Virus record (IMG/VR): IMGVR_UViG_3300047319_000670
Coordinates: 1 to 37,131 of that record
Strand: one strand, 5' to 3'
DNA: 37,131 nt
Origin: a virus
This document shows positions 1 to 37,131 of this stretch, one piece after another. The notes below the pieces were generated by a model. That model had not been told where the DNA came from. It saw only the letters and a program-made list of their open reading frames with translations, and did no database searches. The stretch's first letter is position 1; each line of letters opens with the position of its first letter. The position numbers and the translations under genes were made by a program.

Positions 1-127
1 GCGCCTCCTACATCGAGGACCAGGACGAGCCAGAGGACCAGAAGAACGTTCCGGTCATGGAGAACGCGCTCGCGATCCTCGCAAGCCTTGTGCCCGTCGA
101 GGTGGCGGACACGGAACCCCCCGAACC
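1..127. repeat. Terminal direct repeat, left copy
   Basis: Bases 1-127 are identical to bases 37005-37131. The copies lie exactly at the two ends of the window, and the open reading frame that runs off the right end continues in the same frame here. This is the usual sign of a circular or circularly permuted genome assembled with a k-mer overlap. A real 127-bp virion terminal repeat is less likely because it falls inside a structural gene. The unique genome length is then 37,004 bp. Confidence 0.95.
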
Positions 128-1805
128 AGACGACGAGGAGGCTTCGAGCTCCACCGGCACGGACGTGCAGGAGCGCGAAACCGAAACGCCCGTCGGGACG
201 ATTGAACTCTCTGCGCCGCCACACCCGGAACTGCCGCGCCGTGGCACCCAGAGCGAACCCACAAACAATGGAAGGAAAGCTATGAGTGAGAGCATCGAGC
301 AGATGCGGGCGCGGCAGGACGAGATCCGCCGGGAGCTCGAGGAGATCGCCGCTGACTTCACCGGCCACGTCCTCGACGCGAGCGCGGGCGCCCGCTGGGA
401 CGACCTGACCGGAGAGGTCGACGACCTCTCCACCAGGATCGCAGAGACGGAGAAGCGCGAGCAGTACCTCCGCGACCGGTTCGACAAGGACAGCGTCGAC
501 ACGCCGGACATCGCCCCGGAGCGCCGCGGCGAAGGCACCGGCGTCTACGTCTCCAAGCGGCAGGCCCGCGACAAGACCCCGGAGAACGTGTTCGACATGG
601 GGGCCTACCACGGCCAGGCCCGCGACCAGGGCCAGCTCCTCGACCTGTACCGCGACGGCGCACGGCGGGCGCTCGAGACGTTCCACTACCCGCACCCAGA
701 CGGCGACGAGGCGAAGATCAACGGCCACATCGAAGGGCTCCTCAACACGGTTGACAGCCCGACGAAGGAGTTCGCGCGCCGCGTCCTCACCTGCGGCTCG
801 GAGACGTACCGGCGGGCGTTCTGGAAGACGATGACGAACCAGTCGCTCACCAACGACGAGCAGCGGGCGTTCTCGCAGGCGCAGATGGAAACCCGCACCG
901 AGGCGATCGGACTATCAACCGGCGGCGGTATCGCCCCGATCCCGATCCAGGTCGACCCGACCGTCATCCTGACCTCGAACGGCGTCCAGAACCCGATCCG
1001 CCAACTCGCGAGCGTCGAGACGACCACGTCGTACATCTGGCAGGGCGTCACGTCGGGCGGCGTGGTGGCGCAGTACCAGGCCGAGGCTGTGACGATGCTG
1101 AACAACGCCGGCACGATGATCGCGCCGACGATCCAGCCCGAGCGGGTCACGTCGTTCATCCCGTTCTCATGGGAAGTCGGCCCGGACTGGGGCTCCTTGG
1201 AGTCCGCCCTGGCGATCCAGGTGCAGGACGCGAAGGACCAGCTCGAAGCAACGAAGTTCGCTCTGGGTGCGGGGCACGGCTCGAACGAGCCGCGCGGCAT
1301 CCTGATCGGCGCCGGCACCGTCATCGCGACGTCGAGCGGAACCACCGGCACAGGGTTCGCCCTCACCGACGTTTATTTGGTCGAGAACGCGCTCCCGCCC
1401 CGGTACCTGCCGAACGCGAAGTGGGTTGCGTCGGTCGGGGTGTTCCAGAAGATCCGCGGGTTCGGGTCTTCGCTGGGGCCGCAGGCGTGGGCTGACAGCC
1501 TGATCGTCGGCAACCCGCCGACGCTGCTCGGCTACCCCGCGTACAAGTGCTCAACGATCGGCACCAGCATCTCCGCCGGCTACGTGGCGGGGGCGATCTG
1601 GGGTGTGTTCGGTGACTGGTCGCGGTACAAGATCATCGACCGGCTCGGCATGTCGATCCGGGTCATCCCCGACCTGTTCGGCGGCACCGCCGGCATCCAC
1701 TTCCCCACCGGCCAGTCCGGCCTGGTCGCGTACTGGCGCAACAGCGCCGACGTGCTCGACTCGAACGGGTTCCGCGTCGGGACGATCTCGAAGGGCGTCA
1801 ACTAG
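3..1805 (+). CDS. HK97-type major capsid protein, C-terminal part of a protease-capsid fusion ORF
   Basis: This is the 3' part of an ORF that starts at 36338 and crosses the contig junction in frame, giving one 823-residue protein (protease about 1-190, acidic Pro/Glu-rich linker about 190-316, capsid from about 317). The capsid part starts with a charged coiled-coil delta-like scaffold segment (MSESIEQMRARQDEIRREL), then a typical HK97 gp5 fold: N-arm near GLSTGGGIAPIP, E-loop and P-domain region, and the C-terminal pattern GQSGLVAYWRNSADVLD common in phage_capsid proteins. An internal ATG at 282 with a good Shine-Dalgarno sequence could make a separate 507-residue capsid protein, close to the usual size with a delta domain. 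Seen: the unbroken frame. Known: in HK97 relatives protease and capsid are usually separate neighbouring genes. Inferred: both fused and free capsid protein may be made. Confidence 0.96.
   Translation, partial: ASYIEDQDEPEDQKNVPVMENALAILASLVPVEVADTEPPEPDDEEASSSTGTDVQERETETPVGTIELSAPPHPELPRRGTQSEPTNNGRKAMSESIEQMRARQDEIRRELEEIAADFTGHVLDASAGARWDDLTGEVDDLSTRIAETEKREQYLRDRFDKDSVDTPDIAPERRGEGTGVYVSKRQARDKTPENVFDMGAYHGQARDQGQLLDLYRDGARRALETFHYPHPDGDEAKINGHIEGLLNTVDSPTKEFARRVLTCGSETYRRAFWKTMTNQSLTNDEQRAFSQAQMETRTEAIGLSTGGGIAPIPIQVDPTVILTSNGVQNPIRQLASVETTTSYIWQGVTSGGVVAQYQAEAVTMLNNAGTMIAPTIQPERVTSFIPFSWEVGPDWGSLESALAIQVQDAKDQLEATKFALGAGHGSNEPRGILIGAGTVIATSSGTTGTGFALTDVYLVENALPPRYLPNAKWVASVGVFQKIRGFGSSLGPQAWADSLIVGNPPTLLGYPAYKCSTIGTSISAGYVAGAIWGVFGDWSRYKIIDRLGMSIRVIPDLFGGTAGIHFPTGQSGLVAYWRNSADVLDSNGFRVGTISKGVN
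270..284 (+). promoter_or_regulatory. Internal Shine-Dalgarno and ATG for free capsid protein
   Basis: GGAAGG at 270-275 sits six bases before ATG 282-284, in frame with the surrounding fusion ORF, and the ATG opens directly onto the coiled-coil scaffold segment of the capsid protein. That is where a separate capsid gene would be expected to start. It may allow many capsid subunits per fused protease, which a phage capsid needs (hundreds of subunits, few proteases). Confidence 0.65.
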
Positions 1806-1817
1806 AAACGAACTCAG

Positions 1818-1862
1818 GTTGACTGGCGCCGGGTGGTTCCTGCCTCCCCGGCGCCAGTCAAC
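1818..1862 (+). terminator. Strong 16-bp hairpin after the capsid gene
   Basis: Bases 1818-1833 pair perfectly with 1847-1862 (16 bp, GC-rich, 13-nt loop), 12 bases after the capsid stop codon. No T-tract follows, so it may act as a partial or factor-dependent terminator, or as a 3' mRNA stabiliser or processing site that keeps capsid message in excess over downstream genes. Confidence 0.6.
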
Positions 1863-1886
1863 ACTTCAGCAAGGGAGGCGGGAGAA

Positions 1887-2078
1887 GTGTTCATAGCAAC
1901 AAGGTCGTTCACGGCCAACCTCACCAGGGGCGAAGTCCACGTCCAGGAGGGCGTCACGTTGGTCGACGACAGTGACGAGCTCCGCGTCCGCTACCCCGAA
2001 TGCTTCACCAAGGCACGAGCGGAGCGGCCGGAGGTGGAGTCCGCGACGGCGGCGCCGGGGGAGAAGCGCGCCCGATGA
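1887..2078 (+). CDS. Small protein downstream of capsid gene, unknown
   Basis: A 63-residue protein with a GTG start at 1887 chosen because a strong purine-rich Shine-Dalgarno stretch (GGGAGGCGGGAG) lies just before it; the in-frame ATG at 1833 would fall inside the hairpin and lacks one. Short proteins with a beta-rich N-terminal half and a charged tail (here KARAERPEVE) commonly follow the capsid gene in actinophages, without a known function. Its TGA overlaps the ATG of the next gene (ATGA), so the two are likely translationally coupled. Confidence 0.7.
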   Translation: MFIATRSFTANLTRGEVHVQEGVTLVDDSDELRVRYPECFTKARAERPEVESATAAPGEKRAR

Positions 2079-3259
2079 AGATCATGTGGAGCTCGAACGC
2101 CCCCTGGTCGACGTCAGGGTACGGGCAGCAGACCGCGATGTTCGTTCCGCGCCTTCAAGCGTTGGGCCACGAGGTCGCGATCTCCTGTTTCTTCGGTTTG
2201 GAGGGCGGCTGTATCGAGTGGAACGGCATCCGCTGCTACCCAACCGACGCATCACGGTTCGGCAACCACCGTTTGGGCGAGTACGTCCAGCACCACGCCG
2301 AAGGCGACCGAGACAACTGCTTGGTCATCACATTGCAGGACGTGTGGTGTTTGTTGGCCGGCGTGCAGAACTTCAAGGACATCCGGTTCGCGTCATGGTG
2401 CCCGGTCGACCACGACCCCATCCCACCCATGGTGCTGGACTTTCTGCGGGCGGTGGACGCGAAGACGATCGCGATGACGAGGTTCGGACAGAAACGGTTC
2501 GAGGAGGAGGGCATCGAAGCGATGTACGTCCCCCATGGTGTGCCGACCGACGTGTTCCTTCCGCAGCCCGAGATGCGTTCGCAGTACCGGCAGGGGCTGG
2601 GGATCCCGGATGACGCTTTCGTGGTTGGGATGGTCGCGATGAACCAAGGCTTGCCGCCCCGGAAGTGCTTCCCGCAGGTGTTTCAGGCGTTCAAAACATT
2701 CCACGACGCACACCCCGAGGCCGTCCTCTATCTGCATTCGGAGGTGATGGGGATCAATAACGGCGTCAACCTGCCCGAGCTCGCACGCCAGGTAGGTGTC
2801 CCCGATAACGCGCTCAGGACAAGCGACCAGCTGAGCCTGCATTTGGGGATTCCGCAGGCGATGATGAACGGCGTCTACAACACCTTCGACGTCCTCGCGT
2901 TGCCGTCGATGGGCGAAGGGTTCGGCATCCCGCTCATCGAAGCGCAAGCAACGGGATGCCCGGTCATCACGACGGACTGGACATCAATGACGGAGCTCTG
3001 CGGCGCCGGCTGGCTAGTTGACGGCGAGAAGTGGTATGACGCCACCCAACGCTCCTTTTACAAGAACCCGACCGTTGGAGGCATTTACGCGGCGCTTGAG
3101 TCGGCCTATGACGGCGCGAGGGACTGGGAGTTACGCGAGAAGGCCCGCGAGTTCGCGCTGGGCTACGACGTCGACACGGTCATGGACGAGCATTGGGTTC
3201 CCGTGATGGACGAGTTGGAGAAGGTGGAGCGGGTTCCGCCGCTGCGGTTGGCCGCGTGA
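2075..3259 (+). CDS. GT-B glycosyltransferase, family 4-like
   Basis: A 394-residue retaining-type group 1 glycosyltransferase. It starts MKIMWSSNAPWSTSGYGQQ, the N-terminal Rossmann strand with the glycine-rich acceptor loop usual for GT4, and carries the donor-site EX7E motif as E281-x7-E289 in GEGFGIPLIEAQATGCPVIT. It should move a sugar from a nucleotide-sugar donor to a glycan or protein acceptor in the cytoplasm. The ATG at 2075 overlaps the upstream stop; the longer in-frame start at 2000 would overlap that gene. Two further glycosyltransferase-like genes follow with 4-base overlaps, so the three act as one unit. Their position between capsid and connector genes suggests virion glycosylation, which is known for some mycobacteriophages; the acceptor here is not known. 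Confidence 0.9.
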   Translation: MKIMWSSNAPWSTSGYGQQTAMFVPRLQALGHEVAISCFFGLEGGCIEWNGIRCYPTDASRFGNHRLGEYVQHHAEGDRDNCLVITLQDVWCLLAGVQNFKDIRFASWCPVDHDPIPPMVLDFLRAVDAKTIAMTRFGQKRFEEEGIEAMYVPHGVPTDVFLPQPEMRSQYRQGLGIPDDAFVVGMVAMNQGLPPRKCFPQVFQAFKTFHDAHPEAVLYLHSEVMGINNGVNLPELARQVGVPDNALRTSDQLSLHLGIPQAMMNGVYNTFDVLALPSMGEGFGIPLIEAQATGCPVITTDWTSMTELCGAGWLVDGEKWYDATQRSFYKNPTVGGIYAALESAYDGARDWELREKAREFALGYDVDTVMDEHWVPVMDELEKVERVPPLRLAA

Positions 3260-3900
3260 CGCTCGCGATCGTCACCGCGTGGCTCAACCACCCCGAGCTC
3301 GAACCGGAGTACTTCGCAGCCATCGAAGCAGGCAAGCCAGATCAGTTGGTGATCGTGGACGACTTTTCCGACGAGCCGTTGGCGTTCGCGGCGTTGCGGA
3401 TGGACGCCAGGACGGGGTTCTGCGGCGCCAACAACGCCGGACTCGCCTTGGTCGAAACGGATCATGTGCTCTTCCTGAACAACGACATCTCCGCTCTGCG
3501 GGCAACGTGGCTGGACGAGATCCGCGCCCAGATCGAAGAAGGATGCGTCCTCGGCCCGCTACGCAAAGACCCCCACGGCAACGTCGACGACATCCCGTAC
3601 CCGTACGTCGACGGCTGGTGCATGGGAATGGTCACCCAGGAGGCGCGGGACATGGGCGGCTGGGACGTCAGCTACGACGAGGCAGGCCCATCCTACTTCT
3701 CCGACAACGCCTTCAGCTTCCACGCCCGCACCCACGGCATGACACTCAAAAACCTCCGGCCGGGCCTGATGCACAAGGGCGGGCAGACGGGCGGTGCAGG
3801 GCCGGCGTTCGAGCAGGCACTGGCGATCAACGGGCCGCGGTTCCAGCTGCAGGTTCGTGGGGATCAGGCTCATCAGGACGCTTTGATCTCACGCGGATGA
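3256..3900 (+). CDS. GT-A glycosyltransferase, family 2-like
   Basis: A 214-residue family 2-like glycosyltransferase. Visible motifs are the nucleotide-binding strand LVIVDDFSDE (D35-D36), the conserved GFCGANNAGLA loop (residues 54-64) and the DxD-equivalent LFLNND (D77) that would bind metal and nucleotide sugar; WCMGMVTQEA to WDVSYDE matches the acceptor/base region of rhamnosyl-transferase-like enzymes. It is short, without membrane segments. The GTG start at 3256 overlaps the previous stop (GTGA), and its own stop overlaps the ATG of the next gene, so all three are coupled. It probably extends the glycan begun by a neighbour; donor and acceptor cannot be read from sequence. Confidence 0.9.
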   Translation: MTLAIVTAWLNHPELEPEYFAAIEAGKPDQLVIVDDFSDEPLAFAALRMDARTGFCGANNAGLALVETDHVLFLNNDISALRATWLDEIRAQIEEGCVLGPLRKDPHGNVDDIPYPYVDGWCMGMVTQEARDMGGWDVSYDEAGPSYFSDNAFSFHARTHGMTLKNLRPGLMHKGGQTGGAGPAFEQALAINGPRFQLQVRGDQAHQDALISRG

Positions 3901-4898
3901 GGTTCGCGATCTTCGACCCCGAAGGGAAAGGCGCCTACCTCCGCCAACGTCTCATCAGCGACGGCCACACCCCGGTAGAGCGCATCGACGAAACCGACCT
4001 GCTGCTCGTCGATTGCGACTGGGCGTGGGCGCATCCGCGGCCCGCGATGATCCAGGCAGCCAAGGACGCTGGGGCAACCGTGGTGCTGTACCCGCACGCT
4101 GGGTTGCCGACGTGTTTCGTGTATGACGGTTTGACGGAGCCCGACCCGAACGTGTCGCTGCGTTTGGAGCACGGCCCCGGGCATCTCGAGCTCGGCGGCG
4201 GCGGGCTGGATCAAGAGGCCGTGGGATGGCTGTTCAGCCCCACCGCCCCATTCCAGGCTGTTGAGAGCCCGGTGAGGGTGCTGTTCGCGCCGATGCATCC
4301 GAACATCGAGGCGCTGAACGCGGGCACGAACGGCCACGACCCCGCACCATCGTTGAACCAGGAGCTTTACCGGCAGCTGCTGGGCCTCGGCCTCGAGTTG
4401 ACGGTTAGCCTTGTCGCGTCGCCGCACCGAAACGGCGTCTGGCCGCACCCAAAGGCGACGTTAGTCGCGAACGACCGCATGCAGTTCCAGCACAGCTACC
4501 AGCTCATCCAGCAAGCCGACGTCGTCGTCGCGCACGGCACCATCGCGGCTGCCGCGGTGGCCTGCGGGAAGCCAACCGTCATGTTCGGGGAGCAGGACAT
4601 GGGCGATTACATCGACGGTAGCTACCAGTACGCCGTCCATGCTTCGGAGTGCCGCGGGTCTGTGCGGTTCCCGCTGATGTGGGACAGCGGGAACCGCACA
4701 GACCTTCACTCACTGATCGCGCAAGCTTGCGTGGGAAGCGACGAGGTTGAGGCGTGGCGCGCCAAATGGGTGGGATCCGACGGCACCAAGGCCGCTTTGG
4801 GGGCGTTGAAACGTCTAGTGGGGGATGTATCGTTCCCGGTGAAGACGCGGGACGTGACGATCGAGGGTGCGACCGCGACCGTGAAAATAACCACATAG
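3897..4898 (+). CDS. GT-B-fold glycosyltransferase-like protein
   Basis: A 333-residue protein starting at ATG 3897 inside the previous stop; earlier in-frame starts lie within the GT2 gene. The N-terminal half is a Rossmann-like domain (MRFAIFDPEG, TDLLLVDCDW, GATVVLYPHAG); the C-terminal half carries VVVAHGTIAAAAVACGKPTVMFGE, the donor-domain pattern of GT-B transferases and CDP-glycerol or polysialyl-type transferases. It could be the enzyme that uses the CMP-sugar implied by the gene set at 25-31 kb, but no specific CMP-sugar transferase motif is clear. It was compared by eye with PseG hydrolases, also GT-B, and the PseG N-terminal histidine and GGxD motifs are absent. The final 17 residues (from DVTIEGATATV) form a separate beta hairpin. 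Confidence 0.72.
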   Translation: MRFAIFDPEGKGAYLRQRLISDGHTPVERIDETDLLLVDCDWAWAHPRPAMIQAAKDAGATVVLYPHAGLPTCFVYDGLTEPDPNVSLRLEHGPGHLELGGGGLDQEAVGWLFSPTAPFQAVESPVRVLFAPMHPNIEALNAGTNGHDPAPSLNQELYRQLLGLGLELTVSLVASPHRNGVWPHPKATLVANDRMQFQHSYQLIQQADVVVAHGTIAAAAVACGKPTVMFGEQDMGDYIDGSYQYAVHASECRGSVRFPLMWDSGNRTDLHSLIAQACVGSDEVEAWRAKWVGSDGTKAALGALKRLVGDVSFPVKTRDVTIEGATATVKITT

Positions 4899-4908
4899 GA
4901 GGATCGGG

Positions 4909-5343
4909 ATGCCGGTCACCGCAGGGTTCTACGGGTTGGGGATGAAAGCGATCGCCTGCGGGACTGTCGACCTGCAGGGAGACACGTTCGGCGCGATGCT
5001 CACCGTCGGCTACACCGCGAACACGGACACCGACCGTTGGCGCTCCGACGTCACTACCGAAACGATCGGCACCAGCGGCTACACCGTTGGTGGCGCCACA
5101 CTCACGGGGAACACCGTGACGTATGACGCAGCGTCGAACGAGACGCGGTGGACGTTCACGAACCCGTCCTGGACGCAGGCATCATTCAGCGCTAACCAGC
5201 TGGTGGTGTACAAGCGCAACGGCGGCACCTCGTCGGCGGACGAACTCGTGATGTGGGTCGACTTCGGCGGCGCGAACACAGTGACGCTCGGAACTTTCAC
5301 GTATCAGGTGCCGGCGACGGGCGCGGGCGCGATCACGGTCTAG
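4909..5343 (+). CDS. Beta-rich virion structural protein, putative decoration
   Basis: A 144-residue protein with an AGGAGG Shine-Dalgarno sequence 6 bases before ATG. It follows a pattern common in phage structural clusters: LTVGYTANTDTDRWRSDV, then SGYTVGGATLTG, then a beta strand run ending in LVMWVDFGGANTVTLGTFTYQVP. Members are thought to be small beta-sandwich virion proteins; exact function is unknown. The protein at 15403 has the same general plan. Position among capsid-proximal genes suggests head decoration, but this is inference. Confidence 0.8.
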   Translation: MPVTAGFYGLGMKAIACGTVDLQGDTFGAMLTVGYTANTDTDRWRSDVTTETIGTSGYTVGGATLTGNTVTYDAASNETRWTFTNPSWTQASFSANQLVVYKRNGGTSSADELVMWVDFGGANTVTLGTFTYQVPATGAGAITV

Positions 5344-5405
5344 CCTTGTCTGGATCGTTGTCTGCATGATCGCGTACACCCGCACCTAACACGAGAGGAC
5401 ACCGC

Positions 5406-5714
5406 ATGGCCGATCTGGCAACCATCACCCTTGTCTCCGAGACGATCGACGACGCCACGTTCACCGTCGAGTATGTCGGGAAGCCCGCGCACGGCCATCA
5501 GTCCGACCCGCGCTATTCGCTCTGGCTGAGCTTCGAAAGCGACGACGCGGACGGCACCCGCAACGGACTCGCTGAGGTTCCCGTGAACCAGTGGGTCAAC
5601 AACACCTCTGTCGTCACTGTCGCCAAGCCTGGCGGAGGTCCTACCTTCCAGGCGTTTGTGTGGCAGTTCCCCGACCCGTCAACGCCAGTCTCGAACACCT
5701 CGTCGTTCAGTTAG
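5406..5714 (+). CDS. Small beta-rich structural protein, unknown
   Basis: A 102-residue protein with AGAGGA before its ATG. It alternates beta strands with polar turns and has no Cys, signal peptide or membrane segment. No family is recognised. It ends one base before the GTG of the next gene and sits between two probable virion proteins, so it is likely a small capsid or decoration component. The 62 bases before it hold only its ribosome site. Confidence 0.7.
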   Translation: MADLATITLVSETIDDATFTVEYVGKPAHGHQSDPRYSLWLSFESDDADGTRNGLAEVPVNQWVNNTSVVTVAKPGGGPTFQAFVWQFPDPSTPVSNTSSFS

Positions 5715-6959
5715 GTGGCGCGCCTGCAACAAGCTGGCGCAGAAATCGACGCCGGATTAGGTGGGTCAGGGGGACAGACTCAGAACGCTGGTCCTGATGG
5801 AACAGCGGGCGGTTCGGTATCTCAGGACACCTCTGTGTTTCGAAGCGGAGCCGCATCCTGGAAATGCGACTCGACCGTCTCGAATAACGCGGCCAGCGTT
5901 ACAGCACCTACACCGACATTTACGGACGGAAGAAGCTATTGGGCGAGAATTTACCTCAACGCCTCCGCCGCCCCGACGGCAGCCGCAGCCGTACTGCTTC
6001 TCGGAGGGTCCTCCGTAACGCAGATCGTTGCCCGTCTACGTACTGACGGTGCACTCGAACTTCTCGTCAACAACGTCGTTCAAGGCTCCCCCTCGGCCAC
6101 AATAAACGACGGGACATGGCACCGAGTAGAACTAAAGGGAGTCGCCACCGCAACGACAACCTGGACCGCCGCCGAGCTTCTACTCGATGGAACGTCCGTC
6201 GCGACATGGTCGGGAAGCGTTGCGCGAACCAACGGTGCCGGGTTTGGATGGCTCAGCTCTCCTGGTGCAAGCAAGGTTATCAACGCCGACGACTATGCAC
6301 TCAATGACTCCACAGGATCGGTAAACAACGGCTACCCCGGCAGCGGCAAGGTCGTGCTTCTGCTTCCGACCGTGGACAGCGCGAGAGGGAACAACTGGAC
6401 GAACGACGCCGCGGGCACCAGCAACCTCTTTCAGGCTGTAGACAACACGCCGCCCGCAGGGATAGCCGACACCACCAGCAGCACCGGGCTCCACCAGATA
6501 CGAAACGCCGCGAACACCGCCAACTCCAGCTACGACGCCACCATGACCACCTACACCGCCGCCGGGGTCGCGGCAGCGGACACGCTCAACTGCGTCATCC
6601 CGTGGACCGTTACCGCCGCACCCGTAAGCACCAGCGCGAAGCAAGGAACAGTTGGTGTCGCATCGAACCCGGCGATCACGAACATCGCCCTCAGCGCTAC
6701 CGGCACATCCGGTGCCTTCTGGGCGGGGTTCGGCGCGGCGAACTACGGCGGAGGCTGGAAGTTCTCGCCTGGCACTATCACCGAAACCCCGGCCGTTACC
6801 CTAGGAACAGCCCCGGTCATGCGGATCACGCAGGTCACCGCAAGCACCCGGATAGCGATGGTGTGCTTCATGGGCATCTATGTCGACTACACGCCCGCGG
6901 CGGTCGTGGCGACGGTAGCCGCACCTATAGTCAATATGGCGACATACACCCCGGCGTAG
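5715..6959 (+). CDS. LamG-like (jelly-roll) virion protein
   Basis: A 414-residue protein with GTG start directly after the previous stop. The first half has the concanavalin/LamG pattern: SGAASWKCDS, RSYWARIYLN, LRTDGALELLVNNVVQ, DGTWHRVELKG, and AELLLDGTSVATWSG, followed by an ADDYALND strand. The second half is Ser/Thr/Asn/Ala-rich beta sheet ending in MGIYVDYTP. Such domains bind carbohydrates or act as decoration or receptor-binding modules on virions. By eye the gene is less GC-rich than its neighbours, suggesting recent acquisition. High Ser/Thr content makes it a possible acceptor for the nearby glycosyltransferases (inference). Confidence 0.82.
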   Translation: MARLQQAGAEIDAGLGGSGGQTQNAGPDGTAGGSVSQDTSVFRSGAASWKCDSTVSNNAASVTAPTPTFTDGRSYWARIYLNASAAPTAAAAVLLLGGSSVTQIVARLRTDGALELLVNNVVQGSPSATINDGTWHRVELKGVATATTTWTAAELLLDGTSVATWSGSVARTNGAGFGWLSSPGASKVINADDYALNDSTGSVNNGYPGSGKVVLLLPTVDSARGNNWTNDAAGTSNLFQAVDNTPPAGIADTTSSTGLHQIRNAANTANSSYDATMTTYTAAGVAAADTLNCVIPWTVTAAPVSTSAKQGTVGVASNPAITNIALSATGTSGAFWAGFGAANYGGGWKFSPGTITETPAVTLGTAPVMRITQVTASTRIAMVCFMGIYVDYTPAAVVATVAAPIVNMATYTPA

Positions 6960-6969
6960 GAGGGAACGG

Positions 6970-7419
6970 ATGGCGAGGTTCTCTGCAGGCGTAAGAGCTA
7001 CAGCATCGGCAGGAAGCCTAATCCCGATCATCTCCGTGTTCCCCGGCGGCGTCGTTGGCGGATCACTCCGGGAAATCGGCGTTTTTAACACGTCAGGCAC
7101 AGCATTCGAGATCAGACTCGCCAGGATCACCGTCGGCCCGGGCACATTGGGCGCCGCGTTGGCGGAGGCGTGCGTCACGAACCCGGGCGCCGTGGCGGCC
7201 TGCCAGGCGTTCACCACCAGCACCGGAGGCACACCAACGTTCGTGGATCTCGGCTACCGGACTGTGATTGGCCCGCAGGCCGGCGCCGGGGTGATCTGGA
7301 CGTTCGGTGACGTGGGGATGATCCTTCCGCCTACGGTGGGTACATTGAACGGGGTGTGCGTCATTCCGGAAACGGGTGCTTCTCAGATCGCCCAGACTTA
7401 CGCTGTCTGGGACGAGTAG
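6970..7419 (+). CDS. Putative virion protein, unknown
   Basis: A 149-residue protein with AGGAGG just before ATG. It is rich in beta strands and small residues (MARFSAGVRATASAGS, GGVVGGSLREIGVFNTSGTAFEIRLARIT) and ends in IAQTYAVWDE. The pattern of an N-terminal arm followed by a jelly-roll resembles small phage capsid-associated proteins, but no family can be named with confidence. Coupled position between the LamG-like gene and the repeat protein supports a virion role. Confidence 0.72.
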   Translation: MARFSAGVRATASAGSLIPIISVFPGGVVGGSLREIGVFNTSGTAFEIRLARITVGPGTLGAALAEACVTNPGAVAACQAFTTSTGGTPTFVDLGYRTVIGPQAGAGVIWTFGDVGMILPPTVGTLNGVCVIPETGASQIAQTYAVWDE

Positions 7420-7432
7420 GGGTTAGGGGCCG

Positions 7433-8803
7433 GTGGCCCAGCAACAACCTACCCACCCAGTATCACGCATTGACTCCGCGGCGATAGCCGGACCGTCAAG
7501 GTTCTTCCCGGTTCCGCCAGTCCCGCCGGTCGCAAGCCCAGATGTCACCATCACCGGCGTCCGCGCACTGGCGGCCGCGACGGCGAAACCGGGCACGGTT
7601 TTCCTGTCGCCGCAGCGCGAGCGGGCCGCAGCGACCGCAACAGCGAAGCCGAACGCGGTTCTCCTCAAGCCAGGCTCGCAACGCGCAACAGCAACGGCTG
7701 CGGGGAAGCTCGGTTCGGTCAAGATCGACGGTGGCGTCGTCGGCGCCCGCGCCACCGCCACGGCAGCCGGGAAGCCGAACAGTGTCCTTCTGAAGCCCGG
7801 GTCGCAGCGCAGCGAGGCGACAGCCACTGCGAAGCCGAACGCGCTCCTGCTCAAGCCTGGATCTCAGCGCGCCGCAGCAACAGCTACCGCGAAACCTGGC
7901 GCTGTTCAGCTCTCACCGGCCCGGGAGCGCGCAACCGCGACTGCCACGGCGAAGCCGAACAGTGTCCTCCTGATCGTCGCGAAGGAACGCGCCCTCGCCA
8001 CCGCTACGGCGAAGCCTGGGACGCTGCTGATCCTCGGAAACGTCGTCATCACCGGCGTCCGGGCCACCGCGACCGCGACGGCCAAGCCAGGAACGGTGTT
8101 CATCAGTCCGGCGCGAGAACGGGCCACAGCCACCGCAACAGCCAAGCCGGGTGCGGTCAAGCTCGCACCCGCCGTCCAACGGGCCTCAGCCACCGCGACA
8201 GCCAAGCCGAACAGTGTTCTTCTGATTCCTGCGAAGGAGCGCGCACTCGCCACCGCGACGGCGAAGCCCGGAACGGTCGTGACGGTCAACGGCGGGAACG
8301 TCACGATCGTCGGCATCCGCGCCAACGCGACAGCCGCCGCGAAGCTCGGCTCGGTCAAGATCGACGGCGGGGTTGTCGGGGTGCGCGCAACCGCAGCCGC
8401 GGCGGCGAAACCTGGTGCCGTCCAGCTGAGGCCCGCCTCTCAGCGCGCCAGCGCAACCGCGACAGCTAGGCCGAACGCGAACCTCATCAATCCGGGGACG
8501 CAGCGCGCCGTAGCGACAGCAGCAGGGAAGCTCGGGTTCGTCCGGGCCGACTGCACGATCCTTGGTGTCCGCGCGCTCGCAACGTGCACGGCCCACCCCG
8601 GGCCGAGGCCCATCACCTCGTCCGCAGGGCCTGTCCTGACGAGCAGGACCAGGACGAGGCTCCCGGGGAGCGTGACGATCAGTGATCTTCCTGGTGGGGC
8701 GACACGGACGATAACCGGAGCCGCAGTTACGATTGCGTCAACCAGCAGCGGCCGCGCGAAGGCGCGGATGCGCACCGGCAAAACCTACGCAAACACACCC
8801 TGA
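7433..8803 (+). CDS. Ala/Thr/Lys-rich 20-residue repeat protein, fibrous virion protein
   Basis: A 456-residue protein with GTG start. After a Pro-rich N-terminus, residues 44-399 consist of 17 repeats of about 20 residues of the form RATATATAKPGAVxLxPAxE; four units have a longer turn with a valine-glycine end (VVITGV-like). The C-terminal 57 residues are Arg/Thr-rich and non-repetitive. There are no membrane segments. The alternating Ala/Thr strand and the KPG/KPN turn suggest a regular beta fibre or a chain of small beta modules, with many Thr residues facing one side. A role as head or neck fibre, adhesion module, or O-glycan scaffold is inferred from position; no function is known to me. 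Confidence 0.85.
   Translation: MAQQQPTHPVSRIDSAAIAGPSRFFPVPPVPPVASPDVTITGVRALAAATAKPGTVFLSPQRERAAATATAKPNAVLLKPGSQRATATAAGKLGSVKIDGGVVGARATATAAGKPNSVLLKPGSQRSEATATAKPNALLLKPGSQRAAATATAKPGAVQLSPARERATATATAKPNSVLLIVAKERALATATAKPGTLLILGNVVITGVRATATATAKPGTVFISPARERATATATAKPGAVKLAPAVQRASATATAKPNSVLLIPAKERALATATAKPGTVVTVNGGNVTIVGIRANATAAAKLGSVKIDGGVVGVRATAAAAAKPGAVQLRPASQRASATATARPNANLINPGTQRAVATAAGKLGFVRADCTILGVRALATCTAHPGPRPITSSAGPVLTSRTRTRLPGSVTISDLPGGATRTITGAAVTIASTSSGRAKARMRTGKTYANTP
7562..8629 (+). repeat. Tandem 60-bp coding repeats (about 17 units)
   Basis: The coding DNA repeats with a basic period of 60 bp, diverged at third positions but with nearly identical longer blocks. For example, a block starting at 7705 recurs at 8341 with few changes, and the unit near 7955 recurs near 8203. 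This points to expansion by unequal recombination of multi-unit blocks rather than single-unit slippage. Confidence 0.85.
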
Positions 8804-9150
8804 TGCCCGAGCCCGATTTCAGCATAAAAACCGGTGACACCGCGTCTAGCATCTACGCCACCCTCGAGGACTCCACTGGCGCGGCCGTGAACATTCAGGG
8901 GGCCGCGATCGTGTTCAAGATGGGGCCGATCAGCGGCGGAACACTGTCGGTGGCGGGGACGGCGACGAACGCTCAGAACGGCGCCGGCACCGTCGACGGC
9001 TCCACAGGCGATGTGGTTTACAACTGGGCCGCCGCACCCGGCACAGCGGGGCTCTACGTGTCGGAGTGGGAAGTGACATTCGTGTCGGGCGCGGTGCAGA
9101 CGTTCCCGAACGACGGCTACAACCTCGTCAAAGTAACGGACGACCTGTGA
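8803..9150 (+). CDS. BppU N-terminal-like Ig-type structural protein
   Basis: A 115-residue protein whose ATG overlaps the previous stop. It shows the pattern of small phage beta-sandwich domains related to the N-terminus of upper baseplate protein BppU: IKTGDTASSIYATLEDSTGAAVNIQGAAIVFKM (strand, polar turn, strand), then DGSTGDVVYNW and GLYVSEWEVTF and a closing strand TFPNDGYNLVKV. In many phages such proteins lie next to head-tail connector or baseplate genes and form virion Ig-like modules. Its stop overlaps the GTG of the connector gene. Confidence 0.78.
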   Translation: MPEPDFSIKTGDTASSIYATLEDSTGAAVNIQGAAIVFKMGPISGGTLSVAGTATNAQNGAGTVDGSTGDVVYNWAAAPGTAGLYVSEWEVTFVSGAVQTFPNDGYNLVKVTDDL

Positions 9151-9755
9151 GCTACATCACGCTGCAGGAGCTGAAGAACAACGCCGAGCTGGTCGGCGTG
9201 TCGTTCGCGGACTACGACGCCGAAATCCACATCGCCGCCGCCTGCGCGGGCATCGACGAATACACGGGCCGGACGTTCACGAGCAGTGTCGGCACCCGGT
9301 ATTACACGCCCGTTGATCGGTGGCACCTCGACATCGACGACGCGATCAACGTGACCAGCGTGATGACCGACTATGACGGCGACGGGACGTTCGAGACGAC
9401 GTGGACAGAGAACACGGATTATGTGCTGGTGCCATTGAACGCGACCGCGAACGGGGAGCCGTTCGACGAGCTGCAGATGAAGCGGTATCCGTATTCGTCG
9501 CACATCCTTCCGATGTGGCCGCGGTCGGTTCAGGTTCAGGGAACGTTCGGCTGGCCCGCCGTCCCGGCACCGATCAAGTCGGCCGCGATGATTATGTCGA
9601 TGCGGCTCCTCCGCAGAGCTCGGGAGGCGCCGTTCGGGATCGTCGGCCTCGGCATCGATAACGTCGCCGTCCGCATCTCGAAGGTAGACCCAGATCTTGC
9701 GTGGCTCGTTGACCCGTTCATCAAAGGCCCCGGCGCCGGGGTGATGATCTCTTGA
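9147..9755 (+). CDS. Head-tail connector protein (gp6-like adaptor)
   Basis: A 202-residue protein with GTG start inside the previous stop. The N-terminal helical part SYITLQELKNNAELVGV, followed by DAEIHIAAACAGIDEYTGRTF, is the hallmark of the gp6/gp15-like adaptor that docks under the portal. The middle is beta-rich (GTRYYTP, TDYVLVPLN), then GWPAVPAPIKSAAMIMSMRLLRRA, the helix seen in this family. In most HK97-like phages it directly follows the capsid gene; here it lies more than 7 kb downstream. Confidence 0.85.
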   Translation: MSYITLQELKNNAELVGVSFADYDAEIHIAAACAGIDEYTGRTFTSSVGTRYYTPVDRWHLDIDDAINVTSVMTDYDGDGTFETTWTENTDYVLVPLNATANGEPFDELQMKRYPYSSHILPMWPRSVQVQGTFGWPAVPAPIKSAAMIMSMRLLRRAREAPFGIVGLGIDNVAVRISKVDPDLAWLVDPFIKGPGAGVMIS

Positions 9756-10174
9756 GCGCCCTCCAAACCAGCTCCGCGGTCCTGATCCGCTCCGCGATCG
9801 CTGACGCTTTGCGGACGATCCCCGGGTTGCAGGCGTCGCCGTACATCCTGTCGAACCCCACCCCGCCCTCAGCCCATGTGAGGCGCGGCACGGTGACGTA
9901 CGACCAGGCGATGCAGGGCGGCGTCCACCTGTGGACGTTCACCGTCCAGGCGTTCGTTGCGCTCACGTCGGACATCGGCGCGTCACAGCTGCTGGACAAA
10001 TATCTTTCCCCCACCGGCTCGAGCTCGGTGAAGGCAGCGATCGAGGCGGACACGTCGCTTGGCGGTGTCGTCGCTGATCTGCATGTGACGGAGGCGACGG
10101 GGGAGCAGCTGTTCGTCCGCGACCAGGGAGGGCAGGTCCTCGGCAGCGAATGGACTGTGATGGTGTGGCTCTAA
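9752..10174 (+). CDS. Tail terminator / completion protein
   Basis: A 140-residue protein starting with TTG at 9752 that overlaps the connector stop (TTGA). Pattern: N-terminal helix (LIRSAIADALRTIPGL), central strands (VRRGTVTYDQAMQGG, WTFTVQAFV), a helix with LLDKYLSP, and a final strand WTVMVWL. This matches the tail terminator fold that caps the tail tube and joins it to the head in siphoviruses. It is placed directly before the tail tube gene, as expected. Confidence 0.75.
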   Translation: MSALQTSSAVLIRSAIADALRTIPGLQASPYILSNPTPPSAHVRRGTVTYDQAMQGGVHLWTFTVQAFVALTSDIGASQLLDKYLSPTGSSSVKAAIEADTSLGGVVADLHVTEATGEQLFVRDQGGQVLGSEWTVMVWL

Positions 10175-10198
10175 ACCAAACCTTGGAGGTTCTGACTG

Positions 10199-10615
10199 AT
10201 GGCTAACGCATTCGTTTTGAGGAACTGTTTCGCGAGCTTCGACGGTGTCGACCTGTCCGACCACGTCAGAGACGTAGAGGTCATCACGACCGCGGCGGAC
10301 GTGAATGTGACAGCGATGGGCGCGAACGGGCAGCAGCATCTGGCCGGGATCCGGGACGACAGATTCACGTTCACGATGTTCTCGGACTTCACGACGTCGA
10401 AGGTGCACGACACGTTCTACGCGAAGTTCGCCGCCGCAGGCACCGTCGCAGTGATCGTCCGCCCGACGAACGGCACAGTGTCGGCCGCTAACCCGCAATT
10501 CACGGGTGGCTGCCCGATCCTGACGTACACCCCAATCGGCGGCGCAGTCGGGGACGCCGCGATGACACCGATCGAGCTTCCCGTCAACGGAACGATCTCA
10601 TACGCCACCGTCTAG
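10199..10615 (+). CDS. Major tail (tube) protein
   Basis: A 138-residue protein with TTGGAGG nine bases upstream of ATG. The N-terminal sequence NCFASFDGVDLSDHVRDVEVITTAADVNVTAMG, then LAGIRDDRFTFTMFSDF, is typical of small actinophage tail-tube proteins; the C-terminus CPILTYTPIGGAVGDA also fits. It polymerises into the tail tube around the tape measure. Position after the terminator and before chaperone genes supports the call. Confidence 0.88.
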   Translation: MANAFVLRNCFASFDGVDLSDHVRDVEVITTAADVNVTAMGANGQQHLAGIRDDRFTFTMFSDFTTSKVHDTFYAKFAAAGTVAVIVRPTNGTVSAANPQFTGGCPILTYTPIGGAVGDAAMTPIELPVNGTISYATV

Positions 10616-10999
10616 ATGACGGCGACGGTCAAAGTAAGCGGACTTATCGAGCTCCAACGCGCCCTAAAGGGACTCGAGAAGAGTGTGCGCCGCGAACTGC
10701 GCGGGGAGCTGCGGGACGTGGCGAAGCCTGTTGCTGATGATGCAGCAGCGAAGTCGCTGAACGACATCCGGAACATGCAGGAGACGCCGGAATGGTCGAG
10801 GATGCGCGTCGGCGTGACGCAGTCGGCCGTCTACATCGTTCCCCGTCAGAAGCGGCGAGGGGGAAACCTGGGAAGCAGGCGGCCTAACCTCGGGAATCTT
10901 CTTCTGCGGGAGATGACGGCGGCGTTGGAGGAGAACGAAACGAGGACAACCGAGTCGTTCGAGAACTGGCTCGGCAGGCTCGCAGCGAAAGTCAACTAG
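10616..10999 (+). CDS. HK97 gp10-like putative neck/tail protein
   Basis: A 127-residue basic protein starting immediately after the tube-gene stop. The N-terminal pattern VKVSGLIELQRALKGLEKSVRRELRGELRDVAKPVADDA is that of the HK97 gp10 family, a tail completion protein; VYIVPRQKRRGG and a long C-terminal helix follow. In most phages it comes before the tail terminator, so its place after the tube gene is a small rearrangement. Confidence 0.78.
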   Translation: MTATVKVSGLIELQRALKGLEKSVRRELRGELRDVAKPVADDAAAKSLNDIRNMQETPEWSRMRVGVTQSAVYIVPRQKRRGGNLGSRRPNLGNLLLREMTAALEENETRTTESFENWLGRLAAKVN

Positions 11000-11008
11000 G
11001 AGGCAGGA

Positions 11009-11428
11009 ATGGCAGGCAACGGAGGGTTCGAGATCGACGGTGCGTTCTACGAATGGAGCGTCACCGACAAGGTAAGTGACCTGCGGCTGATCGACCTTGT
11101 CACGTCGGGGATGCCGGTACCGGAGTTCTTCCAGGCCGTCGACGACGAGCACGAACGGCAGAGAGGCCCGATCGTGTCCGCGATGATCGCCACGTCGATC
11201 CGCGCCGCCAGGCCCGACTGGAGCGTCGAACGGATCTTCAGGATGGTGGACGGCGTGAGCCTCGGCGAGGTCGTGTTCGTCGAGGGAGAATCGGAGGCCG
11301 AAGAGGTCCCCCCGCCCGAAGGCGTAGAGAAGCCGACCGTCGAGCCCGAGTCTACGCCGACACCGTCCGAAGGGCTGAATGGATCAGCGGACTCAACATC
11401 CGTGCTGGGATCCGAGATCCCAGCCTGA
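11009..11428 (+). CDS. Tail assembly chaperone, short form (gpG-like)
   Basis: A 139-residue protein with AGGAGG before ATG. It has a compact N-terminal domain (FEIDGAFYEWSVTDKVSDLRLIDLV, MVDGVSLGEVVFVEG) and then an acidic Pro-rich tail. It sits between tube and tape measure genes, the standard place for the chaperone pair that coats the tape measure during tail assembly. A slippery run at 11308-11314 allows a -1 shift into a second frame that is open to 11541, giving the gpGT-type longer product. Confidence 0.85.
   Translation: MAGNGGFEIDGAFYEWSVTDKVSDLRLIDLVTSGMPVPEFFQAVDDEHERQRGPIVSAMIATSIRAARPDWSVERIFRMVDGVSLGEVVFVEGESEAEEVPPPEGVEKPTVEPESTPTPSEGLNGSADSTSVLGSEIPA
11308..11314 (+). other. 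Probable -1 programmed frameshift site
   Basis: C CCC CCG at 11308-11314 fits the X XXY YYZ slippery rule in the zero frame of the chaperone gene. After a -1 slip both tRNAs can re-pair on CCC codons. The -1 frame is open upstream and downstream until the stop at 11539-11541. Confidence 0.7.
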
Positions 11429-11541
11429 TGTGGCAGCCGTGGGTCGGGGCGACGTTCGGGATCGGCCCCGCCGGGATCGAACAGCTAACCCTGTCCCAGT
11501 ATGTAGCGATGTACGAGTGGGCTAGAGAAACCGCGTCCTGA
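11311..11541 (+). CDS. Tail assembly chaperone, frameshifted extension (gpT-like)
   Basis: A 76-residue C-terminal extension reached by the -1 slip near 11311. It is basic and helical at first (ARRRREADRRARVYADTVRR) and ends in a conserved-looking segment, GIGPAGIEQLTLSQYVAMYEWARE, like the C-terminal T part of other phage chaperones. It has no good ribosome site; an ATG at 11428 exists within it but would give only 37 residues. Its stop overlaps the ATG of the tape measure gene (TGATG), as is common for gpGT. Confidence 0.75.
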   Translation, partial: PARRRREADRRARVYADTVRRAEWISGLNIRAGIRDPSLMWQPWVGATFGIGPAGIEQLTLSQYVAMYEWARETAS

Positions 11542-13592
11542 TGCCGACGATCAAAGTCAACGTCGTCGCGGACGTCAACTCGCTCAACCGGGGACTGTCC
11601 GCGGCCGGACGCGGCATCAAAGGGCTGTCGCTCAGCTTCGGGCAGCTCGCAAAAAGCGTTCTTGTCGTGGACGCAGTTCAGAAGGCCGTCGAGGGCTTGA
11701 ACATGGCTGTTCATCTGGGTATCGAGGAGTTCGCTGATTCAGCGAAGGTGCAGGCCCAAACGCAGGCGGCGCTGAAGGCCACGGGAGGAGTCGCGAACGT
11801 CACGAACAAGCAGATCAACGACCTCTCCATGACCCTCTCGAACCTGTCCGGCGTAGACGATGAGACAGTCAAAAGCGGAGAGAATGTTCTGCTGACGTTC
11901 CGCGCGATCAGAAATCAGGTCGGGAAGAACAACGACATCTTCACGCAGGCGACGAAGGCGGCACTTGACTGGTCAGTGCGCGCCGGGAAGCCGATGTCCG
12001 TTACCGCGCTCGCCCTCGGGAAGGCGTTGGAGGACCCGGCCCGCAAAGTCGTCGGCCTCGCGCGGGCGGGGGTGGTGTTCACGCAGCAGCAGGTCAAGCA
12101 GATCAAAGCGATGCAACTGTCGGGGAACGTGATCGGCGCGCAGAAGTTCATCCTCGACCAATTCCGTCAGCGCATGGAAGGCGCGGCAGCGGCGGCCGGG
12201 AAAACCCTGCCAGGCCAGCTGAACATCATGCGCGACCGGCTGAAGGACATCGCCGGCGTCCTCGTCGGAGCCGCAGTCCCGGCCGTCACAAGGTTCACGA
12301 AGATCCTGACCGCATGGGCTACCGACCCTAGGACACAGCAGCAGGCGCAGCAGATCGCGCAGGCCGTCGGTGAGAAGCTCGGGAAGGCGCTCGAGAACGT
12401 GGTGTCGTTCCTGAGTGCACACAAGGACGACCTGAAAACGTTCTTCGAAAGCGCGCTCGCCGTGATCGGAAACGTGGCGAACCTCATCGAGGGAGTATCG
12501 AAGGCGCTGCTCGGACTGTCGGACGCGATCGGCAGCCAGAAGAAACAGTTGGAGGTGATGGCGTCAGCATGGGTGTTGTGGAAGATCGGCGCTCTGAAGC
12601 AGATCGCCACGATCGTCGCGGCGAACATCGCGGGAGCCGAAACCACTGCGGCCGCGTGGAGGGCCGCACTCATCGCCACCGGTTGGGGTGCGATCCTCGT
12701 CGCGGTCGGGGCGATCGCGATCGACAAGTTCGGGAACGCGACCGGCGGCGGCGCTGCCTCCCAGTTCCCTCCCGGCGTGTCAGGCCCGGTAGGGAAACCG
12801 TCTGGGAAGGGCGGCGTTGGGCCACCGGGGCCGGTGGGTCCGGTCGGCACCACACTTCCGACGTTCGACGCTTCGCAGGGGCTAGGTGCGACAGGCGGTC
12901 TCATTCCGCCAAAAACAATAGTTGGTGAGCCGAAATGGAAGAAAGCGTTCGACCTGGCCGTGCAGCGCCTCCAACTGTCGGTTTCGAAGGCAGGACTGAC
13001 GTCGACGCTTGCGGATGACATAGCAGCCACCAAAAAACTCGTCGGCTACCTCAGCCAGGAATCGCTGCTACACAAGAACGACCTCGACATTCAGGGGCAG
13101 CTCGTCGACGCCCAGAAATCACTGAACGACCTGAAAAGGCAACAGGTCGACCTGGACAAGCAGGCCGCGCAGGCCCGGAAGGACGAGGCGTCCGCGATCA
13201 AGAGCAGCGTGCTCGCGCTGCTGGGGCGCAAGCAGACGTTCAAGACAGACGAGCGCGCGATCACGGACGCCATGAACGCCTTGAAGCTCGCGCGGATCAT
13301 CGGCGGCCCGCAAGGGATCCTGAAGGCTCAGCAGGCTTTATCGGACGCGAGATATCAGCGGACAGTCGACAGGATCTCAAACGCTTCTGCGTCGCTGGGA
13401 GCGCCGAACGGCTCCGGGGCGGAGGCGTTCAGGCTGGGGTCTGTGACGATCAACGTGAACGGCGCGATGTCACCGGATCAGGTCGCGGAGAAGGTCCTCG
13501 AGAAGCTGGGTTTGCGCCACAAGAAGCAGGTTGCGGCGCAGCCTCGTGGCAGGTTCCCCGGCGGGCAGTCCCGCTGGGGCTGGCAGGGATAA
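11541..13592 (+). CDS. Tape measure protein
   Basis: A 683-residue protein, ATG overlapping the previous stop. It has an N-terminal helical region (SLNRGLSAAGRGIKGLSLSFGQLAKS), long Ala/Gln-rich helices, hydrophobic stretches (ALIATGWGAILVAVGAIAI, about residues 380-400) and a coiled-coil C-terminal region (LDIQGQLVDAQKSLNDLKRQQ). It sets tail length; 683 residues at about 0.15 nm each imply a tail near 100 nm. A Gly-Pro-rich collagen-like stretch (VGPPGPVGPVG, about residue 430) separates the halves. No peptidase or lysozyme domain is visible. Confidence 0.93.
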   Translation: MPTIKVNVVADVNSLNRGLSAAGRGIKGLSLSFGQLAKSVLVVDAVQKAVEGLNMAVHLGIEEFADSAKVQAQTQAALKATGGVANVTNKQINDLSMTLSNLSGVDDETVKSGENVLLTFRAIRNQVGKNNDIFTQATKAALDWSVRAGKPMSVTALALGKALEDPARKVVGLARAGVVFTQQQVKQIKAMQLSGNVIGAQKFILDQFRQRMEGAAAAAGKTLPGQLNIMRDRLKDIAGVLVGAAVPAVTRFTKILTAWATDPRTQQQAQQIAQAVGEKLGKALENVVSFLSAHKDDLKTFFESALAVIGNVANLIEGVSKALLGLSDAIGSQKKQLEVMASAWVLWKIGALKQIATIVAANIAGAETTAAAWRAALIATGWGAILVAVGAIAIDKFGNATGGGAASQFPPGVSGPVGKPSGKGGVGPPGPVGPVGTTLPTFDASQGLGATGGLIPPKTIVGEPKWKKAFDLAVQRLQLSVSKAGLTSTLADDIAATKKLVGYLSQESLLHKNDLDIQGQLVDAQKSLNDLKRQQVDLDKQAAQARKDEASAIKSSVLALLGRKQTFKTDERAITDAMNALKLARIIGGPQGILKAQQALSDARYQRTVDRISNASASLGAPNGSGAEAFRLGSVTINVNGAMSPDQVAEKVLEKLGLRHKKQVAAQPRGRFPGGQSRWGWQG

Positions 13593-14990
13593 ATGGCTAT
13601 CCAGGGGTTCTGTGTCGCGTTCAACGACGACACCTTCACCGCAGCACCAACCTGGACCCAACTCGACGTCTCCCCGTACAGGACGACCGGGGTGACGATC
13701 GACCGCGGACGCAACTACGAGTTCGACCGCACCGAAGCCGGATCAGCGACCGTCACGATGGTCGACACGACCGGGGCTTTGGACCCGACGAACCCTTCGG
13801 GGCCGTGGTTCGGGAAACTCGTCCCGCTCAAACAAGCCGCCTACGCCCTCTACGACCCCTTCGTGGGGGCGTACAGCACGATCTTTCGCGGCTTCATCTC
13901 CGACATCCAGTATTCGGTCGACGCGACGGAACGGTTCAACACCGTCACATTCCATTTGGTTGACGCACTCGCGATCTTCGGCGCGACCGAGCTCGTCCCG
14001 AACGGAGCCTTCGGGGACACACTCCCAGCGGAAGCAGCAGGCGACGTGTTCTACGCCGACGACTCGGGCACGGATGCGGTCAGGACGAGGCTCGTCCAGG
14101 TTCTGGACGAGATCGGCTGGCCGGGGACCGGGTTGGCGATCGGGACGCTCCGGGAGATCTTCAGCGGGAACGTGAAGCTGTCGGGCGGCAACTCGACTGT
14201 TGGGGGGATCGTCTACTCGTTCGGGACACCGGCGCTGACGGTGATGCAGGACGCCGCAGACGCGGAGTTCCCCGGCGTCGCGAACCTGTGGGTCGCGAAG
14301 GACGGCACCGTCACGTTCCACGGCCGGTTCGCGAGGTTCAACCCAACGAACGCCAGCTACCACATCCACCCTTGGCACGTCGGTGACACCGCCGCCGTCG
14401 TCGCTGACTTCACGACCGTCCAGGTCGTTGAGCCGCTCGAGTTCATGATCGACATGGAGCACCTTTGGACCGTAGGTATTTGCACGCCGCAAGGAATCGA
14501 CGATGGGGATATCGCGTCCCAGTACGTGTCGAACCATCCCGAGGCGGTCGCGAAGTACGGGATCCGGACGTGGAGCGCCGAGAACATCTTGAACGGCGGC
14601 GGAGCCGGCACAACCGCGTCGGAGGAGTGCCAGCGCATCGCCGCCTACTACGTCGACAACTACTCCACTCCGCTCTCGACCGTCCGGAAGCTTTCGTTCC
14701 ATGCTGGCAAGGCGACCGGGAACCCGTCCAGGCTGCTTTGGCTCCTCGTCACCGGCGTGGATGTGAGCGACCGCGTCCATCTCACGACTAGCCATGTCGG
14801 GGGCGGCGGGTTCAGCCAGTACCTGTTCGTGGAAGGGCTGCATTACGACATCCGGCCGATGACGTCGACGCACGCCGAGGTGATGCTGACCCTCGACATG
14901 TCGCCGGCGGCGTATTACGGGCGCAACCCGTTCGACCCTCGGGCGTTGGCGTACGCGGCGGGCGGGCTCGGGCAGGTGGCGATCACCTGA
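13593..14990 (+). CDS. Minor tail / baseplate hub protein
   Basis: A 465-residue protein starting one base after the tape measure stop. The N-terminal part (WTQLDVSPYRTTGVTIDRGRNYEFDRTEAGSATVTMVD) is typical of siphovirus proteins combining distal-tail and hub features; the later part, with FHGRFARFNP and LLVTGVDVSDRVHLTTSHV, is typical of phage hub proteins. It would sit at the tail tip. No separate Dit gene is seen, so this protein may serve both roles. Confidence 0.82.
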   Translation: MAIQGFCVAFNDDTFTAAPTWTQLDVSPYRTTGVTIDRGRNYEFDRTEAGSATVTMVDTTGALDPTNPSGPWFGKLVPLKQAAYALYDPFVGAYSTIFRGFISDIQYSVDATERFNTVTFHLVDALAIFGATELVPNGAFGDTLPAEAAGDVFYADDSGTDAVRTRLVQVLDEIGWPGTGLAIGTLREIFSGNVKLSGGNSTVGGIVYSFGTPALTVMQDAADAEFPGVANLWVAKDGTVTFHGRFARFNPTNASYHIHPWHVGDTAAVVADFTTVQVVEPLEFMIDMEHLWTVGICTPQGIDDGDIASQYVSNHPEAVAKYGIRTWSAENILNGGGAGTTASEECQRIAAYYVDNYSTPLSTVRKLSFHAGKATGNPSRLLWLLVTGVDVSDRVHLTTSHVGGGGFSQYLFVEGLHYDIRPMTSTHAEVMLTLDMSPAAYYGRNPFDPRALAYAAGGLGQVAIT

Positions 14991-15403
14991 TGGCGAAGCA
15001 GCTGCACGGCCGCGAGCACCGCTTCGGGAAAGCCGACTGGACAGTCCGCCCGACGACCTTGGTGGCGATCATCGACAACAGTGGCGCCGCGATCGCCGCG
15101 GGTACCCAGTTGGACATCCCCGTGCACGCCTACGGGATCATCACCGGCTGGAGGCTCCTCGCGGACCAGGCCGGGAGCATCCAGGTCGACGTGTGGAAAA
15201 CCGCCTTCTCGGGGTTCCCGCCGACCGTCACCGACTCCATAGCAGGGAGCGACCTCCCCACGCTGATAGCCGAGAACAAGGCTGAGAGCACTGCGCTGAC
15301 GGGCTGGACGACGAGCATCGTCGACGGTGACACGATCCGGTTGAACGTCGATTCCGCCGGGACGGTTACCCGGATCACTCTCTCCCTGTCGATTCACGCC
15401 TGA
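14990..15403 (+). CDS. Tail-tip beta-sandwich protein
   Basis: A 137-residue protein, ATG overlapping the hub-gene stop. It carries the frequent phage tail pattern ITGWRLLADQAGSIQVDVWK, FPPTVTDSIAGSDLPTL, LTGWTTSIVDGDTIRLNVDSAGTVTRITLSLSI, which forms a single beta-sandwich module. Similar small proteins lie next to hub and fibre genes and probably attach to the tail tip or fibre. Confidence 0.8.
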   Translation: MAKQLHGREHRFGKADWTVRPTTLVAIIDNSGAAIAAGTQLDIPVHAYGIITGWRLLADQAGSIQVDVWKTAFSGFPPTVTDSIAGSDLPTLIAENKAESTALTGWTTSIVDGDTIRLNVDSAGTVTRITLSLSIHA

Positions 15404-15792
15404 TGGCTACCAGCACCTACCCGAAGGGAGTCGCGCACATCCTCGGCGGCGCAACCGCGGCGAACTTGGCGTCCGACAACCTGAAGATCCTGTTCTACGC
15501 AGGTTCGTATAGCAGCGCCCACGAGTTCGTGGCAGACCTCACCGGCGCCAGCATTATTGCCCGCTCCGGGAACCTTGCAAGCAAAACGGTGACGTCCGGT
15601 GTCCTCGACGCGGCCGACGTGACGGTCACCGGGGTTTCCGGGGCCGCGTTCACGCATGTGATCCTTTACAAGGACACAGGGTCGGATGCGACTTCGGTGC
15701 TGCTGTTGAACCTCGAGATCACGTCCTATACGCCTAACGGTGGCGACATCAACGTGATCTTCAACGCTTCCGGCATCTACTCGATCGCCTGA
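15403..15792 (+). CDS. Beta-rich tail structural protein
   Basis: A 129-residue protein starting inside the previous stop. The pattern LKILFYAGSYSSAHEFVADLT, SGNLASKTVTSGVLDAADVTV, FTHVILYKDTG belongs to a widespread small virion protein type and has the same general plan as the product at 4909. It probably forms part of the tail tip or fibre base. The next gene starts two bases after its stop. Confidence 0.78.
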   Translation: MATSTYPKGVAHILGGATAANLASDNLKILFYAGSYSSAHEFVADLTGASIIARSGNLASKTVTSGVLDAADVTVTGVSGAAFTHVILYKDTGSDATSVLLLNLEITSYTPNGGDINVIFNASGIYSIA

Positions 15793-15793
15793 G

Positions 15794-17797
15794 ATGTCCG
15801 CGCCGGCGCTGCTCGACGACTTCAACCGGGCTAACGAAAACCCGCTCACCACCTCCAACTACGGCGGGATGACCTCAGCGAGCCTGCTGAGGCTGATCAG
15901 CAACCAGTGCGCAGGCGTGTCAGCGGGGAACGTCCTGAACGACATGTCGTGGAACACCGTGTTCCCCGCGGACCAGATCGCCCAGGTGAAGGTGCCGGTA
16001 GTGGACACGCTAAGCGGCACGTATATCCGTCTGTACCTCAGGTCCAGTTCGCAGACCTCGGCGCCGAACGGCTACATGATGCAGTGGCAGAACGGCGTCC
16101 AGGGCTTGCAGATCTACCGGATGACGGCGGGCGCGTACACGCTGCTCGCGACGGCGTCCGGCGCGGTCGTTGCGAACAACGACGTGGTGATGTTCCAGGT
16201 CGACGGGTACGTGCTTACCGTCTACCAGAACACGGCGTCGGTGCTGAGCTATGACGCGAGCGGCGACGTCACGAAGTACAACAACAGCGGCTTCATCGGG
16301 CTGGGCGGCCTCGGGTCCGTATTCAGGTTCGACGACTTCACAGGAGGCCGACTCGGCTACATCGACGTGCCGTTCCTGCACGCGTCCGCCGTCCACGACC
16401 TGTTCAGCATCTTCGGTAGCGGCACAGGCACCGGCCCCGGGAACGGCGGCGAAACGGACCCGGTGGAGCTCGCCCCGACCGGAACCTCCGTCACGGCAAC
16501 GCTGTCCGCGAACCTCACAACAACAGGGTCGCTGCTCAGCCTGACCGGCGACAGCGGGCTCCCGGACACGTTCTGCGTCACCATCGACAGCGAAGTCATG
16601 TATGTCGCGAAGCTTACGGCCGGGTCGTACAGGATCCGCCGCCGCGGAACCGCTAACACCACGCCGGCAACCCACACGGCTGGTGCGAGCGTCACCTGGA
16701 ACGACACCTACGACATGGCGATCGGTGCGACCGACAACGCCGACGCGTCCTTCACCGCGAACATCCTCTCCACAGGGTCGTTCACGTATTACGGGTGGGC
16801 GATCGCCTACGACTCCAGCCAGGCATACCTCTCCGGGAGCCGCTACCCGACGCATGTCAGCTCCGTGCTGGGCGTGTTCCCTTCTGGCGGCACGACGAAC
16901 AAGCTCGACGCGGCACAGCCGAACAAAATCAGCGTCCCCGCCGCCGTCTCTGACAACTGCCCGGCCGCTTTGGCTGTACCGGCGCGGATCTCGGGGAACA
17001 TCGTCCCCGGCGACGTCGCGCTCGTGCGCTACCAGAACCCCGAAGCGTCCACGCTCACGCTCGGCTCGAGGGCGTGCTCCCTTCAAACCTGGTACGGCAT
17101 GAAACGAGTCAGCACACTCGACGTGGACGTCACGTTGACGAACACGGCGGGGACGATCGTGGACGGGACAGTCGAGGGAACATGGTTCCAACCTGTCACG
17201 ACAGGGATCGACCCGGCGACGGGCGGCGCGATCAGCAACGCCTATTACACGAGCGTCACCCTGCCGGGAGCGAACCGCACGTTCACGCACTCGGGCGGCA
17301 CACCGAACTACAGCGAGCACGGGTGGCCGATCTGCTGCCTGGCAGTTCGCAACGGAACCCGCCGCGTCCCATACTGGGCTTCGTACGACTGGCACAACTT
17401 CAGCTTCGTCTACTCAGGCTTCGCGACAGACGCGACCTACGCGCAGATGGTGATCAACCGCAACGGCATCACGAATCCCGACAGCCCCACCTACGCTTTG
17501 CCCGGAACCCAGGACATCTCAGGCCCGGACGCCTTGTGGGACGACAACACCTACTATTTCGGGGCGGCCTGGTATGTCGCGATCTTCAACGCGCCGTTCC
17601 TGCTATCCGGACCCACCATAGGTGGCGTCGGTGGAGAGGCAGGAACGTCAGGGCCTGTCGCGTCGGTGAGTTTCCCCGTCAGCGGCGGAGGAGGCACAGC
17701 CTCGTTCCCCGGCCCGATCGTCGAGGGAGGGTCGGGAGGCGGTATCAGCCCGCCGTCCGCTCAGAACGCACGCCGTTTCCAGGCAAGCATCTTCTGA
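15794..17797 (+). CDS. Tail fibre / receptor-binding protein with LamG-like N-terminus
   Basis: A 667-residue protein. Residues about 1-190 form a jelly-roll (LLDDFNRANENPL, LQIYRMTAGAYTLLATASGAVVANNDVVMFQVDGYVLTVYQN, FRFDDFTGGRLGYIDVPF), a common start of phage fibre proteins. A Gly/Thr linker follows, then a domain with FCVTIDSEVMYVAKLTAGSYRIRRRG, then a Trp/Tyr-rich C-terminal region and a Gly-rich tail ending RRFQASIF. It is the last structural gene before the endolysin, where host-recognition proteins usually lie. Confidence 0.8.
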   Translation: MSAPALLDDFNRANENPLTTSNYGGMTSASLLRLISNQCAGVSAGNVLNDMSWNTVFPADQIAQVKVPVVDTLSGTYIRLYLRSSSQTSAPNGYMMQWQNGVQGLQIYRMTAGAYTLLATASGAVVANNDVVMFQVDGYVLTVYQNTASVLSYDASGDVTKYNNSGFIGLGGLGSVFRFDDFTGGRLGYIDVPFLHASAVHDLFSIFGSGTGTGPGNGGETDPVELAPTGTSVTATLSANLTTTGSLLSLTGDSGLPDTFCVTIDSEVMYVAKLTAGSYRIRRRGTANTTPATHTAGASVTWNDTYDMAIGATDNADASFTANILSTGSFTYYGWAIAYDSSQAYLSGSRYPTHVSSVLGVFPSGGTTNKLDAAQPNKISVPAAVSDNCPAALAVPARISGNIVPGDVALVRYQNPEASTLTLGSRACSLQTWYGMKRVSTLDVDVTLTNTAGTIVDGTVEGTWFQPVTTGIDPATGGAISNAYYTSVTLPGANRTFTHSGGTPNYSEHGWPICCLAVRNGTRRVPYWASYDWHNFSFVYSGFATDATYAQMVINRNGITNPDSPTYALPGTQDISGPDALWDDNTYYFGAAWYVAIFNAPFLLSGPTIGGVGGEAGTSGPVASVSFPVSGGGGTASFPGPIVEGGSGGGISPPSAQNARRFQASIF

Positions 17798-17830
17798 GCA
17801 TCAACCGCCGCTGCCCGTAGAATCCGCGGG

Positions 17831-18337
17831 GTGACGTTCCGGGAGGATGCGCTCAGGCAGGCGATCACCTTCCGTGGCACCACGGAACAGCCCCCAGGCA
17901 GTAACAGGGGGCCGGAGATCGACAAGTGGAACCGGGACGCCGGCGCCCCGGCCGGGTCGTACTGGTGTTGTTCGTTCCAGCATGGCATGTTCAAGCTCGC
18001 CGGGTTCAACCTCCCCGGCGGCGCATCGGTCGGACAGCTGCTGTCCATCGCGACCACCAAGGGCTGGCGCGTGGACCGGCCGTTGCGCGGCGACCTGGTG
18101 TGTTTCGAGTTCGGAGAGGGCGCCTACGCCTACGACGACCACATCGGGATCGTGGAGCGGGTGTTGGCTTTGCGGTGGAACGGGAATGTATTCGCCGGGT
18201 GGATACGCACAATCGAGGGCAACACGTCCGCGCAAGCGAACCTGACGGATAGCCAGTCGAACGGTGGCGGCGTGTTCGGGAGGACAAGGTGGATTCGGTC
18301 ACCTATCGGCGCGCGGTTCGTGCGGGTGCCGGGATAG
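17831..18337 (+). CDS. CHAP-domain endolysin
   Basis: A 168-residue peptidoglycan hydrolase. The CHAP catalytic set is visible: Cys46 in YWCCSF, GDLVCFEF (about residue 88), His104 in YDDHIGIVE and Glu129/Asn131 in IEGNTS. It cleaves peptide cross-links or acts as an amidase at the end of infection. There is no signal peptide and no wall-binding domain, so it needs a holin for release; the genes that follow fit that role. The GTG start is preceded by a GCGGGG stretch. The 33 bases before it are non-coding. Confidence 0.88.
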   Translation: MTFREDALRQAITFRGTTEQPPGSNRGPEIDKWNRDAGAPAGSYWCCSFQHGMFKLAGFNLPGGASVGQLLSIATTKGWRVDRPLRGDLVCFEFGEGAYAYDDHIGIVERVLALRWNGNVFAGWIRTIEGNTSAQANLTDSQSNGGGVFGRTRWIRSPIGARFVRVPG

Positions 18338-18411
18338 AAGCACGCCAGCATCCGCGAACACCTAGCTTTGGAGAGCCATCACTACTTGCCGCAAACAAAG
18401 GTGGAACGCGG

Positions 18412-18672
18412 GTGACTCCTGCGCCGCAGAACGGAAACAACGTCACATGGCGAGAGCTCGAGCTTGCTTTGACGCCGATCAAGGACGGGCAGCGGGAGCT
18501 GCAGCAGTCCGTCGACGCGATCCGCACCACCCTGGCGGAGAACCGTGGCGCTGCGCTCGCCTCAAAGACGTTACTGGACTCTCGTAAATGGTGGATCGCT
18601 TTGGTCGCCGGGGTGTTGACGTCGGCGGCGTTCGCGGCGATCTTCACGCTCCTACTGCGGGGACATCCCTGA
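18412..18672 (+). CDS. XhlA-like holin candidate, coiled coil plus C-terminal membrane helix
   Basis: An 86-residue protein. GTG 18412 was chosen because AAAGGTGG lies just before it and the product then begins with a soluble coiled coil (WRELELALTPIKDGQRELQQSV) followed by one membrane segment (WWIALVAGVLTSAAFAAIFTLLL) and a short basic end. This layout matches haemolysin XhlA-type lysis proteins. The longer in-frame start at 18289 would overlap the endolysin. The stop overlaps nothing, but the next GTG lies two bases on. Confidence 0.72.
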   Translation: MTPAPQNGNNVTWRELELALTPIKDGQRELQQSVDAIRTTLAENRGAALASKTLLDSRKWWIALVAGVLTSAAFAAIFTLLLRGHP

Positions 18673-18674
18673 AA

Positions 18675-18932
18675 GTGACCGCGATCCTGGCTTCTCTGGC
18701 GCTCGCCGTGATTTTGCTTGCGGCCACGTCATCGTATTCCGCGTGGGTGTCCTCGAGCCAGCACCGAAACAGTTGCACTTCCCGCGGCGTGATCCTCGAC
18801 GCCTTCGACGACGTCCTGATCGCCGCGCAGGCCCAAACGGACGATGACCCGGCGAAGTCTGCTGCTGAGAAGATGGCGTCCGACAAGTTCGTCGCCTCGT
18901 CGATCGTGCGTTTGAACCGGGCGCGCTGCTGA
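18675..18932 (+). CDS. Small membrane protein with outer soluble domain
   Basis: An 85-residue protein with GTG 18675 just after the previous stop. One N-terminal membrane anchor (VTAILASLALAVILLAATSSYSAWV) is followed by a 55-residue polar helical domain with two Cys (HRNSC and the C-terminal RARC) that could form a disulfide. This resembles phage lysis-cassette accessory proteins, but no family is certain. Its TGA overlaps the ATG of the next small ORF. Confidence 0.65.
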   Translation: MTAILASLALAVILLAATSSYSAWVSSSQHRNSCTSRGVILDAFDDVLIAAQAQTDDDPAKSAAEKMASDKFVASSIVRLNRARC

Positions 18933-19006
18933 TGAGTCTGTTGCAGATCACCCTGGTGATCGCTGCGGTGTGCGGTGTCATCTGGATCGTCAGGAACCTC
19001 AGGTGA
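18932..19006 (+). CDS. Tiny 24-residue membrane peptide
   Basis: An ATGA-overlapping ORF of 24 residues made almost wholly of one membrane helix (SLLQITLVIAAVCGVIWIV) ending in RNLR. It is flanked on both sides by 4-base overlaps with membrane protein genes, which supports that it is translated. It could be a pinholin-like or regulatory lysis peptide; function is inferred only from size, topology and place. Confidence 0.5.
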   Translation: MSLLQITLVIAAVCGVIWIVRNLR

Positions 19007-19182
19007 ACTGGACCGACCTGATCAACGAAGGCTCCCTGCTGATCGCACTGATCGTCACGGTGGTCGCTTTGACGATCATCGTTGTTGTGTCGGGGGCTGA
19101 CAGCCTCGCCGCGACCGGGCTCCGCGACCTGGGGCTGATCCTGGGCGGTGCGTTGGCGGGCGCGAAAATGCCTAAGGCGTAG
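19003..19182 (+). CDS. Small holin-like membrane protein
   Basis: A 59-residue protein with GTG 19003 overlapping the previous stop (GTGA). It has a short soluble start (NWTDLINEGS), a long membrane helix (LLIALIVTVVALTIIVVVSG), and a weaker second hydrophobic segment (LGLILGGALAGAKM) with a Lys end. It is the last gene before the strong hairpin at 19183. A holin or antiholin role is likely from context but not proven by family recognition. Confidence 0.62.
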   Translation: MNWTDLINEGSLLIALIVTVVALTIIVVVSGADSLAATGLRDLGLILGGALAGAKMPKA

Positions 19183-19220
19183 CGAAGCCCCCGGCTCCAG
19201 CGAGAGCTCCGGGGGCTTCG
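19183..19220 (+). terminator. Shared bidirectional terminator between convergent operons
   Basis: Bases 19183-19194 pair perfectly with 19209-19220 (12 bp, GC-rich core CCCCCGG, 14-nt loop) right after the last lysis gene stop. The minus-strand gene at 19271-19636 ends on the other side, so the hairpin can stop transcription from both directions. No clear T-tract follows. Confidence 0.75.
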
Positions 19221-19270
19221 TCTGCCGTCAGCAGGAGGAGCACAACACTCCCAACCCGCCCGATGCTACC

Positions 19271-19636
19271 TCATGCGTAGGCGTGACACCTCCGGTAGTC
19301 GGCTGCCCATTGGCCCCAGAGCCAGCGGGTCGACATGCCCGAGGCGCGATAGCCCCGTTCGGCTGCCCACTCCTGCTCAACCTGCGAGCTGTCCGAGGCG
19401 TAGTAGGCGGTCCCGTAGCCCCACCCTGGATGCATCTGTAGCCCTCCGTAATGGCCGTTACGGCCGGAGTCGCGGTCGCTCCAGCGGCCTTCGCCGGCGT
19501 GGATGCAGAGCCATAGCTGATGGTGCGGCGGGAAGTCGCCGCGGCCATGCTGGCGGTAGCCGTCGGAGCCTCTGGCGGCTGCTGCGGCTATTGCGAGAAC
19601 GTAGAGCGTGAACAATGTGAGTGCGACACGTTTCAG
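19271..19636 (-). CDS. Secreted lysozyme/Rpf-like transglycosylase
   Basis: A predicted secreted muralytic protein of about 121 residues. The core WLCIHAGEGRW (Glu49) and HYGGLQMHPGWGYG matches the resuscitation-promoting-factor / transglycosylase-like fold, where the Glu is catalytic; ASDSSQVEQEWAAERGYRASG and WLWGQW follow as in that family. The annotated TTG at 19615 gives a start without basic residues; a CTG at 19636, eight bases after AAGGGG, adds LKRVALT and yields a textbook signal peptide (KR, then FTLYVLAIAAAAA). CTG starts are rare, so the start is uncertain. It lies last in the repressor transcript, away from the late lysis genes. The 19221-19270 gap is non-coding. Confidence 0.78.
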   Translation of the reverse strand: MKRVALTLFTLYVLAIAAAAARGSDGYRQHGRGDFPPHHQLWLCIHAGEGRWSDRDSGRNGHYGGLQMHPGWGYGTAYYASDSSQVEQEWAAERGYRASGMSTRWLWGQWAADYRRCHAYA

Positions 19637-19660
19637 GACACCGACCCCTTCTTTCGCTGT

Positions 19661-19678
19661 GGCAAGCTTCGGCTTGCC
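19661..19678 (-). other. 7-bp hairpin upstream of lysozyme-like gene
   Basis: GGCAAGC and GCTTGCC pair around a TTCG loop (CGAA on the transcribed strand), about 15 bases before the ribosome site of the lysozyme-like gene in a 97-base gap after the HNH gene. It may modulate translation or mRNA stability; it lacks a T-tract. Confidence 0.4.
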
Positions 19679-19733
19679 CTGGGCGCCCCGGCCGAATGGC
19701 GCGGGGATGCAGGTTTTCGTTGTGCCCGGGAGT

Positions 19734-20066
19734 TTAGAGCAGCGGCTGGCGGATTACAACCGGCACCAACGCCGGATCGTCCGCGGAGCGAACGAGGAGT
19801 CCCTCCGACCTGGCCCACGCGGGGTGGCCGTGGATCTCGCTGTGGCATCGTGCGCAGACCGCGATCAGGTTCACCACGCGGTGGTCACCGTGGCCGCGAG
19901 GCTTCCGGTGATGAACGCCGTGCGCTTGGCCGAGGCACTCGTCCAACCGGACTTCGCACCAGCCGCCGGATCGCAGCAGAACTTCCCGCCGCGACCGGGT
20001 GAGTTCCCTGGCCTCCCTGGCGGGTTTCCGGATCCAGGCAGTGCGTCTCATGGGGGAACGTCTCAT
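19734..20066 (-). CDS. HNH endonuclease-like protein
   Basis: A 110-residue basic protein with a full HNH site: a first zinc pair C37 and C44, HH at 52-53 in GVHHRKPRGHGDH, N66 in VVNLIAVC, then C71-x2-C74-H75 and H79 in CARCHSEIHGHP. It should nick or cut DNA, possibly in recombination or as a homing enzyme; in phages such proteins also aid packaging, but this one lies in the repressor transcript, far from the terminase. The N-terminus is very Arg-rich (MRRSPMRRTAWIRKPARE). It starts 26 bases after the LexA-like gene. Confidence 0.85.
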   Translation of the reverse strand: MRRSPMRRTAWIRKPAREARELTRSRREVLLRSGGWCEVRLDECLGQAHGVHHRKPRGHGDHRVVNLIAVCARCHSEIHGHPAWARSEGLLVRSADDPALVPVVIRQPLL

Positions 20067-20092
20067 AGGGCGTTAGGAGCGCTTAGGAGGCG

Positions 20093-20326
20093 TTACAGGA
20101 CTCTCAATGTGCGTGCCTGATGGGGGTTCCAGTCGATGTATCCCTTGATGCGCAGATAGGAGAGGCTCTGGTGGACGGTTGATCTGGATCGGAGGCCGAG
20201 GCGGACGCGGAGCTGTTCAACGGAGGGCCGATAGCCCAGCTCTCCGGTGAGTTCGAGGATCGCGCGCAGCGTCTTTGCCTGATCGGGGGTGGCGGGGTCG
20301 CCGGCCTGGGGTTTCGGGAGCGGCAC
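20093..20326 (-). CDS. Mini-LexA: LexA-type winged-helix repressor without protease domain
   Basis: A 77-residue protein that is only the DNA-binding domain of LexA: TPDQAKTLRAILELTGELGYRPSVEQLRVRLGLRSRSTVHQSLSYLRIKGYIDWNP follows the LexA consensus almost position by position (Pro-Ser before the recognition segment, SRSTVHQSL recognition helix, GYI wing). The S24 autoprotease domain is missing, so RecA-driven self-cleavage cannot occur. Its promoter contains a CGAAC-N4-GTTCG box, the SOS operator of Actinobacteria and Firmicutes, between the -35 and -10 elements, so self-repression or control by host LexA is expected. The GTG start lies six bases after the -10 element. Confidence 0.85.
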   Translation of the reverse strand: MPLPKPQAGDPATPDQAKTLRAILELTGELGYRPSVEQLRVRLGLRSRSTVHQSLSYLRIKGYIDWNPHQARTLRVL

Positions 20327-20332
20327 CCCGGC

Positions 20333-20360
20333 AACATAGCGAACGTTCGTTCGCCGTCAA
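20333..20360 (-). promoter_or_regulatory. Leaderless promoter of mini-LexA with embedded SOS box
   Basis: On the minus strand TTGACG (20355-20360) is followed by a 16-bp spacer and TATGTT (20333-20338), then six bases and the GTG start. The spacer is filled by the 14-bp box CGAACGAACGTTCG (20340-20353), a perfect CGAAC-N4-GTTCG. Binding there would block RNA polymerase. The distance from -10 to start implies an mRNA with almost no 5' leader. Confidence 0.78.
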
Positions 20361-20364
20361 GCCC

Positions 20365-20404
20365 GAAAAGAAAGCGGCCCCGGCACGGAGTGCTCGGGAC
20401 CGCT
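20365..20404 (-). terminator. Rho-independent terminator upstream of mini-LexA promoter
   Basis: On the minus strand AGCGGTCCCG (from 20404) pairs with CGGGGCCGCT (ending 20373) through ten base pairs including one T-G, extended by a GCAC/GTGC stem past one bulge, and is followed by TTCTTTTC. It would stop leftward transcripts starting between here and 20460, or coming from the recombinase operon, before the mini-LexA promoter. Confidence 0.7.
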
Positions 20405-20445
20405 AGAGTCGCCACCGTCGAAGTCGCGATAGGGACGAGTCTACA

Positions 20446-20459
20446 CGAACGGATGTTCG
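20446..20459. promoter_or_regulatory. Second SOS-type box
   Basis: CGAACGGATGTTCG is a second perfect CGAAC-N4-GTTCG box. A minus-strand TAGACT (20438-20443) lies just beyond it at -10-like distance, though the -35 region (GGTATG) is poor. If active, the transcript would end at the hairpin at 20373-20404, about 65 bases on, with no gene in it. Confidence 0.6.
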
Positions 20460-20460
20460 C

Positions 20461-20804
20461 CATACCGACCTCGTGTAGCCCTCTACGAAGCCCACGCTAA
20501 ATGGCCGTCAGAGGGTCCTCGAACACCCAACCCCGAAACAGACCTAGAGAAACCCGTCGTGGCCGCGAGGCCAGGAGCGGAGAGCAAGTATTGCGCGGCT
20601 AAGGGCGACCGGCCAAGGGGGCGCGCTCTCCGACCAACTGCCGATCCGTGAAACCGAACCGCAGACCTCCCGCCTGTACGGGGGAGGAACGCCCTACCTC
20701 CCCGCTCCCCGCCCCGCAGCAGGAAAAGCAACAGCCACGCGAAGCGTGGCCATTAGTTGTTGCTCTTCCAGTTCTTAACTTGATCGGAAGGTTCTTACAG
20801 ACAG
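20461..20804. other. Gene-free region between the two minus-strand units
   Basis: These 344 bases hold no convincing gene; ORFs on either strand are short, Arg/Pro-rich and unlike proteins. Visible structure: CCCTCT near 20470 with AGAGGG near 20510; GGAGAGC (20579-20585) pairing with GCTCTCC (20625-20631) around a GC-rich loop; a CCTCCCG/CGGGGGAGG hairpin near 20668-20692; and the hairpin at 20734-20750. It could hold a replication origin or a structured RNA; no iterons or tRNA were found. Confidence 0.5.
20734..20750 (-). terminator. Terminator of the recombinase operon
   Basis: GCCACGC pairs with GCGTGGC around a 3-base loop. On the minus strand it is followed by TGTTGCTTTTCC. It lies about 55 bases past the stop of the last minus-strand gene at 20805. 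Outer GCAACA/TGTTGC flanks can lengthen the stem. Confidence 0.6.
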
Positions 20805-21014
20805 TCAGATGCGCTCCCGCTCGAGCTCACCAAGAGGCCCGTACCACTCGGCCGTCAAAGCACGCACAGCCGGCGAGTCATGCCTCGAGAACTTCCACAG
20901 CGGCCCCGGCAGGATCCCGCCGCAGTCGGGGCACAGGAACAGGGACGGGTTCTGCTCGATGTCCGCCACGCTCGTCGCGTACCGGGGTGCGCGCAATCCG
21001 CCGTGGCAGCTCAT
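20805..21014 (-). CDS. Small protein with CxxC, unknown
   Basis: A 69-residue protein whose ATG overlaps the stop of the recombinase gene. It has LCPDCGGILPGPLWKF (one CxxC near residue 28) and an N-terminal MSCHGG whose Cys and His might complete a zinc site. A charged C-terminus follows (LGELERERI). No family is recognised; being last in the ERF operon suggests a role in recombination or replication. Confidence 0.7.
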   Translation of the reverse strand: MSCHGGLRAPRYATSVADIEQNPSLFLCPDCGGILPGPLWKFSRHDSPAVRALTAEWYGPLGELERERI

Positions 21015-21661
21015 GGCGCTTCCACGAGTACCTGGAACGCCTCAGCGAACGCAGCAGTCACAAGCTCCGGGTCAGACCCGACATGCGGGAACAGCCCCTC
21101 GTCCTTCGCCCGTAAAGCGGCCAACGCCTGCCCGAGTTTCGCCATCGTTGACGAGTCCTTCCCGCCGCTCGCTTCGGTTGCTGCTTTCGCCCAGCCTGCC
21201 GCGTTCTCGACGCCGAGGGAAGCCATCTCTGCTTCCCACGCAGCGAACGAGCCTGAAGCCTTCTCTTGGGGCTTCTGTTTCGCTACGGCCTCCGTAGCCC
21301 GCTCGCCGTCGTCGTCCTTCTCCGCCGAGATCCCCAACGCAGCCGCCAGCGCATACCGCCTGGCGTAGGTTAGGGCTGATCCTTGCCCTTGGGGGTCGTT
21401 CTTCGGCAGCACTAGCGGCATCGTCGAGTCGATGCTGTCCCCGGACTCATGCAGCAGCCACGTCGTTAGAGCCGGCGCCCCATCAAGCGAAGAGGGCATC
21501 TGCACCAACGTCACGGCATGTCTGTTCAGCACCGGCAGGATTACCGCAAGCAGATGATCGAGCGAAACGAACTTTGACTTGAAATGCGGGTTCTCGGCAT
21601 CCGGCTTCACCGGCGGCATTTCCCGCTGGATCGCCAGGAGCGCCTTCGCGATCTCACTCAT
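21011..21661 (-). CDS. ERF-family single-strand annealing recombinase
   Basis: A 216-residue protein. The ERF pattern is clear: MSEIAKALLAIQREMPPVKPDAENPHFKSKFVSLDHLLAVILPVLNRHAVTLVQMP, then TWLLHESGDSIDSTMPLVLPKNDPQGQGSALTYARRYALAAALGI and an acidic KDDDGE end of the core. ERF proteins anneal complementary single strands, for genome circularisation or recombination-dependent replication. ATG 21661 fits the family start; an upstream in-frame start at 21703 would add unrelated residues inside the previous gene. The Ala-rich C-terminal third is a linker plus helical end typical of the family. No exonuclease or SSB gene was found beside it. Confidence 0.92.
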   Translation of the reverse strand: MSEIAKALLAIQREMPPVKPDAENPHFKSKFVSLDHLLAVILPVLNRHAVTLVQMPSSLDGAPALTTWLLHESGDSIDSTMPLVLPKNDPQGQGSALTYARRYALAAALGISAEKDDDGERATEAVAKQKPQEKASGSFAAWEAEMASLGVENAAGWAKAATEASGGKDSSTMAKLGQALAALRAKDEGLFPHVGSDPELVTAAFAEAFQVLVEAP

Positions 21662-21863
21662 GGCCCGGTGCCCGGTCCCCCGCCGGAAGGCCACGCGCCT
21701 CATACTCCTCCAACAGCGCGTCTAGCCATTCTCGGGTGGGGGTGCGGTCGTGGATCTCGAACAGCAGCTCCTCATCCGTCAGAAGCCGCGCCACCCTCTG
21801 GTAGTCAGGCGGCCTGGACGGCAAACGTCCGTGGACGGGGTAGGTGCGTGTGAACTCGCCCAT
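21654..21863 (-). CDS. Small acidic protein, unknown
   Basis: A 69-residue protein in the minus-strand recombinase operon. ATG 21863 overlaps the upstream stop (TGATG), and its own stop lies inside the start of the ERF gene. It has a helical acidic middle (LLTDEELLFEIHDRTPTREWLDALLEEYEARG) and no Cys or membrane segment. No family recognised. Confidence 0.7.
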   Translation of the reverse strand: MGEFTRTYPVHGRLPSRPPDYQRVARLLTDEELLFEIHDRTPTREWLDALLEEYEARGLPAGDRAPGHE

Positions 21864-22207
21864 CACGCCCCACGCCGTTCACGGGCCGTCCAGAGATGCA
21901 CCACATCGGCGTCCTCAGCCCACAGGCTGTCGACCGTCTTCTCCGACACCAGCGGCGCCGTGCGAACCACCGAGCCCAGATCCCTTCCGCTCATCGTCGA
22001 GCTCCACCGGAGGATCCGCATCCGGTTCCGGTGCCGCCGCAGCTTCTGGGACTCCGCACGGCACAACACCACACAACCCACGCCGCCGGCCAGGTAGACG
22101 ACTCCTACGCGCCAACCGTACCCCCACCACGCGACCGGGCACACCACGAAACACACCAGGGCTGCCGCAGCGGCAGCCCTGGGAACCCACCACAAGTTCT
22201 TGAACAT
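21863..22207 (-). CDS. Membrane protein with two N-terminal helices
   Basis: A 114-residue protein. ATG 22207 is preceded by GGGAGGAG nine bases before. Two membrane helices are visible: VPRAAAAAALVCFVVCPVAWW and WRVGVVYLAGGVGCVVLC, then a basic cytoplasmic tail (RRHRNRMRILRWSS) and a C-terminal helix. No family recognised. A membrane protein in an early recombination operon could act in exclusion or in anchoring replication, but that is only inference. Confidence 0.72.
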   Translation of the reverse strand: MFKNLWWVPRAAAAAALVCFVVCPVAWWGYGWRVGVVYLAGGVGCVVLCRAESQKLRRHRNRMRILRWSSTMSGRDLGSVVRTAPLVSEKTVDSLWAEDADVVHLWTARERRGA

Positions 22208-22212
22208 GCCTC

Positions 22213-22389
22213 TCAACTCCTCCCGAACCTGTCGGTTCGATTGTCCTGCTGACGGTAAAACTCCTGCCTCTCCAGCTCCTCAACCGTTCTCGGATCAGCA
22301 ACGACGTCGACGGGCCTGTCGCCGCCCCAACGCCGCGGCGTCCAAGCATCCCGTGCCGCCTCGAGCTGGTAATCCTCAGGGCTGAGCAT
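22213..22389 (-). CDS. Small 58-residue protein, unknown
   Basis: An ORF of 58 residues starting MLSPEDYQLEAARDAW and ending DNRTDRFGRS, rich in charged residues and Trp/Tyr. The ATG overlaps the 3' end of the ribbon-helix-helix gene by 14 bases, and its TGA lies just before the ribosome site of the membrane protein gene, so it fits the compact operon. It has no recognised family. Confidence 0.6.
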   Translation of the reverse strand: MLSPEDYQLEAARDAWTPRRWGGDRPVDVVADPRTVEELERQEFYRQQDNRTDRFGRS

Positions 22390-22525
22390 GGCCGTTCTTC
22401 TCGGCCTGCTCGAGGTATAGCAGCAGCCCGAACTGCAGGATCTGCGACTTCGACCGCTTCTCCTGTTTCGCCACCGCTGCCAGCCTCACGGCCTCTTCTT
22501 CGGTTATCCACGCGCTGATCTTCAT
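22376..22525 (-). CDS. Ribbon-helix-helix (Arc/CopG-like) DNA-binding protein
   Basis: A 49-residue protein: MKISAWITEEEAVRLAAVAKQ is the beta strand and first helix, and KRSKSQILQFGLLLYLEQA the second helix with the usual Ser-x-Ile start, giving the ribbon-helix-helix fold that binds DNA as a dimer. It is first in the minus-strand recombinase operon and is made from a leaderless promoter that overlaps the promoter of the rightward early operon. It probably represses one or both, through the inverted repeat at 22543-22557. Confidence 0.78.
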   Translation of the reverse strand: MKISAWITEEEAVRLAAVAKQEKRSKSQILQFGLLLYLEQAEKNGHAQP

Positions 22526-22531
22526 ACCCGG

Positions 22532-22559
22532 ATTGTACGGGAGACTTGCGCAAAGTCAA
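22532..22559 (-). promoter_or_regulatory. Leftward leaderless promoter of recombinase operon
   Basis: On the minus strand TTGACT (22554-22559), a 16-bp spacer, and TACAAT (22532-22537) form a near-consensus vegetative promoter. The ATG follows after only six bases, so the transcript should begin at or next to the start codon. The layout equals that of the mini-LexA promoter. Confidence 0.8.
22543..22557. promoter_or_regulatory. Candidate operator between divergent promoters
   Basis: GACTT (22543-22547) and AAGTC (22553-22557) form an inverted repeat around GCGCA. It overlaps the -35 elements of both divergent promoters, so a dimeric repressor bound here would control both. The ribbon-helix-helix protein next door is the obvious candidate. 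Confidence 0.55.
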
Positions 22560-22574
22560 GTAGTTGTGTATTGT
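22546..22574 (+). promoter_or_regulatory. Rightward leaderless promoter of early operon
   Basis: TTGCGC (22546-22551), a 17-bp spacer and TATTGT (22569-22574) lie seven bases before ATG 22582, again implying a leaderless mRNA. The -35 is weaker than that of the leftward promoter. Confidence 0.65.
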
Positions 22575-22581
22575 GGTTCGC

Positions 22582-22662
22582 ATGAGTGACGAGTCGACGA
22601 TGCCGCCGCCGGTTGCTCCCGCCGCCGCTGCCCTGTCTTCCCACGAGAAGCCAAGCGAATGA
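22582..22662 (+). CDS. 26-residue leaderless leader ORF
   Basis: The first ORF of the rightward operon encodes 26 residues, MSDESTMPPPVAPAAAALSS and a short end, rich in Pro and Ala. Its ATG stands at the expected transcription start and its TGA overlaps the ATG of the next gene. It may serve mainly to load ribosomes on a leaderless mRNA and couple translation to the next gene. Confidence 0.5.
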   Translation: MSDESTMPPPVAPAAAALSSHEKPSE

Positions 22663-22988
22663 GGCAGTCCATCCAGCCGACGTACGACCACCGCGAGACG
22701 GGCGACCGCTTCACCGTCGAGACGCGGATCAACGGGCGCAGGCTGAACGAGATCACGACCCGCGACCCGTTCGTTCATCACCGCGTCGTGATCGGGTGGC
22801 GCGACCTGCTCAGCTTCGCGCTCCGAGGTCGGGAAGTGACGGTGATCGTCGGCGGCGACAGGACCATCGTGGACGACGTGATGGAACTCGACGCCGACTG
22901 CCTCACGTTCGGCAGCACGCGGCGGGAGGAATGGAACGCAGAGATCAACCGCTCCCTCGCCTCGCTGTCTGAGCGGGAGGCGGAATGA
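22659..22988 (+). CDS. Small early protein, unknown
   Basis: A 109-residue protein whose ATG overlaps the stop of the leader ORF. It is a mixed alpha/beta protein (RFTVETRINGRRLNEITT, REVTVIVGGDRTIVDDV) with a C-terminal end SLSEREAE that is shared with the next two gene products because of a repeated junction sequence. No family recognised. Confidence 0.72.
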   Translation: MRQSIQPTYDHRETGDRFTVETRINGRRLNEITTRDPFVHHRVVIGWRDLLSFALRGREVTVIVGGDRTIVDDVMELDADCLTFGSTRREEWNAEINRSLASLSEREAE

Positions 22989-22991
22989 GCG
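22965..22991 (+). repeat. Gene-junction repeat, copy 1
   Basis: A stop/start junction sequence from CTGTCTGAGC through GGGAGGCGGAATGA to GCG, matched exactly at 23491-23517 and nearly (20 bases) at 23267-23286; a diverged copy lies at 23682. Each copy supplies the last codons (LSEREAE) of one gene, the Shine-Dalgarno GGGAGG and the start of the next gene. Confidence 0.88.
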
Positions 22992-23293
22992 GCATCGACC
23001 TGATCCGCAAGGAGCGCCAGCGGCAACGAAGCCGGGGCAAGTGGGGCGAGGCGTACTCGCTCTCGCATGACGACGAGCACGATAAGGGCGAGATCGCCCG
23101 AGCGGCTTCGGTCTACGCGATGCCGCCCGAGTTCCGTGAGCGCAACCAGGACACGGTGGCGATTCTCACCCCGCCCCACTGGTACCTGAAGCTCAACGGG
23201 GAGCGCGTCCGCGAACTAGTGAAGGCCGGGGCGCTGATCGCGGCTGAGATCGACCGTCTCGAACGGCTGTCTGAGCGGGAGGCGGAAGAGTGA
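22985..23293 (+). CDS. Phage protein of the ERQRQ/HDDEH type, unknown function
   Basis: A 102-residue protein starting in the previous stop. GIDLIRKERQRQRSRGKWGEAYSLSHDDEHDKGEIARAASVYA, then a Trp region and RVRELVKAGALIAAEIDRLER, is a pattern widespread in phages. The acidic D-D-E-H cluster followed by a helix recalls MazG-like folds, but catalytic function is not established. It ends with the shared LSEREAEE tail. Confidence 0.75.
   Translation: MSGIDLIRKERQRQRSRGKWGEAYSLSHDDEHDKGEIARAASVYAMPPEFRERNQDTVAILTPPHWYLKLNGERVRELVKAGALIAAEIDRLERLSEREAEE
23267..23286 (+). repeat. Gene-junction repeat, copy 2
   Basis: Same junction sequence as at 22965, identical for 20 bases, followed by three extra bases so that the next gene starts with GTG instead of ATG. 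Confidence 0.85.
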
Positions 23294-23514
23294 GCGACCC
23301 AGTGAAGGACGTGCAGCGGCAACTAGCTCTGCTGAGCGACGACGAACTCACTCACGCGCTCGCGGACACCGCCATCGCTATCGGGATGCGCTGCGACATC
23401 TCGCCTCACGAGGTCTACCGGGCCGCGCTCGCAAACATGGGCTGGCCTGAGTCCGAGTGGCCGAAGGTTCGCGAGAACGTGGCGGGCTGGCTGTCTGAGC
23501 GGGAGGCGGAATGA
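23290..23514 (+). CDS. Small helical early protein, unknown
   Basis: A 74-residue protein with GTG start overlapping the previous stop. Helices around VQRQLALLSDDELTHALADTAIAIG and EVYRAALANMGWPESEWPKVRENVAGW; the end is again LSEREAE. No family recognised. It may be a mini regulator, but nothing in it proves that. Confidence 0.68.
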   Translation: MSDPVKDVQRQLALLSDDELTHALADTAIAIGMRCDISPHEVYRAALANMGWPESEWPKVRENVAGWLSEREAE

Positions 23515-23517
23515 GCG
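23491..23517 (+). repeat. Gene-junction repeat, copy 3
   Basis: Exact 27-base copy of 22965-22991 at the junction of the genes ending at 23514 and starting at 23511. Confidence 0.88.
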
Positions 23518-23711
23518 CGGGCGTAGTGTTCTTTGACACGGCGAGCAACTTCCACCCGTACGAGTGCGACGGGCCGGGGAAGTGCGTTCACTGCGACCGC
23601 CGCGTCGTCGTTTACACCGCCGACGAAGGCACGTCGAGCTTCGAGCATGACCCCGTTACGTGCGCTCTTTGCGATGACGGGCTGTCTGTGCGGAGCGCCG
23701 AAAAGCCATGA
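23511..23711 (+). CDS. Small zinc-finger-like protein
   Basis: A 66-residue protein with two CxxC pairs, CVHC (about residue 25) and CALC (about residue 51), spaced as in a single treble-clef or ribbon zinc finger, plus His residues. Its ATG overlaps the previous stop, and its C-terminus LSVRSAEKP is a diverged form of the shared junction tail. No specific family. Confidence 0.7.
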   Translation: MSAGVVFFDTASNFHPYECDGPGKCVHCDRRVVVYTADEGTSSFEHDPVTCALCDDGLSVRSAEKP

Positions 23712-23848
23712 GGGAGCCGTGGTCGTTTCGCCGCTTCCTTTGCCGCGTGTTCGGGCATCGGCCGCTGCTGCCTCGCGCTGGCGCTCCGATGACGTTCTGC
23801 AAACGCTGCGGACTAGGTATTCCCTCTCGGCGGGGTGGGCGGGCATGA
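23708..23848 (+). CDS. 46-residue CxxC protein
   Basis: An ATG overlapping the previous stop opens a 46-residue ORF (MREPWSFRRFLCRVFGHRP, then MTFCKRCGLGIPSRRGG). FCKRCG is a zinc-ribbon half and FLCRVFGH gives another Cys and His. Small proteins of this layout (basic start, CxxCG) are common in phage early regions. Its stop overlaps the ATG of the next gene. Confidence 0.62.
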   Translation: MREPWSFRRFLCRVFGHRPLLPRAGAPMTFCKRCGLGIPSRRGGRA

Positions 23849-23860
23849 ACGCGGCCAGCA
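23830..23860 (+). repeat. 31-bp start-associated repeat, copy 1
   Basis: Identical to 24450-24480. It covers the end of one gene, a GGGTGGGCGGG purine-rich stretch, and the start codon plus first codons (MNAAS) of the next gene. Confidence 0.88.
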
Positions 23861-24468
23861 CCGTCGCGGCGCTTTACGTTGACGAGGCCGGCGTTTACAG
23901 TGGCTTGGAGGGCGTGGAGGTTTGGGGAGGGTCGCGGGACGCACGCCTTTACAGCGGCCCGTACCCGGTGGTTGCTCATCCTCCGTGCAACAAGTGGTCG
24001 CCCCTCGCGTGGATCAACCAGGGCCGGCTGCCCGGCTACGTCGTCGGAGACGACGGCGGATGCTTCCAGGCGGCGCTAGAGGCTGTCGAGTTCTTCGGAG
24101 GCGTGCTAGAGCATCCGGCTCAGACGATCGCGTGGCGGCGCCACGACTTGCCGCGACCGGATCGCGGCCATTGGTGCGGTACGTTCAGGGGAGGATGGGT
24201 AACCGAGGTCGACCAGGGAACCTATGGACACCGCGCACGGAAGCGCACTTGGCTGTATTACGTGGGGCCGGAGCCTCCCGATCTCGACTGGACACCGGCT
24301 GTATCCGACGTGATCGTGTCGGGGTTCCTGCACCGCAAAGGAACCGATGAGTCTCGTCGCGTCAGACCGGCCGAAGCGTCACGCACACCGGAGGCGTTTC
24401 GGGATGTGCTGCTGCAGATGGCCCGCAGCGCCGCTGTTTCGTTGTCTGTGCGGGGTGGGCGGGCATGA
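23845..24468 (+). CDS. Phage HPPC-motif protein, DNA methyltransferase-like
   Basis: A 207-residue protein of a type widespread in phages: ALYVDEAGVYSGLEGVEVWGGSRDARLYSGPYPVVAHPPCNKWS, GDDGGCFQAALEAVEFFGGVLEHPA, and VDQGTYGHRARKRTWLYYVG. The HPPCNKWS segment recalls the PPC-x-x-S catalytic motif of cytosine-5 methyltransferases, and the glycine-rich segments could form the cofactor domain, but the protein is far smaller than such enzymes. It may modify DNA or be a derived form. ATG 23845 is chosen for its overlap with the previous stop and for the shared 31-bp start repeat; an ORF opening 300 bases earlier would overlap two genes. Confidence 0.75.
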   Translation: MNAASTVAALYVDEAGVYSGLEGVEVWGGSRDARLYSGPYPVVAHPPCNKWSPLAWINQGRLPGYVVGDDGGCFQAALEAVEFFGGVLEHPAQTIAWRRHDLPRPDRGHWCGTFRGGWVTEVDQGTYGHRARKRTWLYYVGPEPPDLDWTPAVSDVIVSGFLHRKGTDESRRVRPAEASRTPEAFRDVLLQMARSAAVSLSVRGGRA

Positions 24469-24480
24469 ACGCGGCCAGCA
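24450..24480 (+). repeat. 31-bp start-associated repeat, copy 2
   Basis: Second exact copy of 23830-23860, at the start of the MT-A70 methylase gene; both proteins therefore begin MNAAS. Confidence 0.88.
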
Positions 24481-25061
24481 GATACCGAACGATTGTCGCT
24501 GATCCGCCGTGGGAAGTTCAGCGGACAATGGGCGCTGGTGGGAGGCGCGCCCGATCGACCACCGTCCCGTACAACTTTATGTCGCTTTCGGCGATCATGG
24601 CTCTCCCAGTCGCCGACTTCGCTGAGGACGAGGCCCATCTGTATCTGTGGTCGACTCGCCGTAACTTCCGCGAGGGGATCGCCGTCGCTGTCGCCCGGTC
24701 GTGGGGATTCGAGCCTTGCGGTGAACTGATTTGGGGGCTACGGAACGGCGGGATGGGCGGAGTTCTCGGGAACGGTCACGAGGTGATCCTGCTCGGCTCG
24801 CGGGGCGGGCTTACCTGGCCGAAGAACGAGCTTCCCGCCAGCGTGATCTTCTGGAAGCAACCGTACGGCCGAGGCAAGATCCACAGCGCCAAGCCGGACG
24901 GGCTTCTTGACCTCGCAGAGAGGCTAAGCCCAGCGCCACGCCTAGAACTGTTTGCTCGTCGCTCGCGGTTGGGCTGGGATACGTGGGGAGATGAAGCGCT
25001 GGAGCACGTCTCCCTGGCCGCTGTCTCGTTGTCTGCTGCCGCACCCGGGGAACCCGCATGA
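24465..25061 (+). CDS. MT-A70 family adenine-N6 DNA methyltransferase
   Basis: A 198-residue methyltransferase with the catalytic DPPW (residues 13-16 in IVADPPWEVQ), the start of the MT-A70 pattern, followed by AHLYLWSTRRNFREGIAVAVARSWGFEPCGELIWG, EVILLGSRGG and KPDGLLDLAERLSPAPRLELFARRSRLGWDTWGDE, all in family order. It transfers a methyl group from S-adenosylmethionine to adenine N6 in DNA, probably to protect the phage genome from host restriction. It starts in the previous stop at 24465 with MNAAS. Confidence 0.92.
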   Translation: MNAASRYRTIVADPPWEVQRTMGAGGRRARSTTVPYNFMSLSAIMALPVADFAEDEAHLYLWSTRRNFREGIAVAVARSWGFEPCGELIWGLRNGGMGGVLGNGHEVILLGSRGGLTWPKNELPASVIFWKQPYGRGKIHSAKPDGLLDLAERLSPAPRLELFARRSRLGWDTWGDEALEHVSLAAVSLSAAAPGEPA

Positions 25062-25396
25062 GCCACACCAGCGACGCCCGCCGAGTCATCGCCAGCGCCG
25101 GGGCACGCAAAATGGGCGACTACATCCCTCCCGCCCCGGACCCGAAGGCGAGCATCAACACGGTCACGAAGCAGCTGCACCGCGGCTTCCAGGCCGCCGA
25201 CGTCCGCGCTGAGGTAGCGGCTGCTGTCCGCCATGAGACGATCGGGATCGGCCCCTACACCGCCCGCTGTTTGGTCGGAGGCTGCGGCTGGTACGCAACG
25301 GAGGACTCCACGATGCACCTAACGGTGCTCGCGGAACTGCACCGGAAGTTGATGCACCATTGGGTTGCTGTGGGCCGCTGCCACAGCCTCGCATGA
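25058..25396 (+). CDS. Zinc-finger-like protein before sugar genes, unknown
   Basis: A 112-residue protein coupled at both ends by 4-base overlaps. Its C-terminal half has CLVGGCGWYATEDSTMHLTVLAELHRKLMHHW, a C-x4-C with downstream His residues like a C2H2-type finger used in phage proteins. The N-terminal half is polar. No specific function is known. It separates the DNA methylase from the sugar pathway in the same operon. Confidence 0.7.
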   Translation: MSHTSDARRVIASAGARKMGDYIPPAPDPKASINTVTKQLHRGFQAADVRAEVAAAVRHETIGIGPYTARCLVGGCGWYATEDSTMHLTVLAELHRKLMHHWVAVGRCHSLA

Positions 25397-26349
25397 CAAG
25401 TTTCCTGATCACCGGCGGCACGGGGAGCATGGGCCAGCAGCTCGTCCGCCAACTCCTCGAGAACACCGCTACCGAGCGGGTTTGTGTGTTTAGCCGTGAT
25501 GAGTGGAAGCAGGACGCGATGCGCAACGCAGGATTCACCGATCCCAGGCTGCGGTTTTTCATCGGTGACGTCCGCGACAGGGACAGGCTCCGACGCGCCA
25601 TGCACGGCGTCGACAACGTCATCCACACCGCCGCACTCAAACAGGTCCCAGCATGCGAGTACAACCCGCTGGAGGCCGTCAAGACGAACGTCGACGGCAC
25701 CGCGAATGTCATCGACGCAGCCCTCGACGCCGACGTCGCCAAGGTTTTGATGTTGAGCTCCGACAAAGCCTGCGACCCGGTGAACCTGTACGGCGCGACA
25801 AAGCTCGTGGCGGAGAAGCTGATCGTCGACGCGAACGCCTACGCCGGCACACGGTTCGCTTGCACCCGCTACGGCAACGTCATCTCGAGCCGCGGGTCGG
25901 TGCTGCCGCTGTTCCAGGCGCAGCACGCTGCCGGATCCTCACTGACGGTAACCGACCGGTACATGACACGGTTCGTGCTCACGTTGGAGCAGGGCGCAAG
26001 GTTCGTGTTGGAGAGCCTCGAGCGGATGCAGGGAGGCGAGATCTTCGTGCCGAAGATCCCGGCTGTGAGCGTCAGCACGATCGCGGAGGCAGTGACATGG
26101 CCCGAAAACGCGAGGGTGATCCTGATGGGCGCCCGCCCCGGAGAAAAACCCCACGAAACCCTGGTGTCTGAGCATGAGGCTTCCCGCACCACGGACGAGG
26201 ATGATTGCTATGTGATTCGGCCTGTCCCCGCTGTCCCAGGTGTCCCCGACGGGTTCTCCTTCCGTTCGGCTGGCGGTTCACCATCGCGCGGTGCACCGGA
26301 GCGCCTAGACGTGGATGGGTTTCGGTTGCTGGCAGGGATGGCCGCATGA
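25393..26349 (+). CDS. pseB: PseB-like UDP-GlcNAc 4,6-dehydratase (5-inverting)
   Basis: A 318-residue SDR enzyme closely matching PseB: NAD(P)-binding GGTGSMG (8-14), FSRDEWKQDAM, FIGDVRDRDRLRRAM, VIHTAALKQVPACEYNP, LSSDKACDPVNLYGATKLVAEKL (with Y-x3-K) and TRYGNVISSRGSVLPLF, then RMQGGEIFVPKIP. It makes UDP-2-acetamido-2,6-dideoxy-L-arabino-hexos-4-ulose from UDP-GlcNAc, the first step of pseudaminic acid synthesis. Length is usual apart from a Pro/Arg-rich C-terminal addition of about 45 residues. ATG 25393 overlaps the upstream stop. The next gene overlaps its stop and encodes the step-2 aminotransferase. Confidence 0.93.
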   Translation: MTSFLITGGTGSMGQQLVRQLLENTATERVCVFSRDEWKQDAMRNAGFTDPRLRFFIGDVRDRDRLRRAMHGVDNVIHTAALKQVPACEYNPLEAVKTNVDGTANVIDAALDADVAKVLMLSSDKACDPVNLYGATKLVAEKLIVDANAYAGTRFACTRYGNVISSRGSVLPLFQAQHAAGSSLTVTDRYMTRFVLTLEQGARFVLESLERMQGGEIFVPKIPAVSVSTIAEAVTWPENARVILMGARPGEKPHETLVSEHEASRTTDEDDCYVIRPVPAVPGVPDGFSFRSAGGSPSRGAPERLDVDGFRLLAGMAA

Positions 26350-27065
26350 GCCGAGATCCGCGCCGCGCCTACCGTGTCGTTGACGCTTTCGAGGCGGAGC
26401 TGTGCGACTACACCGGAGCCCCCTATGCGGTCGCGACGAACTCGTGCACGGCGAGCCTTCTGCTCGCCCTCACATGGGAGAGGCTGAAGAACGGCCACGA
26501 AGCAGTGGAACTCCCCACACGGACATACATCGGGGTTCTTCAATCGGCACTCAACGCCGGCTACAGCATCGAATGGAACCCGGAGCCTTGGGATCATCTA
26601 TACGAACTGCTTCCAACGAACGTTTTCGACTCGGCCCGCAGCATCGCGCACGGCATGTGGAACCGCGGAGACTGGTCAGGAACATTCGTCTGCCTGAGCT
26701 TCCATGTCGAGAAGCAGCTGCGAACTGGTGGCGGAGCGATCATCACAGATAACGCCGGTGCCGCGGACTGGTTCCGGGCGGCACGCATGGACGGACGCCC
26801 TCCCGGCTCACCGATCGAGCAGTCGGTGTTCCCCGGCTGGCATTTCCCGATGGACCCGACGTTCGCCGCCGCGGGTCTGAACGTCCTGTCGCGGTGGAAC
26901 GACAAAGGCTACTCACCCGAGCCGTTGGAACCGACTGTCTACCCGGATCTGTCGCTGCTGGACTTCTCGAACAGCCAGAACGTCGCGTCCTCGAACCCCT
27001 CCGGCGCGGTCCCGGACGCGATGAGCGAAAGCTCGCTGGAAACCCTGAAGGCGTGGCTGCCGTAA
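26346..27065 (+). CDS. pseC: PseC-like short DegT/StrS aminotransferase
   Basis: A 239-residue protein with a DegT/DnrJ/EryC1/StrS pattern: FEAELCDYTGAPYAVATNSCTASLLLAL at the PLP phosphate site, VELPTRTYIGVLQSALNAGYSI, a DSARS segment in the place of the usual DAAHS, and LSFHVEKQLRTGGGAIIT, where the Lys should bind PLP. It is far shorter than the usual 370-400 residues, having lost most of the C-terminal domain. Following PseB with a 4-base overlap it is expected to aminate C4 of the keto sugar. Whether the short form is active is unknown. Its last 127 bases overlap the opposite-strand methylase gene. Confidence 0.82.
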   Translation: MSRDPRRAYRVVDAFEAELCDYTGAPYAVATNSCTASLLLALTWERLKNGHEAVELPTRTYIGVLQSALNAGYSIEWNPEPWDHLYELLPTNVFDSARSIAHGMWNRGDWSGTFVCLSFHVEKQLRTGGGAIITDNAGAADWFRAARMDGRPPGSPIEQSVFPGWHFPMDPTFAAAGLNVLSRWNDKGYSPEPLEPTVYPDLSLLDFSNSQNVASSNPSGAVPDAMSESSLETLKAWLP

Positions 27066-27541
27066 TCCCGCCGCCACAGCATCCCCGGCCGTCCCCGGTA
27101 TTCGACCTCGACGTCGTCGGTGTCGGCGTATTCGATCAGCAGCACCAGCCGCGACGAAACCCGGGTGAGCTCGGACAGCGCCTCGTCCAAATCGTCGGGG
27201 GGGACGTGGATGAGTACGCCGCAGCAGAACACCAACTCGAACTGGCTGGCGCCCCACGGGATGTCACAAACGTCGCCTTCTTCGACGTCCAACCCTTCGC
27301 GTTCCGCGATGAGGCGTGCGTACCCGCCGGGCTCGACACCGCACAACCTGGCCTCGGGGAACAGCGCGGCCAACGCTTTGAGGTTGTGGCCGCGGTTACA
27401 GCCGACCTCGAGCACCGACGCGGGCGCCCTACCGTCAAGCATGGCGGCGAAGCCTTCGACGCGGGTTTCCCACTGGACGGGGTTGCGGTCGGTGTACTCG
27501 ACGCCGAACTGGCCCTGCCACTGCTCCAACGGTGTCCCCAT
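26939..27541 (-). CDS. Pseudaminic-acid-associated SAM methylase (minus strand)
   Basis: A 200-residue class I methyltransferase that matches the pattern of the pseudaminic acid biosynthesis-associated methylase family: EQWQGQFGVEYTDRN at the start, SAM site VLEVGCNRGHNLKALAALFP, GVLIHVPPDDLDEALSELTRVSSRLVLLIEYAD, VEYRGRPGMLWRRDYG and a closing ATFWLFEKS. It is the only minus-strand gene between 22.6 and 37 kb. Its ATG (27541-27539) shares two base pairs with the ATG of the next plus gene, and its 3' end overlaps the aminotransferase gene. It probably methylates the nonulosonic sugar or its precursor. Its promoter must lie inside the plus-strand gene; no strong one is visible. Confidence 0.85.
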   Translation of the reverse strand: MGTPLEQWQGQFGVEYTDRNPVQWETRVEGFAAMLDGRAPASVLEVGCNRGHNLKALAALFPEARLCGVEPGGYARLIAEREGLDVEEGDVCDIPWGASQFELVFCCGVLIHVPPDDLDEALSELTRVSSRLVLLIEYADTDDVEVEYRGRPGMLWRRDYGSHAFRVSSELSLIASGTAPEGFEDATFWLFEKSSSDRSG

Positions 27542-28217
27542 GCCCGCTGACACTACACCCCAGTCCCGATGGGACGCCTTGTATGAGCAGGAGCGGTTCC
27601 GCACTTTCTACCCGTCCGAGCATGTCGTGCGCTTCCTGGCCGGATTGGAGCCGAGAACCTATATGGGCGCCGCCATAGATATCGGATCCGGCGCCGGCAG
27701 ACACTCCTGCCTCCTCGCAGATTTCTATTACATGGTCACCTCATGCGACGCGAGTTCCCAAGCCATCCTCGAAACACGGAAGGCCACCTCCAAATGGTTC
27801 TTTGCCCATTGGCCGTCAAAATCTGTGACATCCGGCCCTGGCCCAAACCGATTCACAGATTTCCACGCTCCGATGACCGCTCTTCCCGTCGCTGATGAAT
27901 CGTTCGATGTCGCTCTCTCCTACGGCGTCTTCTACTACGGCAGCCGCGACGACGGCGACAAGGCCGTCGAGGAAATGCACCGCGTATTGCGCCCGGGCGG
28001 CAAAGGGTTCGTGAACGTGCGCACCGATCGCGACTGGCGAAACCATTACAGCCGCTCCGGCCACCCCGAGGAAGGAATGCCGATGCATTTCCTCGCAGAG
28101 GACGACATCCCGATCGTCTACGGCTCCTTCACCCACATCACGTGGGAGCTAACCGAAACCACTACCCATCAGTGCACCGCCCTGAACAGCGACTGGCTTA
28201 TCACCGTGACGAAATGA
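27540..28217 (+). CDS. SAM-dependent methyltransferase, class I
   Basis: A 225-residue enzyme: RWDALYEQERFRTFYPSEHVVRFLAG start, SAM-binding AIDIGSGAGRHSCLLADFYYMVTSCDAS, LPVADESFDVALSYGVFYYGS, and EEMHRVLRPGGKGFVNVRTD, the methyltransferase 11/25 pattern. It likely methylates a sugar, as its neighbours make one. ATG 27540 lies in the CATG shared with the divergent methylase; an upstream in-frame ORF covers the antisense of that gene and is rejected. The 25 bases after it carry the GAGAGGA ribosome site of the synthase gene. Confidence 0.85.
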   Translation: MPADTTPQSRWDALYEQERFRTFYPSEHVVRFLAGLEPRTYMGAAIDIGSGAGRHSCLLADFYYMVTSCDASSQAILETRKATSKWFFAHWPSKSVTSGPGPNRFTDFHAPMTALPVADESFDVALSYGVFYYGSRDDGDKAVEEMHRVLRPGGKGFVNVRTDRDWRNHYSRSGHPEEGMPMHFLAEDDIPIVYGSFTHITWELTETTTHQCTALNSDWLITVTK

Positions 28218-28242
28218 GGCGACTGGCTGAGAGGATCGCGAT

Positions 28243-29094
28243 ATGAGTTATGGGCCTAATCTGATTCCGAGCATGGCTCCCCCGGAGCCGCGCAGAACCG
28301 TTCATATCGGTGACCGCGAGATCGGCCCGGGTTATCCGGTGTATGTGATCGCGGAGATCGGGTCGAACCATGACGGTGACTTGAACTTGGCGTGCGACCT
28401 GATCGAAACAGCCGCCGCCGCGGGAGCTGACTGCGCGAAGTTCCAGTTTTACCGCGCCGACGAGCTCTACCCCGGGAAGGTTACACCGGGGGCGATCCCG
28501 GACGACTGGCTTCCCGTGCTGAAACGTGTTTGCGAGGGTTCACATGTCGATTTCCTGTGCAGCGTCTTCAGTGGTAAGACGCTCGCGGCGTATCTCGAGG
28601 TTGAGCCTTCGGCGGTGAAGATCGCTTCGCCAGAGGCAACGGATCACGGTTTGTTGGCGTCTGCGAGGCTTTCCGGGCTGCCGGTCATCTGCGCGACCGG
28701 GGCTTGCACTCAGGAGGACGTCGACGCGGTGAGGTATGTGCTTGGCCGCTGCCCGCACATCCTGTTGCATTGCGTGAGCGCGTACCCGGCCGAACCTGAC
28801 GAAATGAACCTCTCAGCGATCCGCGAGATGACCCGACGATATGGCGTCCCGGTCGGGCTGTCCGATCACACCACGGATCAGATCATCGTTCCCGCTCTTG
28901 CTGTCGCCGCGGGCGCGTGTGTCATCGAGAAGCATCTGACCCACGCCGGTCCCTCATCGAGTCCTGACCATGATTTCTCGCTTCGCCCAGTGCCGTTCGC
29001 TCGGATGGTCAAGGACATTCGGTATGCGGAGGCTGTTATGGGTGACGGCGTGAAGCGCGTAATGCCGTCCGAGGACCCGCATGATCGTCGTTGA
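28243..29094 (+). CDS. pseI: PseI/NeuB-like nonulosonic acid synthase
   Basis: A 283-residue NeuB-domain protein: VYVIAEIGSNHDGDLNLACDLIETAAAAGADCAKFQFY, AVKIASPEATDHGLLA, HCVSAYPAEPDEMNLSAI, VGLSDHTTD and VIEKHLTHAG are the conserved blocks around the metal and phosphoenolpyruvate sites. It condenses phosphoenolpyruvate with a 6-carbon amino sugar to give a 9-carbon nonulosonic acid. The C-terminal antifreeze-like SAF domain (about 60 residues) is missing. Position with PseB/C/F/H-like genes favours pseudaminic acid over sialic or legionaminic acid. Confidence 0.92.
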   Translation: MSYGPNLIPSMAPPEPRRTVHIGDREIGPGYPVYVIAEIGSNHDGDLNLACDLIETAAAAGADCAKFQFYRADELYPGKVTPGAIPDDWLPVLKRVCEGSHVDFLCSVFSGKTLAAYLEVEPSAVKIASPEATDHGLLASARLSGLPVICATGACTQEDVDAVRYVLGRCPHILLHCVSAYPAEPDEMNLSAIREMTRRYGVPVGLSDHTTDQIIVPALAVAAGACVIEKHLTHAGPSSSPDHDFSLRPVPFARMVKDIRYAEAVMGDGVKRVMPSEDPHDRR

Positions 29095-29614
29095 CTTAGG
29101 CTGCTACGACCACGGCGGCAAATGGCCGAGCCTGCCCGTGTTGGCGAAGTGGTACAAGCCTGAGCGGATCTTCGGGTTCGACCCTAACCCGCACCTAAAC
29201 GTCCATACTCGCCAGGTTGAAGGCACCCCAGTCAGCTTGTCGCGTAGGGCGGCGTGGACGTATAACGGCCACATCACCTACACCGAACCCCACCTACCCG
29301 GCCGTCACGGCCCGATCGGCGTCGCCCCCCAAGGCCGGGGCGGGTCGTTCAACCCTGGCCGGATCGGGATGATCGGTGAAGGCCCAGACACCGTCCGCTG
29401 CTTCGACTTCTCTCCTTGGTTGGCGAAGCACGGGCCGGCGGTCGTGAAGATGGACATCGAGGGCTCCGAGTACGGTTTGCTGCAGCGCATGATCCGCGAC
29501 GGCACCCACACACTCATCTCAACTCTTCATATCGAATGGCATTTCTACGAGGACGTCGACATCCTGCGGGCGTTGAAGAAGGCGAAGGTGAAGGTGAAGA
29601 CGTGGCTTTACTGA
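29081..29614 (+). CDS. FkbM-family methyltransferase
   Basis: A 177-residue methyltransferase: MIVVDLGCYDHGGKWPS with the glycine-loop start, RIFGFDPNP, and VVKMDIEGSEYGLLQRMIRDG, the FkbM signature, followed by LHIEWHF. FkbM enzymes usually O-methylate sugars. It overlaps the synthase gene by 14 bases and the cytidylyltransferase gene by 13, so it is part of the same translational unit and may methylate the nonulosonic acid. Confidence 0.87.
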   Translation: MIVVDLGCYDHGGKWPSLPVLAKWYKPERIFGFDPNPHLNVHTRQVEGTPVSLSRRAAWTYNGHITYTEPHLPGRHGPIGVAPQGRGGSFNPGRIGMIGEGPDTVRCFDFSPWLAKHGPAVVKMDIEGSEYGLLQRMIRDGTHTLISTLHIEWHFYEDVDILRALKKAKVKVKTWLY

Positions 29615-30297
29615 CCATCGTTCAGGCCCGAACTGGCTCAACGCGGCTTCCCGGGAAGACGCTTCTGAGGATGGGAGGCGCGACGATCCTCGGCCACGTC
29701 ATCGCCCGCCTCCGCATGTCCACAGAGGATTTGGGGCAGATTGTGGTTGCGACGTCGGTGCGTGGCGGCGACAACGCGATCCAGGACGAATGCTCCCGCC
29801 TCGAGGTCGAGTGCTTCCGCGGCCCCGAACACGACGTGTTGCGCCGGTTCCACAACTGCGCCTCCAAATACGCCGCGACGCAGATCCTGCGCGTCACCGC
29901 CGACTGCCCGCTCCTCGACCCGCTGCTCGTTGATCAGTTGGTGCGGCATCAGCACCCTGACGTCACGAGGATCGCCGGCGCACCCAAGGGAGTCGGTGAG
30001 GAGGAGCTGATCACCGCGATCGCGTTGGCGCGGATGCATGAGCAGGCCATCGACCCGTACGACCGCGAGCACGTCTCCACACTCGCGGACCGCGACCCGG
30101 CGTTCCACATCAACTATCTCCACGCCAGCGACACACTGTTCGACCACCGCAACCTACGCCTCACCCTCGACACCCCCGAAGACTGGAACCACCTCAAAGA
30201 ACTCTGGGAGGCGTCAGGCCGAACCTTGTTCGCGATGTCGTCAGACGAGATGCTCGGCCTGATCGACAGCGAACCGTTGCTCGAGCTGCGCCAGTGA
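29602..30297 (+). CDS. pseF: PseF/SpsF-like CMP-nonulosonic acid cytidylyltransferase
   Basis: A 231-residue protein opening with TIVQARTGSTRLPGKTLL, the nucleotide-binding loop of SpsF/PseF-type cytidylyltransferases, then IVVATSVRGGDNAIQDEC, CFRGPEHDVLRRFHNCA, and LRVTADCPLLDPLLVDQLV with the metal-binding Asp. It activates the nonulosonic acid as CMP-sugar, the donor for glycosyltransferases. GTG 29602 is taken because it follows a purine-rich stretch in the preceding gene and fits the family start. Its stop overlaps the next GTG. Confidence 0.9.
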   Translation: MALLTIVQARTGSTRLPGKTLLRMGGATILGHVIARLRMSTEDLGQIVVATSVRGGDNAIQDECSRLEVECFRGPEHDVLRRFHNCASKYAATQILRVTADCPLLDPLLVDQLVRHQHPDVTRIAGAPKGVGEEELITAIALARMHEQAIDPYDREHVSTLADRDPAFHINYLHASDTLFDHRNLRLTLDTPEDWNHLKELWEASGRTLFAMSSDEMLGLIDSEPLLELRQ

Positions 30298-30734
30298 CGT
30301 TCCGTCCCGCAACGATCCATGACGCCCCGTTGTTGCATCAGTGGCGGTTCCAGGCCGAATCCCAGCCCTGGTATCACGGGCAGCGAACCACGTATGAGCA
30401 GCATTTGAACTGGCTCCGTCCCCGCATCAACAACCCGCTCGTCGATGTGCTGATCTGGCTTGAGGACGGCGACCCGGCGGGGATGGTGCGGATCGAGTCG
30501 AACGGCGAGCTAGCGTTCCACGTCGACACCGACGAGATCGCGGTTGGGATGCTTCGCGCCACCGAGGTTTACGCCCGTAACCACGGCGGACGGCTAAAAG
30601 CGACCGTCGACCTGGACGACGTTGATGCCGACGCGGCGCTGCATGACGCGGGCTTCGTGCGTTACCCGGCAACCTTTTTCGCATGGAAGCCGTCGGGGCT
30701 TGTCGCGTACTGGCGCAGCCGGATGACCGACTGA
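30294..30734 (+). CDS. pseH: PseH-like GNAT N-acetyltransferase
   Basis: A 146-residue GNAT protein: FRPATIHDAPLLHQWRFQAESQPWYHGQRTTYEQHLNWL, the N-terminal pattern of PseH-like amino-sugar acetyltransferases; VDVLIWLEDGDPAGMVRIE; then EIAVGMLRATEVYARNHGG and KATVDLDDVDADAALHDAGF, the acetyl-CoA helix and final strands. It is expected to acetylate the C4 amine formed by the aminotransferase. The pyrophosphate loop (Q/R-x-x-G-x-G/A) is degenerate, so cofactor use is less certain. Last gene of the sugar operon. Confidence 0.82.
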   Translation: MTFRPATIHDAPLLHQWRFQAESQPWYHGQRTTYEQHLNWLRPRINNPLVDVLIWLEDGDPAGMVRIESNGELAFHVDTDEIAVGMLRATEVYARNHGGRLKATVDLDDVDADAALHDAGFVRYPATFFAWKPSGLVAYWRSRMTD

Positions 30735-30754
30735 CCGTGTAGTGTCCCGAGGTA

Positions 30755-30795
30755 GAGGTGCCGGGGCACCTCACCGTCTAGCAAAGCGCCCCGGC
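30755..30795 (+). promoter_or_regulatory. Leader with two mutually exclusive hairpins
   Basis: GAGGTGCC (30755-30762) can pair with GGCACCTC (30765-30772). Alternatively GCCGGGGC (30760-30767) can pair with GCCCCGGC (30788-30795). The two cannot form together, and the second ends just before the ribosome site GAAGGAGGAT (30797-30806) of the gene at 30809. A weak TAGTGT (30740-30745) could be a -10 element. This is an attenuator-like or RNA-switch-like layout; no known riboswitch is recognised. Confidence 0.45.
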
Positions 30796-30808
30796 CGAAG
30801 GAGGATAG

Positions 30809-31474
30809 ATGACGGTACTACAGGAGACGTTCGCAGACGTTGCGGCGTTGATCCCACGGTACTCGTGGGAGATCATGGACGAGGAGCAGAAGGACAGGCT
30901 GATGGAGAAGATCGTCGTTCCGCGGTATATGGAGACGACCGCCGATGGAGTTCAACTCGGGCCTAAGACCTGGGCAGAACTTCTTGACACAACCGCCGCC
31001 GCGATCACGAACCGCGTTTATCGGCTCAACCAAGCCAAATCTACGGTCGCGCGCGCGGAGCCAGAGTGGAAAGTAACTGCTCGTCGCCACGCAAGGCAGG
31101 TTCTTCGCGAATCTACTCCCGAGCAGATAGCGGACATACTTTCGGAACCTGAAGTCGCCGCTAATGTCACCAAGGCGCAGGTCGTGAAAATGGAGAGGAC
31201 GATCCAAGAGGTGGATGGTGCTCAGAAGCAGCGGGCTCCGGGTCTTGTCCACCGATCCGGCTTCAACGACGTCGCCGGCAACCTACTTCGAGCCCAAAGG
31301 CATTACGCGTCCGCTCTAAGTGAAGTTCGGGAGCTAGACCTTGACGATGACGAACGCGAGGCGATCAGTGAGATCGTCGCGAAGATCGGTGTCATCTCGG
31401 GATGGTTCGATTCGTACCTCAACTCCAACTCTCGAGGTTTCGATCATGAGTTGGACGAATTGCTGAAGGGGTGA
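30809..31474 (+). CDS. Helical DNA-binding-type protein, unknown
   Basis: A 221-residue protein with an excellent AAGGAGG ribosome site. It is nearly all helical. A helix-turn-helix-like stretch (TWAELLDTTAAAITNRVYRLNQAKS, about residues 54-78) resembles sigma-factor or ParB-type recognition helices; an acidic C-terminal helix pair follows (LDLDDDEREAISEIVAKIGV). It could act in replication, partition or be the missing small terminase; none is provable from sequence. GC is visibly lower than in the structural genes. It begins a set of three DNA-binding genes. Confidence 0.7.
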   Translation: MTVLQETFADVAALIPRYSWEIMDEEQKDRLMEKIVVPRYMETTADGVQLGPKTWAELLDTTAAAITNRVYRLNQAKSTVARAEPEWKVTARRHARQVLRESTPEQIADILSEPEVAANVTKAQVVKMERTIQEVDGAQKQRAPGLVHRSGFNDVAGNLLRAQRHYASALSEVRELDLDDDEREAISEIVAKIGVISGWFDSYLNSNSRGFDHELDELLKG

Positions 31475-31481
31475 AGGCAGG

Positions 31482-31859
31482 ATGCTCACTCGCGAACAAC
31501 TAGGACTGCAGATTCTGGCGGTGCTGGAGTTTGATCGGAAACGCCGCGACGAGTTGGTGAACGAAACGGGGTTCTCCCGCGGACAGATCCAGCGTGGCGT
31601 CGAGTGGATCAGAGATTACGATCCGAACGCGCTCGTCGTACAACGAGAGGGACGCCGGTACTTCTACAAGTTGGCTGAGAACGCCGACGAGGTTTCCGAG
31701 CACATCTCCTTCCGCTCGAAATCCTTATATCGGATGGCCCTTCGCCTGGAGAGAATGACAGCGAACGCTCTCGTCATGTGGCCTGAGAGCAAGCTTTTGA
31801 AGATCATGAATCGGCATCTATCGCGGATGCGCGAGGACGTAGAAGAACTGAAGCCGTGA
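31482..31859 (+). CDS. Winged-helix DNA-binding protein
   Basis: A 125-residue protein with a winged-helix pattern at residues 1-65: LQILAVLEFDRKRRDELVNETGFSRGQIQRGVEWIRDYDP (three helices, the third beginning SRGQIQRG), then wing strands LVVQREGRRYFYKLA. The rest is a basic helical end (LLKIMNRHLSRMRED). It starts seven bases after the previous stop and overlaps the excisionase-like gene by 4 bases. Function unknown; a replication initiator or transcription regulator are options. Confidence 0.7.
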   Translation: MLTREQLGLQILAVLEFDRKRRDELVNETGFSRGQIQRGVEWIRDYDPNALVVQREGRRYFYKLAENADEVSEHISFRSKSLYRMALRLERMTANALVMWPESKLLKIMNRHLSRMREDVEELKP

Positions 31860-32083
31860 CGCGCGAGCCACTACTGACGACTCGGCAGGTTGCTGAGCGT
31901 CTTGGGCTAAGTCCCGCCACCGTCTTGAGGAGGTGGCGGGATGGAACCCTTCCCGGCTACAGGATCGCCTCGAACTCGTTAAGGTTCGATTCGGCTGATA
32001 TCGAGGCTTGGCTAAAAGAACGACGCATTGTGGTTCGGCCAGGGCTCTTGCGCGATGGGCAGACTTGCGGATACAGACGCTGA
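31856..32083 (+). CDS. Excisionase-like MerR-type helix-turn-helix protein
   Basis: A 75-residue protein: LLTTRQVAERLGLSPATVLRRWRDGTLPGYRIASNSLRFDSADIEAWLKERR is the standard helix_turn_helix_17/Xis domain (wing SNSLRF). GTG 31856 overlaps the previous stop. In temperate phages such proteins direct excision or regulate transcription, but no integrase was found here, so a regulator role is more likely. Confidence 0.82.
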   Translation: MTREPLLTTRQVAERLGLSPATVLRRWRDGTLPGYRIASNSLRFDSADIEAWLKERRIVVRPGLLRDGQTCGYRR

Positions 32084-32247
32084 TTGCTCTTTGCGGCTGG
32101 GAAGCAGATCAGACCTATCCGCTAGAGCACCAATGGTCGTTCTTGTGGATTCACGAACTTGACTGCCCGCTCTGCAGACTTCGCATGGAAGAACTCAATG
32201 CGTCTTTCGCAGCTACCTTTACCTATAAGCGGTCCGTGTCCAAATGA
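32065..32247 (+). CDS. Small CxxC protein, unknown
   Basis: About 60 residues, ending just inside the start of the WbqC-like gene. The start is uncertain: TTG 32065 shortens the overlap with the excisionase gene, while TTG 32008 gives 79 residues. It contains LCGWEADQTYPLEHQWSFLW and CPLC in a DCPLCRLRMEEL segment, so one zinc pair is possible. No family recognised. The low-GC base usage is like that of its upstream neighbours. Confidence 0.5.
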   Translation: MRIQTLIALCGWEADQTYPLEHQWSFLWIHELDCPLCRLRMEELNASFAATFTYKRSVSK

Positions 32248-32948
32248 AGCGCCGCGTCGCGGTGATCATGCAGCCAACCTTCCTCGGCGGGTGCGGCTAC
32301 TTCGACTTGATCGACCAGGCCGACGTCATGGTCATCGACGACCTCGCCGCGTTCAACACCAAGTCATGGCAGACCCGCAACCGGATCCGGTCCCGTGACG
32401 GCAACACCCTCTGGCTCACCATCCCCACCCTCGGCGGCCAAGGCCAGCAACTCAACGCTGTTCTTGTCGCGAACGGGCAGCCATGGCAGCACAAGATGGT
32501 ACGCACGATCCACCACGCCTACAGCCACGCACCCCACTACCCGCTCCTCAACGACATCGCCGTCCACCTCGACAGACGCCCCGCCTACCTCACATCACTG
32601 ACGGTGCAATGCCTCACCTCGCTCATCGAAGCAGCAGGGTTCGACAAGCCAACACCGCTCGTGCTCGCCTCGACCCTCGGCCACCTCAGGCCCGGACGTA
32701 TCGAACGGCTGGCCGACATGCTCACCGCAGTGAAGGCAACCGAACTGTTGGACACCGCTGGCGCCAAGACCGTGCTCAACACCGACTCGATCGAAGGCAC
32801 ACCGATCCGGTGGCACAACTACACCCCGTTCCCCTACAGCCAAGGCGCCCAGCCATGGCAACCGTCACTGTCCGTCATAGACCTCATCGCATGGCACGGC
32901 TACGACTCCGCGGACATCATCCGTCAAGGCCGCGAGTACACTCCCTAA
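32244..32948 (+). CDS. WbqC-family protein
   Basis: A 234-residue WbqC-like protein: VAVIMQPTFLGGCGYFDLIDQADVMVIDDLAAFNTKSWQTRNRIR is the family N-terminus, with DGNTLWLTIPT and HHAYSHAPHYPLLNDI as further blocks, and a C-terminal NYTPFPYSQGAQPWQPSLSVIDLI. The family is linked to polysaccharide or modified-sugar biosynthesis in bacteria; its exact reaction is not well settled. Here it is separated from the sugar operon by about 1.5 kb of regulatory genes. ATG overlaps the previous stop. Confidence 0.85.
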   Translation: MKRRVAVIMQPTFLGGCGYFDLIDQADVMVIDDLAAFNTKSWQTRNRIRSRDGNTLWLTIPTLGGQGQQLNAVLVANGQPWQHKMVRTIHHAYSHAPHYPLLNDIAVHLDRRPAYLTSLTVQCLTSLIEAAGFDKPTPLVLASTLGHLRPGRIERLADMLTAVKATELLDTAGAKTVLNTDSIEGTPIRWHNYTPFPYSQGAQPWQPSLSVIDLIAWHGYDSADIIRQGREYTP

Positions 32949-32949
32949 C

Positions 32950-33282
32950 GTGCTCCGCCTCACAACTAACCAAGGCCGAATCATCATCACCGGTCAGGCA
33001 CCGATACCTAAACGAGGACGGTCATCAGCAGACCAAAAGGCACGAGCAGCGATCGTCTCCTCAGCAACGCACTGCGCGATCTGCGGCCAACCACCCCGAC
33101 CCAACGACCCCCTCACAGCAGACCACATCACCCCCCGACTACATGGAGGGCCAGACCACCCCACCAACTACCAGCCCGCCCACCGATCATGCAACAGCCG
33201 CAAGGGGGGCACCCACGCGACGGGACACACCCCACCCGCTACTCACCCCGCCAGTCTTTCGCGAGAAACATTCGTGGGATGA
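32950..33282 (+). CDS. HNH endonuclease adjacent to terminase
   Basis: A 110-residue protein with GTG start. The HNH site is CAICGQPP (zinc pair), TADHITPRLHGGPDHPTNYQPAHRSCNSRKGG, with DH as first catalytic His, N in TNYQP, and the second zinc half SCNSRKG. HNH proteins directly upstream of the large terminase, like HK97 gp74, assist cos-type DNA cutting and packaging. Its stop overlaps the terminase ATG, supporting that role. Confidence 0.88.
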   Translation: MLRLTTNQGRIIITGQAPIPKRGRSSADQKARAAIVSSATHCAICGQPPRPNDPLTADHITPRLHGGPDHPTNYQPAHRSCNSRKGGTHATGHTPPATHPASLSRETFVG

Positions 33283-34790
33283 CGGTTCGGGAGCGGGTTT
33301 CGGCTGAGCCGTTCACGGTTGAGCATTTCGCTCGTTGGGCGTCGCGGCTGGAGTTGGACTCGGGTGATTCTTGGGAGGTCGAACCGTTTCAGGAGGATTT
33401 CGTCCGTGATGTGTTTGGTGGCGTGACGGTTTGTTGGCTGGTGGTGCCTGAGGGGAACGGGAAGACGACGTTCGTGGCGGGTTTGGCGCTGTATTTGTGT
33501 GAGTTCCGTCCGTTTTCGGTGATCCCCGTTGCGGCTTCGTCGCGTGAGCAGGCGGAGATTTTGTATCGGCAGGCGGAGGGTTTTGTGGTGCGGACGCCGG
33601 AGCTGTATGAGCGCGTCGATTCGGAGTTGGCGCGCAGGCGGGGGAAGCGGACTGAGGATGTGCCTCGGTTTGACTGCCTAGAGGGCTATCGGCGGATCAA
33701 TCATGTGAACGGATCGAGGATTCAGGTGTTCGCGGCTGATGACCGGACGGGTGACGGGGTGATCCCGACTTTTGCGATCGTGGAGGAGCTCCACCGGCAC
33801 CGTTCGCTGGCGCTGTACCGCACGTGGCTGGGGAAGATGCGGAAGCGGGGCGGCCAGATGGTCGTGATTTCGACTGCCGGTGAGCCTGGCGGGGAGTTCG
33901 AGGAGGTTCGCGAGCTGATGCGACAGGCCGGCGACGTCGAGAAAACACCGGGGTTCACGAGGGCGGTGTCCGGGAACGGCGTCCTCCACGACTGGTCGCT
34001 TGATGACGACCAGGACGTGGAGGATTACGACGTTGTGAAGCTCGCGAACCCGTTTTCTGGTGTGACAGCGGAGAATCTGAGGGAGAAGTTCGAGCTGCCG
34101 GGCATGAATCTGGCTCATTGGCGCCGCTTCACCTGCAACCTCCCGACCAGGGGTGACTCTGCTGCGATCAGTGAGGCGGACTGGTTCGCGGCGCGCGTCG
34201 ACGACCGGATCCCGGACGGAGAATCGGTGATTTTGGGGGTGGATCTGGGCTGGAAGCACGACACGACGTCGATCGTGCCGCTGTGGGTGCGCGACCCGGA
34301 GTTTCGGTTGTTGGGTGACGCGACGATTCTTGAGCCGCCACGCAACAACGACCGTTTGGACGTCAACCTTGTGATGGCAGCCCTAAGGGACATGGCTTCG
34401 CGGTTCGAGGTTCGTTGTGTGGCGATGGACACCAGCTTCGGCGGCGGCGTGTTGGGGCAATGGGTGGAGGACGAGCTCGGAGTTCAGGTGATCGAGCACT
34501 CGCAGCGGCAGACGGTGCAGGCCGAGGACTACCAGCTGTTCACTGAGGCGCTCGGGCTGGGCTGGCTGAAGCATTCCGGCGACGCGGGCCTGACACGCCA
34601 TGCGTTGAACGCGGTTGCGAGGACGATGCCGGGCGGCCAGGTGAAGTTCGAGCGGCCGTTCCGCAACCCCGGGTCGAACGCCGACCAGCGGCTCCGCGTC
34701 ATCGACGCCCTCGTCGCGGCGGCAATGGCGCACACCGTCGCGGTCGAGATGATGGGTCCGTCCGGCGAAGTGATGGCCGCGTTTGTCTAA
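33279..34790 (+). CDS. terL: Terminase large subunit
   Basis: A 503-residue packaging motor. ATPase: Walker A VVPEGNGKTT (about residues 54-63), Walker B with catalytic Glu at TFAIVEELHRH, coupling motif VVISTAGE. Nuclease: first Asp in VILGVDLGWKHD, second in RCVAMDTSFGG, and a late Asp in the RLRVIDALVAA segment, together the metal sites that cut the concatemer. It belongs to the HK97-like Terminase_1 group, usually with cos packaging. ATG 33279 overlaps the HNH stop. No small-subunit gene is recognised upstream. Confidence 0.95.
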   Translation: MTVRERVSAEPFTVEHFARWASRLELDSGDSWEVEPFQEDFVRDVFGGVTVCWLVVPEGNGKTTFVAGLALYLCEFRPFSVIPVAASSREQAEILYRQAEGFVVRTPELYERVDSELARRRGKRTEDVPRFDCLEGYRRINHVNGSRIQVFAADDRTGDGVIPTFAIVEELHRHRSLALYRTWLGKMRKRGGQMVVISTAGEPGGEFEEVRELMRQAGDVEKTPGFTRAVSGNGVLHDWSLDDDQDVEDYDVVKLANPFSGVTAENLREKFELPGMNLAHWRRFTCNLPTRGDSAAISEADWFAARVDDRIPDGESVILGVDLGWKHDTTSIVPLWVRDPEFRLLGDATILEPPRNNDRLDVNLVMAALRDMASRFEVRCVAMDTSFGGGVLGQWVEDELGVQVIEHSQRQTVQAEDYQLFTEALGLGWLKHSGDAGLTRHALNAVARTMPGGQVKFERPFRNPGSNADQRLRVIDALVAAAMAHTVAVEMMGPSGEVMAAFV

Positions 34791-34800
34791 GGCCCTGACG

Positions 34801-34926
34801 GTGACGCTGACCGGGGCTGCGCTTACCATTGCGGCTGTGGCTTGGGTTTACCCGCCCGCAGGGCTCTTGGTCGCAGGGCTGCTGCTGCTTGGCTACGGGC
34901 TCCTGGTGATGAACACCGATGGCTAA
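34801..34926 (+). CDS. 41-residue membrane protein between terminase and portal
   Basis: A GTG at 34801 opens a 41-residue ORF with two membrane helices (GAALTIAAVAWVY and AGLLVAGLLLLGYGLLV) that overlaps the portal start by 8 bases. Tiny two-helix proteins at this same place, between terminase and portal, are frequent in actinophages though unexplained. It is thus supported by both content and position. Confidence 0.65.
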   Translation: MTLTGAALTIAAVAWVYPPAGLLVAGLLLLGYGLLVMNTDG

Positions 34927-36328
34927 CCTCCTCCGCGCCCTAACCCGCCCCGCCGAGGCACGTTCCGACATGGCGTTCCAGGAGTGGGTCGACCTGTTCA
35001 ACTACAACGGCAACACATACCCGCTCGCGTCGATGCAGCAGACATTGACGGGGAACGTCGAGGAGATCCGCAACAACTACGCCGGATACGTCGGCGGCGC
35101 CTATCAGGCGAACGGTGTCGTGTTCGCGTGCATGTTGGTGCGGATGCTGCACTTCACCGAAGCCCGGTTCCAGTTCCGCCAGATCCGGCAGGGCAGGCCC
35201 GGGAACCTGTTCGGCACGCAGGAGCTCGGGGTGCTCGAGACGCCATGGCCGAACGGCACCACCGGGGATCTGTTGGCGCGGATGATCCAGGACGCCGACC
35301 TCGCAGGGAACAGCTACACCCTCCGCCAAGGCGACACGTTGGTGAGGTTGCGGCCGGACTGGACGCAGATCCTGCTGGGCTCGAGGAGCGGACGAACGGA
35401 TTTCAAGCCTGGCGACCCTGACATGGAGATCACCGGCTACGTCTACCAGCCCGGAGGCAAAGGCGGCGGCCGCGACCCGATCCTTTATGACGTGCAGGAT
35501 GTGGCGCATTTCGCGCCGATCCCTGACCCGTCCGCAGCCTACCGCGGCATGTCATGGCTCAGCACCGTTGTCCCCGAGGTGCAGTCAGACAAGGCGATGA
35601 CGCAGCACAAGCTGAAGTTCCTGCAGCAGGGTGCCACGGTGAACCTTGTGGTGACGACGCCGGAGATGAACAAGGAGAACTTCGACCGCCTCGTTCAGGT
35701 GATCCGCGAAAACCATGAGGGAGTAGCGAACGCCTACCGCACAATGGTGCTCTCGTCCGGGGCGGATGTGAAGGCGATGGGGTCGAACCTGCAACAGATG
35801 GACTTCCGCGCGGTGCAAGGAGCCGGCGAAGTACGGATAGCGTCCGCCGCGCGCGTCCCGCCCGTCCTGCTGGGGCTCAGTGAGGGTTTGCAGGGCTCAA
35901 CTTTGAACAGCGGCAACTACCAGGCGTCGCGGCGGATGTTCGCGGACGGCTGCATCCGACCGATGTGGCGCCAAGCATGCGGCGCACTCGCCACCATCCT
36001 CACCGTCCCGGGTGGGGCGGATCTCTGGTACGACGACCGCGATATCTCCTTTTTGAAGGAGGATTTGAAGGACATCGCGGAGGTTCAGCAGATGGAAGCC
36101 GCGTCCCTTCGCCAGTTGATTGATTCGGGGTTTGACCCGACGTCGGCGGTGGAGGCGATCGTGTCGAATGACTGGACGCTCCTCGAGCACTCCGGGCTGT
36201 TCAGTGTGCAGTTGCAGCAGCCGGGTTCCGCTCAGACGAAGCCGACCTTGCAGGGGCTGCTGGTGCCTGACACCGGCGGGACGGTCGCGCCGACAAACGG
36301 CAAACAACCGACACCCGCAGTAGGCTAA
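34919..36328 (+). CDS. Portal protein
   Basis: A 469-residue HK97-type portal: QANGVVFACMLVRMLHFTEARFQF, LETPWPNGTTGDLLARMIQDADLAGNSYTLRQGD, the clip/stem segment AYRGMSWLSTVVPEVQSDKAMTQHKLKFLQQGA, RIASAARVPPVLLGLSEGLQGSTLNSGNYQASRRMFADGCIRPMW, and a helical C-terminal crown. Twelve copies form the ring at the head vertex. It is followed 9 bases later by the protease-capsid ORF. Confidence 0.95.
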   Translation: MANLLRALTRPAEARSDMAFQEWVDLFNYNGNTYPLASMQQTLTGNVEEIRNNYAGYVGGAYQANGVVFACMLVRMLHFTEARFQFRQIRQGRPGNLFGTQELGVLETPWPNGTTGDLLARMIQDADLAGNSYTLRQGDTLVRLRPDWTQILLGSRSGRTDFKPGDPDMEITGYVYQPGGKGGGRDPILYDVQDVAHFAPIPDPSAAYRGMSWLSTVVPEVQSDKAMTQHKLKFLQQGATVNLVVTTPEMNKENFDRLVQVIRENHEGVANAYRTMVLSSGADVKAMGSNLQQMDFRAVQGAGEVRIASAARVPPVLLGLSEGLQGSTLNSGNYQASRRMFADGCIRPMWRQACGALATILTVPGGADLWYDDRDISFLKEDLKDIAEVQQMEAASLRQLIDSGFDPTSAVEAIVSNDWTLLEHSGLFSVQLQQPGSAQTKPTLQGLLVPDTGGTVAPTNGKQPTPAVG

Positions 36329-36337
36329 GGGGGCATC

Positions 36338-37131
36338 ATGGACGTCGCAAAGCACGATCCGCCAACCGACAACCTCGTCCGCGGCGTGTTCCCCGGCGAG
36401 CTCGGGCTGCGCGACACCACCGACGCTATGCCGACGATGGAGGTCGGGTTCGCCCGGTACAACGAGCCGACCGAGATCAACTCCGTGTTCGAGGGGAACT
36501 TCATCGAGCGGGTCGCGCCGGGCGCGTTCACGAAAACGATCCGGGAGAACATGGGGCAGATGCGCGCCCTGTTCAACCACGGCAAAGACCCGTCGATGGG
36601 CGAGAAGGTGCTCGGCCCGATCGCCGCGATACGCGACACCGAAGACGGGCCAGTCGCGGACGTCCCTCTACTCGACACGTCCTACAACCGCGACCTGCTC
36701 CCCGGCCTGAAAGCCGGCGTCTACGGGTCAAGCTTCCGGTTCAAAGTGTTGCGCGAGGACTACGTCCCGAAGCCGGGAAAATCCAGCGGTAACCCGCGCG
36801 GCCTCCCGGAGCGGACAATCACCGAGGCGCGGCTGTTCGAGCTCGGCCCCGTCACGTTCCCCGCGTACGCCGGCGCTACCGCCGGGGTTCGCAGCCTGAC
36901 CGACCGGTTCCGCTTGGCTGACCTTCGCCCGGAGGAGATCGCGGCTTTGAAGGATCGGATGGACACCGAGGATTTGGCGACGCTGGCGGAGATGATCCAG
37001 CTGGGCGCCTCCTACATCGAGGACCAGGACGAGCCAGAGGACCAGAAGAACGTTCCGGTCATGGAGAACGCGCTCGCGATCCTCGCAAGCCTTGTGCCCG
37101 TCGAGGTGGCGGACACGGAACCCCCCGAACC
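36338..37131 (+). CDS. HK97-type prohead protease, N-terminal part of a protease-capsid fusion ORF
   Basis: The ORF runs off the right end without a stop and continues in frame at base 128 (the terminal repeat covers the join). The protease part spans about residues 1-190: VGFARYNEPTEINSVFEGNFIERVAPGAF is the family start, His81 in ALFNHGKDP and Ser131/132 in YGSSFRFKV are the likely catalytic pair with Glu169 in LFELGPVTFPAYAGA as third residue. Next comes a helical then acidic linker (LRPEEIAALKDRMDTEDLA, EDQDEPEDQK). It cleaves the scaffold (delta) part of the capsid protein during head maturation. ATG 36338 follows a weak AAGGGGG site. The contig end cuts the gene only artificially. Confidence 0.95.
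   Translation, partial: MDVAKHDPPTDNLVRGVFPGELGLRDTTDAMPTMEVGFARYNEPTEINSVFEGNFIERVAPGAFTKTIRENMGQMRALFNHGKDPSMGEKVLGPIAAIRDTEDGPVADVPLLDTSYNRDLLPGLKAGVYGSSFRFKVLREDYVPKPGKSSGNPRGLPERTITEARLFELGPVTFPAYAGATAGVRSLTDRFRLADLRPEEIAALKDRMDTEDLATLAEMIQLGASYIEDQDEPEDQKNVPVMENALAILASLVPVEVADTEPPE
37005..37131. repeat. Terminal direct repeat, right copy
   Basis: Exact copy of bases 1-127; see the left copy. It shows the molecule is circular or circularly permuted with a unit length of 37,004 bp. Confidence 0.95.

Follow-up and report, generated by a model that had tools for sequence, protein, structure and literature searches.

Between its capsid and head-tail adaptor genes, the viral DNA analysed here carries an island that, judging from its sequence, is probably a late-expressed cassette for modifying and decorating the virion, in which a GT4-family glycosyltransferase, likely together with a GT2-like enzyme encoded beside it, would glycosylate an abundant virion protein. 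Cytoplasmic glycosylation of a virion protein, with a presumed acceptor, is the best explanation of the data. We favour it because of the position, coupling, predicted solubility and constraint of the genes, and because of the reported capsid and tail-tube precedent in mycobacteriophages.

Gene content of the capsid-adaptor island

The window, that is, the whole stretch analysed, comprises 37,131 bases of 64% GC (IMG/VR viral record IMGVR_UViG_3300047319_000670). A 127-base direct repeat at its ends makes it likely that the window is complete, with a circularly permuted unit of 37,004 bases. A single 823-residue frame encodes both the prohead protease, at 36338, and the capsid protein, and spans the circular join. 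An actinobacterial host is plausible because the closest named capsids, at 31-34% identity, are from Rhodococcus phages, e.g. REQ1 and Jflix2.

The preliminary description of this DNA placed 7.3 kb between the capsid and connector genes. Indeed, about 7.3 kb separates the end of the capsid gene at 1805 from the start of the adaptor gene (phrog_442) at 9147 (Table 1). The accompanying statement that the two genes normally lie close together holds for cultured relatives with this capsid type: the adaptor gene begins 78 bases past the capsid-protease fusion gene in Jflix2, and the connector gene begins 95 bases past the capsid gene in Gordonia phage Eyre. As these gaps are below 100 bases, the approximately 7.3 kb are extra relative to cultured relatives. 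The statement does not extend to the portal-sharing environmental clade, whose capsid-adaptor intervals are 0.3-6.8 kb and, in record G015, 14.6 kb. Thus, the gap is unusual compared with cultured relatives but not inside the environmental clade, and the varied intervals there indicate that the capsid/adaptor border is a general insertion place.

Table 1. Features of the capsid-adaptor island and of related regions of the window.
Feature	Position	Strand	Basis
Major capsid protein, HK97 type	57..1805	+	PF05065 1.8e-27; phrog_10; continues protease frame at 36338 (823 aa total)
Small head gene, possibly connector-like	1887..2078	+	phrog_9538 0.003; gene call
GT4-family glycosyltransferase	2075..3259	+	PF00534 42.8 bits (cut-off 26.4); phrog_2170 3.5e-36; EX7E motif
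GT2-like glycosyltransferase	3256..3900	+	PF00535 19.4 bits (cut-off 23.3); phrog_1579 3.4e-5; 60% identity in L012
Orphan protein (third gene)	3897..4898	+	54% identity to L012; conserved only there
phrog_644 protein, likely virion surface protein	4909..5343	+	phrog_644 2.4e-22
Small protein, part of exchanged two-gene module with 5715	5406..5714	+	85% DNA identity, L224
LamG-like jelly-roll protein	5715..6959	+	phrog_14065 1.7e-10; model and fold search; Hiyaa homologue
Protein without assigned function	6970..7419	+	homologue in G015 island
Ala/Thr-rich repeat protein	7433..8803	+	17 units of 20-26 aa; homologue in L012/G003
Conserved gene directly 5' of adaptor	8803..9150	+	phrog_1627 1.5e-4; same place in G003, G015
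Head-tail adaptor, downstream border of island	9147..9755	+	phrog_442 1.3e-16
Second phrog_644 member	15403-15792		phrog_644 1.6e-23
Sugar-nucleotide cluster	25393..30734	+	PseB-like dehydratase, short DegT aminotransferase, methyltransferase, NeuB, FkbM methyltransferase, CTP-transferase, GNAT
DegT-family aminotransferase	26346-27065		239 residues (solved relatives 373-393); PLP lysine motif kept, by eye
Antisense frame between short aminotransferase and plus-strand methyltransferase	26939-27604	-	221 aa; weak methyltransferase match
NeuB-family protein	28243-29094		283 residues; no SAF domain match; like 290-residue PDB chain 6ncs
WbqC-like gene between sugar cluster and terminase	32244-32948		alike in window and L006

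The island comprises a small head gene, the GT4 gene, a weakly matching GT2 gene, an orphan gene and then six more proteins. The first four genes are coupled through successive 4-base overlaps. The small head gene, whose homologues adjoin the capsid gene in L012, L006, L021 and L046, also occurs in relatives without GT4. In L012 (record G003), the order is shared: capsid, small gene, GT4, GT2, third gene, homologue of gene 4909, repeat protein, homologue of gene 8803 and adaptor.

The preliminary description counted three coupled glycosyltransferase-like genes; the coupling and the GT4 gene are secure. The GT4 product has the two attributes of a CAZy-type GT4 enzyme, a Glycos_transf_1 domain above the Pfam cut-off and the EX7E motif, which is kept in 96 of 96 GT4 relatives. 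By these attributes, the phage encodes its own predicted glycosyltransferase. The other two genes do not reach this standard. The GT2-like protein falls short of the cut-off for Glycos_transf_2, which the phiPsal1 gene at the same position passes (24.6 bits). The third protein belongs to no recognisable family: searches of Pfam, PHROGs, NCBIfam and phage records gave no match, and PDB sequences none that was convincing. An AlphaFold run on a two-sequence alignment yielded no usable fold (pLDDT 37), nor did comparing profiles with GT4 give a convincing result. Judged by eye, its C-terminal half resembles the nucleotide-binding segment of GT-B enzymes, so it is possibly a GT-B-like enzyme. We regard the third gene as real because of its conservation in L012 and its portal-like codon-position pattern of change. 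Indeed, the divergence of all three genes from L012 matches that of the portal gene in both rate and codon pattern.

Hydropathy analysis revealed no hydrophobic segment above 1.6 in any of the three proteins, which are therefore predicted to be soluble. The genes likewise do not correspond to a host seroconversion (gtr) cassette, characterized by a membrane-bound glycosyltransferase and a flippase.

The second half of the island was said to encode six beta-rich proteins, including a LamG-like protein and a 17-repeat Thr-rich protein. The beta-rich description was examined for 5715. The LamG sequence match of this protein is weak (E 0.035) and its AlphaFold model modest (mean pLDDT 57; residues 70-175 mostly 65-83), but a fold search with the model returned the jelly rolls of LamG, pentraxin and thrombospondin-N together with phage LamG proteins, in agreement with the LamG-like label. 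Such a jelly roll may both carry and bind glycans. The 17 repeat units are exact; the protein, however, is richer in Ala (22%) than in Thr (13%). In both the window and G003, it directly precedes gene 8803 and the adaptor; in G015, a different repeat protein occupies this spot.

Positions 5365-6898 of the window, covering genes 5406 and 5715, match L224 at 85% identity across 1.5 kb; the rest of the L224 stretch examined contained no other match to the window. Downstream of the matched module, L224 carries sequence that, by eye, reads as GT2. Homologues of 5715 occur near a probable capsid gene in L226 and, in Streptomyces phage Hiyaa, within the capsid-adaptor interval. The latter phage resembles the window in its 6 kb capsid-adaptor gap, annotated methyltransferase and large 5715-homologous protein, but its island proteins include no Pfam-recognised glycosyltransferase. 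The mosaic pattern of 5406 and 5715 is consistent with an exchange of surface proteins among phages.

Genomic position of the GT4 family

A scan with the single GT4 protein gave no matches; an alignment query of IMG/VR returned at least 570 relatives, of which the best 80 were kept. Among the matches listed, the gene has two homes: of 96 classed relatives, 69 have it after the capsid gene and, unexpectedly, the other 27 have it between the tail terminator and tail-tube genes. These classes include L116, labelled capsid with the capsid gene several kb off; L102 and L121, classed from the downstream adaptor because their contigs begin inside GT4; and six labels set by hand from neighbours (four tail, two capsid). 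In the remaining loci, major head proteins were the commonest PHROG matches among upstream genes. Contigs from bacterial genome bins agreed, e.g. with GT4 after the capsid gene in L201, L204, L211, L214 and L216 and at the tail tube in L203. The tail position characterizes one phage clade (L098, L103, L112, L114, L118, L160, L203 and others). In L203, GT4 is followed by sequence that reads as an FkbM-type methyltransferase.

On a maximum-likelihood tree of the 96 classed GT4 proteins, from which ten unclassable rows were excluded, position changed a single time (support 100; none of 500 shuffles was as low). We count this in favour of a virion-directed GT4, although the tree does not tell functional linkage apart from structural modules being inherited whole over long periods. 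GT4 adjoins diverse capsid types. On the best portal tree, GT4 presence requires at least five gains or losses, just one of which is forced by well-supported branches. Within the portal clade, most members lack GT4, which lies within 2.5 kb of the capsid gene in only 3 of 32 loci; we count this against virion glycosylation. The conserved synteny of GT4 may reflect common inheritance of structural modules.

GT4-bearing intervals supplied 81 proteins, including one GT4, for Pfam analysis, and the matches were mostly glycan enzymes: 27 GT2, 8 GT17 and several methyltransferases and epimerases. The same stretch in GT4-free clade members encodes fibre, Ig-like, esterase and tail proteins with few GT2. 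These glycan-enzyme-dominated neighbours were counted in favour of virion glycosylation. The 14.6 kb island of G015 (L194/L195) contains several genes resembling glycosyltransferases, methyltransferases and epimerases, together with an apparent asparagine-synthetase-like sequence.

Among named phages, Pontimonas phage phiPsal1 and Microcystis phage Mae-JY09 encode a GT4 homologue of 37-40% identity. Its gene comes soon after that of the capsid, ahead of the neck or adaptor genes, and is adjoined by GT2 and methyltransferase genes or by an epimerase-like gene. These phages differ from the window in their capsid types, short islands and lack of NeuB and CTP-transferase.

The genomic position also bears on two other roles for the enzymes. 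Serotype-changing phage glycosyltransferases are known (PMC12619734), and the island's enzymes could similarly modify the host cell surface, e.g. to block superinfection, their position being incidental. We give this little credence: the three proteins have no membrane segment, no flippase-like gene was noticed alongside, and the position among head or tail genes is fixed across 96 relatives. Modification of the phage's own DNA bases is very improbable. Examples of phage enzymes able to glycosylate DNA are cited in PMC12619734; here, however, the genes sit among head genes, and PF00303, the thymidylate-synthase-type hydroxymethylase family, is absent from the genome.

Co-occurrence with the sugar-nucleotide cluster

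The cluster at 25-31 kb resembles the bacterial pseudaminic acid pathway (PseB, PseC, PseI, PseF) in having a strong PseB-like protein, a NeuB-family protein and a CTP-transferase. In contrast to that pathway, it contains no recognised PseG-type protein, its aminotransferase is short, and its proteins miss the equivalog cut-offs: PseB narrowly (383.5 against 407.75 bits), PseC (36.3 against 423.5) and PseI (175.1 against 340.25) by far. The cluster should not be called a pseudaminic-acid pathway because the PseC and PseI cut-offs were failed and no PseG-type protein was found. In L006, the DegT aminotransferase is equally short and in the same place. The sugar-gene region of L006 also has an 81-aa frame (L006:3227-3472) with a hydrophobic N-terminus and a capsid C-terminal-like segment, 44% identical over residues 513-565 of the window's capsid protein.

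The preliminary description joined the two regions into a dedicated system, with donor synthesis in one and transfer and acceptors in the other. On this reading, a CMP-activated nonulosonic acid produced by the 25-31 kb genes would be attached to the virion by the island's glycosyltransferases. The NeuB and CTP-transferase family assignments are clear, and some relatives have epimerase-type sugar genes within their islands. L006 shares both regions with the window, with identical gene order (sugar cluster, WbqC, terminase, portal, capsid, small gene, GT4) and 40-61% protein identity. The L012 contig is cut at the terminase and is silent on the cluster. NeuB also accompanies GT4 in record G073 (L196, 35-4107), where a SAF-domain NeuB beside a thiamine-pyrophosphate enzyme lies directly upstream of scaffold, capsid and GT4; the capsid type differs from the window's.

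We searched 50 whole records, many of them fragments, for NeuB (PF03102); 38 carried GT4 and 12 did not. NeuB was present in 3 of the 38 GT4-bearing records (the window, L006's record and G073), and CTP-transferase only in the window and L006's record. As L006 was originally found through NeuB, the figures excluding it and the window are 1 of 36 for NeuB and 0 of 36 for CTP-transferase. Neither was found in the large or complete GT4-bearing G004 (36 kb), G015 (62 kb), G023 (67 kb), phiPsal1 and Mae-JY09, and the Pfam matches of 21 proteins scanned from G004 included no sugar-nucleotide family. Conversely, 20 other NeuB-anchored viral records contained no true GT4-family member (the top score was 51 bits; the window scores 691). 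The expectation that the regions occur together was thus borne out in L006 but not in these relatives; in one direction, large GT4-bearing phages without NeuB or CTP-transferase, one region does regularly lack the other.

This distribution rejects co-occurrence of the sugar pathway with GT4 as a general rule. Because NeuB and CTP-transferase are rare in GT4-bearing records yet L006 has both regions, the association is a trait of the window's own small lineage. A lineage-specific link is possible, as L006 has both regions and G073 has NeuB with GT4. The use of CMP-sugars is not a generally known property of GT4 and GT2 enzymes. This and the gaps in the pathway, namely the unrecognised PseG-type step and the short aminotransferase, add to the distribution in making the integrated arrangement fairly unlikely. 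It is doubtful, too, that the phage makes its own sialic-acid-like nonulosonic sugar and mounts it on the capsid, the third protein being the CMP-sugar transferase or a missing pathway step. We recognised no paper on phage-made nonulosonic acid among our literature search results. A dedicated two-part donor-acceptor system was therefore an overstatement; a virion-directed glycosyltransferase cassette, well supported by the conserved position, is a reasonable best guess.

Proposed glycosylation of a virion subunit

Virion glycosylation has been reported in mycobacteriophages (Che8 gp110, Corndog gp38, Myrna; Freeman et al. 2023, cited in PMC12363180 and PMC12619734); according to the latter two papers, the modified proteins are the capsid and tail tube. 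Mycobacteriophages thus resemble the present case in encoding their own glycosyltransferases, with targets that correspond to the genes adjoining this GT4 family. They differ in that glycosylation is reported there, whereas here it is predicted from genes. The 16 records with a match to GT4 included no mycobacteriophage, and the GT2 match in mycobacteriophage Job42 was weak (7e-4).

According to the model we propose for virion glycosylation, the cassette was inserted at the capsid/adaptor border, and GT4, probably with GT2, would be produced in the cytoplasm together with the head genes. During virion assembly there, the enzymes would build a short glycan on one of the abundant subunits. The acceptor would most likely be the capsid subunit encoded next door and less likely the LamG or repeat proteins. 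No Ser/Thr-rich acceptor segment was seen in the capsid or tail-tube proteins, which we count against virion glycosylation. The second half of the island would supply exchangeable virion surface proteins. The benefit may be shielding, adhesion or stability.

Virion glycosylation has so far been shown in only a few phages. The GT4-beside-capsid arrangement is shared by dozens of environmental phages of diverse kinds and suggests that they sugar-coat their own particles. The two positions of GT4, at the capsid and at the tail tube, would provide a sequence signature for candidate glycosylated virions among uncultured phages and would predict which subunit bears the glycan. The prevalence of glycosylated phages thereby becomes directly testable in cultured representatives.
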